Shown here in pieces: positions 1 through 64,000 of a stretch of 64,000 bases of DNA. The notes beneath the pieces are model-generated. The model saw only the letters and a program-made list of their open reading frames with translations. It was not told the DNA's origin and searched no databases. Source of the stretch: Mariniplasma anaerobium (GTDB taxonomy: Bacteria > Bacillota_I > Bacilli_A > Acholeplasmatales > Acholeplasmataceae); contig NZ_AP024412.1 of NCBI RefSeq assembly GCF_016865445.1, positions 992,001-1,056,000 on the forward strand. The letters run 5' to 3'. The position numbers and the translations under genes are program-made. Position 1 is the first letter of the stretch. Each line of letters opens with the position of its first letter.

Positions 1-460
1 TTGAAATCATTACTGTTTTTGCATTTTTTCTAATACGTTTATTAATTTCTTTTTTAACATATTTATTAAACGTATGATGCAAAGCCCCTTGTAATAAAAC
101 TTTATCATTTAAAACTTTGGTTAAATTTTCTTTTTCTTCTTCTGGAATATAGTCTTCAGATAACAATCTTTTAACTACTTTTTTATATAATCTAAAATTC
201 TTTCTTGATGTTTCTCCATCATCTAATGTCGTTTGAACAGAAAATGTTGGTGAAAACAAGATAATATGTACAGGTCTTAAAATAAGTGCATATACTAAAA
301 TGACTGTTAGTCCATAAAAAACATAAGAAAGATAAGGTGATATATTGGTTAATCTGTCACCAACATCTAATATGCTTGATAACAACATCAACATAAATAA
401 AATGATAAATCCTATGGCAGCTAAGTACCAAAATATTTTTGTAGAATCTTTTTTCTTCAT
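1..460 (-). CDS. Membrane protein, DUF697-like (3' end outside window)
   Basis: Reading frame open from the ATG at 460 to the window edge, so only the first 153 residues are visible and the C-terminus is missing. The start is supported by AAGGATG about 6 bases upstream. The protein begins with MKKKDSTKIF and has two hydrophobic helices (about residues 11-28 and 41-62), followed by a charged helical region rich in Lys/Arg/Glu. This layout resembles the DUF697/YcjF-type membrane proteins, but no diagnostic motif is visible, so the family call is tentative. It follows radC with a gap of only 34 bases, so it could be co-transcribed with radC. Confidence 0.6.
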   Translation of the reverse strand, partial: MKKKDSTKIFWYLAAIGFIILFMLMLLSSILDVGDRLTNISPYLSYVFYGLTVILVYALILRPVHIILFSPTFSVQTTLDDGETSRKNFRLYKKVVKRLLSEDYIPEEEKENLTKVLNDKVLLQGALHHTFNKYVKKEINKRIRKNAKTVMIS

Positions 461-494
461 ATAATCACATCCTTACCTAAAATTATATCATGAA

Positions 495-1181
495 TTATGT
501 TAATTTTGTTCTATGTTTTGATTTAATAGAATAAAATTCATGATGACCAATAATGATATGATCAATTAAATCAATCCCCATGACTTCTGAAGTTTTTTCT
601 AAGTGATATGTTGCTTTCTCATCTGCTTTAGATGGTTGAGAATCCCCAGATGGATGATTATGAACAAAAATCATTGCAGCAGCTGCATAGATTACTGCTT
701 TTTTATAAATCTCTCTTGGATGAATCATCATTTGATTAATTGTTCCAATATAAATGGTTTCTCTTTTAATGATTTCACTTTTAATGTTTAAATAGATTAC
801 AATAAAATGCTCTTGCTCTAGATGAGATATCTCATCATGAAGTAAGTAATAAACATCACTGGGTGAAGATATTTTAATCTTTTGTTCTCTTTTAAATACA
901 GAAAGTCTATAACCTAGCTCAATTGCTGCTAAAATAGTTGTAGCTTTTGCTCCCTTAATTCCTTTAATCTTTAATAATTCAAGATAGGTTATCTTTTTTA
1001 ATTCTTCTAATGAAGTTAGATGATATAAGACATGCTTTGATAATTCTAAAACTGATTGATCATGATATCCTGTTCTAAGTAATATTGCTAATAATTCTTC
1101 ATTAGACAAAGCTTTAGCTCCATGTGCTATTAATCTCTCACGAGGTCTTTGATCTAATGGCATTTCTTTAACTAAATACAT
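495..1181 (-). CDS. radC: RadC/JAB-domain protein
   Basis: RadC family protein of 228 residues. The N-terminal part (DQRPRERL, then a helix-hairpin-helix-like segment around KIKGIKGAKA) is followed by the JAB/MPN metalloprotease-like domain with the conserved signature HNHPSGDSQPSKAD at about residues 165-178, which has both metal-binding His and the Asp. Its role is unclear; the historic link to DNA repair is weak. Two ATGs are possible. The one at 1190 directly abuts the Shine-Dalgarno AAGGAG with no spacer, while the one at 1181 has a 9-base spacer and gives the usual RadC N-terminus, so 1181 is chosen. The ribosome-binding site lies inside the hairpin at 1185-1223. The gene is the last before the truncated membrane protein. 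Confidence 0.93.
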   Translation of the reverse strand: MYLVKEMPLDQRPRERLIAHGAKALSNEELLAILLRTGYHDQSVLELSKHVLYHLTSLEELKKITYLELLKIKGIKGAKATTILAAIELGYRLSVFKREQKIKISSPSDVYYLLHDEISHLEQEHFIVIYLNIKSEIIKRETIYIGTINQMMIHPREIYKKAVIYAAAAMIFVHNHPSGDSQPSKADEKATYHLEKTSEVMGIDLIDHIIIGHHEFYSIKSKHRTKLT

Positions 1182-1223
1182 AAAAAACATCTCCTTATTT
1201 AATTGATAATAAGTGAGATGTTT
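1182..1223 (-). terminator. Intrinsic terminator after folC that includes the radC RBS
   Basis: On the minus strand the arm AAACATCTC-A-CTTATT pairs with AATAAGGAGATGTTT (15 base pairs with a single bulged A, loop of about 9) and is followed by a run of T that runs into the radC ATG. It begins 5 bases after the folC stop codon. The 3' arm contains AAGGAG, the only plausible Shine-Dalgarno for radC. The element therefore looks like a terminator for the valS-folC operon and, when read through, a hairpin that would hide the radC ribosome-binding site. Confidence 0.75.
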
Positions 1224-1228
1224 ATATT

Positions 1229-2476
1229 TTACTTCTTAAATTGATTTGATAACATTTTTTTAGCATATCCTACAAAGTGAAGTGATCCTGTAATTAAGAG
1301 TATATCATTTGATGTAAGTTTATTATACAATTGATTAAATGCTTCATTAAAATCTTTAATATAAAAAATAGATTGATCAGTATATTCAGATAAATCCTTA
1401 TATCTAAAATCATCAAATGAAGTGATGACAATAGATGAAGAAAATGTCTTGACGATATCTAACATTGCTTTTATATCTTTATCACCTAACGCACTAAATA
1501 AGACGTGAATATTTTTATCTTTAAATGTTTCCGATAAACTATCAGATAAAGCAGATAATGCATGAGCATTATGTGCACCATCTATATAGACTTGATCTGC
1601 AATAGATTCTAATCGACCAGCCCATATTGCCTTTTTTAGACCCTTTTGTATGGTTTTCATATCTATGCTCGGATATACATATAAAGCAGCTTCTATAGCC
1701 AATATAGAGTTTAATATTTGATGTTTTCCCAGTAGAGATACACTATATGTTTCATGTTGATAGATATAGTTAACAGGATTTAAAGATACTACCTGATAAG
1801 CCAAATCGTTAATAAGTCTATAAGTCACATCCATATCCTTCATGAACGATATGAAATAAGGATAAAGTTCTTTGTCGACTGTTGAGATCAAATGGTTCTT
1901 GCTTTTTAATATGCCTAGTTTATTAGACGCAATCGATTCTAAAGTGTTACCTAGTTGTTTCATATGATCAAAACCAATATTTGTAATTAAAGACACATCA
2001 CAATTAATAACATTTGTCGCATCTAACAATCCACCCAATCCAACTTCCATAATAATGACATCAACTTTTGTCTTGTGATAATAACTTAGTGCCATTAATG
2101 TTAAAAGTTCAAAGAAGGCAAGATGTTCTCCATATGCTTTTAAAAAAGTTTCGTTAAATGTATAGATCTCATTTATTTCTACTAATAAATCCTCATCATT
2201 AATCATTAATCCATTCATTCTGATGCGTTCATTAAAGCTAATCAAATATGGTGATGTATATGTGCCCACAGATAAACCCATCTCTAAAAAGATGTGTGTT
2301 AAATAAGAGCATACAGAACCTTTTCCATTTGTACCTCCAACATGAATAAACTTAGTATCTTTAAATGATAGATCTAACATATTATAAGCAAATTTCATAC
2401 GTGATAGGTCTGTTTTAGGCTTAAACTTTGTTTGTGTTTCTATCCAATAAATGGCTTCTTTTATATCTTTAAACAT
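1229..2476 (-). CDS. folC: Folylpolyglutamate synthase / dihydrofolate synthase
   Basis: Mur-ligase-superfamily enzyme that adds glutamate to (dihydro)folates in the cytoplasm. At 415 residues it has the normal FolC length. The ATP-binding loop GGTNGKGSVCSYL is at about residues 47-59, the segment MEVGLGGLLDATNVI is the typical FolC substrate-binding motif, and VYIDGAHNAHAL is the conserved DGAHN motif of the C-terminal domain. The start codon overlaps the end of valS by 8 bases, so the two are probably translationally coupled. It is the third gene of the T-box operon and ends just before a strong terminator. Whether it also has dihydrofolate synthase activity cannot be told from sequence. 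Confidence 0.93.
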   Translation of the reverse strand: MFKDIKEAIYWIETQTKFKPKTDLSRMKFAYNMLDLSFKDTKFIHVGGTNGKGSVCSYLTHIFLEMGLSVGTYTSPYLISFNERIRMNGLMINDEDLLVEINEIYTFNETFLKAYGEHLAFFELLTLMALSYYHKTKVDVIIMEVGLGGLLDATNVINCDVSLITNIGFDHMKQLGNTLESIASNKLGILKSKNHLISTVDKELYPYFISFMKDMDVTYRLINDLAYQVVSLNPVNYIYQHETYSVSLLGKHQILNSILAIEAALYVYPSIDMKTIQKGLKKAIWAGRLESIADQVYIDGAHNAHALSALSDSLSETFKDKNIHVLFSALGDKDIKAMLDIVKTFSSSIVITSFDDFRYKDLSEYTDQSIFYIKDFNEAFNQLYNKLTSNDILLITGSLHFVGYAKKMLSNQFKK

Positions 2477-5045
2477 AAGTTTTTAATTTTTCAACCACGA
2501 TTTCATATTGTTTTTTATAATCTTCATATTTTTCTTTTTCAAGATTAATTTTAGATTCTGGTGCTTTTGAAATGAATTTTTCATTTTGCAATAATGATTC
2601 GCTTCTCTTAATTTCATTTTCTAAATCACTTTGTTGCTTAATCAAAGCTTCTTTTTCCATTAAAGGATCAATAATATCTGATTTTAATACATAAGCAATA
2701 ATCTTAGACCCAACTAAAACAATTGTCTCAGATGATGTGTTAAGTTTTTGTGAGATTGTTAATACATTTGTGTTTAAGAACTTTTTAAAGTATGCATCAA
2801 ACTTAGCAAACACTTCTAAATCATTTTTATCTTCTATCACTAACTCGATATCTAATGGTTTAGATGGTGCAACATTATGTTCCGCTCTTAAGTTTCTTAC
2901 CTTTGTAATAACATCTTTAACTTCATTAAAGATATCAATAGATGTTTGGTCGCTGTAATCAGCAACTGGCCAACTAGATAACATAATCGTTTCTTCAGTT
3001 GATATTTCTAAGAATAATTTTTCAGTTACAAAAGGAATAAATGGATGCATTAACTTTAAGATATCTTTTAAGACTTTAATTAAAACCCATTGAGTCGTTT
3101 GATTTTGTTTTTCATCTTTTAAAGATACTTTAGCAAATTCAACATACCAATTTGCGAAATCTTCCCAAATAAAATGATAAAGTGATCTTGAAACTTCACC
3201 AAATTCAAATTTTTCATAATTATAATCAGCTTCTTTAATGGTTTCAGATAATCTTGATAAAATCCATTGATCAGCTAAATTAAACTCACTATCTTTTTTA
3301 ACGTTAATATCCTCGATATTCATCGTAATAAATCTTGTGATATTCCATAATTTATTAATAAAGTTCCATGATGATTCAACTTTTTCTTCTTCATATCTTA
3401 AATCTGCACCTGGTGCAGAATTGGTTGTCAAGAAATATCTCAAGGCATCAACGCCATATTGTTCAATGACATCCATTGGATCAACACCATTACCTAAAGA
3501 CTTACTCATTTTTCTACCTTGTGCATCTCTGATAAGACCATGAATTAGTATTCTTTCAAATGGATCTTGTTTTGTAAACTCTAGACCTTGAAAAATCATA
3601 CGTGCAACCCAAAAGAAGATAATATCATATCCTGTAACCATAACACTTGTTGGATAATATCTCTTAAAGTCTTCTGTTATTTCAGGCCATCCTAATGTGG
3701 AAAATGGCCATAATGCGCTACTAAACCATGTATCAAGCACATCCTCATCTTGAGTCCAATCAGAGCCAGGAGATTCAATTTGAACCTTAACTTGATCATC
3801 TTTATACCATGCTGGTATTCTATGTCCCCACCATAATTGGCGACTGATACACCAATCATATGTATCTGTCATCCAGTTAACAAAAATCTTTTTAAATCTT
3901 GATGGTACAAATTCAGACGTTGATTCATCTAGGGCTTGTTTTGATAATTCTTCCATCTTAACAAACCATTGTAGTGATAATCTAGGCTCAACAATAACGC
4001 CAGTTCTTTCACTGTATCCTACATTATTTGTGTAACTTTCAATTTTTTCTAATAAATCAATAGCTCGAAGATCTTCTACTAATTTTTCTCTACATGTAAA
4101 TCTTTCTAAACCTTGGTATTTATGTGCCATTTCATTCATCGTGCCATCTTCATTCATACACAATGGCATATCTAAATTGTGTCTTTTCCCTACTTCAAAG
4201 TCATTTGGATCATGCGCTGGAGTAACTTTAACAACACCTGTTCCAAATTCCATATCTACATAATCATCTACAATTACTGGAATTTCTACTTTACTTCCAG
4301 GAATATAAACAGACTTGCCTACATATTGACTAAATCTTTTATCATCTGGATGAACCATCAATGCTTGATCTGCAAACATGGTTTCAGGTCTTGTAGTCGC
4401 AATAACTAAATATCCTGGTTGATCTGTAAATGGATATCTAAAATAATATAGTTTACCTTGTGTTTCTTCATGTTCAACTTCAATATTTGATAATGCTGTT
4501 TTTGCTTCAACATCCCAGTTAATAATACGATGTCCTCTATAAATATATCCTTTTTCATATAATGATAAAAAGACCTTATTAACAGCGTCATTTAACTTTT
4601 GATCTAGTGTAAATCTTTCTTTATCATAATCAACAGAATTACCTAATGCAGCCCATTGAGTTTTAATAAAGTTTGCGTACTCTTCTTTCCATGCCCAAGC
4701 ATGTCTCAAAAAGCTTTCTCTTCCTATATCATATCTTGATATGCCACTTGCTTTAAGTCTTGCGTCAATTTTTGCTTGAGTCGCAATACCAGCATGATCC
4801 ATACCTGGAAGAAAGAGTGTATCATATCCCATCATCCGTTTACGTCTGATGATGATATCTTGTAATGTATTATCCCATGCATGTCCTAAATGTAGTTTAC
4901 CTGTTACATTTGGTGGTGGAATAACGATACTAAATGGTTTACCTTTTTTGTTTATACCTGATTTAAAATATCCTTTATCAACCCATGTTTGATATCTGCC
5001 TGCTTCAACCTCTTTAAAATCATATTTAGGTTTTAGTGTTGTCAT
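2469..5045 (-). CDS. valS: Valine--tRNA ligase
   Basis: Class I aminoacyl-tRNA synthetase charging tRNA-Val. The HIGH motif is in PPPNVTGKLHLGHAW (about residues 45-59) and the KMSKS motif is in GRKMSKSLGNGVDP (about residue 510). The connective editing domain contains ATTRPETMFADQA, and the C-terminal end is a charged coiled coil (roughly the last 65 residues), all typical for ValRS. The ATG at 5045 is preferred over an upstream in-frame TTG (5051) because it sits 10 bases after AAGGAG. The gene overlaps the upstream acetyltransferase by about 20 bases and folC by 8. Expression is expected to follow uncharged tRNA-Val through the T-box leader at 5591-5828. Confidence 0.97.
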   Translation of the reverse strand: MTTLKPKYDFKEVEAGRYQTWVDKGYFKSGINKKGKPFSIVIPPPNVTGKLHLGHAWDNTLQDIIIRRKRMMGYDTLFLPGMDHAGIATQAKIDARLKASGISRYDIGRESFLRHAWAWKEEYANFIKTQWAALGNSVDYDKERFTLDQKLNDAVNKVFLSLYEKGYIYRGHRIINWDVEAKTALSNIEVEHEETQGKLYYFRYPFTDQPGYLVIATTRPETMFADQALMVHPDDKRFSQYVGKSVYIPGSKVEIPVIVDDYVDMEFGTGVVKVTPAHDPNDFEVGKRHNLDMPLCMNEDGTMNEMAHKYQGLERFTCREKLVEDLRAIDLLEKIESYTNNVGYSERTGVIVEPRLSLQWFVKMEELSKQALDESTSEFVPSRFKKIFVNWMTDTYDWCISRQLWWGHRIPAWYKDDQVKVQIESPGSDWTQDEDVLDTWFSSALWPFSTLGWPEITEDFKRYYPTSVMVTGYDIIFFWVARMIFQGLEFTKQDPFERILIHGLIRDAQGRKMSKSLGNGVDPMDVIEQYGVDALRYFLTTNSAPGADLRYEEEKVESSWNFINKLWNITRFITMNIEDINVKKDSEFNLADQWILSRLSETIKEADYNYEKFEFGEVSRSLYHFIWEDFANWYVEFAKVSLKDEKQNQTTQWVLIKVLKDILKLMHPFIPFVTEKLFLEISTEETIMLSSWPVADYSDQTSIDIFNEVKDVITKVRNLRAEHNVAPSKPLDIELVIEDKNDLEVFAKFDAYFKKFLNTNVLTISQKLNTSSETIVLVGSKIIAYVLKSDIIDPLMEKEALIKQQSDLENEIKRSESLLQNEKFISKAPESKINLEKEKYEDYKKQYEIVVEKLKTYV

Positions 5046-5580
5046 GATCAATCAACTCCTTATAATCTCTTTTTGTCATGTGATATACCATGACATCTAT
5101 ATCTTCTTTATCCATATATTCTCTTTTTTCTGTCTTTAGGTATCTAAACCCACATTTTTCAATAACCCGCTTAGATTGAGTATTTGAGACCATATGGCCA
5201 CACATGATTTCATCTAATCCAAGTGCATTAAAGCCATAATCTAAAACTTTAAAGCACGCTTCGACAATTAAGCCTTGTCCCCAATATTTATCATCAAGAA
5301 CATATCCTATTTCTCTTCTGTTTTCGACTGCATTTTCAAAATTTCTAACATGCAGACCAATGGTTCCAATTAAAGCATCATCAGTTTTAGTCGTTATACC
5401 CCAAACTTCTTGTTCCCGTATTAATAATTTTAATATCTTTGCAGTCTCTTTAATGTTTTTATGTGGAGACCATCCAGCCATGGGACCAATATTTGGTTTT
5501 TTTGCATATGCAAAAAGATCTTGCACATCTCTTAAAGCTAAATCTCTTAAAATTAATCTTTTTGTTATTAATGTTTTCAT
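5026..5580 (-). CDS. GNAT family N-acetyltransferase (RimJ/RimL-like)
   Basis: 184-residue acetyltransferase of the GNAT fold. It begins TKRLILRDLALRDVQDL, the usual start of RimJ/RimL-type enzymes, and contains the acetyl-CoA binding stretch GYVLDDKYWGQGLIVEA (about residues 91-107), followed by NTQSKRVIEKCGFRY, the conserved motif B region. The substrate cannot be predicted; ribosomal protein N-termini or small molecules are both possible. It is the first gene behind a valine-type T-box leader, its RBS GGAGG lies just after the leader's terminator, and it overlaps valS. It would therefore be induced by valine-tRNA limitation together with valS and folC. Confidence 0.88.
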   Translation of the reverse strand: MKTLITKRLILRDLALRDVQDLFAYAKKPNIGPMAGWSPHKNIKETAKILKLLIREQEVWGITTKTDDALIGTIGLHVRNFENAVENRREIGYVLDDKYWGQGLIVEACFKVLDYGFNALGLDEIMCGHMVSNTQSKRVIEKCGFRYLKTEKREYMDKEDIDVMVYHMTKRDYKELIDHDNTKT

Positions 5581-5590
5581 AAATCCTCCA

Positions 5591-5628
5591 AAAAATAAAA
5601 AAACGTCCTTAGAATAAATCTAAGGACG
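5591..5628 (-). terminator. T-box regulatory terminator
   Basis: Perfect 10-base-pair stem CGTCCTTAGA / TCTAAGGACG with a 5-base loop, followed on the minus strand by TTTTTTTATTTTT. It is the terminator half of the T-box switch. The T-box sequence AAGGTGGTACCGCG lies a few bases upstream and would form the competing antiterminator. Confidence 0.93.
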
Positions 5629-5828
5629 ACATATTATCGCGGTACCACCTTAGTTCTAGAAATAAATTTCTAGCACTTAATCCTTTTAACGCAAGGCATA
5701 CGCTTTTAACTACTACTATTTCATTAAAAGTGCTCCTAGGCTACCTTCATGAGTTTCAATCGAATTTCGCACCTTTCAATTCGTCTCTTTAAATGAAATC
5801 CTCATTACTCTTCCTATTCATCACATAT
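5591..5828 (-). promoter_or_regulatory. T-box leader, valine specifier
   Basis: Untranslated leader of about 240 bases ahead of the GNAT-valS-folC operon. The hallmark T-box AAGGTGGTACCGCG is on the minus strand at 5638-5651, directly followed by the terminator at 5604-5628. Upstream are the stem I elements: AGAGTAATGAGGA near the transcript start (GA/AGTA-type motif) and, on the 3' side of stem I, TGAAGGTAGCC, where GTA (5742-5744), a valine codon followed by a purine, is the likely specifier. A second hairpin CTAGAAATTTATTTCTAG lies just before the T-box. Uncharged tRNA-Val would pair with the specifier and the T-box and allow read-through. The specifier match to valS supports the call. Confidence 0.92.
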
Positions 5829-5834
5829 GTAATT

Positions 5835-5863
5835 ATATTAGCATAAAGACTCTTATTAAACAA
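5835..5863 (-). promoter_or_regulatory. Promoter of the T-box/valS operon
   Basis: -35 TTGTTT (5858-5863) and -10 TAATAT (5835-5840) separated by 17 bases, with an extended -10 TGC in front. The -35 starts only 5 bases after the galE stop codon, so there is no room for a separate galE terminator. Confidence 0.75.
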
Positions 5864-5868
5864 GTATT

Positions 5869-6864
5869 TTAAGCTTTATTACTTTTTTCGAACTTCCAAG
5901 TATCTTTGCACATATCTAGAATCGTTTTTTCTGCTTTCCATCCTAATTTATCATAAGCTTTAGTTGCATCTGCATAACTATTTGATATATCTCCTGGTCT
6001 TCTACCTACAATTTTATAAGGTATTTCTATTTTATTAGCTTTTTCAAAAGCTGTTAAGAGCTCTAAAACAGAAACGCCAATACCAGTGCCTAGATTATAA
6101 ACTTCAACACTATCTAATAGTTTTTCAATAGCAAGGACATGACCTTTAGCTAAATCAACCACATGAATATAATCTCTTACACCTGTTCCATCAGGTGTAT
6201 CATAATCATTTCCATAAATACTTAAGATTGGTAATTTTTTATTGGCAACTTTTTGTATATAAGGCATTAAATTATTTGGAATACCATTTGGTTGTTCACC
6301 AATTAAACCTGAACTATGTGCCCCAACTGGATTAAAATATCTTAAGATTGATACTTTAAAGTCTTTATTGACTTGAGCCGTATCTTTTAAAATACGTTCA
6401 CTCATCGCTTTAGTTTCACCATATGGATTGGTTGTTGGAAGTAATTCCATATCTTCAGAAAAAGGAACCTTTTGATCTCCATAAACGGTTGCACTTGATG
6501 AGAATACAAATTTATTAACACCATATTTAATTGCTAATTGACTTAAATTAATTGTAGATACCAAATTATTATAATAATAAGCCAAAGGAATTGATACTGA
6601 CTCACCAACAGCCTTTAATCCAGCGAAATGGATGATTCCATCAAATTGATGAAGTTTAAATATAGCTTCTAACTTGATATGATCTGTACAATCAACTTTA
6701 TAAAATATAGGTTTAACACCAGAAATTTTAAAAATTTTATCTATTGTTTCTTCATTTGAATTTACTAAATTATCAACAATTACAACACTATGACCTGCAG
6801 CAATCAATTCAACTACAGTATGTGAACCAATATAACCTGTACCACCAGAAACTAATATATTCAT
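5869..6864 (-). CDS. galE: UDP-glucose 4-epimerase
   Basis: 331-residue extended short-chain dehydrogenase interconverting UDP-Glc and UDP-Gal (and possibly the N-acetylated forms). The NAD-binding motif GGTGYIGSH is at residues 7-15, the catalytic Ser is in SSSATVYG and the Tyr/Lys pair is in YGETK (about residues 147-151). VSILRYFNPVGAH and VRDYIHVVDLA are typical GalE signatures. An earlier in-frame ATG (6876) overlaps the Shine-Dalgarno GGAGG and is rejected; the ATG at 6864 gives the canonical MNILVSGGTGYIG start. It follows the protease gene by 12 bases, so the two are probably one transcript. It can supply galactose-type sugar nucleotides for surface glycans. Confidence 0.94.
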   Translation of the reverse strand: MNILVSGGTGYIGSHTVVELIAAGHSVVIVDNLVNSNEETIDKIFKISGVKPIFYKVDCTDHIKLEAIFKLHQFDGIIHFAGLKAVGESVSIPLAYYYNNLVSTINLSQLAIKYGVNKFVFSSSATVYGDQKVPFSEDMELLPTTNPYGETKAMSERILKDTAQVNKDFKVSILRYFNPVGAHSSGLIGEQPNGIPNNLMPYIQKVANKKLPILSIYGNDYDTPDGTGVRDYIHVVDLAKGHVLAIEKLLDSVEVYNLGTGIGVSVLELLTAFEKANKIEIPYKIVGRRPGDISNSYADATKAYDKLGWKAEKTILDMCKDTWKFEKSNKA

Positions 6865-6876
6865 ATAATCCTCCAT

Positions 6877-7887
6877 TTACTCATAACTTTCTATCGTATC
6901 TATAATGATATCGATTTGAACACTGAAAAATAAATTATTAATACCTTCACCAACATATTCATCAACATATGCCATGGTATTAATGCCGACTAACTTACCA
7001 TATACATCTATTAAAGCTCCACCACTGTTTCCAGGATTAATACCTGCAGTGTGTTGAATCATCATGGTATCCATACCATCATAGTCCCACATGGATCGAT
7101 TAACCATTGAAACAATTCCTGAAGTTATAGTATTTGGAAGATCAAGTGGTGATCCGATTGCAAAAACCATTTCTCCTACGCGTATATCTGATAAATCCGC
7201 AAATTCAACAGGTACAAAAGTTTTAGTGGATGTAAAAGTCATTAAAGCAAGATCATTTGTTACATCTTTCCATAAAAGATTAATATTGTTATCACTGATA
7301 ATCGTGTCGCTTGTATTTCCAAACAATGTTATTTCAAACTCAAAACCTTCACTTCCATCGACAACGTGATGATTTGTTAAAACATAATAGGTTGAGCCAC
7401 TTTTATCTATGATAACTCCTGAGCCACCACCTATATAATCTAAGCCATCATAAATATCAATCATCACTACAGATTTTTGAATTTCAGATAACATATCATT
7501 GATATAATCTTCATATAATTCAATGATGTATAAAGGATCAAGATCAAGTGGATTTAGTGATTCAAACGGATAGTTCTCTATAATAGATTCAATATCATCA
7601 GTTGTTAATATCTCTTCATCTAAAACCCATTTTGCATAAACAGTCATATCTTTATAAACTACTGCATTAAAGTACGCTGGATAATTAAGATCACTATCTA
7701 AAAACCATCCTGAAAACTTGTATCCATCTTTTACTGGGATCATGCCTGGAAGTTCTCCACTGCTTATTGAAGCAATACTTGAACCACCATTTGATTCAAA
7801 ATCAATGGTATAATCTATAGTTTCAGCTGCACAAGCTGTTAAACTTAGTAATAATGCAAATAAAACAAATAATGTCAATTTTTTCAT
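6877..7887 (-). CDS. Lipoprotein trypsin-like serine protease with InlB-type repeat
   Basis: 336-residue secreted lipoprotein. The signal peptide ends in the lipobox LTAC with Cys19. Residues about 25-90 form a Listeria-Bacteroides (InlB B-repeat / Flg_new) module: FSGWFLDSDLNYPAYF followed by MTVYAKW. The rest is an S1C (HtrA-like) chymotrypsin fold with the His in LTNHHVVDG (about 174), the Asp in NDLALM (about 212) and the Ser in GNSGG (about 283). There is no PDZ domain, unlike classical DegP. It is probably a surface-anchored quality-control or processing protease. It lies between engB and galE, with an inverted repeat just upstream of its RBS (7905-7923). Confidence 0.87.
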   Translation of the reverse strand: MKKLTLFVLFALLLSLTACAAETIDYTIDFESNGGSSIASISSGELPGMIPVKDGYKFSGWFLDSDLNYPAYFNAVVYKDMTVYAKWVLDEEILTTDDIESIIENYPFESLNPLDLDPLYIIELYEDYINDMLSEIQKSVVMIDIYDGLDYIGGGSGVIIDKSGSTYYVLTNHHVVDGSEGFEFEITLFGNTSDTIISDNNINLLWKDVTNDLALMTFTSTKTFVPVEFADLSDIRVGEMVFAIGSPLDLPNTITSGIVSMVNRSMWDYDGMDTMMIQHTAGINPGNSGGALIDVYGKLVGINTMAYVDEYVGEGINNLFFSVQIDIIIDTIESYE

Positions 7888-7904
7888 ATGTATATTCCTT
7901 ATGT

Positions 7905-7953
7905 GTAGAAATTTAACTTCTACGATCTAGCTAGCATATCACACATACTGTGT
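7905..7953 (-). promoter_or_regulatory. Inverted repeats in the protease leader
   Basis: Between engB and the lipoprotein protease are two small dyads: GTAGAA-N7-TTCTAC (7905-7923), ending a few bases upstream of the RBS, and ACACA-TAC-TGTGT (7941-7953). Neither is followed by a T run, so they do not look like terminators. They could be an operator or mRNA structure; there is no direct evidence for either. Confidence 0.3.
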
Positions 7954-7962
7954 AATCTTATG

Positions 7963-8550
7963 TTAAGGATGAATCACTTCGTCTATTCTTGACAAGAATA
8001 ATGTTTCAACCTTATCTATGTTTTCTTTTGTTACATTGCTTATAGCAATAAATATCTCAGGATTACTTAACATACCTTTGATTAATTTTTCTTGTTTAAA
8101 TTGTTTTGTCTTAGGTATTTTATCCTTTTTAGTTGCAACAACAATGACTTCACGACCCAATTGTCTTAAAAATTGATATGTATTTAAATCATCTTTTGTT
8201 GGACCTACTTTGAAATCAATTAAAAGACAAACAAATAACAAATCCTGATTATCAAGCAAGAACTTTTCTATCATAATGATAAAATCATCTTTTAAACTTT
8301 TAGATCGTCTTGCATATCCATAGCCAGGTGCATCTACAAGATAAAAGTTTTGATTGATTAAATAAAAATTTAATAACAAAGTTTTACCTGGTGTTTTAGA
8401 AACTCTAGCTAAATTTTTTCTGTTAGTTAAGCTATTGATAAAAGAGCTTTTCCCTACATTACTACGTCCTAAAAGTAGTATTTGAGGTAAAACATCTGGT
8501 TTATCTTTTAAATCTGTTAAGCTTTTTATATACATTGCTTCTTTAATCAC
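7963..8550 (-). CDS. engB: Ribosome-biogenesis GTPase EngB (YsxC/YihA)
   Basis: 195-residue TrmE-Era-EngA-EngB-type GTPase needed for assembly of the 50S subunit. All G motifs are present: G1 GRSNVGKSSFINSL (about residues 28-41), G2 region TPGKT, G3 DAPGYGYA and G4 TKKDK, with G5 near AISN. The start is GTG at 8550 with AAGGATG 7-9 bases upstream; an ATG five codons later is possible. The gene lies directly after lon, separated from it by a hairpin (8575-8597), and is followed by the protease. Confidence 0.95.
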   Translation of the reverse strand: MIKEAMYIKSLTDLKDKPDVLPQILLLGRSNVGKSSFINSLTNRKNLARVSKTPGKTLLLNFYLINQNFYLVDAPGYGYARRSKSLKDDFIIMIEKFLLDNQDLLFVCLLIDFKVGPTKDDLNTYQFLRQLGREVIVVATKKDKIPKTKQFKQEKLIKGMLSNPEIFIAISNVTKENIDKVETLFLSRIDEVIHP

Positions 8551-8570
8551 ATTTACACATCCTTAATATA

Positions 8571-8597
8571 GTAAAAAGTAGTCATATTGACTACTTT
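8571..8597 (-). terminator. Terminator after lon
   Basis: Stem AAAGTAGTC / GACTACTTT with a 5-base loop and a following TTTTTAC on the minus strand, 11 bases downstream of the lon stop codon. engB starts shortly after it and may depend on partial read-through, since I see no clear promoter in the 20 bases between. Confidence 0.75.
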
Positions 8598-8607
8598 TAA
8601 TTATAAC

Positions 8608-10917
8608 TTATTTAAGCGCAATTTTAAAGACTTCATTCACATTTTCAACAGTTATGATTTCTAATGCTGATCTTACTTCTTCAGGAATGTCATCAATATC
8701 TTTTTCATTTTGTTTTGGAATTAAAATTGTCTTTAATCCACTTCTATGAGCAGCAATTGATTTTTCTCTTAAGCCACCAATAGGTAGTACATGTCCTCTT
8801 AATGTGATTTCACCAGTCATCCCAACTTCTTTTCTAACATATTTTTGTGTAGCAGCTGAGACAATTGCAGTTGCAATTGTAATACCTGCAGAAGGTCCAT
8901 CTTTAGGAACTGCTCCTTCAGGCACATGAATATGGAAATCATTTTCTTCAAATAATGAAGGATCTAAATTAAGATTTTTAGCGTTTGATTTAACAAATGA
9001 TAGAGCTGTTTGTGCTGATTCTTTCATCACATCGCCAAGTTTACCTGTTAAAACCAAATGGCCTTTACCCTTATAGTAAGTCACTTCAACTGGAAGTGTA
9101 TCTCCACCAAAGGCTGTATAAGCTAATCCAGTAGCAACACCAATTTGTTCTTTAGCATCTGCTAAATTATGAGTATACTTAGGTTTGCCAACATATGCTT
9201 CTAAAGCTTCATCATCAATATATATAGTTGAAATTTTCTTTAATAATATATCTTTAATACCTTTTCTAATCAAGGCCCCAATATATCTATTCAATTCACG
9301 CACACCAGCTTCTCTGGTGTAGTGTTGAATGATATGATATATCGCATCATCAGTAATTTCAAAATCTTTATCTTTAAGACCATGAGCCTTTAATTGTTTT
9401 TTAATTAAATGACGTCTAGCAATTTGGAATTTTTCATGTTCAGTATAACTAGATAATTCAACAATTTCCATACGGTCTCTTAAAGGCGCAGGTACGTTTT
9501 CTAAATAGTTTGCTGTTGTTATAAATAACACTTGTGATAAATCATAAGGTTCTTCTAAATAATGGTCACTAAAATTAGCATTTTGTTCAGGATCTAAAAC
9601 TTCAAGCATTGCAGATGCTGGATCCCCTTTGAAATCACTGCTCATCTTATCGATTTCATCGAGTAAGAAGACAGGGTTCATGGTCTTCGCATCTTTCATA
9701 CCTTTAATAATACGACCTGGCATAGCTCCAATATAGGTTCTTCTATGTCCTCTTATTTCTGATTCATCTCTGACACCACCTAAAGATTGTTTAACAAACT
9801 TACGATTAAGTGCTTCAGCTATTGATATAGCAAGTGATGTTTTACCAACACCAGGAGGACCAGCAAGACATAAAATTGTTTGTGGATTACGTTTTGTCAT
9901 AATCTTAACAGCTAAATATTCAATAATACGATCTTTAACTTTTTCTAAAGCGTAATGGTTTTCATCAAGTTTTTGTTGAACCTTTTTCAAATCATAATTA
10001 TCTTTACTTGATTTATGCCAAGGCAAATCAACTAGCAAATCAAGATAAGATTTAATAATTGATGATTCTGCCATTGCAGAAGGTGTAGATTGATATCTAG
10101 AAAGTTCAGCTAATGCTTTAACTTCAATGTTTTTAGGCATTTTAGCTTTCAAGATTTTAGTTCTTAGCTCATCAATTTCTTCTTCTTTTTTCGCTTTATC
10201 GCCCAATTCATTTTGAATGGCACGCATTTTTTCACGAAGATAATATTCTTTTTGATTTTCATCAATTGATTTTTTAATTTCTTCATTAATCTTTTGTTCT
10301 AATTCAACAATCATTTTTTGTTTGTTAATGTCTTCTAATAACATACGTAAACGTTTGTTTAAATCTAATTCTTCTAAATATCTGTATTTTTCTTGTTCGC
10401 TTATTTTTAGATAAAACGAAACCATATCACAAACTTTTTCGCTTGTAATACCATTTTGAATTTTTTCTAAGACTTGATTGTTAGGTAATAAAATTGTTTG
10501 CCCATATTTTGCGACTTCTTCAACTACCATTTTAACTAAAGTAACCTCTTTATCTTGATCACTCATGATAGTATCTTTTTCTTCATATTCAACCACATAG
10601 TATGGTTCAGTTATAAAATAATCTTTAACCTCAATACGGCTAAGAATAGATAGTTTAACTTTATATGCTTCATTTGGCAATTTTATTTTCATTTGAATCT
10701 TAGCTAAAACACCAAAAGATTCAATATCTTTTGTTGTTGGTTCTTCGATCAAAGGATTTTTTTGTACTAAGATGATTACATAAGATCCAAAATTCTTTTC
10801 AGCTTCTTCTACAGCCTTTAAAGATATCTTACGACCAACTTCAATTCTAAAATCATTATTAGGTACTGGAACAGTACCGCGTACGATGATTGCTGGAAGA
10901 CTTTTTGCTAGTTCCAT
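8608..10917 (-). CDS. lon: ATP-dependent protease Lon (LonA)
   Basis: 769-residue LonA: an N-terminal substrate-binding LON domain (begins [15 protein letters not shown]), a coiled-coil linker (about residues 185-260), the AAA+ module with Walker [12 protein letters not shown] (about 350) and Walker [11 protein letters not shown], and a C-terminal protease domain with the Ser/Lys dyad in [12 protein letters not shown] (Ser about 671) and [11 protein letters not shown] (Lys about 714). It degrades misfolded and regulatory proteins. The reading frame extends 15 codons further upstream, but only the ATG at 10917 has a Shine-Dalgarno (GAAGGAAGTG), and the extended -10 promoter at 10951 overlaps that upstream extension, so 10917 is the start. 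Confidence 0.97.
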
Positions 10918-10950
10918 ATATTTCACTTCCTTCTTTTTATGTTCATAATT

Positions 10951-10978
10951 ATTATAGCACATTTACCAATATTTGCAA
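10951..10978 (-). promoter_or_regulatory. lon promoter
   Basis: -35 TTGCAA (10973-10978), 16-base spacer, -10 TATAAT (10951-10956) with the extended motif TGC directly before it. I see no CIRCE (TTAGCACTC-N9-GAGTGCTAA) or CtsR-type heptad repeat, so heat control is not evident from sequence. Confidence 0.8.
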
Positions 10979-11010
10979 TCAATATGACTGAGTGCCAATT
11001 CCTTTTATTA

Positions 11011-11040
11011 AAGAAAAGGGAAAACTTAGGTTTCCCCTTT
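11011..11040 (-). terminator. Terminator after tig
   Basis: Minus-strand stem AAAGGGGAAAC / GTTTTCCCTTT with loop CTAA and a T-rich tail TTTTCTTT, 5 bases after the trigger-factor stop codon. It separates tig from the lon promoter. Confidence 0.85.
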
Positions 11041-11045
11041 ATATT

Positions 11046-12326
11046 TTATACTTTTTTAGCGTTATCTACAACAAATAAATATGCTTTATTGACAATAACA
11101 TCTTTTTCTAAGATATTAGTAGGAATATATTTCTTGATTTCATCAACTGCCATCTTATATTGTTCTGCTAGCTCTACATATTTTACTTCTAGTTCTTCTT
11201 TGGTTGCTTTAATACCTTCTAATTTAGCGATTTCTTCAATAACTAATGTAGTTTTTACTCTTTTTTCTGATTCAACTTTAACTTGAACGTCAAATTGTTC
11301 AGGAGTGATACCGTTCATTTGTAAGAACATATCATATTCTAGACCATATTGTTTAGCTTGATTTGCGATATTTTCTTTATATTGTTTGATTTCATCTTCA
11401 ACCATAACTTCAGGAACATCTAGCTCAGCTGCATTTACTACTTTTTCGATAATTTCTGATGTCATTGTTTGTTCTGCTTGAGTTTTCTTAGCTGCTTCTA
11501 ATTCTTCTCTTGTTGTCTTTGTTAATTCTTCAACAGTCTTAACGCCTTCTTTTTCAAGACTTACAACAAATTCATCATTTAATTCAGGTAAGTTTTTGGT
11601 TTTAATTTCGTGAAGTGTAACTTTAAATGTAACTTCTTTACCTGCTAAGTTATCAGCTTGATAGTTTTCAGGGAAAGTTACTTTTAAATCTTTTTTCTCT
11701 CCTGATTTTAAACCAACCATTTGGTCTTCAAATCCAGGAATGAATTGGTTAGAACCAATTTCTAATTGATAGTTTTCAGCTTTTCCGCCTTCAAAAGGTT
11801 CGTTATCAAGGTATCCATCAAAATCAAAGATTGCTGTATCTCCAAGTTCTAATGCGCCTTCTTTTAATTCTAGTTCTGCTTTTTGTCCTAAAAGATTTTT
11901 GATTTCTTTATCTACATCAGCATCACTTACTGTTATGTCAATATTTTTAACTTCTATGTTTTTGTATTCGCCTAATTTTACATCAGGTTTAACAGGTGCT
12001 TCTAATGATACTTCAAATGGTTCGCCAATCTTGATTTTTGCAAAATCAACATCGACATCAGGTTGACCTACGATTTCATAATCAGGATGAGCTTGTGCTT
12101 CATGATATTTATGATGTAATACATGATTGATCGCATCTTCATATAATGATTCAATTCCAAATTTTGTTTCATAAATATTTCTTGGTACATGACCTTTTCT
12201 AAATCCTTTTACTTCTACATCTTTTTGAACTGTATCAAACGCATGGCTTAATCCATGTTCAAATTCTTCTGGTGTAACTTCAAATGTGTATTTCACACGG
12301 TTTGTTGCTAATTTTTCTACTTTCAT
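11046..12326 (-). CDS. tig: Trigger factor
   Basis: 426-residue ribosome-bound chaperone and peptidyl-prolyl isomerase. The N-terminal ribosome-binding domain carries the signature GFRKGHVPRNIYE (residues about 41-53, consensus GFRxGxxP). The FKBP-type PPIase domain (about 160-245) includes FDFDGYLDNEPFEGG and FIPGFEDQMVGLKSGE. The C-terminal helical domain ends with KKYIPTNILEKDVIVNKAY. The RBS is AAAGGAG upstream of the ATG at 12326. It is a single-gene unit with its own terminator, upstream of lon, a common Firmicutes neighbourhood for protein-quality genes. Confidence 0.97.
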   Translation of the reverse strand: MKVEKLATNRVKYTFEVTPEEFEHGLSHAFDTVQKDVEVKGFRKGHVPRNIYETKFGIESLYEDAINHVLHHKYHEAQAHPDYEIVGQPDVDVDFAKIKIGEPFEVSLEAPVKPDVKLGEYKNIEVKNIDITVSDADVDKEIKNLLGQKAELELKEGALELGDTAIFDFDGYLDNEPFEGGKAENYQLEIGSNQFIPGFEDQMVGLKSGEKKDLKVTFPENYQADNLAGKEVTFKVTLHEIKTKNLPELNDEFVVSLEKEGVKTVEELTKTTREELEAAKKTQAEQTMTSEIIEKVVNAAELDVPEVMVEDEIKQYKENIANQAKQYGLEYDMFLQMNGITPEQFDVQVKVESEKRVKTTLVIEEIAKLEGIKATKEELEVKYVELAEQYKMAVDEIKKYIPTNILEKDVIVNKAYLFVVDNAKKV

Positions 12327-12425
12327 GTTATAAACTCCTTTTAAATATTTTTTATGTTTACATGTTTGTCAAACCTTATTTATTATAACATATATTCTAT
12401 TATAAGAAAGTAATTTGGTTATATA

Positions 12426-12454
12426 TTGCACAATTTCACAAATTGAGATACAAT
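12426..12454 (+). promoter_or_regulatory. Promoter for the 12484 gene
   Basis: -35 TTGCAC (12426-12431) and -10 TACAAT (12449-12454) with an exact 17-base spacer, followed by the Shine-Dalgarno GGAGG at 12470 and the ATG at 12484. It is divergent from tig. Confidence 0.82.
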
Positions 12455-12483
12455 ATTAATAAGTTAATGGAGGATTTAATACT

Positions 12484-13602
12484 ATGATTACAATTAAAGA
12501 AGTAAATAATTTTGTTGATTCAATTCGTTTTACTGAGTTTCCTAATAAATTATATAAAAAAGTTGAGGCCTTTGTTCCAGCACTTTCAATAGATGAAAGA
12601 AACGTATTTAATAAAAAAACAAATCCAGTTCATGAATACTGTGATTCAATTCGTTTTCTTGCATATAATGATGGTAAGCTTGTAGGACGTATTGCAGGTA
12701 TCATCAATCATAAGCTTAATAAAGCTTTTGATAAAAAGGAAGTTAGATTTTCAAGAATTGATATGATTGATGACATAGAAGTTACAAAAGCATTGATCAA
12801 ATCAGTCCAAGACTGGGGTACCAAAGAAGGCATGACTGATATCATCGGTCCGATTGGCTTTACCGATCTTGATCGTCAAGGCTTATTAGTTGAAGGTTTT
12901 GATCAACTTAATATGTTTATAACTGTTTATAATCATCCTTACTATAAGGAACACCTTGAACAATTAGGATTTGAAAAAGATGTTGACTGGGTTGAAAAAC
13001 AAATCATGTGGCCAACTGAAGTATCTGATAAAGTTAAACGTGGTGCAGAAATAGCTAGAAAACGCTATGGTTATCGTTTAATTAAAGTTAAAAAGAAAAA
13101 AGAATTGTTCAAATACATTTATGAAGCATTTGCAATGTATAATGTAGCATTTGAAGAATTATATGGCTTCTTTCCAATCACTGATAAAGTCATGGATTAT
13201 TATATTAAACAAATGATCATGATTGTTCAATTAGAATATATCTGGTTTGTTTTAGACAAAGAAGATAAAATAGTAGGCTTTACAGTCATTATGCCAAGTT
13301 TAGCCAAAGTCAATAAAAAGAATAATGGTCACTTGTTTCCATTTGGCATCTTTAGATTACTTAGAGGTCTGAAAAAATATGATGTTATTGATCTATATTT
13401 CATTGCAGTTGATCCAAAACATCAAGGACATGGTATCATTGCATTAATGTTTGAAGATGGTATTATAACAGGCGCAAAACATGGTGTTAAATTTGCTGAA
13501 AGTGGACCTGAACTTGAAGAAAATATTGCAATTCAAAATCAATGGAAATCATTTGATTTTAATGAACATAAACGTAGACGTTGTTATAAAAAGAAAATCT
13601 AG
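12484..13602 (+). CDS. GNAT-fold protein, function unknown
   Basis: 372-residue protein of a conserved family with no assigned substrate. Two parts resemble GNAT acetyltransferase folds: an N-terminal part with IRFLAYNDGKLVGRIAGII (about residues 56-74), and a C-terminal part with DLYFIAVDPKHQGHGIIA (about 301-318), where QGHG fits the acetyl-CoA binding Q/R-x-x-G-x-G/A loop. This makes a single-chain tandem GNAT likely, with the C-terminal domain keeping the cofactor loop. It has no signal peptide or membrane segments. It is transcribed alone from its own promoter and ends in a terminator overlapping its stop codon. Confidence 0.72.
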   Translation: MITIKEVNNFVDSIRFTEFPNKLYKKVEAFVPALSIDERNVFNKKTNPVHEYCDSIRFLAYNDGKLVGRIAGIINHKLNKAFDKKEVRFSRIDMIDDIEVTKALIKSVQDWGTKEGMTDIIGPIGFTDLDRQGLLVEGFDQLNMFITVYNHPYYKEHLEQLGFEKDVDWVEKQIMWPTEVSDKVKRGAEIARKRYGYRLIKVKKKKELFKYIYEAFAMYNVAFEELYGFFPITDKVMDYYIKQMIMIVQLEYIWFVLDKEDKIVGFTVIMPSLAKVNKKNNGHLFPFGIFRLLRGLKKYDVIDLYFIAVDPKHQGHGIIALMFEDGIITGAKHGVKFAESGPELEENIAIQNQWKSFDFNEHKRRRCYKKKI

Positions 13603-13622
13603 GAATTTCCTAGATTTTTTTT
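13595..13622 (+). terminator. Terminator overlapping the stop codon
   Basis: Stem AAATCTAGG / CCTAGATTT followed by TTTTTT. The TAG stop of the preceding gene (13600-13602) forms part of the 5' arm. Confidence 0.92.
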
Positions 13623-13689
13623 ATGTGAAAACAATAAATTTAAATATGTATGGTAAAATAGTTTAAACGACAGATAAGGAAATAATACT

Positions 13690-15402
13690 ATGAAAAGATT
13701 CCATTTAACAGATAGATATGCGCTCATCAATTTCAATGCATCCCTTTGTGATAACGAGATACAAATCGTTTCATCAAAGAGTTTTGAAATGGTGCTAGCT
13801 CAATACATAAGAAAACTTAGATCAGAAAAAGATATCATTATGCTGCAATTTAAAGGGGTATCTATCCCTATGATTCATGATGCATATAAACTCTTGTTGA
13901 TTTATGATTATTTAGATATAGACAAGAAAAATCCAGCCTTAACACCTCTTTTAAATAAACGAGATGCTTTTTATCGTTTTACCGAAAGTTTTTATGACCA
14001 TTGGAGAAAACTTGAACGTTTTGGTATGGTTCTAGCAAATAAACGCTATACCAACCAGTCTCATGCAAATCTATTGATCAATGAATCAGATCAATTCAAT
14101 CAACGTATCTTAAATCTTTATAGAACAATCACACAAAACATATTGGGAAAACAATTTTATACATTAAGACAACTTCCAGCTGGCATAAACGCAAATCTTG
14201 CGTTAATGCCTCATAAGTTTAGCGATCATCCAACTTATCATAATCTCCAAAATGTAAATTACATTCAAGAGATACTAACTAGACCTCCATTTATTATTTA
14301 CTCAAAATCAAATAAACGTGAAGGACTATTTAGAGAAGTTCATGAAAATCCACTTGATCATATTGAAATTAATAAACTTCACTATATAACTTATCCTATT
14401 AAAGTGGGTAAACTTATAGCATTCGTATATATTCATAGAGATTTTCTTCATCATGGGATTGCCTTAAGTAATTTATTCGAACCTGCTTCTTTTAAAGATT
14501 ATGAACATAAAAAACCTGATCTTCTTTATATCTATGGCGTTAGAGAAAATGAATTTGATTGCACATACTATAAAGATTTAGGAGAAAATATATATATTGG
14601 AGTTGTTTCTAGATCAGATAAAAATGATTATTTTGGATATATGAAAAAAATGTTATTAACACTACATAACATTCATTCCATTGATCATAAAAATCTACCC
14701 ATCCATGGAGCAATGGTTAACATCTTATTAAAAAATGGAAAAGAAAAAAATGTAGTTGTTATCGGTGATAGTGGTGCAGGTAAATCAGAAACACTAGAAG
14801 CTCTAAGAGTCATAGGTAGGGACTATATTAAAGATATGCGAGTTGTTTTTGATGATATGGGAACATTCTTTATTAAAAACAAAAAGATTTATGCACGAGG
14901 AACAGAAACTGGAGCATTTGTTCGCTTAGATGATCTTGATGCAGGATATGCCTATCAAGAAATGGATCGTGCAATATTTTTTAATCCAGATCAATTAAAT
15001 GCCCGAGTGATTCTACCAGTAAGTACTTATGATTTCATCATTAAAGATCATAGCGTAGATTTTCTGTTTTACGCAAACAATTATATAGATACAAATGATG
15101 GTATCACATATTTTGATGATATCAATGATGCACTTAAAACCTTTAAAGAAGGCAAAAGATTTGCTAAAGGAACAACTGCAGAAATTGGATTGGTTAAAAG
15201 TTATTTCGCAAATCCTTTTGGACCTGTACAACAGGAACAAATGTGTGATCTATTAATTGATAACATGTTTAAAATCTTATATACGCATCATATTACAGTC
15301 GGTGAAATTTATACAAGACTTGCTATCAAAGGTAAAGCGATGAATGGTCCACAAGAGGCTGCTAAAAAATTATTACAACTTATCACTAAAGATGCATCTT
15401 AA
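13690..15402 (+). CDS. PEP-carboxykinase-like P-loop protein, role unknown
   Basis: 570-residue cytosolic protein. The C-terminal third resembles the nucleotide-binding domain of ATP-type PEP carboxykinase / HPr kinase: Walker A GDSGAGKSETLEAL (about residues 358-371), a metal-binding pair in VVFDDMG (about 389), then GTETGAFVRLDDL and RVILPVSTYDF, in an order that recalls the kinase-1a, kinase-2 and strand arrangement of PEPCK. The N-terminal 340 residues match nothing I recognise, and the oxaloacetate-binding motifs of true PEPCK are not apparent. A kinase or ATP-sensing role is therefore more likely than gluconeogenesis. A weak extended -10 (TGGTAAAAT, about 13651) and RBS AAGGAAA precede it. 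Confidence 0.6.
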   Translation: MKRFHLTDRYALINFNASLCDNEIQIVSSKSFEMVLAQYIRKLRSEKDIIMLQFKGVSIPMIHDAYKLLLIYDYLDIDKKNPALTPLLNKRDAFYRFTESFYDHWRKLERFGMVLANKRYTNQSHANLLINESDQFNQRILNLYRTITQNILGKQFYTLRQLPAGINANLALMPHKFSDHPTYHNLQNVNYIQEILTRPPFIIYSKSNKREGLFREVHENPLDHIEINKLHYITYPIKVGKLIAFVYIHRDFLHHGIALSNLFEPASFKDYEHKKPDLLYIYGVRENEFDCTYYKDLGENIYIGVVSRSDKNDYFGYMKKMLLTLHNIHSIDHKNLPIHGAMVNILLKNGKEKNVVVIGDSGAGKSETLEALRVIGRDYIKDMRVVFDDMGTFFIKNKKIYARGTETGAFVRLDDLDAGYAYQEMDRAIFFNPDQLNARVILPVSTYDFIIKDHSVDFLFYANNYIDTNDGITYFDDINDALKTFKEGKRFAKGTTAEIGLVKSYFANPFGPVQQEQMCDLLIDNMFKILYTHHITVGEIYTRLAIKGKAMNGPQEAAKKLLQLITKDAS

Positions 15403-15415
15403 TGCATCTTTTTCC
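15390..15415 (+). terminator. Terminator overlapping the stop codon
   Basis: Stem AGATGCAT / ATGCATCT with loop CTTA and a tail TTTTTCC. The TAA stop (15400-15402) lies in the loop and the start of the 3' arm. Confidence 0.8.
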
Positions 15416-15470
15416 TTTTAAAAAAGGGCTAAACATATTATAATGGGTGTATACATCTTTGGAGGTAGAC

Positions 15471-16859
15471 ATGAAACATATCGAACGCTTTTTAAATAGT
15501 GGTGTTTATATCGCACTTATTTTTGCGATTACATTGATATCTTGGTCATTTTATCAAGAAACGCCCCCACATATATTTAATCTTTATAACATCATTGGCT
15601 TATTTGTTTTAGTAGCTTTGATGTTTTTAATATTAGTTTTCTTTGAAAACACACTATATATAGCTCCTATTTTGATATCATTTTTATTTATTGTTAATAA
15701 AAGTGATATGAATTTTGATACAACTACATCTGTCGGATGGGTATACATCGCACTAGCTTTAGTATTTTTAGGCCCTCTCATTCATTATCTTAGATATAAG
15801 CCTAAAATAAAAAAGGGCCATTTCACTCTAGGTCTTTTGTTAATCGCAATATCCTATGTATTATCTCTTTTATTCATTCCTTTTGAAATCAACTCTATAC
15901 CTGTTTCATTATTAGGCTTTGTTTATCTAGGGTTTTACATCTTTTTACTATCTACAGCTAAAGCAAACATTGATTATATTTTTAAGATTATGATCTTTGT
16001 AAATATCTTATTAACTGCTCAAGTTGGACTTTATCTTTATAGAGGCTATATTGCTAATCCAGACCTAGCATTTGTTGATAGATTATTTGCTGGATGGGGA
16101 AGAAATCTTGGATGGGCAAATGTAAACGATATGTGTTTTTATATCGCTCTAACATTTCCTTCTTATCTATATTTTATTTATAAAAAACCATATCACATGT
16201 ATTTATGGATCGTCATGATTATTCCTGTTATCTTTGTATTCTTAACAGAATCAAGAGGCGGTTTAATAGGATTTGCGATAAGTTTTATTGGTATTATAGC
16301 CTTTAATCTCATTAAAGGACATGTCATGCAGCTAATTCAGATGCTCGTCTTTTTAACAGTCATTGGTATTATCTTTTATATTTATCAAGAAGCTGCGATT
16401 AAATGGTGGGACAGATTTATGTTATCCTTTGGAGAAGACTTAAATGACTTTAGTTCTAATAGAATTGAAATCTATCAACAAGGTCTAACCGTTTTTAAAG
16501 CACATCCGCTCTTTGGTGGAGGTTGGTTATCACTTCAACAGTTAAATCCTGGCACAAGGCTATTTATGTATCATTCTACACTGGTTCAAGCATTAGCTGC
16601 AATGGGTATCTTTGGACTATTTGCATTACTCGTTCATTTCTTTCAAGTTGCAACATTCTTCTTTAAAAACATTACATTAGAAAAATCATTGTTTATCATA
16701 GGATATGGTGCAGCTCAAATACATGGACTTATTGATAATGTGCAATATGCAGTTCCTTTCTCACTTTTAATGGTAATTATATTTGCACTATGGGAAACAA
16801 GTGAAAAGAAAACTATATTTGATATTAAAGATCATAGATATATTTCCAGTCAAACATAA
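15471..16859 (+). CDS. O-antigen ligase / polymerase-like membrane protein
   Basis: 462-residue integral membrane protein with about 11-12 hydrophobic helices. The Wzy_C-like signature lies in the C-terminal half: LTESRGGLIGFAISFIG (a conserved Arg after the Ser), followed by the periplasmic-loop-type sequence FKAHPLFGGGW and later MYHSTLVQALAAMGIFG, typical of O-antigen ligase/polymerase family proteins. It would join or polymerise lipid-linked glycans at the outer face of the membrane. The ATG at 15471 is chosen because TTGGAGG sits 6 bases upstream; an in-frame GTG at 15447 has no RBS. A TATAAT at about 15437 may be the -10. The gene stands apart from the other glycan genes on this strand. 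Confidence 0.75.
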   Translation: MKHIERFLNSGVYIALIFAITLISWSFYQETPPHIFNLYNIIGLFVLVALMFLILVFFENTLYIAPILISFLFIVNKSDMNFDTTTSVGWVYIALALVFLGPLIHYLRYKPKIKKGHFTLGLLLIAISYVLSLLFIPFEINSIPVSLLGFVYLGFYIFLLSTAKANIDYIFKIMIFVNILLTAQVGLYLYRGYIANPDLAFVDRLFAGWGRNLGWANVNDMCFYIALTFPSYLYFIYKKPYHMYLWIVMIIPVIFVFLTESRGGLIGFAISFIGIIAFNLIKGHVMQLIQMLVFLTVIGIIFYIYQEAAIKWWDRFMLSFGEDLNDFSSNRIEIYQQGLTVFKAHPLFGGGWLSLQQLNPGTRLFMYHSTLVQALAAMGIFGLFALLVHFFQVATFFFKNITLEKSLFIIGYGAAQIHGLIDNVQYAVPFSLLMVIIFALWETSEKKTIFDIKDHRYISSQT

Positions 16860-16865
16860 ATAAAT

Positions 16866-16902
16866 AGGAACTTCTATCAAAGATAGAAATTCCTTTTTTT
16901 TA
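16866..16902 (+). terminator. Terminator, probably bidirectional
   Basis: Stem AGGAACTTCTATC / ATAGAAATTCCT (one mismatch) with loop AAAG, followed on the plus strand by TTTTTTTATTT. On the minus strand the preceding A-rich run and following TATTTATTT could also stop the EAL gene, whose stop codon is at 16900. Confidence 0.82.
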
Positions 16903-18525
16903 TTTATAATTTGCAATTAAGTAATTTGTGATTGTTATTTCTTTTTCTGGTCTCATAAAATAATACCCTTGAGCAGTATGACATCCATAAGATTCTAACA
17001 AATCTGCTGTCTCTTTATCTTCTATACCTTCTATTAAGACCTCATAGCCTAATTGAAGAGCTAGTGCAATAGTTGCTCTAACAATGGCTTGGGTTGTTTG
17101 AGAAATTAGAATTTGACTGGTAAAGAATTTATCAATTTTTATCGTATGAATTGGAAACTGTGCAAGATACGCTAGTGATGAATATCCTTTACCAAAATCA
17201 TCAATGACTATCTTAAATCCAAATTTAGCAAATTTTTCTAATATAGACTTACTTAATTCTGGTTTTTCCATTAAAACTGTTTCAGTAACTTCTAATTTAA
17301 CCATATGAGGGGAAATATCAAATGTTCTAAATATAGAAATCATATTTTTATAAAAACTCATATCATAAAGATTTTTTGTGGAAATATTAATAGATATAGG
17401 GATTTCAATCCCTTTTTCTTTAAGATCTTGGTGAAATTTTAATGCTTTTCTAAAAATTTCTTCTGTCATTATGTGAACTAAAGATGTCTGTTCAATAGCA
17501 GGAATAAAATCATCTGGATAAATCATTTTCTTTATTGGATGATACCATCTAACTAACGCTTCTAATCCAATAGGTTTTCTAGTTTTTAAATCAATTTTTG
17601 GTTGATAAACCAAGAATATTTGATTTGTTTTTAAGCTTTCTTCAAATTCACTTAAAAGTTCATATTCATATTTCTTACGTGTTTCCACGTTTTTAAATTT
17701 TGTATATAATATATGTTTTTCTAAAGCTTCATTAGCTGCAATATCAGTATTTGTGAAATATGAAGAAACTTCTTGATGTTGTTCAATTCTTATTTGATGA
17801 AAACCTAGGCCAAAATCAACAAAAAATTTATATGCGTCAACATGATTAATCCCTTTAATGAGTTTTGAAATTTGTTCAATTTGATCTTCATAACGTTCAC
17901 ATAAAACAATAAGCCAAATTTTATTTAACTGAGGATGAATCACAACAGATTTTGTATCAAATTTAAGAAACTTTTCTTCTAAGATTTGTAAATAATTATA
18001 ATAAGTTTTATAACCTGCAATATCACATATCGTCTGATGATTTGAAATAATCATTGACATAATCATATAATTCTTTTCAAGGTCAAATGGTATTTCTTTT
18101 AAATAATTAATATTGTATAAAGATGATTCAGTATTTACAGTCATCAATGTTTCAATTCTTTCGTTAACATACCGATAGTTTTTAGAAAAATAACCACTCA
18201 TCAATCCAACTATAACCATCATGACTAATCTAAAGAACCAGTCAGAAAAGAGTTGAGCATCTCCTGTTACTAAATCATATGGCATCAAAGGTCCAACTAA
18301 TATGCCTGCAATAATGGCTGTAACAAAACCATACACTCCACCTAATATGCCACCAGCAAAAACAATAGCAATATACATTACATGTGTATGTGCTAAATGG
18401 TTATTATCTAGTGCTAGAATATAAAAGTAAAAAACTATCAGCATAAAAACCGTAAAGATTGCTGATAAAATTTTGTAATTTTTCTTAATCCATGCAATAA
18501 ATTTATCAAATGTGATTTGTCTCAT
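16900..18525 (-). CDS. Membrane EAL-domain protein, probable c-di-GMP phosphodiesterase
   Basis: 541 residues. About six hydrophobic helices fill the first 130 residues, followed by a region (about 135-280) in the position of a GGDEF domain but without the GGDEF motif, then a complete EAL domain (about 295-540). EAL motifs are intact: GLEALVRW (about 323), SINISTKNL, KLEVTETVL, IDDFGKGYSSLAYL (the DDFG metal pair), TIKIDKFF, EGIED and AQGYYFMRP. Catalytic c-di-GMP hydrolysis is therefore likely. RBS AAAGG precedes the ATG at 18525, which lies 12 bases after the ilvE stop, so it is co-transcribed with ilvE. No active GGDEF enzyme is seen in this window to make its substrate. Confidence 0.88.
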   Translation of the reverse strand: MRQITFDKFIAWIKKNYKILSAIFTVFMLIVFYFYILALDNNHLAHTHVMYIAIVFAGGILGGVYGFVTAIIAGILVGPLMPYDLVTGDAQLFSDWFFRLVMMVIVGLMSGYFSKNYRYVNERIETLMTVNTESSLYNINYLKEIPFDLEKNYMIMSMIISNHQTICDIAGYKTYYNYLQILEEKFLKFDTKSVVIHPQLNKIWLIVLCERYEDQIEQISKLIKGINHVDAYKFFVDFGLGFHQIRIEQHQEVSSYFTNTDIAANEALEKHILYTKFKNVETRKKYEYELLSEFEESLKTNQIFLVYQPKIDLKTRKPIGLEALVRWYHPIKKMIYPDDFIPAIEQTSLVHIMTEEIFRKALKFHQDLKEKGIEIPISINISTKNLYDMSFYKNMISIFRTFDISPHMVKLEVTETVLMEKPELSKSILEKFAKFGFKIVIDDFGKGYSSLAYLAQFPIHTIKIDKFFTSQILISQTTQAIVRATIALALQLGYEVLIEGIEDKETADLLESYGCHTAQGYYFMRPEKEITITNYLIANYK

Positions 18526-18537
18526 AGAAAAACCTTT

Positions 18538-19548
18538 CTATACTTTAAGTATGGTTATCCAGTTGCTAGGGTCAGGAATATCTCCTGTTTGTATCCCTGT
18601 AATAATTCTATAAAGCTCTTTTGTAATTGGACCCATTTCTTTATGATACTTAAATTGATGTTTATGTCCCAAATGGGTAATTGTTCCTATAGGTGTAACT
18701 ACAGCAGCTGTGCCACATGCTCCAGCTTCATCAATATGATCAAGAGCATCTATATCAATATCACATTCTTGAACATCTAGTGCAAGCATGTGAAAAGCGA
18801 TATGTCTTAAAGTTCTATTTGTAATACTATCTAAGATAGATGGAGATTTGGGTGTTATATAAGCTTTTTCATGGGTAATTCCAAAGAAATTAGCTGCCCC
18901 AACTTCTTCGATTTTAGTATGCGTTGCTGGATCTAGAAAAATAGTATCTGCATACCCTTTTTCTCTAGCTTCTACTTGTGCATATAAGCTTGCTGCATAA
19001 TTTCCACCAACTTTAACATGTCCTGTACCATGAGGTGCGGCACGATCAATAGATGAAGTAATCATATCTACAGGTTTTAGTGGTCCCTCAAAATAACTTG
19101 ATACAGGAGAGACTACCACACTAAAGATATATTTTTTTGCTGGTCTTAGTCCTAAATTAGCTCCAACACCAATCATAAAGGGTCTAATATATAAAGTTGA
19201 ATTAGATCCATATGGTGGAACAAATTCATTATTAGCTAATACAGTCATCTTAACTGCTTCAATAAATATATCATAAGGAATTTTTGGCATCATCATGCGT
19301 TCACATGACATTTGAAATCTTTTAGCATTATCAAGTACTCTAAATAAATTGATATTGCCGTCTTTTCTTCTATATGCTTTTAAGCCTTCAAAAGCTTCTT
19401 GTCCATAATGTAGTGCTGTTGATGTGGATGAAATAGTAATTGTATCTTCTTCTCTTAATACACCTTCACTCCATTTGCCATCTTCGTAAAAAGAAATGTA
19501 GTTAAAAGGTGTTTTTACATATGTAAATCCTTTTGCTTTATTTTCCAT
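18538..19548 (-). CDS. ilvE: Branched-chain amino acid aminotransferase
   Basis: 336-residue fold-type IV PLP aminotransferase that interconverts Leu/Ile/Val and their 2-oxo acids. The PLP-binding Lys is in GHVKVGGNYAASLY (about residue 180), preceded by SSIDRAAPHGTGHVK. GQEAFEGLKAYR and NLFRVLDNAKRFQMSCERM are typical of the BCAT1-like subgroup, and the phosphate-binding GTAAVVTPIG is near the C-terminus. RBS GGGAGG. It sits between the YwaF-like membrane protein (24-base gap) and the EAL gene (12-base gap). In an organism with few biosynthetic genes it may serve branched-chain fatty acid precursor supply; that is an inference. Confidence 0.95.
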   Translation of the reverse strand: MENKAKGFTYVKTPFNYISFYEDGKWSEGVLREEDTITISSTSTALHYGQEAFEGLKAYRRKDGNINLFRVLDNAKRFQMSCERMMMPKIPYDIFIEAVKMTVLANNEFVPPYGSNSTLYIRPFMIGVGANLGLRPAKKYIFSVVVSPVSSYFEGPLKPVDMITSSIDRAAPHGTGHVKVGGNYAASLYAQVEAREKGYADTIFLDPATHTKIEEVGAANFFGITHEKAYITPKSPSILDSITNRTLRHIAFHMLALDVQECDIDIDALDHIDEAGACGTAAVVTPIGTITHLGHKHQFKYHKEMGPITKELYRIITGIQTGDIPDPSNWITILKV

Positions 19549-19572
19549 ATTTTCCTCCCGAAATTATGTAAA

Positions 19573-20469
19573 CTAAATTTCATTTGATTCTTGAGCGTTT
19601 TGTCCTCGAAGTCTAAGTTTTTCTGTAAAAAATAGTATCGTATCATCTTTATCATAAATAAAACACATAATTAAAGCGATTAAGCCTCCATAGACTATAA
19701 CTGGTAAAACCAACCATAGTACAGGTATATAGAATGTAAATCCATAGACTGGATGTGTAACCATAAAGATGGATGGAACTAAAAATCCAATAATCATTCC
19801 AACTCCATAAAATTCATTTTTAGATCCAAAAATATATGAAGGATTTCTTTTACTTGGATTAAATAGTTCTTCTTTAGGAACCCAACCTACTGCAGTAATA
19901 AATAGTTCATTTAAAAAGATAATTAATAAAACGACAAGCAATACAAATGGTTGTCGATATGCTCTTCTAATAGATAGTTCATGCATTTTGTAATGCATCA
20001 TAAGAAACGGTACTAAAAACAAAATAAAATGAGCAGTATAAAATCTGATTGTCTCAAGCATAAATGCAGATCTTACGCCTATAGGTATATAACCGTTAAA
20101 CATCGTGCTCATTGCGTCTAGTGGGACAACAAAGGTTAAAATACCTGATGCCATACCTACCATGACCATATAGTCTTTTAATGTTTTATTTTTAATAAAA
20201 TATAAAAATGGAAAAATTAAAACACTAACTGCGCATATATTTTCAAAAGACACTTTAGACCATATCGATATTGAATCAAGTATTGTATAAGGGAATATTA
20301 AAATCTTTAAAAAATGAATAGCAAGATTAAATATAATCAATCCAAAAATAAAATAGTGTCTAAATTTATCTGATTTGTTTTTTAGAAACTTAACAGATAA
20401 GATCGTTACACCAAGTGCAATAAAAATATATAAGAAGTAGTAAAAATTAAATAGTTCTACGACTGGCAT
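19573..20469 (-). CDS. YwaF-like integral membrane protein
   Basis: 298-residue protein with about seven to eight membrane helices. Features shared with the YwaF/TIGR02206 type are the paired aromatic/His segment RFYTAHFILFLVPFLMMHYK, the conserved acidic residue in FLNELFITAVGW and the motif NPSYIFGSKNEFYGVG. No enzymatic or transport role is established for the family. RBS AGGAGTG, with a TATAAT at about 20489 as a possible -10. It is the first gene of a three-gene unit with ilvE and the EAL phosphodiesterase. The family assignment is from pattern only. Confidence 0.6.
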   Translation of the reverse strand: MPVVELFNFYYFLYIFIALGVTILSVKFLKNKSDKFRHYFIFGLIIFNLAIHFLKILIFPYTILDSISIWSKVSFENICAVSVLIFPFLYFIKNKTLKDYMVMVGMASGILTFVVPLDAMSTMFNGYIPIGVRSAFMLETIRFYTAHFILFLVPFLMMHYKMHELSIRRAYRQPFVLLVVLLIIFLNELFITAVGWVPKEELFNPSKRNPSYIFGSKNEFYGVGMIIGFLVPSIFMVTHPVYGFTFYIPVLWLVLPVIVYGGLIALIMCFIYDKDDTILFFTEKLRLRGQNAQESNEI

Positions 20470-20534
20470 GAAATCACACTCCTATTACTTATGATTATAT
20501 CATATTTCATGTTAATTTATCTAGATTTTCATAT

Positions 20535-20566
20535 GAAAAGAAGGTATATGATAATCATATACCTTC
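20535..20566 (-). terminator. Terminator of the giant lipoprotein gene
   Basis: Nearly perfect palindrome GAAGGTATATG-ATTAT-CATATACCTTC followed by TTTTC on the minus strand, 25 bases after the giant gene's stop codon. Confidence 0.8.
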
Positions 20567-20591
20567 CTATATTTAATTGATTGCTATAAAT

Positions 20592-23500
20592 CTATTTTAG
20601 TGTAGGGTTTCCAAACTCATCAACTAATTCAAAATTCCAAATATCATGATCATAAAGCGTTGACATAATTTGTTGAATATTAGCTAAGCTACTATTATAG
20701 ATAGCAAAATTATTGTATTGATAAAGTGTATAAACATCTTCAAATTCATAACTATCATTAACATACTCGATTGCTCTAACGTAATCATCATTATTTAAAC
20801 TTTTACTCGTTGTATATACAAATCTAATTTCTGAATTACTAACTTCTCGAACTAAACCATATACTGAGTTTTGACTGCTAAAATTAATTGTTGAATATGC
20901 ATATGTCAAAATTGAATCATCTCTTAAGTCGAAGCAAATAGCGCCACTGCCCCAATTTGTTATATTGATAGTACCAGTTGTATAAACGTTTGAGATATCT
21001 GAATAATTGACAGATGATACTAAACCACCTACGTATTCATAAGCATTTATATCAACATGTGCTTCAGCGATGTTTAATGATGAACTATACATTCTACCAA
21101 ATACACCACCAACATAACGATAAGCATCAATAACTACATCAACATAAATTCTTTGTGCCTTAGAACTGTTAAATTGACCTGCAACACCACCGGTACCACC
21201 CCAACTTGTACTATTAGAAGTTATAAATGCATTGATACTAATGTTTTCAATGACTGATTCTTCAATTGCACCAGCTAATCCTCCAATATAAGTTGATGAG
21301 TCAGTTGTGTTGGTTGCTGTAATTGTACCTGTGACACTGACATTTTCAATAACTGTATAAGCGTTAGTTCTACCTATTAATGCACCTACATACATTTCAT
21401 AATTGTTATTGATATAGGTTCTCGTTGTAATACTTATATTTACATTTTCTAATGCTAAATTCTTAATAACAGCTAATGAAGTACTTGCAAATAATCCTAC
21501 ATAAGGAGTTTGATCTTCATAAGTTTTAACGATGTTTAGATTACTTATTGTATATCCAGCGCCATCAAATGCTCCTTTAAAGTTTTCAATTGGTTCCCAT
21601 TCAAAACCATCTAAATCTATATCATTTGCCAAAATATAAGAATGATCACTAGACATATTTTGAAGTTGTTCAGCAGTTGTAATAACGATTTGTGCCTCTG
21701 TTGTCATTAAAACGATATGATTTGAATCTGCTGCTGAAAGTCTTGATCTTGAATCTAGAGCTTCATTTGAATAATAGAATGATTCCACTCTGAAATGCTC
21801 ATACATATTTGTATTGGATGCTGTAAAATTAATGGTTGCTTGTGTATGATCTGTATTTAATGTAAATTGAGTTGAGTCATATGTTGTATTACCATAAGCA
21901 CCTCTATAAATAGTTATGCTATCTATATCATATCCAGTTGGATTATAGAATTGGACAACAACTTCTATTTCTTGATTAATATATGTATAATAAATTAATT
22001 CTTGGTTTAAATATGAATCAATTGATTCAACATAAATATCACCATTAATCATGATTTGTGCTGTGTTATTGATGGCTGTTGTTATATTAAATGTTTGATT
22101 TTCATAAGTAGCATATAAATTTGTAACAACTAAATCAGTTAATCCACCAATATAATTTTCATCTGTTAAAAATTCTACAAGAAGTTCTGTTTGACTAAGT
22201 TGTGTAACTGAATAAACTTGTCCATTAATCATGACATCTGTAAATTCTAATCCATTTGGATTGTTTAAATATAGTTTTAACGAAATTGCATCACCAGAAA
22301 CGATTGCTGAAGTATTCATTAGTTTTGTCTCAGTTAATTCTACGACTGGTGTTGTCTTTAATGTATAATCATCTGTAATCTCAACATTTGCTAATCCCTG
22401 ATTTAAATTGTATGAATAAACTGCATAAATTGTATATGCTGTATATGCGTCAAGTGAGTTAAATGTTCTTACTGTTAAGTCACTTAATGATTCTATTAAT
22501 GTGCTACCTTGATATATACTGATTTCTGTAAATGTTCCAACATCATCTATATCTGAAAGATTAAAGTTAAATGAAATGCTATTATTTGTTGATGAAACAT
22601 TATTGAAACTCATCGTTGGAACAGCTTTAGCATATGTTGTAAATTCTAGAATTTCAGATGCTTGGCTTGGTCCAAATTCATCATCAACAAATTCATAGAT
22701 TGCGATTACTTCTAAGAAATAGGTTGTTTCTGAATATAAATTACCAAATGCTTTTAATGTAAGTGATGTTTGAAGAATATTGTAATCTTGGTCAAGTAGG
22801 TTATATACCATACTTTGTGTGATACCTAATTCATCAACAAGTTGATAATCAAATGTAATATCTTCTTGACCTACTGCTACATTGACAATCGTGATTTCTG
22901 GAACATTTTCAGGATCTGTTGTTCTAACACGATAAGTTGCAACGATTTCTTTTTGACCTGAACCATCTTGATAATCATATACATATCTTATTTCTATTTT
23001 GTAAGTTGAACCGTATCTTAAATCAGTAAATGTTAAGTTTTCTAAATCTGTAATTTCTGCGATTAACACTTGATCTTGATATAACAATATTGTATCTATT
23101 TCACCAATTTGATGTGGATCATCAATATACAAATCAAATGTTATCGTTGAATTATCTGATACTACGTTTCTAACTTCAAGTTTAGGTTGAATCTTAAACA
23201 ATGGATAATCATTGACATAAACGAAATACTCATTACCCCAGATACCATTCATTAAATCAAGAACATCTGCAAGTGGCATAACTGTTGTATATCCATCATT
23301 GACAGGTGTATAAACATTTGTGAATTTAGAATTGTTTTGATTAGCTATACTTCTTAAAATACGATTATTAGCGCCATATAAGTAAGAGAAACTATTTTCA
23401 ATTGTCGAATTGTTCGCATAATAAGTAAGTCCGAAACTATTATAATACTCTTGACTATAACTTCTACCTACTGCATAAGCATTGAGTAGATTTGAATTTT

Positions 23501-26500
23501 CAAAATAATTGAATAAACCAGAAACTAGATAATTATTTTCTGAACGCAATGAAACATTTGCAATAATATTTGTTGCATCTGATCTATAAAATCTTGATGA
23601 GATACCAGCTGCTTCACCAGTGGACTTCACATAACCATTAACATAAATGAAATTCAATGTAGAATCATCAATAGTACCTGCAACAAATCCAGCATAATTA
23701 CCATATTGATATGTTTCATTTTTTAAATCAATTTGTCCACTAATATTAACATTTTCTATAATCGAACGATTAATACTACCTGCAAGAGCGCCAACGTGCA
23801 TTTCGTAAGTACCATTACTATTTGATCTAAGTGTTGTAATGATCGATACGTTTTCTAATGTCACATTTCTAATTTCTGAATATTTAATCATCTCAAACAA
23901 ACCAGCATAAACATTTTGATCAAGATATGTCTTGATAAATGTTAAATTAGATATTGTATATCCATTACCATCAAACACACCATTAAATTCTTCAATTGGT
24001 GTCCATAATGAACTTGATAAATCAATATCATTTCTTAATACATAATGATATCCAGATATCATATCTTGTAAGTCTTCTGCTGTATAAATATTTCTAATTT
24101 CTAAATCTTGTAAAACGATTAAATTCTTTTCAAAATTGCTTTGTTTTGTTCTTTCTTCTATTTCATTATTTTCATATGTGAAATTTTCAATGCGAATCGT
24201 TAAAATATTATCCCATTCAATAACTGTTGTAAATATATATGAATTACCTTCAATGGTGAAGTCATCTATATTATAAGTACTTCCATAATAATAATTAGTT
24301 TTATAAATTTCTATATTTGAAATATTATAGTTTGAAGGATTATAGAAATTTATCTTAACTGTAACAGTTTCATTGAGTATTCCATAGGTAACTACATCTT
24401 GTGAACTATTTAAAATTTCAATAGATTCAATATAAATGTCACCATTGATGTATGTATCAACAGTATTTAAGTGATTAACATTATAAGTATAAAGTTTATC
24501 ATTAAATGTACCAATAAGTTTTTCAACTGTTAATGTTGTTGCTAATTGTCCAATATCTTCAGTAAGTAAGATATCTACTCTAAGTTTAGATACTGTGTAG
24601 CTTGATACTTCATATTTGATACCATTGATCACGACTTCTTCAAACACGATTTCATTTGGATTATCTAAATCAATATTTATAGATAATGAATCACCAACAG
24701 CAACTGCTGTGTTGTTAATAATACTTACACCAGCAATATCAGCATATGGTGCTGTTTCAAATGTGTATGTTGCTTGTTTTTGAATAAGCCCTTTGCCATC
24801 TGCTAAGTTATACTCATAAGAAACTAGCAATTGATACGTTGTGTTTTGCAATAAATCTACAACTTGAATCACATCATTTGTAGTTTGTTCAATAAGAACA
24901 CCATCTAAATATAAATCCATTTGCGTGATATTTCCTAAATTGTATCCATCTTGTAATAATGCTTCATAGCTTAATGCAGTTGTTGTAACTTCAATATTAC
25001 TAAAATCAACAACTGGTGTTTCATAAACTGATGTAACAAAACTATCTTGTCTATAACTTGTAACTAATCCATTACCATCATTTTTATCATATTCATATAC
25101 AAATCTTACATAATATTGATGATTTGATAATAGATTATTAAAACTAATAACTTCAAATGTGTCTAATGTATCAATTTTTGTTAATCCATTATATAAATCA
25201 ATAGATATCAATGTTGAAATATCATTAGGATCTTCTTCATAATAAGTGAATTTGACACTATCAAAGTTTGTATTCAATTCATTCATATAGTAATATGGAT
25301 TGCTTATATATTGTGTGTTATATGAACTCTCAACAATAAATGTTCTTAATCCTTGTTGATCATTTAAATCGTATGTGTAAGTTACTCTAATGGTGTACCA
25401 ACTATTTGATAATAAGTCTTCAAATTTATATGTGTCAAATGTTTCTAATTCATCAACTTTGGTTCCGTTTGTATAAAGTTCAACAGCCGAAATAATACCT
25501 AAATTAAAGTCATCATCAATAATAAGTGAAAAGTCTATATAATCTACACCATTATCTGATGAGCCAAATGAAACAGTAGGCACATCATAACTATCAGTAA
25601 CAAACTCATAAATAGCTTCTAATGTATTTTCACCCCAAGTATCATCTGTAAACTCATATGTGTAATTAACTTGAACATAATATAGTGTATCTGCAAATAA
25701 GCCATCAAATGTGTAAGGAGCTGCTGTTAATGTGTCTAATAAAATACCATCTTCATCATATAATTCTACTGAAACAAATTCAGATATCAATAGTAAATCG
25801 ATAAGATCATAGTCTAATGTGATGCTTTCTTGATCAATTACAACATCTTTAAACTCTATACTAGGAACATTATCTTTATCATCAGTAAACGCAAACATTG
25901 ATGCTTCAATAAGTTGTTCTCCAAGTCCATCTTGATAATCATATCCATAAACGATTCTTAATTCGTATTTAGTAGAATATCTTAAATTCTCAAATTCAAT
26001 AGTTGTATAATCTATAAGTTCTTCAACTAATACACCTTTTAAGTATAATGCTGCAGATTTAATTTCTCCTACATTGTCTAAATCCATAATATTTATATCA
26101 AAACTCAATGTAGATACACTTTCATCTTTAACTTCAACATTCAAAATCGGAATACGTTTTAATGTTGGAAATTCTTTAGTAAAAATCCAAATAGAATTAT
26201 CCCAGTTATTTTGAGCAAATGTCATCATATCTTCATAGCTAGCTTTTGTGAACATACCATAATTAGTTAATCCGTAAACATTTGTATATATATTATTCCA
26301 ATATCCACTAACCGGGTTCTTATATTCACCATTATGATCTTTTGTAAATGATAGAACATTTTCAAGTGTTGAACTATAAACATATCCTGCAAATCCTCCA
26401 CCTTGCCATGGACTTACATAATTTGAATAAATACCTGTTGCATAACTATCTATTATCGTTGAATTATCAATGCTACCAGCAAAGTTACCAGTTTCTTCAT

Positions 26501-29500
26501 CATCAACATATAGATTTATGTAACTATATACATTTTGAATATATGATTGATAGATACGACCAGCAATACCACCAGAATTTCTACCAGCAGTTATAATACC
26601 TTCAACACGAATTTCTGATAGAGTTGCTCTATCCATATAACCTGCTATAAATCCTGTAAATTGTGAACCATTTGAAGTTACAACAGTATCAATTTCACCT
26701 GATATAATAATATTAGAAATTTGAGTGTTTTGGTAAACTCTACCAGCTAGAATACCAATAAATCCTTCATAATAATTACCACTTGTTGATCCTTGTGTAA
26801 CAACGATTGTAGCATTATTCATAATAACATTTTTAACCACTGCATTTTCTAATTCTTCGAATAATCCTGCATAAGCATTTTCATCTATAAAGGATTCGAT
26901 AAGCGTTAAATTAGATATAACATGACCGTTACCATCAAATACACCACTAAATTTTTCAATTGGAACCCACATCGTTTCATATAAATCGATGTCATTCATT
27001 AAAACATAATGATAACCAGATTCTACATTTAATAAATCTTCTGCAGTTTTTATTTCTCTAATTTCATCATCTTGTAAAACAATAATTGTCTTAGTGAAGC
27101 TAAGTTGTTTAGTTCTTTCTATAATATTTTCATTTGAATAAACAAGTTGTTCAAAGTTAATAGTAAAATATTCACCTTGAGTTACTGCTATCGTAAATAG
27201 ATAACTTGTTGAATCAATTGTAAAGTCTGTAATAGTTTCATTTGAGCTACCATATTGACTATATCTATATAAGTTTAATTGATCAATTTGATAATTTGTA
27301 GGATTATACATATTAACTCTTACAGTCATCATTTGATTTTCTTGAATAAACTCTATTTCATTTAAATCCATATCTAAAAAGTCAATAGACTCAATATAAA
27401 TATTACCATTGATATAAGTATCAACTGTATTTGATTCTGTTAAATAATATGTGTAATATTTGCCTTCATATGTACCAATAAGTTTTTCAACTGTTAATGT
27501 TGTTTCATATTGTCCTAATGCTTCAGTTATTGTTAAGTCGACTCTTAGTCTTGTAACTGCAAAACTAGATACTTCATATTTAATACCATTAATTACTACA
27601 TGTGTAATAACGATTTGATTTGGATTGTCGACTTCAATACTAATTGATAAAGGATCACCAACAGCTATTGCGTTATTGTTTAGAAGACTTACACTTGTTA
27701 TATCTGCATAAGGTGCAGTCTCAAAAGTATAACTAACTTCTTTAGCAATTTCACCTTTGCCATCAAGTAAATTATATGTATATGAAACGATTAATATATA
27801 TTCTGTATTTTCAGTTAAACTATCAAGTGAGATTGTATCTAAGTTGGTTTCACTCACCAATACATCATCTAAATAAACAGCCATATGAGAAATTTGACCT
27901 AGATTATTTTCATCTATTAATGTACCTTCATAGAACATTTCATTTTGTGTAACTTCAATACTTGTAAAGTCTACTTCAGGTATGAAATAGCTGAGTGTTG
28001 AAAATTGGAATTGATTAAAGTTTCTAACAATACCTTGACCATTGTTTTTATCATACTCATAAACAAATCTTATAGAATATTGATGATTTGATAAAAGATC
28101 AGAAAAACTTACATTATCTAAATCCAATGCACTATCAACTTTTGTAAAACCATCATATAAATCAATTGCAATAAGTGTTGAAATATCAGCTTCATCGTTA
28201 AAGTCATAATCTAGCGTTATAGAATTGATTGTGGTCGTATAATCATTTACCCAATAATGAGGTGTTTGAACATATGATGTATAGCCACTACTTTCTACTT
28301 GAAGTGTTTTAGGTCCTTGTTGATCATTTAAATCGTATGTATATGTAAGAATGACTCTATACCAACGATCCGATAAAAGGTTAGTAAATGTTATATTATT
28401 AAATGTTTCTAGTGTTTGTACTAGTGAATTATTATCGTATAGTTCAATCTTTGAAACAAAACCTAAAGTATTTGGATCATCAGATTCAACAATAAATGTA
28501 ATTGAATCAAAATCATTAGAACCTTGTTGGATTTGAACTGTTGGCATATCATAACTTTCAGTTTCAAATTCATAGAATGCTTCTAGTAGATTTTCTCCCC
28601 AAGTGTCATCAGTAAATTCATAAGTATAATTGACTAATATATAATAATAAGAGTTAGAATATAAATTGCTAAAAACATAAGGTGTAGCATAAATCGTATC
28701 AACTAAATTATTATTTTCATCATATAGACTAATTGAATCAAATGTAGCAATGTCTAACGGATCTGTTAGATCATAATCAAAGATAATACTATCTTGATCA
28801 ATAACAACATTATTATAATCTACACTTGGTACATTTTCTTTATCACTTGTATATGCATAAAGAGATTTTTGAATGATTTGTTCACCTAAACCATCTTCAT
28901 AATCATACGCATAGACAACTCTTAATTCATATCTTGATGAATATCTAAGATTTTCAAACTTAATATCTGTAAAATCAGTTAACTCTTCAATTAATACACC
29001 TTTTAAATATAGTGCAACTGATTGTATAGATCCAACTTCATCAAAATCTAGCACTTCAATATTGAAACTTAAACTTGATATAGTTTTAATATCAACTTTT
29101 AGATCCATTGTTGGAATACGCTTAATCATTGGTAGTTCTTTTGTAAATGTCCAAATATTACTGTCCCAATTTTCTTGAGCATGTAATATCATATTTTCTA
29201 TAGTTGCAGTTACAAATAGTTCATTATACGCTGGACTAAATGTACCTTCAGCTCTAGAATCCCAGAAATGAAGCACTGGATTTTTATATGCACCATCTTT
29301 ATCTTTAGTAAATGAAAGAACATCTTTTAAGATTGAGTTGTTAATATAAGTAGCAAAGCCACCAGTTTCATAAGACGTTGTATTAGAGTTAATACCTGTA
29401 GCATAGCTATTTATAATGGTCGAACCATAAATTTCACCAGCAAAGTTTCCAGTATATCTACCTGTAACGTTTAAATCTACATTTGCATAAGAGTTTCTAA

Positions 29501-32500
29501 CATCAGAGTTGCTAAGGTTTCCTGCAATACCACCCATGTAATCTTCACCAGTTATTGTACCTGAAACTCTAATTTCTCTTAATTTAGATTGATCAATATA
29601 TCCAGCTAACAATCCAGCTTTTGCATTACCATTAAAGTTTTCTTGATTCACATCTAGATTTGCAGAGATAACGATATTTGTAATCATAGATTGTTGGCCT
29701 ATATAACCTGCTAATACACCAATAAAGCTTTCATAATAATCACCATTTGTTGATCTATGTGTAATAACAATATTAGAATCACTAATCACTAAATTCTTAA
29801 TGATCGCAAATTCTAATGTTTCAAACAAACCAACTCTAACATTTTCATCTGTATATGACTTAATTAATGTTAGATTAGAAATAACATGACCATTACCATC
29901 TAAATAACCAAAGAAATTTTCGATAGGTGTGAAACTAAATCCACTTAAATCAATATCGTTAGCTAGTTGATATACTTTTCCACTTTCAATATTTTGTAAA
30001 TCATCAGGTGTATAAATATAATTGATTGTTTCTTGCTCAACTACCAATATACTTTCTTCAATATCTGAAACAACTTTTGTTATTGATGATAATCTTTCGC
30101 TTGAATATTCAATGCTATAAACGCTTATTTGATAAAGTCTTTCATCAGCATTTAAAGTAAATGTAATCGTTGATTTTTCATCATCTATTGTAAAATCTGT
30201 AATTGTTTGATTGTCTTGACCCCAATTTCTTCTATAAAGTTGAAGTTCAATTGAATTGATATCATATAATGTATTATTATCTAATATGATTTCGATAGAT
30301 AACATATTGTTTTGTGAAATATATTCTACAGAATTTCCATTGAGTGCATAAATATTCATATCAATTACATCAATGTTACCATTCATATAAATATCATCTG
30401 TATTATTATCTTCTAAAGTATATTCAAAGATTTCACTATTAAATAAACCAATTAGTTTTTCAATAGTAATTGAATTTTCACCATTTATATAACTATCATC
30501 AAGTAACATATCTACTCTTAGTCTTGAAACTGATGAATTAATTACTGGATAAGTTACACCATTAATTACTGCTTCTATAAACTCAATTTCATCAGGATTA
30601 TCTATGTCAACTTCTATGACTAATGTATCACCCATGAAGAGTGCATCAGTATTTAAAACTGTTGTTGAATTAAATGCTACATATGGATTTGTTCTAATAA
30701 TAACTTCTTTAGTATTGTATTCAACTCCATAGATTTCATCTAGTGTATATCCATATTTAATGACTAATTTATACATATGATTAGATAATAAACCTGTAAA
30801 TTCTAAATTATCTAATTCAGCTAATTCTTGAACTAATACTTGATTTTCATCATATAGTTTAATTGAATCAAATACACCAATAGAATTAGGATCTGTTAAA
30901 TCGTATGAGAAGTTAATTGTATCGTGTGTTACTCCATATACTAAATTCGTAATTTCTGGAGTGCCTTCAGCAGGCGTTGTTCTGACTTCTTTTTTAACTT
31001 CAATCACTTGATCTCCAAGTTCATCACCATAATTATAAACATATCTTATAACTAATATATAGCTTGTATTATGTCTTAAGCCTTCAAATCGGTCTATATT
31101 CAAATCAGTAATTGTTTCAAAAAGCTCATCACCTTTATAAAGTGAAATAGATTCGATTTGTCCGACCATATCAAAATCAGTGGTTGCATACGCAAAACCT
31201 ATAAAGTTTTCTGATTCTATGATATTTGTAAATCTAATAGAAGGTGTCCATTTCAAGACGATTTTTTCGTCTGTAAATGCCCATATATTTAAATCCCATA
31301 TATCATTGAAATTAGCAAATATAGCTTCATATGAAGTTTCTAGTATACCTTCTTGATCAAAATTATTTGGATGCGTATAAACATTTTCAAATGTATGTTC
31401 ACCCCAAGTACCTAAAATTGCATTTAATGCTGTTCCATCTTGATCAAAGGCGATTGAAAATACATTGATTAATGTTATTTGATCTCCCCAAGTAATGATA
31501 CCTGCACCATTATTACCCCAATTATTAGCAATACTTATAACGCCTTCATAATAACTATCTAATATATAGATACCATTTGCAGATCCAACAAGACCTGCAC
31601 CATTTTCTTCTACTGTTATGGTTGCATTTGAATAAGAGTTTGTGATTTTAGAGTTTTGTGCATAACCAATAAGTCCAGCAGTTTCATATTTACCAAAAAT
31701 CTTACCTTCTGTATATGATTTAGCTATTGTTGTTTCATATGCATTACCAACAATACCACCAATGCGATTTACATTTGATGAGATATTAGCATTCACATAA
31801 ATTTGATTCATTGATACATTATCACTACGTCCAAGCAAACCACCGGTTTGATTATCATAACCTAGTCCACTTTGAATACTTAATTCTCCATATACATTAA
31901 TCTTAGAGAAACTAGACATGTATGAATTACTAGCTAAGAAACCAGCATAACTACTAAAATTATTAGATGTTTGGTCTCTTTGCATATCTACTAAGAATAA
32001 GAAGTTTTCTAATGTTAAGTTTGTAATTGTAGAATAATTAATGTTTTTAAATAATCCTAGATGTACATCAGTATCCGTATATGTTTTAACAATCGATAAA
32101 TTTTTAATTGCATACCCATTACCATCTAAAACTACATAGGATATATCCTTAGGTTCCCAAGTAATGCCTTCTAAATCAATATCGTTAGCTAATTTATAAG
32201 CATATCCATCTTTCATATTTTTCAAATCATCTGCTGTATAAATATATGTATAAACAGAACTTGTAACACTAACTATAAATGTAGAAACTCCATCAACATC
32301 TTTAGTTTTAAATCCAAATGTATCATCTCCATATGTAAATGATTTCACATGGAAATTCAATATTTGATTTCTATAATAAGCAGTTTGTTCAAATACTGCA
32401 GTTGTTTTATCATCACTTAATGTAAAGTTTACATTATTTCCTTCATCCCAATTATAGTTTGCCATTTTTAAATTAGTAATATCATAACCAGTAGGATTAT

Positions 32501-34592
32501 CAAAAATAACTTTTACATAAAAGATATCTCCTGGCATAACTTTATCAATAGGATTATCATATTGATCAATAATAATAATTGATTTAATCGTAATATCACC
32601 ATTAATAAATGCATAGCCTGTATTGTTTTCAGTTGTATCAAAAATTCTTTCAACACCATGTTTTGAACCAATGATTTGTTCAACAACAAATGCTGTTTCT
32701 CCACCTGTAAATGAATCATCAACAATAAATTCTAAATAAATGCTATGTTGTGTAGAAACATTTGATATTGGATAAGTTTCACCATTAATAATAACATGTG
32801 AAAATTCAATACTTGAAGGATTATCAACTTCAACTTCCATACGAATCGTATCGCCTTCAGTTAATCGTTCAGTATTGATAATCTCAGTTGAAATAACACT
32901 TAAATAAGGCTTAGTGAAGCCTTCTTGTGTGACAACTAATTCTTGTTCACCTATGCCATCATTTAAATCATAAGCATAGATTATTTCTAAATTATATAAA
33001 GTATCGGCAATCACGTCTGAAATAGCTTTTAATGTTAAGTCAGAAAGTGTTCTAACTAATGTGCCTTCTTCATATAAATTGATTGTTTTCATATACCCAA
33101 CACTATCAACATCATCAATGACATAATCAAACTCTATTTGATCATAAGATGTTTCATATGTTGTAATATCTAGAGTAGGTGTTGCTTTTTCCATTGTCTT
33201 TAATATAGAACTAATATAAGCTGTTTGTACACCATTTCCGTCGTTCATGTCATATGTGTAATTTAAACGTATTTCATAATTTGTATTTGATAATAATTCA
33301 TCAAATGCAAATGTGTCTTCTAAAGTCTTAGACTCAATTAAGACACCTTCTAAATATATATCTAGAGATAAAATAGTTGCAATTTGATCTTCATCTACAA
33401 CTTCAAAATCAAATTCTAGTGATGTTTGAGTTTGAGAAAGGTCTAAATAATTTAATGTAGGTAATGTTTTTGCAATTGTTTGTGCATCATAAATTAAAAA
33501 GTCAGTTTGAATACCTTCACCTAAATCATATTGATAATTGACTTTAACTTGATAATCATGACCAGAATAAAGATCAGTAAATAAAGCCTGATCAATGGTT
33601 AGACTTGTTTCAACTAAAGTTAGACCATCATATAATTCAATTGTAGTAATCGTCGCAACATCTTTTAAATCTAAATCTTCTATTTGAATATTGATAGAGG
33701 TCTGGTCAATTGTTTGAGGTTGGATAATATATAATGGTAATGTTGAAAATTCGCCAGTTTCTAATACATGGATTCCAACACCTAGTCCATCGACTTTATC
33801 GTAAGCAGCTGCTATTGCATATGAATAAGTCTTGTTATAAGTTAATTGATTAACATCAATATGCGTCACATCAAAGCCTAAATCTTGTTCATAAACGATA
33901 CTTAATCCATCATAGATGAAAAATTTAGAACTTTGACCAGCTTCTAAAATTAAATCTGCATAATCAGTAACTTTCGCATCCAAGTTAAAAGACGTTGACC
34001 CTACGCTTAAATTTTCAGTTAAGCTAAAAGGTAGGTTTGTATGTTCAACACCAACAGTAACTGTTTGATTCCCATCCATAAGTACATCATTGATGGTTGT
34101 TCCATCAATATACTTAATACCATCTAATGTAAACTCTCTAATACCAGGAGTTTCATCAATAGTTACTTCTAAAATGAGCAACTCTGAATTTGAGCCATCT
34201 TCAAATTCATAAGATTGATATTTCTTCCCATTCATAGAAAAAGACAGAATCTCAAATTGATCTGGATTATAAACCGTGATGTGTATGTAGAGTGTTGTAT
34301 TTGGTAATACATAATACTCAACTTCTTCTGAAGAAATTATGCCGAACGCATCTTCAATATCATCTTGGAATATCTCGTCAATTGGATCTGTCTCAGGGTC
34401 ATCAATTGGGTCTGACTCAGGGTCATCAGTTTCTTGCTGATAGAAACTCGTTGTCGTATTGACTTCATTTAAAACTGTCATACCACGATAAACTGGAACT
34501 GTACCTGTAGTAATGTCAACTTTATCGCAACCAGAAAGCAGAAAAAATACACTAGTAATAATAATTACTAATACCAACATTCGTTTTTTCAT
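20592..34592 (-). CDS. Giant modular surface lipoprotein (FN3-like and GLUG repeats)
   Basis: About 4,666 residues. The start at 34592 is set by GGAGG 7 bases upstream and gives a lipoprotein signal peptide ending in LSGC (Cys22); an ATG 14 codons earlier has no RBS. After an acidic Asp/Pro linker come Fn3-like modules of roughly 82 residues (each ending in a YDLNDGxG- or YTYEFTDD-like strand). They are followed by two Ig-like segments (VDNPxxIEFxxxxINGxxY, then YINGDIYIESI..NPTxYxI) and a GLUG-type right-handed beta-helix block opening with TAEDLxN..NDIDL..FDGNGxxISNL. The series repeats: five beta-helix blocks, separated by 2, 5, 5 and 3 Fn3-like modules, the last block ending the protein. 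There is no LPxTG or transmembrane anchor, so attachment is through the lipid. Adhesin or surface coat is inferred. Confidence 0.85.
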   Translation of the reverse strand: MKKRMLVLVIIITSVFFLLSGCDKVDITTGTVPVYRGMTVLNEVNTTTSFYQQETDDPESDPIDDPETDPIDEIFQDDIEDAFGIISSEEVEYYVLPNTTLYIHITVYNPDQFEILSFSMNGKKYQSYEFEDGSNSELLILEVTIDETPGIREFTLDGIKYIDGTTINDVLMDGNQTVTVGVEHTNLPFSLTENLSVGSTSFNLDAKVTDYADLILEAGQSSKFFIYDGLSIVYEQDLGFDVTHIDVNQLTYNKTYSYAIAAAYDKVDGLGVGIHVLETGEFSTLPLYIIQPQTIDQTSINIQIEDLDLKDVATITTIELYDGLTLVETSLTIDQALFTDLYSGHDYQVKVNYQYDLGEGIQTDFLIYDAQTIAKTLPTLNYLDLSQTQTSLEFDFEVVDEDQIATILSLDIYLEGVLIESKTLEDTFAFDELLSNTNYEIRLNYTYDMNDGNGVQTAYISSILKTMEKATPTLDITTYETSYDQIEFDYVIDDVDSVGYMKTINLYEEGTLVRTLSDLTLKAISDVIADTLYNLEIIYAYDLNDGIGEQELVVTQEGFTKPYLSVISTEIINTERLTEGDTIRMEVEVDNPSSIEFSHVIINGETYPISNVSTQHSIYLEFIVDDSFTGGETAFVVEQIIGSKHGVERIFDTTENNTGYAFINGDITIKSIIIIDQYDNPIDKVMPGDIFYVKVIFDNPTGYDITNLKMANYNWDEGNNVNFTLSDDKTTAVFEQTAYYRNQILNFHVKSFTYGDDTFGFKTKDVDGVSTFIVSVTSSVYTYIYTADDLKNMKDGYAYKLANDIDLEGITWEPKDISYVVLDGNGYAIKNLSIVKTYTDTDVHLGLFKNINYSTITNLTLENFLFLVDMQRDQTSNNFSSYAGFLASNSYMSSFSKINVYGELSIQSGLGYDNQTGGLLGRSDNVSMNQIYVNANISSNVNRIGGIVGNAYETTIAKSYTEGKIFGKYETAGLIGYAQNSKITNSYSNATITVEENGAGLVGSANGIYILDSYYEGVISIANNWGNNGAGIITWGDQITLINVFSIAFDQDGTALNAILGTWGEHTFENVYTHPNNFDQEGILETSYEAIFANFNDIWDLNIWAFTDEKIVLKWTPSIRFTNIIESENFIGFAYATTDFDMVGQIESISLYKGDELFETITDLNIDRFEGLRHNTSYILVIRYVYNYGDELGDQVIEVKKEVRTTPAEGTPEITNLVYGVTHDTINFSYDLTDPNSIGVFDSIKLYDENQVLVQELAELDNLEFTGLLSNHMYKLVIKYGYTLDEIYGVEYNTKEVIIRTNPYVAFNSTTVLNTDALFMGDTLVIEVDIDNPDEIEFIEAVINGVTYPVINSSVSRLRVDMLLDDSYINGENSITIEKLIGLFNSEIFEYTLEDNNTDDIYMNGNIDVIDMNIYALNGNSVEYISQNNMLSIEIILDNNTLYDINSIELQLYRRNWGQDNQTITDFTIDDEKSTITFTLNADERLYQISVYSIEYSSERLSSITKVVSDIEESILVVEQETINYIYTPDDLQNIESGKVYQLANDIDLSGFSFTPIENFFGYLDGNGHVISNLTLIKSYTDENVRVGLFETLEFAIIKNLVISDSNIVITHRSTNGDYYESFIGVLAGYIGQQSMITNIVISANLDVNQENFNGNAKAGLLAGYIDQSKLREIRVSGTITGEDYMGGIAGNLSNSDVRNSYANVDLNVTGRYTGNFAGEIYGSTIINSYATGINSNTTSYETGGFATYINNSILKDVLSFTKDKDGAYKNPVLHFWDSRAEGTFSPAYNELFVTATIENMILHAQENWDSNIWTFTKELPMIKRIPTMDLKVDIKTISSLSFNIEVLDFDEVGSIQSVALYLKGVLIEELTDFTDIKFENLRYSSRYELRVVYAYDYEDGLGEQIIQKSLYAYTSDKENVPSVDYNNVVIDQDSIIFDYDLTDPLDIATFDSISLYDENNNLVDTIYATPYVFSNLYSNSYYYILVNYTYEFTDDTWGENLLEAFYEFETESYDMPTVQIQQGSNDFDSITFIVESDDPNTLGFVSKIELYDNNSLVQTLETFNNITFTNLLSDRWYRVILTYTYDLNDQQGPKTLQVESSGYTSYVQTPHYWVNDYTTTINSITLDYDFNDEADISTLIAIDLYDGFTKVDSALDLDNVSFSDLLSNHQYSIRFVYEYDKNNGQGIVRNFNQFQFSTLSYFIPEVDFTSIEVTQNEMFYEGTLIDENNLGQISHMAVYLDDVLVSETNLDTISLDSLTENTEYILIVSYTYNLLDGKGEIAKEVSYTFETAPYADITSVSLLNNNAIAVGDPLSISIEVDNPNQIVITHVVINGIKYEVSSFAVTRLRVDLTITEALGQYETTLTVEKLIGTYEGKYYTYYLTESNTVDTYINGNIYIESIDFLDMDLNEIEFIQENQMMTVRVNMYNPTNYQIDQLNLYRYSQYGSSNETITDFTIDSTSYLFTIAVTQGEYFTINFEQLVYSNENIIERTKQLSFTKTIIVLQDDEIREIKTAEDLLNVESGYHYVLMNDIDLYETMWVPIEKFSGVFDGNGHVISNLTLIESFIDENAYAGLFEELENAVVKNVIMNNATIVVTQGSTSGNYYEGFIGILAGRVYQNTQISNIIISGEIDTVVTSNGSQFTGFIAGYMDRATLSEIRVEGIITAGRNSGGIAGRIYQSYIQNVYSYINLYVDDEETGNFAGSIDNSTIIDSYATGIYSNYVSPWQGGGFAGYVYSSTLENVLSFTKDHNGEYKNPVSGYWNNIYTNVYGLTNYGMFTKASYEDMMTFAQNNWDNSIWIFTKEFPTLKRIPILNVEVKDESVSTLSFDINIMDLDNVGEIKSAALYLKGVLVEELIDYTTIEFENLRYSTKYELRIVYGYDYQDGLGEQLIEASMFAFTDDKDNVPSIEFKDVVIDQESITLDYDLIDLLLISEFVSVELYDEDGILLDTLTAAPYTFDGLFADTLYYVQVNYTYEFTDDTWGENTLEAIYEFVTDSYDVPTVSFGSSDNGVDYIDFSLIIDDDFNLGIISAVELYTNGTKVDELETFDTYKFEDLLSNSWYTIRVTYTYDLNDQQGLRTFIVESSYNTQYISNPYYYMNELNTNFDSVKFTYYEEDPNDISTLISIDLYNGLTKIDTLDTFEVISFNNLLSNHQYYVRFVYEYDKNDGNGLVTSYRQDSFVTSVYETPVVDFSNIEVTTTALSYEALLQDGYNLGNITQMDLYLDGVLIEQTTNDVIQVVDLLQNTTYQLLVSYEYNLADGKGLIQKQATYTFETAPYADIAGVSIINNTAVAVGDSLSINIDLDNPNEIVFEEVVINGIKYEVSSYTVSKLRVDILLTEDIGQLATTLTVEKLIGTFNDKLYTYNVNHLNTVDTYINGDIYIESIEILNSSQDVVTYGILNETVTVKINFYNPSNYNISNIEIYKTNYYYGSTYNIDDFTIEGNSYIFTTVIEWDNILTIRIENFTYENNEIEERTKQSNFEKNLIVLQDLEIRNIYTAEDLQDMISGYHYVLRNDIDLSSSLWTPIEEFNGVFDGNGYTISNLTFIKTYLDQNVYAGLFEMIKYSEIRNVTLENVSIITTLRSNSNGTYEMHVGALAGSINRSIIENVNISGQIDLKNETYQYGNYAGFVAGTIDDSTLNFIYVNGYVKSTGEAAGISSRFYRSDATNIIANVSLRSENNYLVSGLFNYFENSNLLNAYAVGRSYSQEYYNSFGLTYYANNSTIENSFSYLYGANNRILRSIANQNNSKFTNVYTPVNDGYTTVMPLADVLDLMNGIWGNEYFVYVNDYPLFKIQPKLEVRNVVSDNSTITFDLYIDDPHQIGEIDTILLYQDQVLIAEITDLENLTFTDLRYGSTYKIEIRYVYDYQDGSGQKEIVATYRVRTTDPENVPEITIVNVAVGQEDITFDYQLVDELGITQSMVYNLLDQDYNILQTSLTLKAFGNLYSETTYFLEVIAIYEFVDDEFGPSQASEILEFTTYAKAVPTMSFNNVSSTNNSISFNFNLSDIDDVGTFTEISIYQGSTLIESLSDLTVRTFNSLDAYTAYTIYAVYSYNLNQGLANVEITDDYTLKTTPVVELTETKLMNTSAIVSGDAISLKLYLNNPNGLEFTDVMINGQVYSVTQLSQTELLVEFLTDENYIGGLTDLVVTNLYATYENQTFNITTAINNTAQIMINGDIYVESIDSYLNQELIYYTYINQEIEVVVQFYNPTGYDIDSITIYRGAYGNTTYDSTQFTLNTDHTQATINFTASNTNMYEHFRVESFYYSNEALDSRSRLSAADSNHIVLMTTEAQIVITTAEQLQNMSSDHSYILANDIDLDGFEWEPIENFKGAFDGAGYTISNLNIVKTYEDQTPYVGLFASTSLAVIKNLALENVNISITTRTYINNNYEMYVGALIGRTNAYTVIENVSVTGTITATNTTDSSTYIGGLAGAIEESVIENISINAFITSNSTSWGGTGGVAGQFNSSKAQRIYVDVVIDAYRYVGGVFGRMYSSSLNIAEAHVDINAYEYVGGLVSSVNYSDISNVYTTGTINITNWGSGAICFDLRDDSILTYAYSTINFSSQNSVYGLVREVSNSEIRFVYTTSKSLNNDDYVRAIEYVNDSYEFEDVYTLYQYNNFAIYNSSLANIQQIMSTLYDHDIWNFELVDEFGNPTLK
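24030..26993 (-). repeat. 988-residue duplication unit, copy B, in the giant gene
   Basis: From the NDIDL motif of beta-helix block 3 to that of block 4 is exactly 2964 bases (988 codons). It includes the beta-helix block, five Fn3-like modules and the Ig-like pair, in the same order as copy A. Shared strings include VIDQxSI, EFTDDTWGEN, YTYDLNDQQG and FDGNGHVISNL/FDGNGYTISNL. Confidence 0.85.
26994..29957 (-). repeat. 988-residue duplication unit, copy A, in the giant gene
   Basis: From the NDIDL motif of block 2 to that of block 3 is again exactly 2964 bases. Module order is identical to copy B. The flanking intervals are shorter (2226 bases between blocks 1 and 2; 2406 between blocks 4 and 5), because they contain fewer Fn3-like modules. 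Confidence 0.85.
34381..34428 (-). repeat. 24-bp tandem repeat, two copies, coding for the acidic linker
   Basis: Copies at 34381-34404 and 34405-34428 differ at 2 of 24 positions and encode consecutive DDPETDPI / DDPESDPI units just after the lipid anchor of the giant protein. Short in-frame repeats like this can change length by slippage. Confidence 0.85.
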
Positions 34593-34661
34593 AAAAGACC
34601 TCCATAATCTTTTAAAATCATTTATTAAAAACATTATAAACTGTGTCGTCGATTTTTTTTC

Positions 34662-34670
34662 ATTATACCA
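34662..34670 (-). promoter_or_regulatory. Possible extended -10 promoter of the giant gene
   Basis: TGGTATAAT on the minus strand about 70 bases upstream of the start codon, with no convincing -35 at 16-18 bases. It lies between the cpsB terminator and the giant gene, so independent transcription is plausible. Confidence 0.4.
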
Positions 34671-34727
34671 CTTTTATTTTGAAAAGTTACTTCATTTCTT
34701 GTTTATAATTATTACATTTTTCTTAAT

Positions 34728-34754
34728 AAATAAAAAAACCACTAAAAAGTGGTT
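34728..34754 (-). terminator. Terminator overlapping the cpsB stop codon
   Basis: Stem AACCACT / AGTGGTT with a short T/A loop and a tail TTTTTTTATTT on the minus strand. The cpsB TAG stop (34742-34744) is inside the hairpin. Confidence 0.88.
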
Positions 34755-35425
34755 AATTCAATACGATTAAATAATAAATTTAGAGATTTATCATCATAAT
34801 ATTTACTTAAATGTTTCTTTGCTTGCATTAAATTTGGAGGTCTTTTATCTAAATTGTGTGTGTCTGTTGCAATAACATCAATTAAATTGTTTTTAATCAT
34901 CATTTTTACAGTTTTTTTATCTACACTTTTATCAAGGTTTAGAATTGATGATGCATTGGTTTGAATCAATGCTCCAGTTTCTCTAATTTTGATGATATCT
35001 TCCATTGATAAATACTGATATCTTTCTGTATGTGCAACTATAACTTGATAACCCATGTGCATTAAATCAAAACAAATATCTTCAATTGGAGTTTCAATTC
35101 TTGTTGGAAATTCCATTAATATATATTTATGTTTTCCAAAAGCATAATCATCATAATTTGTATTGAGATGACTTCTGTAATGAATTTCTCCTGCTAAATA
35201 AAGATTTATATCTAATTTAGATTGTTTAACTGCTTCTTTTAATGAGTTAAATGCAATGATTTGTTCTTCTTTTGAAGCTTTTGTAACTCTTGATTGAATA
35301 TGTGGTGTCAAAATGATATCTGTAACACCTTGCATAATTTCAATTTCAATCATTTTAAGTGATGTCTCTATATCTTGAGAGCCATCATCGACTTTCGGTA
35401 AAATATGAGTATGAATATCTATCAT
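34742..35425 (-). CDS. cpsB: Capsule-type tyrosine-protein phosphatase (PHP family, CpsB/YwqE)
   Basis: 227-residue metal-dependent PHP-domain phosphatase that dephosphorylates the partner BY-kinase. The metal-binding motif MIDIHTHILPKVDDGS is at the very N-terminus, followed by ILTPHIQSR, LAGEIHYR, VIVAHTERYQ and VIATDTHNLDKR, the set of His/Asp/Glu ligands expected for CpsB/CapC. The start overlaps the kinase gene by 4 bases (ATGA), so the two are translationally coupled. It is the last gene of the cpsC-cpsD-cpsB unit. Confidence 0.92.
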   Translation of the reverse strand: MIDIHTHILPKVDDGSQDIETSLKMIEIEIMQGVTDIILTPHIQSRVTKASKEEQIIAFNSLKEAVKQSKLDINLYLAGEIHYRSHLNTNYDDYAFGKHKYILMEFPTRIETPIEDICFDLMHMGYQVIVAHTERYQYLSMEDIIKIRETGALIQTNASSILNLDKSVDKKTVKMMIKNNLIDVIATDTHNLDKRPPNLMQAKKHLSKYYDDKSLNLLFNRIELTTF

Positions 35426-36186
35426 TTAATATCATCATCGTCATCATCATCAGAATAATAAGCATAATTTTGTCCATATCCATATACGCCTGATTTTAAA
35501 TCAACTTGTGTTAAAACAAGTCCAATAATATTAATTCCATGATTTTTAAGATTGCTAACTGCTTCTCTAACTACTGATTTCTTAGCTTTTCCTTGTGCAA
35601 CAACGAAAATGACACCATCAGCTAATTTAGAAATATAAAGTGCATCAGATACCGCAATAACTGGTGGAGTATCTAATAAAACATAATCATATTCTTCTTT
35701 TAATTGTGCAATTAAGTCTTGTAGTTTTTTAGCTTCTAAAACATTGATGATGGCAGATGTTTTTTCACCAGAAGTCATAAAATCAATACCTAAATCTTCT
35801 GAATGATTGATTGCTTTTTCTAAAGAAACCTTACCTGATAAATAATCAGTTAATCCATCTTTATTTGGAGAGCCAAAAACACGATTCATCTTTGGTTTTC
35901 TTAAATCAAGATCAATAACGATAACTTTTTTACCTCTTTGACCTAAAAGATAGGATAAATTAGATACAAATGTTGATTTACCTTCTGAAGGAAGAGTAGA
36001 TGTAAATTGAATAACTTTTAAATCTCCATCGACATTTGCGTAATCCAAATTGATAATAACTTTTTGGAAAGATTCTGTAACAAATGATAAAGGATCTTGT
36101 TTTGTAATGATATAGTCATATTTTTCAATTCGTTCACCATTAATTAAACGATCAATTGAAAAATTCTTTAACTTCTTTTTTGCCAT
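35422..36186 (-). CDS. cpsD: Bacterial tyrosine kinase (CpsD/YwqD type)
   Basis: 254-residue cytoplasmic BY-kinase. Walker A is TSTLPSEGKSTFVSN, Walker A' is VIVIDLDLRKP and Walker B is YDYVLLDTPP. The C-terminus carries a tyrosine cluster in VYGYGQNYAYYS followed by seven Asp residues, the expected autophosphorylation tail. The chosen ATG at 36186 is 9 bases after AAGGAGG and just inside the end of the cpsC gene; an upstream frame extension lacks an RBS. It works with CpsC (its membrane activator) and CpsB (phosphatase) to control export and chain length of a surface polysaccharide. Confidence 0.93.
   Translation of the reverse strand: MAKKKLKNFSIDRLINGERIEKYDYIITKQDPLSFVTESFQKVIINLDYANVDGDLKVIQFTSTLPSEGKSTFVSNLSYLLGQRGKKVIVIDLDLRKPKMNRVFGSPNKDGLTDYLSGKVSLEKAINHSEDLGIDFMTSGEKTSAIINVLEAKKLQDLIAQLKEEYDYVLLDTPPVIAVSDALYISKLADGVIFVVAQGKAKKSVVREAVSNLKNHGINIIGLVLTQVDLKSGVYGYGQNYAYYSDDDDDDDIK
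35431..35451 (-). repeat. Asp-codon triplet run at the end of cpsD
   Basis: Seven consecutive Asp codons (six GAT, one GAC) directly after the tyrosine cluster of the kinase. A 21-base triplet run is prone to length change, but it stays in frame. Confidence 0.8.
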
Positions 36187-36187
36187 G

Positions 36188-36898
36188 TTAGAAATCCTCC
36201 TTAACTTCAAATGTAGGAATGACTCCTAAAACTTGAATATCAAATGCAGCTTCAAGTTGTTCTTTTGTCTTATATGAGTTATTTAAAAACTCTTTAATAA
36301 ATACAAAACCAACGCCAATGATACCACCTAAAATAATACCTATTACTAAATATAAAGGTTTATTAGGAGATTCATAAAGACCAGGTTGTGCAAATGATGT
36401 TCTTGTGATTTTATCTTTTAAAGATGTGAAAGCTGGATTGCCATTTGCAATGTCAATTGCATTTTCAATAACTGAATTAACAATTTGTCTAGCAACCAAT
36501 GGATCTTCATCTATAAATTTAATATTAATAAAATAACTGGTTAAAGATGATGTAACAGTTAAATTAGATCTTAGATTACTTGCTGTTCTATCTAAATCTA
36601 AATCAAGGATAACTTCATCTAAGACAATATCTTTTGACATGTATTCAGCAATTGTAGTTAATAATTTTTGTGCAGTAGAATAATCAAATGATCCTTCAAC
36701 AGCTGTATCAACTTCTACTTGCACCATCACATCTGCATTGGATGCATATTTTGCATCAGCAATGACAAATGCATATACACCAGCAAGTATTGCAACTAGT
36801 GTTGTAAACGCAAATATTAAGACAATATTCTTTCTGATGATATGGTATAGGTCTACTAAACTTATTTCATTTTGTGTATCATTATTTTGTTCATTCAT
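36188..36898 (-). CDS. cpsC: Chain-length regulator / kinase activator (Wzz, CpsC/YwqC)
   Basis: 236-residue polysaccharide co-polymerase. A short cytoplasmic N-terminus (NEISLVDLYHIIRKN) leads to a membrane helix IVLIFAFTTLVAILAGVYAF, an extracellular Wzz domain (roughly residues 45-165) and a second helix LYLVIGIILGGIIGVGFVF with the Pro-rich lead PGLYESPNKP, ending in a short cytoplasmic tail that would activate CpsD. The ATG at 36898 is preferred because AAGGAGGG lies 11 bases upstream; an earlier in-frame start overlaps the promoter region. It is the first gene of the cpsCDB unit. Confidence 0.92.
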   Translation of the reverse strand: MNEQNNDTQNEISLVDLYHIIRKNIVLIFAFTTLVAILAGVYAFVIADAKYASNADVMVQVEVDTAVEGSFDYSTAQKLLTTIAEYMSKDIVLDEVILDLDLDRTASNLRSNLTVTSSLTSYFINIKFIDEDPLVARQIVNSVIENAIDIANGNPAFTSLKDKITRTSFAQPGLYESPNKPLYLVIGIILGGIIGVGFVFIKEFLNNSYKTKEQLEAAFDIQVLGVIPTFEVKEDF

Positions 36899-36942
36899 TT
36901 TATGTATAGCCCTCCTTGGATATGAAAATAACAACTATATAA

Positions 36943-36972
36943 ATTATAGCATAATTATTTATAATTAAACAA
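36943..36972 (-). promoter_or_regulatory. Promoter of cpsCDB
   Basis: -35 TTGTTT (36967-36972) and -10 TATAAT (36943-36948) with an 18-base spacer and an extended TGC before the -10. Confidence 0.7.
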
Positions 36973-36989
36973 ATTAAAACATTTATAAA

Positions 36990-38738
36990 TTATTTATTAA
37001 ATAGCGAGATAACTTCATCAATATCTTTTTTAACTTGTTCTAAAGATGAAATCCAAAAATCTTTACTTGTAACATCAATATCCATAGAATTTGCTGCTTC
37101 TTCAACACTTGTTTTAGTCGTAAGTGTTAAAAGATCATCATAGTTATTTAAAAACTTATCAGGATTTTTTAAATATGCTGCATATAATCCTTTTCCAAAT
37201 AACAATCCAAATGCATATGGAAAATTATAAAAATTTAGTCCTGCACTATAATAATGTCCTTTATTAAGCCACATATATGGATGGAGCGTATAAACATTAA
37301 GTCCATCAGTGTATGCTTCTTTTTGAGCATCCATCATCAAAGCTTTCATTTGATTTTTATTAATTGGACCATGTGAATGTTCAAATAATTTAGTTTCAAA
37401 TATATATCTAGATAAAATATCTATAATAACTTGAGTGTCTCCTTGAAGAGAGTTTTCTAATACAGATAATTTTTCTTCATCTTTTGATAATTGTTTTAAT
37501 AAATAATTATTAACAATAGTTTCACAGAATATTGATGCAGTTTCTGCTAAAGGCATTGGATAAGACCAATGAAGTGGTTTATTATCTGAAATCACTTCAC
37601 CATGGTATCCATGGCCAAGTTCATGAGCTAAAGTTAGGACATCAGATAGAGAGCCTGTAAAGTTTGACATAATTCTTGATTGTTTAATTTGTGGTTGATT
37701 TGAACAAAACGCTCCGCCACGTTTACCTTTTTTAGGAAATGGATCAACCCAATTGTTATCAAATGCTTTAGTCGCAAAATCTCCTAGGCGCTTAGAATAG
37801 CCATAAAACGCATCTTTAATGATTTTTTGTGCTTCTTCATATGTATAAGTCTTAGTTAATTTTCCAACTGGCGCAAATAAATCATAAAATGGAAGTGATC
37901 CTTTATGATCTAAATATTTAGATTTAGCTTTTAGATATTCTGCAAAATATGGTCTATATTCTAACATTGCTGAAAGCATTGCATTTAGAGTTTTGTCTGT
38001 CATTTTAGATTGAAATAATGTTTTAGACAATGCAGAATCATAACCACGTAATTCATTCATAGTTGTTACTTCTCGTTTAATATTAGATAAAGCTAAAGCA
38101 ACTTGATCATCTATTTTTTCATAAGCTTTTAATTCTGCTTCAAATGCTGCTTTTCTAACTTTAGGATCAGCATCATATGCAAGATTTCTAACTTCACTTA
38201 ATGTGATTTCTTTTTCATCATAATCAACTGGAAGATTTGCAGTAGTTAGAGAATGAAGTTGACCCCAACTTGATGAAGCAAACTCTCTCATTTTTGCATA
38301 TAATACTTCTTCTTTTTCACTTAATAAATGTTTAGCATCATCTTGTTCTCTTTTTAAGACATAAAGATAAGTTCTTATAGCCTTAGAATGTTCAGCTAAT
38401 TTATCTAAATCAACACTTGTTAAGTATCTTTGGAAAATCACTTGCTCTGCAGTGACTTTTCTAAAGATTTGTTGCATTTTTGCTAAATAGCGAGGTCCAT
38501 TTTCATCATTAACATTTGTAGCCATTGTTAAAGATGCAAATGAGCCTAAAGTTCTTGATAATATCGTTATAGCTTCTTCACGTTTAATATACCCTTCGAT
38601 ATACTGTGTATCATTTTCTTGTTTTTGATATAGAATGTAGCTCTTTAAGTCATCAATTTTTTTATCTAGTTTCTTTAAGTCATTTTCATATGCTTCATCA
38701 AAGCCTTTGTATAAATCGCTTAAATCCCAGTTTTTCAT
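36990..38738 (-). CDS. pepF: Oligoendopeptidase F (M3 family)
   Basis: 582-residue cytosolic zinc metallopeptidase that cleaves short peptides. The zinc motif HELGH is in LAHELGHGYHGEV (about residue 370), with the third ligand Glu in AETASIFCETI about 25 residues on. The N-terminus NWDLSDLYKGFDEAY and the segment FDNNWVDPFPKKGKRGGAFC (about 320-340) are typical PepF signatures. RBS AGGAGG 8 bases before the ATG. It is flanked by glnA upstream (behind its terminator) and the cps promoter downstream. No clear terminator is seen after it. Confidence 0.95.
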   Translation of the reverse strand: MKNWDLSDLYKGFDEAYENDLKKLDKKIDDLKSYILYQKQENDTQYIEGYIKREEAITILSRTLGSFASLTMATNVNDENGPRYLAKMQQIFRKVTAEQVIFQRYLTSVDLDKLAEHSKAIRTYLYVLKREQDDAKHLLSEKEEVLYAKMREFASSSWGQLHSLTTANLPVDYDEKEITLSEVRNLAYDADPKVRKAAFEAELKAYEKIDDQVALALSNIKREVTTMNELRGYDSALSKTLFQSKMTDKTLNAMLSAMLEYRPYFAEYLKAKSKYLDHKGSLPFYDLFAPVGKLTKTYTYEEAQKIIKDAFYGYSKRLGDFATKAFDNNWVDPFPKKGKRGGAFCSNQPQIKQSRIMSNFTGSLSDVLTLAHELGHGYHGEVISDNKPLHWSYPMPLAETASIFCETIVNNYLLKQLSKDEEKLSVLENSLQGDTQVIIDILSRYIFETKLFEHSHGPINKNQMKALMMDAQKEAYTDGLNVYTLHPYMWLNKGHYYSAGLNFYNFPYAFGLLFGKGLYAAYLKNPDKFLNNYDDLLTLTTKTSVEEAANSMDIDVTSKDFWISSLEQVKKDIDEVISLFNK

Positions 38739-38787
38739 AAATTTGCCTCCTATTTTTATTACTTAAATTATATCATTATTTTACAAT

Positions 38788-38810
38788 TAAAAAAAGGCAC
38801 GAATGCCTTT
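38788..38810 (-). terminator. Terminator touching the glnA stop codon
   Basis: Stem AAAGGCA / TGCCTTT closed by a TTCG tetraloop, then TTTTTT on the minus strand. The stem begins at the last base of the glnA region. Confidence 0.9.
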
Positions 38811-40147
38811 TAAATAATTGGAAGATATTTTTCTAATTCATATGGTGTAACTCTAACTTTATATTCATTCCATTCTCTACATTTAGCTTCAATTAATTTT
38901 TCAAATAAAAAATCTCCAATGGTCTCTTTCATCAATGATGAAGATGAAAAATTATCAACTGCTTCTTTTAATGATTCTGGAAGATTCTTAATGCCTAAAC
39001 GTTTACGTTCAGCATCACTCATTTTAAATAAGTTCTTCTTAATTGGAGATAAAGTCTTTAAATTGTTTTCGATACCATACAAACCAGAAGCTAAGACACC
39101 AGATATCGCAAGATATGGATTAGCTGAAGCATCAACTGATCTAACTTCTATACGAGTTGCATTTCCTCTTGCTGCAGGTATTCTTATCATTGTAGAGCGA
39201 TTAGCATCGCTCCATGAGATGTAGCATGGTGCTTCATATCCTGGAACAAGTCTTTTATAAGAGTTTACAGTAGGGTTTGTCACAAGCGCAAATTCTTGAG
39301 CATGTTTCATCACGCCTGCGATAAATTTTAATGCTGTTTCTGATAATTGATTATGTGTTGTTGGATCATAAAATAGATTAACTCCATCTTTTGATAGCGA
39401 ACAATTGGTATGCATCCCTGATCCATTTATGCCTTGGATTGGTTTTGGCATAAATGTTGCATGATAACCATGTCTTCTTGCAACGTTTTTAACAACAATT
39501 TTAAATGTTTGAATATTATCACATGCTTCAAGTGCATTATCAAAATGAAAATTGATTTCATGTTGACCAAAGGCTACCTCATGATGTGAAACTTCCATGT
39601 CAAATCCCATTTTCTCTAATTCTAAAACGATATCACGTCTAACATCTTCAGATCCATCAATTGGAGCTAGGTCAAAATATCCACCTAAATCAGAAAATTC
39701 CATAGTAGGTCTACCGTGTTCATCAAGTTTAAATAAGAAAAACTCAGGTTCTACACCTACATTAAACTTTTCAAAACCCAAAGATTTCATGCGTTCTAGA
39801 TTTCTTTTTAATATAAATCGAGGATCTCCATCAAATGGAACATGTTCTGTTGTATAGATATCACATATAAGTCTTGCTACTTTTCCTTCTGATAATGTTT
39901 CCCATTCGAGAATAAGCCAAGTAGATAAATCAGGATATAAATACATATCAGCTTCATCAATTCTAACAAAACCTTGAATGGATGAACCATCAAACATGAT
40001 TTCATTAGAAAGAGCTCTCTCTAAATTGGTTACAGGTATTTCTACATTCTTAACAACACCAAGCATATCAGTAAATTGTAGGCGCACATATTTAACGTTA
40101 TTTTCTTTAGCCGAATTAAGTATATCGACTCTTGTATAGTTTTTCAT
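38810..40147 (-). CDS. glnA: Glutamine synthetase, type I
   Basis: 445-residue GS-I enzyme forming glutamine from glutamate, ammonia and ATP. Motifs are [19 protein letters not shown] (metal/ATP binding), the Glu-flap region [27 protein letters not shown] and [16 protein letters not shown]-like ([15 protein letters not shown]). The length and the absence of the 25-residue insertion fit the GSI-alpha type of Firmicutes, which is feedback-inhibited rather than adenylylated. It has its own strong promoter at 40168-40196 and terminator at 38788. RBS AAAGGAG. Confidence 0.97.
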
Positions 40148-40167
40148 TTTAACTCCTTTTATTTAAA

Positions 40168-40196
40168 ATTGTATACTTTATGAGTTAAAATGTCAA
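40168..40196 (-). promoter_or_regulatory. glnA promoter
   Basis: Consensus -35 TTGACA (40191-40196), 17-base spacer, -10 TACAAT (40168-40173). It is one of the strongest-looking promoters in the window. Confidence 0.88.
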
Positions 40197-40246
40197 TATT
40201 TATGTAAGTTTTTATCTTTTCTTTACATAAGAAAACGTTTTATTTG

Positions 40247-42091
40247 TTAAAATGTTCCAAATGTTACATATTTTATAAATTGATTATAATAGATACATCC
40301 AAGAAATGGATCATCTTCATCTGCTAAATTTAAGATTCTATGATCTAATTCTTCAATTGAAGAAATATTGCCTTTTACATAATCTAATACCTTTATTTTA
40401 ATGTCTTCTAATCTTTGAATTAATCCACCAAAACGATAAGATTGAACTTCAAATCCATAAGGTTTATTCTCATAATGCCATTGATAGTTAAAATCTTTAT
40501 AAAATTGTTTAATCAAATCAATAGTTTCTGATAAATCGATAGTTGCTAGATCTAATAATCCTTCTTTATCTTTCTTGTGATAAAGTTCATATAATTTAAT
40601 ACTTAACGTTGATTTAATAGATAAAATAAATGATAAATCATAAAGTGTATTAAAGATATATACGTAAGGTGAGTCGATAGTTGTAAGAGGTTCAATTATA
40701 TCTTTAATATCTTGATATGATTTTTCATAATCTTTATGTAGTTTGATACGTGAATCACCTAATAATAGATCCTCAAATAATAGATATTTAGATGGATTGA
40801 CTGTTTTAATTTCTTTAGATGGATAAATTTGGTTTAATAAATCCAAACTCATCCATTGATTTTTACTATAACCAGTTAATCCATATAAAAATTTGTTTTC
40901 ATCAGTTAGATCATCTTCATAAAATGATTGTGAAATGAATAAAAGACTTGGAAGAATTGAAAACATCGATGCTTCTGCTCCATTATCTCCCCATGATGTG
41001 ACAACAAAATGATCTACATTAGCTTTTTTACATGCCTCAATGGCAGGTATACTTGCTTTTTCAGAGAAACCATTAAATGGTGCAAAGCCTACCCATTTCC
41101 AAGCCCCACCTGCAAATCCATAATTTGAGGTAAGTGTTTTAAGGGACGCAAATTTATCATCGTAATCTTTCTGATCTGTATGATAATAATCCCAATAGAT
41201 AAGTTCTACATCACTAGGAATCATATCTTTAATGTCATCAAAAGATGTGACACCTTTTGAAAAGTATGCTCCACCTTTTAAATGGAAAAACATATCAGCC
41301 CACATTGAAGCTTTGATATTATTTTTCTTGCATATATCTAAAACTTTATCTAAATGGTTTAACATAATATCCATTCTATTTTGATATCCGTTACGATTTA
41401 AGTATTTACCGAGACCTAATTGCCATGCTTCATCCATACCAATATTAATTTCATTTGTATGAAACATACTTTGAGCTGTAACTAACATCTTTTCAATCAG
41501 TTCATAAGTTTTAGGCTCATCAACAAGTAAAATGTCAGCTGTATCTAACACAGCATTATACTTAGCATGCTTAAATATAGCATTTAAGTGTGCTAGCGTT
41601 TGAATATATGGAATAACCTTGATATCAAAGCGTTTAGAAAAAGTGATTAAATCACTAATTTGAGAGGTTGTATAACGTCCTCTCATGTATCCAAACTCTT
41701 CTTGGTCATCAAGTTCAAATAAATCTTCTAAATAAAGCCCTATATATGTATAGCCCATCAAAGATAGGTTAACCACTTGTCTTTTCAGTGTATCTATTGT
41801 AGGCACAGCATTTCTTGCGCAATCTATCATATAACCTAAGGATTTTAATTTTCTTGATCTTTTAATATCATAATCCTTATGATTTTTATGACTTAAGATA
41901 TAACCAAGAGCTGCATAAATATCTCTTTGTAATCTATAATAAACCACATAAGTCTTATTAGTTTTAATAATTTGATAATCATAATCATCAAAAACTTTAA
42001 ATTCAATTGAATCTATGCCATCAAATTTAAATGCTGTATAAGCTTTGATGTTTTGAATTTCTTTAATAATCTCAATGCCTTTTATATTCAT
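40247..42091 (-). CDS. Family 20 glycoside hydrolase (beta-N-acetylhexosaminidase-like)
   Basis: 614-residue GH20-type enzyme. It has a small N-terminal alpha/beta domain (RDIYAALGYILSH), then a TIM barrel from about residue 85 (GYMIDCARNAVPTIDTLKRQ). The catalytic Asp-Glu pair is in NIGMDEAW (about 217-221), followed by MWADMFFHL and VTSWGDNGAE, matching GH20 active-site loops. It releases terminal GlcNAc or GalNAc. There is no signal peptide, so it is probably cytosolic and acts on imported or intracellular oligosaccharides. It precedes glnA but has no visible terminator of its own. RBS AAAGGAAAG. Confidence 0.83.
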   Translation of the reverse strand: MNIKGIEIIKEIQNIKAYTAFKFDGIDSIEFKVFDDYDYQIIKTNKTYVVYYRLQRDIYAALGYILSHKNHKDYDIKRSRKLKSLGYMIDCARNAVPTIDTLKRQVVNLSLMGYTYIGLYLEDLFELDDQEEFGYMRGRYTTSQISDLITFSKRFDIKVIPYIQTLAHLNAIFKHAKYNAVLDTADILLVDEPKTYELIEKMLVTAQSMFHTNEINIGMDEAWQLGLGKYLNRNGYQNRMDIMLNHLDKVLDICKKNNIKASMWADMFFHLKGGAYFSKGVTSFDDIKDMIPSDVELIYWDYYHTDQKDYDDKFASLKTLTSNYGFAGGAWKWVGFAPFNGFSEKASIPAIEACKKANVDHFVVTSWGDNGAEASMFSILPSLLFISQSFYEDDLTDENKFLYGLTGYSKNQWMSLDLLNQIYPSKEIKTVNPSKYLLFEDLLLGDSRIKLHKDYEKSYQDIKDIIEPLTTIDSPYVYIFNTLYDLSFILSIKSTLSIKLYELYHKKDKEGLLDLATIDLSETIDLIKQFYKDFNYQWHYENKPYGFEVQSYRFGGLIQRLEDIKIKVLDYVKGNISSIEELDHRILNLADEDDPFLGCIYYNQFIKYVTFGTF

Positions 42092-42111
42092 AATTAATCT
42101 TTCCTTTCATA

Positions 42112-42143
42112 TAAAAACATGGTTTAAGTTATCTTAAACCATG
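42112..42143 (-). terminator. Terminator overlapping the acetyltransferase stop codon
   Basis: 11-base-pair stem CATGGTTTAAG / CTTAAACCATG with loop ATAA and tail TTTTTATAT on the minus strand. The stop codon at 42134-42136 is part of the 5' arm. Confidence 0.9.
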
Positions 42144-42598
42144 CGAGTGTATATTTTTTTACTATTGTCTATTGGAGTAGCTCCTGATGCTTTTTCATAA
42201 AATACCCAATTCTTAGGTTCAACACCACCAATGATTGCATATCCATATCCATCATGCTTCATAGAAACCAAACATTTTAATAGTAGAGCTTTACCAATAC
42301 CTTGCCCTCTATAACTTTCATCTACTCCAGTTGGACCGAAATAATCTTTAGCAGTCGCATCATAACAAGCAAAACCAATGATTTTATCTTGATCTACGGC
42401 GATAAAACAAGTAGGATTTGGTTTATATAATCCAGCTTTAGCTTCTGATACCCATCCTAGAGAAAAATTATCTTCAATAAATTTTAATACTTTATCACTA
42501 TTTGGTGATAAAACTCTTTTAATTTCATAAGTAGAATTAAGTTCTTTTATGATGGGTTGATATAAATCAACCAACATATCTTTAGAATCACTAGCCAT
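42134..42598 (-). CDS. GNAT family N-acetyltransferase
   Basis: 154-residue single-domain GNAT. The acetyl-CoA loop is in GVDESYRGQGIGKALLLKC (about residues 92-110, with RGQGIG as the pyrophosphate loop), preceded by the strand IIGFACYDATAKDYFG, and NWVFYEKASGATPI forms the C-terminal motif. The substrate is unknown. RBS AAAGGGAG 7 bases before the ATG. It is a single-gene unit with its own terminator, between the IMPase-family gene and GH20. Confidence 0.9.
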   Translation of the reverse strand: MASDSKDMLVDLYQPIIKELNSTYEIKRVLSPNSDKVLKFIEDNFSLGWVSEAKAGLYKPNPTCFIAVDQDKIIGFACYDATAKDYFGPTGVDESYRGQGIGKALLLKCLVSMKHDGYGYAIIGGVEPKNWVFYEKASGATPIDNSKKIYTRMV

Positions 42599-42727
42599 AG
42601 TATGTCTCCCTTTTATCTTTATAATTTCATTATATCATAATAAAAAATGGATAAATTAGACAATGAACATTCTTCCATATATTGAAAAAATTTGCCATAA
42701 AAGATATTAGTTTTTATATGGATCATC

Positions 42728-43504
42728 TCAATTAAGATTTAAGATATGTTCTTTGATAATATTTAAAGTTTGAGTATCCCTACAAACAAATAAATGTTGA
42801 TCCCCTAATTTATATGTTTCAAAATTCTCATTGACAACTAAAAGTCCTGCTTCTCTTACTAATAAGACTCCAGGACATAAATCCCAAAGGTTTGTAACAT
42901 TTGTATAAAATAGATTAAAGATAGACTCAGATGTCAAGGCAAGCTCTAGTCCAATAGATCCCAACATTCTTGTTTTATATTTATGCTCGATAGCTAAATC
43001 TAATATGGCTTTAAAATAAGACGTTTCTGACTGTTTATGACTAAGTCCTACCATAGAAATCATAAAATTTGATGGATCATGTTGATCACTTACATGATAT
43101 TTTTGATCATTTAAATAAGCACCTTTTCCTTTAATTGCATAATATGTTTTATTAAACTTAGGCGCATAAATATATGATAAAACAATATCTGCTTTATCAT
43201 ATAAAGCGATTTGAACGACATATAAGCCTAAATTAGATGCGTAATTACTAGTTCCGTCAATTGGATCGATTAACCAAGTGCGATCCTTTAAAACCGTTTT
43301 ATTGTGATATTCTTCAGAATGAATAAAATCATCAGAAAAATTGCTCTTAATCGCATCAATCAAATGTCTTTCAATATAAAGGTCTGTAGAGGTAACAATA
43401 TCTTGTTCACCTTTAAAAGATGTTTTTTTAACGGTAAGGATTGCATCTTCATAGATCTTTTTTGTAACATTTTTTATTAAGTTTAATTCTTTTTCATATG
43501 TCAT
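42728..43504 (-). CDS. Inositol monophosphatase family phosphatase
   Basis: About 258-residue Mg-dependent, Li-sensitive phosphatase family protein. Signature 1 WLIDPIDGTSNY (about residues 70-81) holds the metal-binding DxxDGT, with the upstream Glu in HSEEYH. Signature 2 is LWDLCPGVLLVREAGL near the C-terminus (WDLxPGxLLxxEAG). Substrate could be inositol phosphate, 3',5'-bisphosphate nucleotide (CysQ-like) or fructose-1,6-bisphosphate; motifs do not decide. Two nearby ATGs compete: that at 43504 has AAAGG about 11 bases upstream, that at 43513 only 2 bases, so 43504 is preferred with modest certainty. It follows the glycosyltransferase gene by 36 bases and may be in its operon. Confidence 0.87.
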   Translation of the reverse strand: MTYEKELNLIKNVTKKIYEDAILTVKKTSFKGEQDIVTSTDLYIERHLIDAIKSNFSDDFIHSEEYHNKTVLKDRTWLIDPIDGTSNYASNLGLYVVQIALYDKADIVLSYIYAPKFNKTYYAIKGKGAYLNDQKYHVSDQHDPSNFMISMVGLSHKQSETSYFKAILDLAIEHKYKTRMLGSIGLELALTSESIFNLFYTNVTNLWDLCPGVLLVREAGLLVVNENFETYKLGDQHLFVCRDTQTLNIIKEHILNLN

Positions 43505-43540
43505 ATGTATCATTGCCTTTCTTTTTTTCTTTAATACTTA

Positions 43541-46390
43541 TTATGATTTAAATCCTTTTCGCGTTTGCGTGCCCCATGTTCCACTTTCTCTTAAAGCACT
43601 AAAACTACTATAAACTCTATGCATACTAATTAATTGTCTATATCCAAAGTTTTCGAAAATAGCAAAAAACAGCATAACTATAGTTTCTCTTCTGTTCATC
43701 ATCTTCATTTCTTTTTCAGACATGAAAATTGAAGATAGAGAAATAACAACTCCAAATAAAATAGATGAGACAAATATGCCTAATATAATAGCTGGTGTTA
43801 ACAGTCCTAAAATCATAGCGATTGTTAGCATGATATAGCCTTGAGCTTCAAAAAATGGCCCTAAAAACTCAAAGACAAAGAAATATGGATATCCTATTAA
43901 TCCAATTTGTTTATATTTTGGATTAAATGATAATTTTCGATGATATGCTAATATATCAATGAGACCTCTTTGCCATCTGTTTCTTTGTTTTAAAAGTGTT
44001 TTAATATCACTAGGTAGTTCAGTATAACAATGAGCATTATAAACATAAGCGACACGGAAAGGATCTTTTTTCTCTAGTGCTTGTCTTGTCATTCTGACAA
44101 CAAGCTCCATATCTTCACCAACTGTATCTTTTTTAAGTTTACTACTACTTGTTAAATATCCACCTGTATCAATTAATGCTTGTTTATGGAAAAGTCCAAA
44201 GGCTCCAGAGATAATCATTAAACTTCTAAGTTGACTCCATCCAATACGTCCACTTGTAAAAGCTCTTAAATATTCAATGGTTTGAAATCTACAAACCATT
44301 TCACTAGGAATACCTCTTTTTTCTACTCTACCCTTATCAAATGTAAATCCATTAGCAGGATAGATATTGCCACCCATGGCAATATATGGTTTTGTATCAT
44401 CTAGCATGGTTGCTGCAAGTTTTAATAAAGCATCACCTTCCAAAATGCTATCTGCATCTATACCACAAACATAAGGTTGTTTACTTAAATTAATACCGAC
44501 ATTTAATGCATCAGCTTTACCACCATTTTGCTTATCAACAACAATTAAATTAGGAATATCTTTTGTATAATAGACACCTCTTATTTTTTTAGTGCCTAAA
44601 TGATTTAGATGAGCTGAATGTTTTCTTTCTAAATTAAAATGAGAAATCATAATGTTTAGCGTTTCATCTTTAGACCCATCATTCACAACAATAACCTCAT
44701 AAATAGGATATTTTAAATTTAATAGGCTAGTTATGCTATCAATGATATTCATTTCTTCATTATATGCTGGTGCGATTATAGATATCCCAGGCAATAGTTT
44801 TTCAGAAAATAATAATGTGTTCTTTCTTGTCTTTGAAAGATTTACTTGTTTTCTTGAATTAATTAAAGCCAAAATAAATAAAATCGCATAGATACTATTT
44901 ATACTTACAAAATAAAAAATTAAGTAGACATTTACATCAATCAAAAACCCTTCAACTATTTCTATTAAAGTTAAATCAACTATTGACACATTAAGTCTAA
45001 CTACATAAATAACAGGGAAAAGTAAAAACGAAAAAACAATCCATCGAATCATCCAATAGATCTTAGCCTTTTCAATAGGTGCTTTTTCTTTCTTTGGTAT
45101 AACCGGAGTAAATTTTTGAAGTCCCATTTGTTTTAAGACATCTGAATTTAAATATATTCTAAACTCTTTTGTCATCTCATCATCGCGACTCAAATGTAGT
45201 TTAATGATATTAAGCAAGTATGTTTCAATAGCTTGATCTCTATTATTATTTAAAAAATCAATGATTGATTCTGTAATATCTAGTTTAAGCATTCTATTGA
45301 TAATATCTTTTAATAGACTTTGTTGTGTTTCAAATATATCTAAAATGATATAGTCGATACGATCCGCAAATACTTTAATAAGCATTTCTTTTTGATAATG
45401 CTCTAATTCTGTAAATATTCTTAATAAATGATTCAAAAATGATCGATCATTTAAAACAATCTTAGATAACGTTTTAACCCTAATATCTTCTAATTCACCT
45501 TCATCATATCCTTCAATGATACGATTGATGCATGTCATACATGGTTCATAATAAAGTGATGATATTGCAAAAGATCTTACCATGATATCATCATGCTCCA
45601 AATAAGGTGGTGTTGATAATAATTCAGGTGTATGTTTAAATATATTTTGTAATATTTTTTCTTTAAGTTGCTCGTTGATTGTTTGATCATATGGATGATC
45701 TTCTATAATCCAAGAAAGTGTATTTTGCATATAATCAATTAAAAATGCATCTGAATGAAATGCTCCAATTCTAATTAAACCTAAAACGATTTGATATCTT
45801 AAATCATCTTTATAAGATACAAATGCATCATAGATGCGTTTATAATTATTACCTAACAAGATACATAAGCGATCTTGATATTCATCAGATGAATCAACTA
45901 ATGATTCAATAATAGAAGTCAAATATTGATCTTTTAATCCATAGCGCATATTGGCTACAATTCTAATTTTTACAGCTTCATTTTTTTCTTTTAAAAATCT
46001 TTGATATAAATGTTCATATGCATTTTCTGTACGAAGTTTCGATATATAATAGACTGCTATCTTTCTTTTATAAGAACTCCTTGAATTGATTGATCTAAAT
46101 TGTTTTTTTATAAATTTTGAATCCTTATAATCGTTTATAATATGTTCTCTTACGCTTGGTTCTAGATGTATTTGTTCATCAACATCAATTAATGCATCAA
46201 AAAAGAACCTTTTAGATACAGGAATTGATACATCTTCTTGATCTATATATTTTTTAAAGAGGTAATCTCTAGCTTTTTTTATTCTCAATGATTTTTTATC
46301 ATGTATTCTCTTTTGATTATATATCAAAATGATAAACAATAAAATGATTACACCAAAAGAGCTAGCAACTCCATAAATGATGTCTAGCAT
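43541..46390 (-). CDS. Membrane glycosyltransferase 2 with HEAT-like N-terminal half
   Basis: 949 residues. A membrane helix at about 5-23 is followed by about 400 residues of alpha-helical HEAT-like repeats, two to three helices (about 440-520), then a processive GT2 domain from about 533: IIAPAYNEEMNIIDS, VIVVNDGSKDETL (about 563), GGKADALNVGINLS, GIDADSILE (about 645), GEDMELVVRM and the Q/RxxRW motif KQRNRWQRG (about 801). Three to four C-terminal helices follow. This matches synthases of the PNAG/hyaluronan/BcsA group; UDP-GlcNAc is a likely donor because glmSMU are close by. It shares a TAATG stop-start overlap with the upstream pseudo-regulator. No RBS other than coupling is evident. 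Confidence 0.85.
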   Translation of the reverse strand: MLDIIYGVASSFGVIILLFIILIYNQKRIHDKKSLRIKKARDYLFKKYIDQEDVSIPVSKRFFFDALIDVDEQIHLEPSVREHIINDYKDSKFIKKQFRSINSRSSYKRKIAVYYISKLRTENAYEHLYQRFLKEKNEAVKIRIVANMRYGLKDQYLTSIIESLVDSSDEYQDRLCILLGNNYKRIYDAFVSYKDDLRYQIVLGLIRIGAFHSDAFLIDYMQNTLSWIIEDHPYDQTINEQLKEKILQNIFKHTPELLSTPPYLEHDDIMVRSFAISSLYYEPCMTCINRIIEGYDEGELEDIRVKTLSKIVLNDRSFLNHLLRIFTELEHYQKEMLIKVFADRIDYIILDIFETQQSLLKDIINRMLKLDITESIIDFLNNNRDQAIETYLLNIIKLHLSRDDEMTKEFRIYLNSDVLKQMGLQKFTPVIPKKEKAPIEKAKIYWMIRWIVFSFLLFPVIYVVRLNVSIVDLTLIEIVEGFLIDVNVYLIFYFVSINSIYAILFILALINSRKQVNLSKTRKNTLLFSEKLLPGISIIAPAYNEEMNIIDSITSLLNLKYPIYEVIVVNDGSKDETLNIMISHFNLERKHSAHLNHLGTKKIRGVYYTKDIPNLIVVDKQNGGKADALNVGINLSKQPYVCGIDADSILEGDALLKLAATMLDDTKPYIAMGGNIYPANGFTFDKGRVEKRGIPSEMVCRFQTIEYLRAFTSGRIGWSQLRSLMIISGAFGLFHKQALIDTGGYLTSSSKLKKDTVGEDMELVVRMTRQALEKKDPFRVAYVYNAHCYTELPSDIKTLLKQRNRWQRGLIDILAYHRKLSFNPKYKQIGLIGYPYFFVFEFLGPFFEAQGYIMLTIAMILGLLTPAIILGIFVSSILFGVVISLSSIFMSEKEMKMMNRRETIVMLFFAIFENFGYRQLISMHRVYSSFSALRESGTWGTQTRKGFKS

Positions 46391-48375
46391 TAAATTTTTA
46401 CCTTCTTATCTCTTATTCTTTTGATATGTCCAATCAATTCATCTGGAATAATTGGTTTTTGTAAGATTAAATCAATATCTAGTAAATTACATCTATTGAC
46501 GACATCTAAATTTTTAAGATGACTCACGATGATGAATGGAATATTTTTAAAAGTTAAAGATTCATTAATTTTTTGTTTAAGTTGAAATCCATCTAATTTA
46601 CTTAAATTAATCTCAGAAATGATAACATCTACATTATGTCTTTCTAGTTGTTCATATGCCTCATAGATATCACTGGCAATAATAAGTTTATAATGAATGC
46701 GATCAAAAATCTTAACCATAAGATTTTGATAGGTTTCATCTTCATCTACTAAAAGAATGATACCTTCTATATATGTATCTTCATCTGTGTTCATATCAAG
46801 GATTTGTCCCTTGCCTTTGAGTTTAGCTCTCTCTAATCTCATTTGTGAGAGTTCAATAAATTGATTAACTCTTTCATCTAAAGGATATTTCATGTTAAGT
46901 TCTTCAGTTGTTATGATACTGATAGAAACAGTTATATCTTCAATGAAAAGATCAGATTTTTTAACTTTCTTGCTTAAGTTTAAAGCAAAAGCTATCAAAT
47001 CTTTTTCTGCTATGTCATGTTTATAGACAAAAATACCTGGACCTGTTTGTTTAAATAGCATCGTATCTTCAGTTTTTATGCTATTCATTAAATGAACTAG
47101 GTTTCTTAAAGTTTCATTACCTTTATGTGTTCCATATTTTTTATTAATTGATAAGAGATTATCAATATGCACTAGCATAAGACCACGAACATGATTCTCT
47201 TCTAATGGCTTATCTAAATTATTTAATAAGTGACCAATCATAAATTTTTGATTATAAAGATCTGTGATTTCACATCGTAGTAGTTTATCAGTAGTTTGGC
47301 TTATTTTAGAAGATAACTCTAACACTTTTTCTTTTAAATGTGTCGTTTCTAAATTTAGATCTGCAATCTTTGTTTCTTGTTCAACAAAACTGGTTTTATA
47401 AATGGTTGGAAGTTTAATATTATATGTATTGTGATATTTTTTTACAATAGGTTCTAATATAGTTAACCATTCAAACCCTCTTTTTTGATAAATAGTATCA
47501 AAAAAACCATTCCATAATTTATATTCTTTTAAAATAGTAGATTCTATTTCAATGTGTGGATATAATTCTAAATGAATATCAGAATCTTTAAATACATCTA
47601 GGATATCAGATCTATGATATTTAGTTTCTAACCTTTTCAACATATGATTAATGATGGTTTCATAATTATATGAAACATTTTTATTGATTTTATATTCAAT
47701 GACTTGATTTGAATTATAAAAATCATAGGCTAAGACTTTAGCATATATATCAGGTATCATCGTTCTTTTTAAGAAACAACCAAGACGTGGATATATTTGA
47801 ATAAGATTATATTTTTTTAATTTCTTAATAGATTGTCTTACAAATTCAACACTTGGTAGAATCATTTCATGAAAATGATTAATTGACATGATCAATTCTT
47901 CTAGATTTCCATCTATACAATCAGTTTGAGAAAAAAGATGAGCAGAAAACAAAATGCCTTCTTCTTTAAAAACTGTCATAAAACACTCTGGAAAGGGCAA
48001 AAAAGGAATCGGTATAAAATCTAGAGTCAATTGATCAGATAGCTTTAATTGATAATCTAGAGATGCAATTGATGATAGGTTATTATCTAGCATATCATTT
48101 AAGTAAGGCACTCCTGATTCATTTGCGATAACTCTACCTTTAAATCCTGCTTTATTTAAATCATCAAGAGATGAAAGATTTAAATAATCATTTGATTGCA
48201 ATATGATATAAGATAAATTTGAAATCTTGATGTGTGATTTCAAAGCAGCAATGAGCAGGGGTGCATGATGTTTTGACCCTGGATCAATTAAAATAGATCC
48301 ACTTTCTCTATAGATGAGATATGCATAACGTTTAACTTTCTCTTCTAAAAGAATTGGTATAATTTTGTTTGCCAT
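46390..48375 (-). CDS. Triple-domain pseudo-regulator: MBL-like, GGDEF-like, receiver
   Basis: 661 residues, cytosolic. Residues about 1-250 resemble a metallo-beta-lactamase/ODP fold (SGSILIDPGSKHHAPLLIAAL), but the HxHxDH motif is replaced by LQSNDYLN. Residues about 370-520 resemble GGDEF (YNQKFMIGHLLNNLD, then VHIDNLLSINKKYG), with the signature changed to GPGIF and no RxxD inhibitory site. Residues about 536-660 are a receiver domain (ILLVDEDETY, then IISEINLSKLDGFQL) with Glu (about 587) where Asp is phosphorylated, and a usual Lys in LQKPI. All three active sites look lost, so it is probably a binding scaffold or sensor for the coupled synthase. The start at 48375 follows GAGGGG; an upstream ATG at 48387 has no RBS. 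Confidence 0.8.
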   Translation of the reverse strand: MANKIIPILLEEKVKRYAYLIYRESGSILIDPGSKHHAPLLIAALKSHIKISNLSYIILQSNDYLNLSSLDDLNKAGFKGRVIANESGVPYLNDMLDNNLSSIASLDYQLKLSDQLTLDFIPIPFLPFPECFMTVFKEEGILFSAHLFSQTDCIDGNLEELIMSINHFHEMILPSVEFVRQSIKKLKKYNLIQIYPRLGCFLKRTMIPDIYAKVLAYDFYNSNQVIEYKINKNVSYNYETIINHMLKRLETKYHRSDILDVFKDSDIHLELYPHIEIESTILKEYKLWNGFFDTIYQKRGFEWLTILEPIVKKYHNTYNIKLPTIYKTSFVEQETKIADLNLETTHLKEKVLELSSKISQTTDKLLRCEITDLYNQKFMIGHLLNNLDKPLEENHVRGLMLVHIDNLLSINKKYGTHKGNETLRNLVHLMNSIKTEDTMLFKQTGPGIFVYKHDIAEKDLIAFALNLSKKVKKSDLFIEDITVSISIITTEELNMKYPLDERVNQFIELSQMRLERAKLKGKGQILDMNTDEDTYIEGIILLVDEDETYQNLMVKIFDRIHYKLIIASDIYEAYEQLERHNVDVIISEINLSKLDGFQLKQKINESLTFKNIPFIIVSHLKNLDVVNRCNLLDIDLILQKPIIPDELIGHIKRIRDKKVKI

Positions 48376-48428
48376 AAAACCCCTCATTTCTTGTTTTATA
48401 TATAATATATAAATTATCTCTTTTTATC

Positions 48429-48437
48429 ATTATATCA
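48429..48437 (-). promoter_or_regulatory. Extended -10 promoter for the pseudo-regulator/GT2 pair
   Basis: TGATATAAT on the minus strand about 55 bases upstream of the 48375 start, in a very AT-rich stretch with no clear -35. It lies after the glmU terminator, so the pair has its own transcript. Confidence 0.45.
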
Positions 48438-48478
48438 TGTATAAATATTAATTAATTATTTTATTTTTTTGTTTAAAT

Positions 48479-48519
48479 AAATAAAAAATGCACTTGAGTC
48501 AAATAACTCAAATGCATTT
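48479..48519 (-). terminator. Terminator of glmSMU
   Basis: 14-base-pair stem AAATGCATTTGAGT / ACTCAAGTGCATTT (one G-U pair) followed by TTTTATTT on the minus strand, 12 bases downstream of the glmU stop codon. Confidence 0.9.
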
Positions 48520-48531
48520 GTATTTTTAAAC

Positions 48532-49917
48532 TTATTTTTCTGGTTTTGGTTTAGGTTTAATTAAGTTATTATAATAGTCTGCTTTATTGACTTGATGATT
48601 TCTTGCAATAGATAGTGATCCTTTAGGTATATTTTCTGTAACTGTAGATCCTGCAGCAATAAACACTTGATCTCCAACAGTTAATGGCGCAACCATGTTA
48701 ACATTACATCCAATAAAGACATCATCACCAATGATAGTTTTATGTTTTTTAACACCATCATAGTTTACGGTAATTGAGCCACATCCAAAGTTAACATTAG
48801 ATCCAACTTCAGCATCTCCTATATAAGATAAGTGAGCCGCTTTAGTTCCTGATCCTGTAGTAGAGTTTTTAACTTCTACAAAGTTACCTACTCTATTATG
48901 ATCTCCAATCACTGCATGATTTCTTAAATGAGCAAATGGACCTACGGTCGTATGAGCTCCAACTGTTGAATCATAAATTAATGAATGCTTAATTTCTGCA
49001 AATTCATCAATATTTCCATTATGGATTTCTGTATTAGGGCCAATAACTGCACCTTCTCTAATTGTTGACATACCAGTAATGGTTGTATTTGGATAAATTG
49101 TAACACCTGGTTCGATTAAGACATTATGTCCTATGGTAATCGTATTAGGTGAAACCATTTCTACACCATTTAACATATGGTTTTTATTAATTTCATCACG
49201 TAAATATCGCTCAGCGATACTTACAGAATATAAATCATTAACACCCATCATTTGATAAGCTGATCTTACAACAAATGAACCTATTTTATAGTCATGTTTC
49301 ATAAGTGAAACGATATCAGTTAAATAGTATTCACCTTTTCGTTCATTTTTTGGTATACTTCTTAATATTTTAAACAAAATTTGATTGTCAATAACGTAAA
49401 CTCCAGAGTTTACTTCTTTAATTGCTTTTTGTTCACCAGTGCAATCTTTATCTTCAACGATTGCAGATATCACACCATATTTATCACGAACAATACGGCC
49501 ATAAGATTTAGGATTATCATAAACCATAGAAACAACTGTTAAATCATTACCCATTTCATCATGGGCTTTTAAAAGTTTATCAGTTAGTTTGATTTCCATT
49601 AAAGGCATATCACCAGGAAGAATAAACGTAACTCCTTCTTTATCAGCTAAAATACTTTCAGCTGATAGTGCAGCATGACCTGTGCCTAATTGTTCAACTT
49701 GTTCAGCATATTGAACACGATTGCCTAAAATATCCATTAATATTTCTTTTTTGTGACCTACGACTACAACTGTTTCATTAATGGTAGTCTTTTCAAGTTT
49801 TTCTACGATGTATTCAATCATTGGTTTTTTTAAAATTGGATATGCACATTTTGGCATATCTGTTTTCATTCTAGTTCCCTTACCAGCTGCAAGTACTAAT
49901 CCATATGTTTTACGCAT
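48532..49917 (-). CDS. glmU: GlmU: GlcN-1-P acetyltransferase / GlcNAc-1-P uridylyltransferase
   Basis: 461-residue bifunctional enzyme making UDP-GlcNAc from GlcN-1-P, acetyl-CoA and UTP. The N-terminal pyrophosphorylase domain has GLVLAAGKGTRMKTDMPK and QLGTGHAALSA. The C-terminal left-handed beta-helix (from about residue 250) has repeated hexapeptides (TIGHNVLIEPGVTIYPN) and the acetyltransferase signature VGNFVEVKNSTTG, KAAHLSYIGDAEVG, NFGCGSITVNYDG. The ATG at 49917 is 9 bases after GGAG; earlier TTG/ATG codons sit too close. It overlaps the end of glmM by 8 bases. It is the last gene of glmS-glmM-glmU. Confidence 0.96.
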   Translation of the reverse strand: MRKTYGLVLAAGKGTRMKTDMPKCAYPILKKPMIEYIVEKLEKTTINETVVVVGHKKEILMDILGNRVQYAEQVEQLGTGHAALSAESILADKEGVTFILPGDMPLMEIKLTDKLLKAHDEMGNDLTVVSMVYDNPKSYGRIVRDKYGVISAIVEDKDCTGEQKAIKEVNSGVYVIDNQILFKILRSIPKNERKGEYYLTDIVSLMKHDYKIGSFVVRSAYQMMGVNDLYSVSIAERYLRDEINKNHMLNGVEMVSPNTITIGHNVLIEPGVTIYPNTTITGMSTIREGAVIGPNTEIHNGNIDEFAEIKHSLIYDSTVGAHTTVGPFAHLRNHAVIGDHNRVGNFVEVKNSTTGSGTKAAHLSYIGDAEVGSNVNFGCGSITVNYDGVKKHKTIIGDDVFIGCNVNMVAPLTVGDQVFIAAGSTVTENIPKGSLSIARNHQVNKADYYNNLIKPKPKPEK

Positions 49918-51220
49918 CAACATCAACTCCAAATCCTTTTATTTTTTTAACTATTTTATCAATGGTATTTCTCATCACACTTTCATCTGAATGAGAAACC
50001 GTAACTCTTATAAGACTTTCAGTGCCTGATGGTCTAACTAAAAGTAGACTATCAGTTCCAAGTGTTTTTTTAATGTTTTCAAGAAACTTTTTCATTTCAT
50101 CTGTTTTTAATATCGATTTATCAACATCTTTGATATTGATTAATTGATATGGATATAAATTAAGACTTGATGTTAGTTCTTTTAAAGTTTTATTTTCTTC
50201 AGCCATAATAGATAATAAATAGATTGCGACTAATAGACCATCACCAGTGTGAAGTAAGTGTCTCATGATGATATGTCCTGAATTTTCTCCACCAATGACA
50301 TAATCATTAGTTGTCAATTCTAGAGATACATATTTATCACCTACATCTGTTAGAGATACTTCAATCTCTTTTTCTTTTAATGCTTTAAGTATACCAGGAT
50401 TACTCATCTTTGTTAAAACAACATGATTATGTCTTAATAATTGTTTTTTCTTTAAGTATGATGAAATTATGAAAATAATTTCATCTCCATCATAGATTTT
50501 ATCTTGATCACAAATTAAAAGTCGATCGCCATCTCCATCAAAACTAAATCCAACATCAAGATGATATTCTTTAACATACTCATGAATATACTCCATGTGA
50601 GTTGATCCGCAATTTTTATTGATGTTTAGTCCGTCAGGGTTATTTCCTATTTGAATGGCATCAGGGGCATATTTATTAAATAGTTTATGAGCTATTTTGA
50701 AGTTTGCGCCATTTGCAGAATCATATGCTATTTTTAAGTTTGTTTTTTTTACACTAAATTGATTGTAAAGTTTTAAATAAGTAGATTCAAAATCACTAGA
50801 TAGTTTGAAATCTCCAAATGCTTTGATTTCTAGTTTAGGATTATCAATAAAAGATTCAATAATTTCTTCTTCTTTTTCAGTCGTCTTAAAGCCTTTGTTA
50901 AAGACTTTAATACCATTATCTGTATAAGGGTTATGTGAGGCTGTTACCATGACACCAATGATTGATTTTTCTTTTGAGAAGTAAGCAACCATAGGCGTTG
51001 AACATACGCCTGCAAAAGAAACATTTAATCCTTCGGATAATGCACCAGCAGCAATCATATGCGCAAGCATTGGTGATGATTGTCTTGTATCATATCCGAT
51101 AACGACTTCATTGATATCTATCGCATATTTCAAACCTTGTCCTAGTCGATATGCTAGTCCAGCATTTAAATGCTCAAATGCTTTACCTCTTATGCCATCT
51201 GTTCCAAAATATTTTCCCAT
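49910..51220 (-). CDS. glmM: Phosphoglucosamine mutase
   Basis: 436-residue alpha-D-phosphohexomutase converting GlcN-6-P to GlcN-1-P. The N-terminus MGKYFGTDGIRGKAF is diagnostic for GlmM. The catalytic phospho-Ser is in VTASHNPYTDNGIK (about residue 95), the metal-binding loop is FSFDGDGDRLLI (about 237) and the phosphate-binding loop is VRPSGTESLIRV near the end. It starts 10 bases after the glmS stop and overlaps glmU, giving a compact three-step pathway. RBS AAAGGAG. Confidence 0.97.
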   Translation of the reverse strand: MGKYFGTDGIRGKAFEHLNAGLAYRLGQGLKYAIDINEVVIGYDTRQSSPMLAHMIAAGALSEGLNVSFAGVCSTPMVAYFSKEKSIIGVMVTASHNPYTDNGIKVFNKGFKTTEKEEEIIESFIDNPKLEIKAFGDFKLSSDFESTYLKLYNQFSVKKTNLKIAYDSANGANFKIAHKLFNKYAPDAIQIGNNPDGLNINKNCGSTHMEYIHEYVKEYHLDVGFSFDGDGDRLLICDQDKIYDGDEIIFIISSYLKKKQLLRHNHVVLTKMSNPGILKALKEKEIEVSLTDVGDKYVSLELTTNDYVIGGENSGHIIMRHLLHTGDGLLVAIYLLSIMAEENKTLKELTSSLNLYPYQLINIKDVDKSILKTDEMKKFLENIKKTLGTDSLLLVRPSGTESLIRVTVSHSDESVMRNTIDKIVKKIKGFGVDVDA

Positions 51221-51230
51221 AAAAGCTCCT

Positions 51231-53015
51231 TTATTCTACTGTAACACTCTTTGCTAAGTTTCTAGGTTTATCTATATCATTACCACGTTCTAAGGCTGCA
51301 TAGTATGCAATAAGTTGTGTAGGCACAACCATAACCATAGGAGTTAAGAGTGGATGTACATCTTTTAAGATGATATCGTCACTCTCTTGAGATGTATTAG
51401 CTAAAGATATAATCATCGTGGTTGCACCACGAGAAATGACTTCATTTAAATTAGATCTAGTATTCTTTGATATTTCTTTGCTTGAAATAAGTGCAATAAC
51501 AGGAGTTCCTTCTTCTATTAATGCAATGGTTCCATGCTTTAATTCACCAGCAGCAAATCCTTCTGTTTGAATATATGATATCTCTTTTAACTTTAAGGCA
51601 GCTTCTAGTGATGTATAGTAATCAATGGTTCTACCAATATAAAAACAATTTCTCTTAGTTATTTTATCATGAACTAAAGACGATATATCTTGAGTAGCTA
51701 AAAAGTTTTCTATGGATAATGCAACCTTTGTTAACTCTTTTATCAAATCAATATTTTGATCTGATAAGGTGTTACATAAGATTGATAATACCGCAACTTG
51801 TGCTACATATGCTTTTGTAGAAGCAACTGCAATTTCTGGACCTGCAAAGAGTTCAAGAAAATAGTTAGATTCTCTAGCTAATGTTGAAGTTTTAACATTG
51901 GTAATAGTTAGAGTCTTATAATTTAGTTTTTGAGTTTTTAATAAACATGCTCTTAAATCTGCAGTTTCTCCAGATTGAGAGATCATTAAAAAGAATGGTT
52001 TAGCAGTTAATAGTGGTGTATGATAAGCAAATTCTGATGCGATATGCACTTCTGCTGGAATATGAGTTAATTCTTCAAATAAGTACTTACCTACATAACC
52101 TGCATGCATTGATGTACCAGCAGCAAGTATATAGATTCTATCAGATGCTTTAATATCTTTTAGAATATCTGCTGATATATTAATTTTATCATGATTAAAG
52201 TAGTTTTGAACAATTCTGCGAACAACTGATGGTTGTTCGTATATTTCTTTAATCATATAATGCTGATACTCACCCATATCTGTAGAAGATTCATCTAGAT
52301 CAATTTCTAGATAAATTAAAGGTTGTAATTCATGATTTAGATTATATAATTTAACACTATCAGATTCTGCCACCACAAATGTATGATCAGCAAGAGCAAT
52401 ATATTGATCTGCATAACCTAAAAGAGCCATTAAGTCAGAAGCTATGGTGATACCATCATCACCCTTGCCTAAAACTAATGGAGATTTATTTTTAGCTGCA
52501 TATATTGTATCTGGTGTTTGTGTATCAATAACCAGAAGAGCATAAGAGCCTTCTAATAGTTTTAAAGTGGTTAGGATAGCATTTTCTACGTTTAATTGTT
52601 TTGTGAAGGTTTCTATGAGTTGTGCAATCACTTCAGTATCAGTTTCAGAATAGAAAAATGAATCAGATAAATATTGTGATTTAAGTTCTTCGTTATTTTC
52701 TATGACACCATTATGAACAATGATGAATCTTTTAGATTGTGAGTAATGAGGATGTGCGTTTTCTTTAGTGACTTTGCCATGAGTTGCCCAACGTGTGTGG
52801 CCAATACCTATATTTGATTTTAGTGTGTTTTTTGTCAAATCTATAAGCTTTTGGACACGTCCAAAATCCTTGTAGATATCAAAGGACCTGAATTTGGAAT
52901 TAAATAAAGAAATACCTGCAGAATCATATCCGCGGTATTCTAATTTAGTGAGTCCACTAAGGACTACTTCTTTTGCGTCTTTTTTATTTCCAATGAAACC
53001 TACAATTCCACACAT
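51231..53015 (-). CDS. glmS: Glutamine--fructose-6-phosphate aminotransferase (isomerizing)
   Basis: 594-residue first enzyme of the hexosamine pathway. The start MCGIVGFIGN (ATG 53015, GGAGG 8 bases upstream) places the nucleophile Cys2, which is exposed by removal of Met; a frame extension of 5 codons is rejected. The glutaminase domain has GHTRWATHG and HNGVIENNEEL; the two SIS domains include AAGTSMHAGYVGK, SQSGETADLRACL and the C-terminal PRNLAKSVTVE, the conserved end of GlmS. A -10-like TATAAT is present at 53044-53049. I looked for the glmS ribozyme in the leader and see no sign of it. Confidence 0.97.
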   Translation of the reverse strand: MCGIVGFIGNKKDAKEVVLSGLTKLEYRGYDSAGISLFNSKFRSFDIYKDFGRVQKLIDLTKNTLKSNIGIGHTRWATHGKVTKENAHPHYSQSKRFIIVHNGVIENNEELKSQYLSDSFFYSETDTEVIAQLIETFTKQLNVENAILTTLKLLEGSYALLVIDTQTPDTIYAAKNKSPLVLGKGDDGITIASDLMALLGYADQYIALADHTFVVAESDSVKLYNLNHELQPLIYLEIDLDESSTDMGEYQHYMIKEIYEQPSVVRRIVQNYFNHDKINISADILKDIKASDRIYILAAGTSMHAGYVGKYLFEELTHIPAEVHIASEFAYHTPLLTAKPFFLMISQSGETADLRACLLKTQKLNYKTLTITNVKTSTLARESNYFLELFAGPEIAVASTKAYVAQVAVLSILCNTLSDQNIDLIKELTKVALSIENFLATQDISSLVHDKITKRNCFYIGRTIDYYTSLEAALKLKEISYIQTEGFAAGELKHGTIALIEEGTPVIALISSKEISKNTRSNLNEVISRGATTMIISLANTSQESDDIILKDVHPLLTPMVMVVPTQLIAYYAALERGNDIDKPRNLAKSVTVE

Positions 53016-53780
53016 AAGTGATACCTCCAAATAAGTTAATACTATTATACAATAAAAAGCACTTCTTTTCTAATTCAAAATTTTAAATATAGAGATTTTA
53101 CAAGAAAATTATTATTTATACCTATATAGATATGTAATAAAAAGAAACTAGAATCAATTTTTTAATTCTAGCTCTTTAAATTAATTATGTAATAAAATAT
53201 AATAAAAGATAATTTATGTTCAAAAAGAGATATTATTAAGGGGTTTATCATATATTAGTAGTGATTTCATATAAATTTTTTTGTTTCGAACTGTCCATTA
53301 TTTGACATTACGACATTAAAAACTGTCTATTTATTAAATCTTATACATATGATGGTCCAAAAAGTAGATTTTTTTGATGAGATAGACAGTCAATTCTTAA
53401 TCTAATTAAGAGTAATTCTCACTATTTTATATACAAAAGATGTAAAGTTTATATTTATGTTGCAGTCTTAGTGAAATAACTGTGGGTTTTGCTGAAACCC
53501 TTCATTTTGAACATAAATTTCGCGTGTTGACCCTACACTATGAAGTGTCATTTTTGAGATTTTTTTCTTATGTTAAAACATCATTTAACATCTCAAATAA
53601 GGGCATAAGTCCCGTTAATTATATCAAAAGTTTAAATCCCCTCGACTCCATGCCCTGACCCTTTAGTTTGAACTGTCGGTCCTTATGAAACCAATGTCAA
53701 TTATTATAAAAGTCATCACTTTTGACTTAACCCTTTTTAAAGTCTCAAAGCACTTGAAATTCTTAAAATTATTCATATAG
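53016..53780. other. Gene-free 765-bp region with multiple dyads
   Basis: No coding gene is supportable here. Contents: a probable glmS promoter (53044), a minus-strand terminator (53140-53171), a 9-bp inverted repeat ACTGTCTAT/ATAGACAGT (53322-53330, 53382-53390), a direct repeat GAACTGTC (53288-53295, 53670-53677), the hairpin GGGTTT-TGCTG-AAACCC (53484-53500), the dyad ATGTTAAA/TTTAACAT (53570-53591) and a tRNA/tmRNA-3'-end-like string (53630-53650). The part from 53480 to 53680 is visibly less AT-rich than its surroundings. It separates glmSMU from the polysaccharide cluster and may be a decayed mobile element, an integration scar or a structured RNA. Confidence 0.55.
53140..53171 (-). 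terminator. Terminator in the glmS upstream region
   Basis: Stem CTAGAAT / ATTCTAG with a 10-base loop followed by TTTCTTTTT on the minus strand. It would end any transcript coming from the polysaccharide cluster before the glmS promoter. Confidence 0.65.
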
Positions 53781-55064
53781 TTACATCTTGATGTTTATTT
53801 TCATAAATCTGTTAATTCTATAATAATATTGAGTTATTGAAATACTTAGAAGGTAAATAATAAGAAACGGGTATGTTGTTAATGGATTTCCAAATAAACC
53901 GTATAATAACCATAAAGACTGGCAATAAAAGCTTATATATAAATATATGTTATAATTCACTCCATTATTAGCATTAGATGCAAGTAATTTCAGTGTTCTA
54001 TAATAAAAAGTGAAAAGCAAAACTATTATGATAAGAGAGAAAAATATTCCCATTTCGAACAATAATTGTATATAGATATTGTGAATCTGTGATATCTCAA
54101 CTGTGAAAACATTATCTAAATAAATAGGGGCACTATATAAACCATGGCCAAAAAATATTTTATCTTGTATCAAATTAAAGGCTTCAGCATATAAGTTTAA
54201 CCTGTTACTAGACAATTCATTTAGAATATCATAATCATAATTATTAAAAGAAAAATATAGAATTATAGAAAATAAGACAATAAAAACAGCTCCAAATATC
54301 ATAAAAGAAGATGCTGCTGGATGAAGATTCTTTCTCTTTCTATTGCTAATACTTATAAATATCATTATTAGAGAAGCTACGATAGAAGCAATATAAATTG
54401 ATCTTTTGCCAGTGTAAAACAATGCAATAATAAATATAATGATAAGGAAATAGTTTAAGGTATTTCTTTTATTTGTTATAATACGAGACAATATAATACC
54501 TATACCGAAAGAGATAAAAAAACTATTAAATGAAATTTGACTTGTTAAGCCACTATGCTCATTATTATAATATATCAATTTCCTAACTATTTCCTGGCTA
54601 TAATCACTAAATAGTGGAATAATAAAATTTTCGTAACTGACTGGAAAGAACACACTAAAATAAGTTATTGCAACAAATATAATTAATATTATATAAGAGT
54701 ACTTAATGAAATTATAATGCCATTTTTTGCTATATGATAAGGAAAATGAGATACTAATAAATGTTATAAAATATATAAAGAATTCATAAGTTTGTTTATA
54801 AGTTATTAGACGAAGTGCTGAAATAAAGAACATTAAAAATACAAGAAACACTATGGATATATCCATAAGCATTAGTTTGTTTTTATTCAACACTAAACTT
54901 ATTATTGATAAAATTAATATAATCAGATATGACTCTATCTCGCCAACGAATCTTATGTTTATCGTCGAAAAAAAGATACTTATTACTAAAAATAATGGGA
55001 TGATTTTAGTAAGTAATCTGTTTTGTTTTTTGATTGAATTATTTATTAATTTAAAAGATTCCAT
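53781..55064 (-). CDS. Wzy-like polysaccharide polymerase
   Basis: 427-residue integral membrane protein with about 11-12 helices and the O-antigen polymerase/ligase layout: a conserved TGKRSIYIASIVASL segment (Arg following the helix) and then an extracellular loop with LIQDKIFFGHGLYS and EISQIHNIYIQLLFEMGI, the typical H-N-x-Y/L motif of Wzy_C proteins. It would polymerise the flipped lipid-linked repeat unit outside the membrane. It is the last gene of the rml cluster on this strand. RBS GGGAG 9 bases before the ATG. Codon use is very AT-rich. Confidence 0.82.
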   Translation of the reverse strand: MESFKLINNSIKKQNRLLTKIIPLFLVISIFFSTINIRFVGEIESYLIILILSIISLVLNKNKLMLMDISIVFLVFLMFFISALRLITYKQTYEFFIYFITFISISFSLSYSKKWHYNFIKYSYIILIIFVAITYFSVFFPVSYENFIIPLFSDYSQEIVRKLIYYNNEHSGLTSQISFNSFFISFGIGIILSRIITNKRNTLNYFLIIIFIIALFYTGKRSIYIASIVASLIMIFISISNRKRKNLHPAASSFMIFGAVFIVLFSIILYFSFNNYDYDILNELSSNRLNLYAEAFNLIQDKIFFGHGLYSAPIYLDNVFTVEISQIHNIYIQLLFEMGIFFSLIIIVLLFTFYYRTLKLLASNANNGVNYNIYLYISFYCQSLWLLYGLFGNPLTTYPFLIIYLLSISITQYYYRINRFMKINIKM

Positions 55065-55166
55065 TATACTGCTCCCATCAAAAATATATATCCGAAATAT
55101 TCTTTATTACATATGTCTAGATTTTCATGCCAAACCAGTTTATTTAATCTTAAGTCAAACATTTTA

Positions 55167-56186
55167 TCATTTATTTCTATAATATTCATCCATAAATCTT
55201 AAATATTCTCCATTTTCGATGTTATTTATCCAATCTTGATTTTGTATATTCCATCTTATTGTTTGGATAATACCAGATTCAAAGTTATACTTTGCTTTCC
55301 ATCCAAGCTCATTTTCTATTTTAGAAGGATCTATAGCGTATCGCATATCATGACCTTTTCTATCAGTGACAAATTTAATTAGTGATTCTGGCTTACTTAA
55401 CTCATTAAGTATAGTTTTAACTACTTCCAAGTTTGTTCTTTCATTATGTCCGCCTATGTTATATACATTACCATCTTTACCTTTATGAATAATTAAATCA
55501 ATGGCAACACAATGATCATGGACATGTAGCCAGTCTCTAACATTTTCACCGGTACCATAAACAGGTAATGATTCATCGGCTAAGGCTTTTTTAATCATCA
55601 AAGGGATTAGTTTTTCCGGAAAATGATATGGTCCATAATTGTTTGAGCATCTTGAGATAGTAATTGGCAAGTTAAAGGTTCTGTAATATGCTTGTACTAA
55701 TAAATCAGCTGCTGCTTTTGACGCAGAATATGGACTTGAGGTGTGAATTGGTGTATCTTCAGTAAAAAATAAATCAGGTCTATCTAGAGGTAAATCGCCA
55801 TAAACTTCATCAGTAGATACTTGATGATATCTTTTTACTTCATTTTTTAGCGATGCATCCATCAATACTTGTGTACCTAAAATATTAGTTTTCAAAAACA
55901 CTTCAGGATTTTCGATTGAACGATCGACATGAGATTCAGCAGCAAAATTTACTACTATATCAAATGCCTCTTTTTTAAATAAATCATTAATAAATAATCT
56001 ATCTGTAATATCACCTTTAACAAACTTGAAACTTATATTTTCCATGATTGGTTCTAGTGTTTGTAAATTACCAGCATATGTAAGTGCATCTAACGCAATT
56101 ATCTCATAGTTTGGATATTTATCTACCATATAGTGACAAAAATTGCCACCAATAAACCCTGCTGCTCCAGTAACTAATACTTTCAT
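55167..56186 (-). CDS. rmlB: dTDP-glucose 4,6-dehydratase
   Basis: 339-residue extended SDR, second step of dTDP-L-rhamnose synthesis. NAD-binding GAAGFIGGNF (residues 7-16), catalytic DE in STDEVYGDL, the Tyr/Lys pair in YSASKAAAD, and the substrate motifs NNYGPYHFPEKLIPLMI and NVRDWLHVHDHC are all present. It follows rmlD with no gap (stop immediately followed by ATG). The gene order rmlA-rmlC-rmlD-rmlB gives the full pathway. Confidence 0.97.
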   Translation of the reverse strand: MKVLVTGAAGFIGGNFCHYMVDKYPNYEIIALDALTYAGNLQTLEPIMENISFKFVKGDITDRLFINDLFKKEAFDIVVNFAAESHVDRSIENPEVFLKTNILGTQVLMDASLKNEVKRYHQVSTDEVYGDLPLDRPDLFFTEDTPIHTSSPYSASKAAADLLVQAYYRTFNLPITISRCSNNYGPYHFPEKLIPLMIKKALADESLPVYGTGENVRDWLHVHDHCVAIDLIIHKGKDGNVYNIGGHNERTNLEVVKTILNELSKPESLIKFVTDRKGHDMRYAIDPSKIENELGWKAKYNFESGIIQTIRWNIQNQDWINNIENGEYLRFMDEYYRNK

Positions 56187-57035
56187 TTATTTTACCTCAA
56201 TTTCTTTTAAATATCGTTTTATTGCATCTTGCCATGACTCAAGAAGTTTAAAATCATTATCGACTAAACTTTGCTTGCTCATTGAGGAATTCATAGGTCT
56301 CGTAGCTTTTGTTGGGTATTGTGATGTCTTTATAGGTTTTAAGTTAATATTAATACTTGTTAGATTGAATATTTCTTTAGCAAATTCATACCAATTACAT
56401 ATACCCTCGTTTGTTGCATGATAGATACCAAATTTTTCCGTTTCTATCATATCAACAATTAATCTTGATAAATCATACGTATAAGTCGGTGAACCTATTT
56501 GATCTGAGACGACACTTAATTCATCTCTTTCACTTCCAAGTCTAAGCATAGTCTTAATAAAATTATTTCCATTCTTGCCAAACACCCATGAGATACGAAC
56601 AATAAAGTGCTTACTATGGTTTAATGTTTCTATTTCACCTAAATATTTAGTTCTACCATATACTGATTTTGGATTAGGTTTGTCAGTAATTTCATACTGA
56701 CCTTCTTTATCTCCTGAAAAAACATAATCAGTTGAAATGTAAACGAATTTAGCATCTTGTATCTTTGCAGCATCAACAAGATATTTTGTTCCATTAACAT
56801 TAACATCATAGCATACTGCTTCATTATCTTCAGCATTATCAACAGCTGTATATGCTGCACAATGAATAATGACATCTGGCTTTTCTTTTTTCATGAATTC
56901 TATAACAGATATACTATCAGTAATGTCTAGATCGTTAACATCAATGCCCAATATATCATCATAGTTTCTTTTCTTTAACTCTCTTACAACATCATAACCT
57001 AATTGGCCCTTTACACCTGTCACGATAACTTTCAT
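56187..57035 (-). CDS. rmlD: dTDP-4-dehydrorhamnose reductase
   Basis: 282-residue SDR that performs the last reduction to dTDP-L-rhamnose. The nucleotide-binding GVKGQLGYDVVREL is at the start, then CAAYTAVDNAEDNE, ISTDYVFSGDK and YGRTKYLGE (Tyr/Lys) follow, with VRISWVFGKNGNNF and GIYHATNEGICNWYEFA in the substrate domain. It overlaps rmlC by 4 bases (ATGA). Confidence 0.96.
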   Translation of the reverse strand: MKVIVTGVKGQLGYDVVRELKKRNYDDILGIDVNDLDITDSISVIEFMKKEKPDVIIHCAAYTAVDNAEDNEAVCYDVNVNGTKYLVDAAKIQDAKFVYISTDYVFSGDKEGQYEITDKPNPKSVYGRTKYLGEIETLNHSKHFIVRISWVFGKNGNNFIKTMLRLGSERDELSVVSDQIGSPTYTYDLSRLIVDMIETEKFGIYHATNEGICNWYEFAKEIFNLTSININLKPIKTSQYPTKATRPMNSSMSKQSLVDNDFKLLESWQDAIKRYLKEIEVK

Positions 57036-57580
57036 TTGAAGTTCACATCTGAATCTTTTAAAGTGGGAGCTTTTTTATCTTTTTCGGATAATATAACTTC
57101 ATTTGATGGCCAAATTACGTTTATATCAAGATCATTGTATTGTATAGCACGATCTGTGTCAGAATTATATAGATTATCAACTTTATATTGAACTTCCGAA
57201 TTATCTTCTAATGTGATAAATCCATGGGCAAAACCTTGTGGTATAAAAAACATTTTATGGTTTTCCGGTGTTAACTCTATTCCAATCCATTTTAAATATG
57301 TTGGACTTGATTTTCTTAAATCAACCGCAACATCCCATATTTTGCCTTTTGTGCATCTTACTAACTTAGATTGAGCATACGGTTCGTTTTGGAAATGTAA
57401 TCCTCTAAGAACACCTTTTAGTTTGCTATATGAATGATTATCTTGTTTAAAAATAATATCAATACCATTGTCTTTAAAAACTTTCTCATTATAAGTTTCA
57501 CTAAACCAACCACGATAATCACCAAAGACATTAGGTTCAATAATTAATAAATCTTTTATATCAGTTTTTATAACTTTCAT
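57032..57580 (-). CDS. rmlC: dTDP-4-dehydrorhamnose 3,5-epimerase
   Basis: 182-residue cupin epimerase. Typical motifs are VFGDYRGWFSETYN, QDNHSYSKLKGVLRGLHFQ (the catalytic His region) and IPQGFAHGFITLEDNSEVQY. The start shares a TAATG overlap with the rmlA stop, so it is coupled to it. The C-terminal segment IQYNDLDINVIWP is conserved in RmlC. Confidence 0.96.
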   Translation of the reverse strand: MKVIKTDIKDLLIIEPNVFGDYRGWFSETYNEKVFKDNGIDIIFKQDNHSYSKLKGVLRGLHFQNEPYAQSKLVRCTKGKIWDVAVDLRKSSPTYLKWIGIELTPENHKMFFIPQGFAHGFITLEDNSEVQYKVDNLYNSDTDRAIQYNDLDINVIWPSNEVILSEKDKKAPTLKDSDVNFK

Positions 57581-58464
57581 TAATATCTCACCTTACCCTC
57601 AAGTACATCAAACAAGAATTTACCATATTGGTTTTTCTTCATAAGTTCTGCTTGTTCTCTGAGTTGATCTTTAGTAATCCATCCATTATTAAATGCAATT
57701 TCCTCTGGACAAGATATCTTTAAACCTTGATGTTCTTCTATCATTTTAACAAAAGCTGTTGCTTCTGCTAATGACTCATGTGTACCGGTGTCTAGCCATG
57801 TAAATCCTCTACCAAATGTAACAACATCTAAACTATTATCTTCTAAATACATTCTGTTTAAATCAGTTATTTCTAATTCTCCACGAGCAGATGGTTTAAC
57901 TTTCTTAGCATAATCAACAACACGATTATCATAAAAATATAAACCTGTAACTGCATAGTTAGATTTAGGATTTTTAGGTTTTTCTTCTAGAGATATAGCT
58001 TTACCGTTTTTATCAAATTCAACTACTCCAAAACGCTCTGGATCATCTACGTGATAACCAAAAACAGTTGCTTTACTGTTTTTAGAGTTCTCTACAGCTC
58101 TATCTAAAGCACTTTTTAAACCATTCCCATAGAAAATATTATCCCCAAGAATCATACATGCCGTCTCATTACCAATAAACTCTTCACCAATCAGAAAGGC
58201 CTGTGCCAATCCATCTGGTGATGGTTGTATTTTGTAACACAAATTAATTCCAAATTTATTTCCATCACCCAAAAGTGATTCAAATCTTGGTGTGTCATCT
58301 GGTGTAGAGATTATTAAAATCTCTTTTATTCCTGCTAGCATTAATATAGATAATGGATAATAAATCATAGGTTTATCATATATTGGTAATAATTGTTTGC
58401 TTGTGACCATTGTTAATGGAAAAAGTCTAGAACCTGAGCCACCTGCTAAAATAATTCCTTTCAT
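57580..58464 (-). CDS. rmlA: Glucose-1-phosphate thymidylyltransferase
   Basis: 294-residue nucleotidyltransferase, first step of dTDP-rhamnose synthesis. The signature [16 protein letters not shown] is at the N-terminus, then [46 protein letters not shown] and [17 protein letters not shown] follow. RBS AAGGAG upstream of the ATG at 58464. It starts the rmlACDB block. Confidence 0.97.
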
Positions 58465-58480
58465 TATTTCGTTCTCCTTA

Positions 58481-59488
58481 TTATAAAATTTTTACATTTG
58501 CCTGTTTTCTTGATGATTTAGGCACTTTAAATGTGTCCGCATAATTGCCTAAGCCAATAAACATGATTATATATTCACTGTCACCTATGTCTAATTTGTT
58601 TCGTATTGTTTTTTCTTGTATTAACGATAAAGACGCACTTAAAGGAACTGTTGCAATCCCATAATAATGTAATGAATATAATAAGTTCATTGCATACATA
58701 CCCCCATCTATAAATGGCTGAAACCTTTCTCTTGGTCGGGCAAAAGCCTCTAAATTTGATGTGATCACAAGATACTTATCTAGTTTATCGCCAAATGATG
58801 TATTACCATTTTGGTTATCACTGATTATATCCATTTTAGTTTTATCTTCTATTAATCTAACAATCCACCCTTGTCTATTACAAGCAGATGGTGTATTCCG
58901 AGCCAAATCGATGGCTGCCATAATATCATCAGTATCAACTTTTTTATCAGAAAATTCTCTAACACTTCTTCGAGAATTGGAAAATACCTTAAAATCTTTT
59001 TTAATTGATGAATATATAGCATCTTTATTGTAAATATCTGTTCCACCTAAATTTGACTCAGTAGATAAATCAAGTTCTTTGAACTTAATTTTTATATCGT
59101 CAATATTTACATTTGCATCATCATGCACCTTAAAATATTGTTTTAGGACACTTATTGCAGTAGTATAGCAAAATTCTTTCTTTGAATACAATTTTAGATT
59201 GTACTTTATAAGCAACTGTGATAAGTTATTTGCTGCTGTTTTACCAAATGGTAATCGGATTTCTGTGTGTGCCAAACCTTTTTCTATTGAATGGTAAGCT
59301 TTTATAATTTGTGCCTCCAACTGTATAAAACCTTCTGTATTTAAACCTCCTCCAAAACCATATAGCATAAATCTTTTTATCCACTGCTTAACCATTTTTT
59401 TTAAAATTGTAAGTTCATTCCGTTTAGAAATATACGCGGATATGGGTTTTGGAATAATACCTTTTATGACTTTTTTAATTTTTTTCAT
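58481..59488 (-). CDS. Nitroreductase-family protein with long N-terminal extension
   Basis: 335 residues. The first about 165 residues are Lys-rich and helical ([21 protein letters not shown]) with no known fold that I recognise. The rest is a nitroreductase/FMN-binding domain starting at [18 protein letters not shown] (FMN phosphate Arg/Ser), then [14 protein letters not shown] and a C-terminal [22 protein letters not shown]. Similar proteins occur in exopolysaccharide clusters beside pyruvyltransferase-family genes, but their reaction is not established. It sits 16 bases upstream of rmlA and 9 after the flippase gene, so it belongs to the same transcript. Confidence 0.78.
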
Positions 59489-59497
59489 TTTACACCT

Positions 59498-61018
59498 CTA
59501 TATTTTTTTTGAAAATATTAATCTAAATCTTTTATATATAAATTTAAGTTCTTTTCTCTTAAAGAAAAGTACTATAAGTATTACGTTGGGCACTATCATA
59601 CTAACAGCAATTAATAAAACAAATGAAGTAATAGAGCCATTGAAAATTTGGTTTTTCAGTAGGCTTACTATAATAGCAATTAAAACTGTTAAAATTGTAA
59701 ACAAAATATTATCAAAGAAATATTTTTTTGAACTCTGTTTAAATACATTTTTATTTACTAGTATTGGATCGTACCACCAAGTAGTAAGTAATCTGCTAAT
59801 TATAGTTGCTAATAATACCCCAGCAACTCCCATATATTTCACTAATATTAAAGAGAATATTATATTAAGTATTGCAGTAAATAAAGGTCTATATTTTCCT
59901 AACCAAAATATACCACTTGCGTCTTTATAAATCATTGGAATTATACTAAAACCATCTAGTAAAAAGTTAAATATAATAACAATTGTTATTATTTCACTAA
60001 ATACATAACTTTCTCCAACCCATAATTCAATAAATGGTGATATTAACGAATATAGCATTATAGAAAAAACAGCAAACACCCAATAACTTAAAAAAGTTAA
60101 AGCTGAAAAAAGTTCTTTATTTTTTTTTCTTTCATCTGTTACTAATACATTACCAACGCTCGCTACAAATGAGGTAAAAATGACTCTTGCTATAGTATAA
60201 ACAGAATTAACAATTAATAGATAATTAGAATATATCCCTACCATTGCTAATCCAATAAAAGCTGAAATCACAATACTATCAGTAGACCTTGTAATGGTTG
60301 AATTAATTTTATATATAGATAAGCCAATGATATTTTTTTTTATTTTTTTTCGTTCAGCTTCATCAGGAAGGATTTTTTTATTATTCTTTAGATATGGATA
60401 CAACTTATCTACTTTTTTACTTGTGAAAATATTTAGTAATAAGTGGTACAACACACCGAATATAGTATATATTAAAAATGACTGTAACGTAATTAGCACA
60501 ATAATTTGAACTGCTACTAAAAACGTATAACTTATATAGGAATATAAGTTAAACAAATAATATTTTTGATCTGCTTTTAATATAGAAGACTTATAAGCGA
60601 AAAACCAATAGGATGATAATGATTGCAATAAATACAACAAATAAAATAGATTAATATTCACAATTGTAGTTTCGCCCTTAATCAAATAAGGGAGAAATGG
60701 AAATATCGCAAGACCTAAAACCAATACTAGTAATCCGACATAAAAATATGCTTTTCTTAAGTAATTTATTCTTGAAGTAATCTCAGCTTTATCTTTTTTT
60801 GCAAGAGGTGAATATAAGCTATAAATAATGGCTGTACCAATGCCTAATTCAGTAATATTGAATACTTGTAAAATATTTGAAAACAAACCATAGATACCTA
60901 AATATTCTTTACCAAGATAATAAATAAAAAAAGTTCTAGAAATAAATTGCAAAATTAGTTTAAGAATCGATCCACCTGCACCGGAAAAAAGATTTTTAAA
61001 AGAATTAAGTGTTCTCAT
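59498..61018 (-). CDS. Polysaccharide flippase (Wzx/MOP superfamily)
   Basis: 506-residue membrane protein with about 14 predicted helices, the usual Wzx layout. It begins NLFSGAGGSILKLILQFISR (an amphipathic start with a Gly-rich turn, frequent in MOP flippases), and has YLGKEYLGIYGLFSNILQV in the second helix pair. It would flip lipid-linked repeat units to the outside. It overlaps the upstream pyruvyltransferase-family gene by 14 bases. Confidence 0.88.
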   Translation of the reverse strand: MRTLNSFKNLFSGAGGSILKLILQFISRTFFIYYLGKEYLGIYGLFSNILQVFNITELGIGTAIIYSLYSPLAKKDKAEITSRINYLRKAYFYVGLLVLVLGLAIFPFLPYLIKGETTIVNINLFYLLYLLQSLSSYWFFAYKSSILKADQKYYLFNLYSYISYTFLVAVQIIVLITLQSFLIYTIFGVLYHLLLNIFTSKKVDKLYPYLKNNKKILPDEAERKKIKKNIIGLSIYKINSTITRSTDSIVISAFIGLAMVGIYSNYLLIVNSVYTIARVIFTSFVASVGNVLVTDERKKNKELFSALTFLSYWVFAVFSIMLYSLISPFIELWVGESYVFSEIITIVIIFNFLLDGFSIIPMIYKDASGIFWLGKYRPLFTAILNIIFSLILVKYMGVAGVLLATIISRLLTTWWYDPILVNKNVFKQSSKKYFFDNILFTILTVLIAIIVSLLKNQIFNGSITSFVLLIAVSMIVPNVILIVLFFKRKELKFIYKRFRLIFSKKI

Positions 61019-62261
61019 TTAACTTTGCCTCTATACTAATAAAAGGATTGAATTTTTGATAATTAACTAATAAGGAAGAAATCTTTAATGATTCATTATT
61101 ATAGTTTTTTTCCATTGTATTTATAATTTCGGCTAATTTCGAATCAAAAAAATTATCTCTTACATCAACTAAAAAATCATTTTGATTAAATGCATTTGTC
61201 AACTCTCTATATTTCTCTGCCCAACCTATAACTACAGCTGGAATTCCCAACTTATAAGCGTGAATTATAGAATGATATCTCGAACCTATAATGTAATTCA
61301 TCTTGGCAATCAGGAATGATAACTCTATGTTATCAAATTCTTTATCAATAAATATCACTTTTTCATGGTTTTTACAATTGTTAAATATTTCTTTACACAC
61401 TTTCAAGTCTTCTCTTGAGTGTGATAAAAGGTAAACAGTTTTGTTTAGCTCAACTAATTTTTCTATTATATTAATATATACCATATTCATATTTTCTTTT
61501 GAAAATTTATTATTTTTAGAATTTGGGATAATTGCAACTGAATTTTTTGGAGTTATAATTACTGGATAATCTATTTCATGTTTAAAAAGGGCGTTCTCAT
61601 CTATTTCTTTTGATAAAAGAACTAGATCTAATGATTTCATTAGGTTAGAAGCACTTATTTTCGATAAGAGATTAAAACCTTGATTTTCTCTACAATAAAC
61701 TATTTTCGGGTATTTAATGTACCTATTAATTAGCGGTTGTAAAATAATTCTTTCAGTTTTTCTATATTTAAAAGGGCCAAAAGATTGTGGCATGATAAAA
61801 TAAGGTATTTGGCTCTTTCTATGTATTTTTATTCTATTAATAAAAGCCATATTGGTAAAGAAATCCCATTGACTAGACAACGCATAGCCACTTATATCTA
61901 TTGAGAAAAATGTGTTCTTTAAAATACTTTTGAATTTATTTTTATTTCGAAACTTAAAAATTCCCTTTCTTCTTATTACATATCTCAAAATATTAAAGAG
62001 TAAATATGACATTTTGAATATATCCATACCAAAATATAGCATCTCATTAGGATTAATTGGAAAAATAGAGAAATTAAATTTTTCTTCTCTTACCTTCTCA
62101 GATGGATAATCACTATTTGAAATAACTATTATCTCATTATTTGGATATAATCTCATCAATTCATGTACTGATACTAAAGTCATTGACTCAGCGCCTTTAT
62201 TTTCAAATCCACCACCAAAAATCAGTATATTTTGGTTTTTCTTATTATTATTTAAATTCAC
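61005..62261 (-). CDS. Polysaccharide pyruvyl transferase family protein
   Basis: 418-residue CsaB/WcaK-type protein. The N-terminus NILIFGGGFENKGAESMT matches the family start (a Gly-rich loop after a short strand), followed later by YFIMPQSFGPFK, YCRENQGFNLL, a loop with VAIIPNS and the His/Arg-containing SFLIAKMNYIIGSRYHSIIH segment typical of the C-terminal half. It probably adds pyruvate ketal to a sugar of the repeat unit. The preferred start is GTG at 62261 with GGAGG 6 bases upstream; an ATG at 62285 overlapping the upstream stop has no RBS. Confidence 0.8.
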   Translation of the reverse strand: MNLNNNKKNQNILIFGGGFENKGAESMTLVSVHELMRLYPNNEIIVISNSDYPSEKVREEKFNFSIFPINPNEMLYFGMDIFKMSYLLFNILRYVIRRKGIFKFRNKNKFKSILKNTFFSIDISGYALSSQWDFFTNMAFINRIKIHRKSQIPYFIMPQSFGPFKYRKTERIILQPLINRYIKYPKIVYCRENQGFNLLSKISASNLMKSLDLVLLSKEIDENALFKHEIDYPVIITPKNSVAIIPNSKNNKFSKENMNMVYINIIEKLVELNKTVYLLSHSREDLKVCKEIFNNCKNHEKVIFIDKEFDNIELSFLIAKMNYIIGSRYHSIIHAYKLGIPAVVIGWAEKYRELTNAFNQNDFLVDVRDNFFDSKLAEIINTMEKNYNNESLKISSLLVNYQKFNPFISIEAKLNENT

Positions 62262-62281
62262 AATGTCCCTCCATGAAATAA

Positions 62282-63412
62282 TCATTCATCTTTTTTTATA
62301 TAGTGTATTATTGATTTCATTCCTTGTTCCATACCTGCAGTAGCATTCGCAAACATTCTTATATTACCGATCACCATCTCTTTTGATTCTAATGTATATA
62401 TAGATTTATAAAAAGTAATAACGTCATTTAAATCTATTAAGGTCTTATCATTAGTAAATTGAAGAAAGTATTTAAAATTCTTAGTGTTCTCTAGTAAATC
62501 AATTTGGCATCCTGATATAACTGGAAGACCTTTAGCAAAATACTCTCTACTTTTTAAAGAACATGAAATGTTATTATTCTTTCTATACATGCCAAAAACA
62601 TCAACGGCTATATCACAGATATTATATATTTCATCAAGGCTTTCTCCAAAAAGTCGACCGTAAAAAACAACATTGGTATTTAAATTATATTTCTTTACTA
62701 GCCTCTTATATAGTTTAAGTTTGGGACCATCTCCAACAAAATGAATAATAAGTTTAAACTCTAATTTTCCTGCATTTTTATAGTACATATTCAAGCTTTT
62801 TATTATTCTATCATATCCATGCCAATTTTCGAAACTAGAGACTATGCATAAATTAATGGTTTTTGTATCGATTGATAAGGGTGTTTTAACCTTAAGGTTG
62901 TCTAGATCAATTCCATTTGTGAATCTCACAGTTGGTATGTTAAATAATTCAGTATTTTCTGTAAAAACAGCAATTCTGTCAACATATTTATATAGTTTTC
63001 TTCTATTAAATCTATCTTTAATGTATAAAGGCCATGAAAATAAGTTGTTTGTTAATTCTCTATCATATGGATAAGTAGGTATTTCTAATAGTATTTTCAC
63101 TTTACCATTCGTGAGTTTTATTCTCTTTAACACTTTTAACATCGAATTAGAAATGAACATTGGTCTCCTTAAATAAATATAATCAACATCTGGCATAACA
63201 GAATCAAATTTCCACTTTGGATTAATGTTACTAAACGGAAGTCTTATACAGATTTTCTCTATAAGACTTAGGCTTTTCTTATATTCCAAATTGATAAACT
63301 TACAATTTAGTCCATTTGAGTCAAATATTTTTTGCTGTGCTAATATCTTCTTATCAATGCCTGTTAATTTTTTAGTATGCAAATCTTTCCAAATAATATA
63401 TAAACCTTTCAT
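62282..63412 (-). CDS. Glycosyltransferase, GT4-like (GT-B fold)
   Basis: 376 residues. The N-terminal half has a Rossmann-like start (GLYIIWKDLHTKKLTGIDKK) and the segment YIYLRRPMFISNSML. The C-terminal half has the donor-binding strand-loop series LCIVSSFENWHGYDRIIKSL, IIHFVGDGPKLKLYKRLVKK, VVFYGRLFGESLDEIYNICD (a variant of the EX7E region) and KSREYFAKGLPVISG, which are typical for family 4. Sugar specificity cannot be read. Start chosen at 63412 because GAGG is 5 bases upstream; an earlier ATG has no RBS. It ends with TGA. Confidence 0.85.
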   Translation of the reverse strand: MKGLYIIWKDLHTKKLTGIDKKILAQQKIFDSNGLNCKFINLEYKKSLSLIEKICIRLPFSNINPKWKFDSVMPDVDYIYLRRPMFISNSMLKVLKRIKLTNGKVKILLEIPTYPYDRELTNNLFSWPLYIKDRFNRRKLYKYVDRIAVFTENTELFNIPTVRFTNGIDLDNLKVKTPLSIDTKTINLCIVSSFENWHGYDRIIKSLNMYYKNAGKLEFKLIIHFVGDGPKLKLYKRLVKKYNLNTNVVFYGRLFGESLDEIYNICDIAVDVFGMYRKNNNISCSLKSREYFAKGLPVISGCQIDLLENTKNFKYFLQFTNDKTLIDLNDVITFYKSIYTLESKEMVIGNIRMFANATAGMEQGMKSIIHYIKKDE

Positions 63413-63514
63413 GTTAGCCTCATTTCTAAATGATGGTTGATTTCCATCTGATATCAACTTATTATTTTAATTGAATTCGCGAAGATGTCGATTCACTTAA
63501 AAGCGTTTAATTAA

Positions 63515-64000
63515 TCAATTAAAATATTTTTTTGCAAATGCAATAATCAACAATTCGATGTACAAATAGATATAAAATACATGAACCAAGACCTTAAACC
63601 CAGTATTACTACTTCTATACTTTAATAAATAGTATTTTCTACTCTTTAACCAAATTCTTTGTTTCCTATGATAACTCTTGATTGATTTATTAATACTTGT
63701 TGAATGATTATGTATATAGCTTTCGTCTATTAATAATTTACTCTTATATCCTTTTTCTTTAAATTTTACAGCCATGATTCTTTCTTCACAATATAGAAAT
63801 ACAGATTCATCAAAAAAACCTATTGATTCGAATTTTTTGTAATCTAGCATTAGAAATGATCCGGGTAATATGTCTACTGAGCAACAATTGATTCTAATTT
63901 CTTCTTCTGAATATTTATTACCATCTTTAAATAATTTGCTAATTATCTTGCTAGTCTGCATAAGTTCCCTAAATGAATTATTTAATTTCCACGCAGGTTC
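63515..64000 (-). CDS. Glycosyltransferase family 2, C-terminal part (5' end outside window)
   Basis: The frame is open to the window edge; no start lies in the window (the internal ATG at 63961 is not a start). The visible 161 residues hold the acceptor-side half of a rhamnosyl- or GT2-type transferase: VDILPGSFLMLDYKKFESIG, GFFDESVFLYCEE, which fits the GT2 DEx(F/Y)F..E motif, and a short hydrophobic C-terminus. The stop is TAA at 63515. It belongs to the polysaccharide cluster. Confidence 0.8.
   Translation of the reverse strand, partial: EPAWKLNNSFRELMQTSKIISKLFKDGNKYSEEEIRINCCSVDILPGSFLMLDYKKFESIGFFDESVFLYCEERIMAVKFKEKGYKSKLLIDESYIHNHSTSINKSIKSYHRKQRIWLKSRKYYLLKYRSSNTGFKVLVHVFYIYLYIELLIIAFAKKYFN

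Follow-up and report, generated by a model that had tools for sequence, protein, structure and literature searches.

A regulator with three domains lacking their active sites is paired with a HEAT-GT2 synthase in Mariniplasma anaerobium: a putative exopolysaccharide system

The DNA analysed here, called the window, is a stretch of 64,000 nucleotides from Mariniplasma anaerobium (contig NZ_AP024412.1, positions 992,001 to 1,056,000) and contains two genes of the minus strand, on which all features of the pair given below also lie. The first (46390..48375) encodes a soluble regulatory subunit, hereafter REG, of about 661 amino acids and without transmembrane segments; the second (43541..46390) encodes a HEAT-GT2 synthase of 949 amino acids, whose start overlaps the stop of REG by one base (TAATG). 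Both open reading frames and their stop-start overlap had been pointed out in a preliminary description of this DNA, and both are present. The longest frame of REG (46390-48387, minus strand) has 665 residues from an ATG at 48387; the ATG at 48375 (MANKI...) appears to be the likelier start, with GAGGGG a few bases 5' of it. Residue numbers of REG follow the 665-residue frame.

REG comprises an ODP domain, a GGDEF domain and a receiver, all three above the Pfam cut-off and all three devoid of an active site, as the preliminary description had proposed. The ODP domain, a flavodiiron-type metallo-beta-lactamase (47785..48330, residues 20-201; PF19583, 2.3e-20), finds its structural matches in the PDB, when the AlphaFold model is used, among ODP proteins (6r9n, 6qrq) and flavodiiron proteins. 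In alignment with FprA, a metal-binding His is replaced by Pro and an Asp by His, and the family alignment indicates that the first metal motif and the other ODP ligands are also gone. A helical linker (47278..47523) follows, in which the model places a long helix, probably a coiled coil, at residues 328-370. The degenerate GGDEF domain (46807..47268, residues 374-527; PF00990, 3.8e-11) matches GGDEF cyclases structurally in the AlphaFold model, reads GPGIF (47029-47043, residues 449-453) in place of the signature, and has TEDT where active cyclases have the RGTD of the I-site; no RxxD is conserved at this site among the REG homologues of the family alignment. In the receiver (46423..46758, residues 544-655; PF00072, 2.3e-15), alignment places Glu592 (46612-46614) at the phospho-Asp position, with the pocket otherwise kept (the acidic pair Asp548 and Asp550, Ser622, and Lys644). 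Intact catalytic residues were looked for with profiles and alignments, and none was found at the three sites. Cyclase activity of REG was consequently rejected on the loss of the GGDEF signature, and redox sensing by its ODP domain on the loss of the metal ligands.

The loss of these sites seems to be conserved rather than random, since GPG and ISEINL (which contains Glu592) are invariant across the 17 REG sequences of the Acholeplasmataceae group, and no other part of the protein is as well conserved as the receiver (mean identity of 64%, vs 45% for the GGDEF and 37% for the ODP domain). Asp409, Asn415, and Gly423, in the nucleotide-facing half of the GGDEF domain, are also invariant despite the lost signature loop. 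One reading is that the degenerate domain has retained its nucleotide pocket as a sensor of GTP, or of some other purine nucleotide, so that synthase activity would follow the cell's supply of energy or precursors. However, the GGDEF loop that would hold the phosphates has been replaced by GPG and the three residues may be kept for folding, so this role is considered improbable.

The synthase is composed of an N-terminal membrane anchor (46325..46381, from hydropathy), helical repeats, two or three membrane helices, a GT2 catalytic domain (43964..44791, from Pfam, NCBIfam and invariant columns) and further C-terminal transmembrane helices (43544..43900, from the AlphaFold model and hydropathy). 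The repeats form a HEAT-type alpha-solenoid of about 400 residues (45086..46303), assigned from the AlphaFold model, its PDB matches and hhalign: the N-terminal 435 residues have zero Pfam matches in the protein of the window, while this part is modelled as a solenoid with pLDDT mostly of 80-90 and with ARM/HEAT proteins as top PDB matches. The large HEAT-like half noted earlier is thus borne out by the model, and also by homologous separate genes that match HEAT_2 (see below). The GT2 core is poorly modelled (pLDDT of about 30, with an alignment of 17 sequences); its sequence agrees with the processive type previously assigned to it (Pfam 7.7e-22), the NDGS, DADS, GED, and QRNRW motifs being intact and invariant in the homologue alignment. 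The nearest NCBIfam family is TIGR03937 (PgaC/IcaA) with 118 bits, well below its curated cut-off of 422.3 bits, as compared with 35 bits for CelA; XrtG-associated and NodC families are also matched. Neither a PgaD/IcaD partner nor a PgaB/IcaB deacetylase was found among the scanned genes near the pair. Mollicutes are rich in glycolipids, and a weak phmmer match of the GT2 to ceramide glucosyltransferase could suggest that the product is a glycolipid of the membrane or a short glycan on a lipid carrier instead of an exported polymer. Such a product seems very improbable in view of QRNRW, of the matches to the PgaC/IcaA, XrtG-associated and NodC families, and of the genes for YaiO outer-membrane barrels and for secreted hydrolase-like proteins that adjoin unfused homologues.

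Directly upstream of the pair lie glmU, glmM, and glmS (48532..53030, minus strand), from which an amino-sugar polymer had been deduced. The adjacency is real in the window, but as a clue to the polymer it was rejected as weak, because it is not conserved (it occurs in only four genomes, the window's and those of three relatives) and because the genes are set inside a capsule locus. Indeed, the two arms of a Wzx/Wzy-type locus flank glmSMU and the pair, one with Wzz, a tyrosine-kinase-like ATPase and CpsB (window 34742-36934) and the other with Wzy, rmlABCD-like, flippase-like, pyruvyl transferase and GT1 genes (window 53781-63457), and the glm genes are more likely part of this locus. An amino-sugar polymer nonetheless seems plausible on other grounds, namely the PgaC/IcaA family as nearest relative and the presence of glmS and a glmU-like gene in two HEAT-GT2 loci of Brevibacillus. 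On the other side of the pair are an inositol monophosphatase family gene (42728..43513, minus strand), kept in the nearest relative and not in others, and a GH20C beta-N-acetylhexosaminidase without signal peptide (40247..42091, minus strand), whose place is not conserved. The flanks in other relatives include Sua5, a topoisomerase, an ABC transporter, an aminotransferase and other genes.

That the pair belongs to the surrounding capsule locus and helps to build the capsule would fit the two arms just described, and Wzz/kinase genes are close to the pair in three relatives. On the contrary, the pair has other neighbours in most relatives, in spirochaetes and in clostridia, and its GT2 belongs with the processive synthases; a part in the capsule is accordingly judged quite improbable. 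Three further features of the window may be mentioned: an EAL-domain protein with a membrane N-terminus (16903-18525), about 25 kb from the pair; a single open reading frame of 4680 amino acids (20592-34634) directly below the CpsB gene; and a nitroreductase-family protein of 335 amino acids (58481-59488), which follows the rml genes within the capsule locus. The host had been described as apparently wall-less, which agrees with the single Mur-ligase-like gene found in its genome.

The synthase occurs in about 20 of the 101 genomes of the window's order, with identities of 44-86%, and the same genomes, about 20, carry REG as well; in a sample of the class, REG is present in 23 of 296 genomes. 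The neighbourhood survey of these relatives places the two genes side by side wherever both are on one contig, usually with an overlap of 1-4 bases, the exceptions being two draft genomes in which contig ends alone part them. The distribution across relatives is patchy. To judge from this gene order, the pair is a conserved unit and its pairing is not due to chance. In one relative the synthase frame is broken by a stop between its N- and C-terminal parts (L054:8488-11313), and in another locus (L049) the REG frame is likewise broken. A hexosamine polymer of A. laidlawii is known from the old literature, and a link to it was considered and rejected, the pair being absent from the genome taken as A. 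laidlawii in a search that had no positive control of its own, with a single-protein search of the same genomes that did recover relatives.

A scan for homologues over 84,980 species genomes, of which the best 80 matches were taken, provides evidence on the origin of the synthase. Among the matches listed, full-length fused homologues come from Acholeplasmataceae, Izemoplasmatales, other mollicute-related MAGs, some Bacillota and Spirochaetota, and they are followed in rank by GT2 proteins of about 470 amino acids from many phyla. Among the same matches, 41 loci have a gene of HEAT size (300-480 amino acids) directly upstream of the unfused GT2. The three separate upstream genes that were scanned all encode HEAT proteins (HEAT_2) with an N-terminal membrane helix. 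In hhalign, the separate HEAT family matches the fused half at 97.7% and E 1.8e-12, and hmmsearch with this family matched all the fused proteins tested, a homology that may be partly generic repeat similarity. In the GT2 tree, in which one far outlier serves only as root, the fused proteins form one clade (support 97/100) beside the unfused clades. The synthase is the product of a single fusion between a membrane-anchored HEAT gene and a PgaC-like GT2 gene.

The gene that precedes the HEAT gene also seems to belong to this arrangement. Among the matches listed, it contains a receiver in 23 of 40 unfused loci, 22 times at the C-terminus, as compared with 31 of 423 other open reading frames (Fisher p 6e-14); in 17 of the 40 loci, HEAT is not immediately preceded by a receiver gene, and in 10 none lies within three genes. 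For the fused synthases listed, a receiver gene is found upstream at all 24 genome-contig loci. Since the receiver gene, HEAT, and GT2 are consecutive in the unfused loci, the order of the window, from the receiver end of REG through HEAT to GT2, copies theirs. The HEAT-GT2 module itself extends, among the matches listed, across Bacillota, Spirochaetota, Acidobacteriota, Bacteroidota, Pseudomonadota and others. A contig assigned by binning to an archaeon of the Methanomicrobia also carries receiver, HEAT and GT2 genes (L115:6496-9410), by horizontal transfer or misbinning. At two loci (L107 and L084), YaiO-family outer-membrane barrel genes adjoin HEAT-GT2, and the barrel is likely the export pore of the polymer in diderms.

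Some relatives of REG retain sites that are lost in the window. Among the matches listed, Glu occupies the phospho-Asp site in 22 of 25 receivers of the fused family vs 2 of 22 receivers adjoining unfused HEAT-GT2, 20 of which keep Asp; the three fused-family receivers with Asp are those of two sisters and of a basal Treponema, all of them in short GGDEF-receiver regulators. The fold of the REG N-terminal domain is that of the ODP diiron oxygen sensor of T. denticola and T. maritima (6qnm, 6qrq, 6r9n), whose metal ligands are gone in the window's lineage but apparently present in several spirochaete and clostridial REG homologues (HQDPD, LHFPG, SSDLFG, and PQHG). Regulators of the ODP-GGDEF-receiver type with most of the diiron ligands kept were noted at six loci (L068, L072, L075, L077, L078, and L083), and such proteins are candidates for sensing oxygen or NO in connection with an exopolysaccharide synthase. 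As for the GGDEF domain, an intact GGEEF cyclase is part of the receiver protein just upstream of HEAT at five Bacillaceae loci, and in five genomes of Acholeplasmataceae an intact diguanylate cyclase is encoded immediately after the pair; c-di-GMP enzymes thus seem to travel repeatedly with the module. Because some relatives keep the ODP ligands, the GGDEF signature, or the phospho-Asp, REG is taken to descend from a working sensor whose sites decayed secondarily. A widespread two-gene HEAT and GT2 module that was fused once, the decay of REG from intact ancestors, and the loss of the I-site are points that go beyond the preliminary description.

The pair would work in a manner similar to other exopolysaccharide systems that consist of a synthase plus a regulator. 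In B. subtilis, ydaKM places a degenerate GGDEF protein beside a GT2; judged by its description, this system is set apart from the window's pair in that it does not have the ODP, receiver, and HEAT parts. The PNAG synthase PgaC/IcaA shares its GT2 core and motifs with the synthase of the window, for which self-export through the membrane part is likewise assumed; the differences are the fused HEAT half, the absence of PgaD/IcaD or PgaB beside the window's synthase, and a regulator that is soluble and of three domains. In Listeria, PssE is a degenerate GGDEF protein, encoded with the pssA-E synthase genes and needed for the exopolysaccharide synthase, whose I-site binds c-di-GMP (PMC4125290). 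It resembles REG as a degenerate GGDEF protein beside a synthase in a Bacillota genome, but keeps RxxD and does not have the ODP and receiver domains. BcsE of E. coli is a soluble regulator whose receiver and GGDEF domains are both degenerate, the latter with its I-site kept; its N-terminal domain is RecA-like by fold prediction, and it acts on cellulose synthase through BcsQ/BcsF (PMC7439463, PMC8461298). REG resembles it in both degenerate domains and in having the N-terminal domain as the least conserved part, and differs in the lost I-site and in the nature of the N-terminal domain, no Pfam kinship being seen. Finally, NfrB/DgcJ of E. coli combines a processive GT2 synthase of a putative amino-sugar polymer with a dedicated diguanylate cyclase that controls it; there, an MshEN domain that forms one protein with the GT2 is the binding site of c-di-GMP, and HEAT and a receiver partner are absent (PMC8669469). 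The difference from known degenerate-GGDEF pairs that had been stated before is therefore confirmed and extended, as REG adds the ODP and receiver domains and lacks the I-site.

These parallels raise the question of whether REG is itself a c-di-GMP receptor of the PssE, PelD, or BcsE type, in which binding at the degenerate GGDEF domain turns the synthase on. A profile search of the genome gave 19 matches to GGDEF, 6 to EAL and none to PilZ, so some other receptor of c-di-GMP would be needed; moreover, intact cyclases adjoin the pair in relatives, and exopolysaccharide synthases are regulated by degenerate GGDEF proteins in Listeria (PssE) and in E. coli (BcsE) (PMC4125290, PMC7439463). REG shares with this class the non-catalytic GGDEF signature and the co-encoding with a synthase. 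Nevertheless, the RxxD used by PssE, PelD, and BcsE is gone (RGTD has become TEDT), which places REG outside the definition of these receptors and makes such a role at the I-site unlikely.

The reading preferred here is that the pair constitutes a PgaC-like exopolysaccharide synthase gated by docking of the receiver on the HEAT adaptor, in this lineage fixed in a kinase-independent form, a proposal to which we give an even chance. From a nucleotide sugar, for which UDP-GlcNAc or a related compound is the likeliest candidate, the 949-residue subunit would build a polymer, and the chain would pass through the synthase's own membrane helices, while the cytosolic HEAT solenoid would serve as the docking platform for REG. 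The ancestral control was probably a phosphorylated receiver that bound HEAT and thereby switched the synthase, since in the unfused loci an ordinary receiver is often found at the end of the gene next before HEAT. Given the Glu at the phosphorylation site and the loss of the GGDEF catalytic site, the I-site, and the ODP ligands, REG has probably become a lasting partner that needs no kinase and whose task would be to fold the synthase, to position it, or to maintain its active state, and Glu592 perhaps keeps the receiver in the active shape. This residue may also mark the mere loss of phosphorylation and not a locked-on state. The domains, the lost sites, the intact GT2 motifs, the strict pairing, the single fusion and the gene order can be read from the sequences; the polymer, the docking and the locked state are inferred, the contact between HEAT and receiver from gene order and fusion. 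Any remaining control could reside in expression, in c-di-GMP acting elsewhere on the complex, or in a nucleotide bound in the old GGDEF pocket.

In a wider sense, and with a probability clearly short of even, receiver, HEAT, and GT2 may represent a widespread class of exopolysaccharide synthases in which docking is a post-translational switch, and mollicutes may have frozen this switch by a Glu that mimics the phosphate, with HEAT fused to the synthase. No description of a HEAT-GT2 synthase, of an ODP-GGDEF regulator of exopolysaccharide, or of this wider class was found in the literature searched, a set that leaves most subscription journals outside. If true, kinases would directly control polymer synthesis through a receiver that acts on a HEAT adaptor, in a field where control of exopolysaccharide synthases is known mainly through c-di-GMP. 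The decay series in metal ligands, GGDEF signature, and phospho-Asp would provide natural variants for the role of each sensor domain. In the window's host, a mollicute without a cell wall, a capsule locus exists alongside a separate synthase, and a large c-di-GMP network is devoid of a PilZ protein, the common receptor.

Another family recurs in the vicinity of the module. Exported proteins of 700-1117 amino acids adjoin HEAT-GT2 in Bacillota and Sphaerochaeta (L075, L087, L088, L103, L124, and others); they gave no Pfam match and nothing in a search of the PDB by sequence, and their KGVNIG and V-EFG motifs suggest a TIM-barrel glycosidase with extra domains. Among 61 relatives, the family is present in 4 of the 13 that have the pair vs 1 of the 48 that do not (Fisher 0.006, a value that is indicative only because the genomes are related). 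In the genome of the window, one member lies away from the pair (L143:13874-15988, corresponding to G000:C1:688374-690488).
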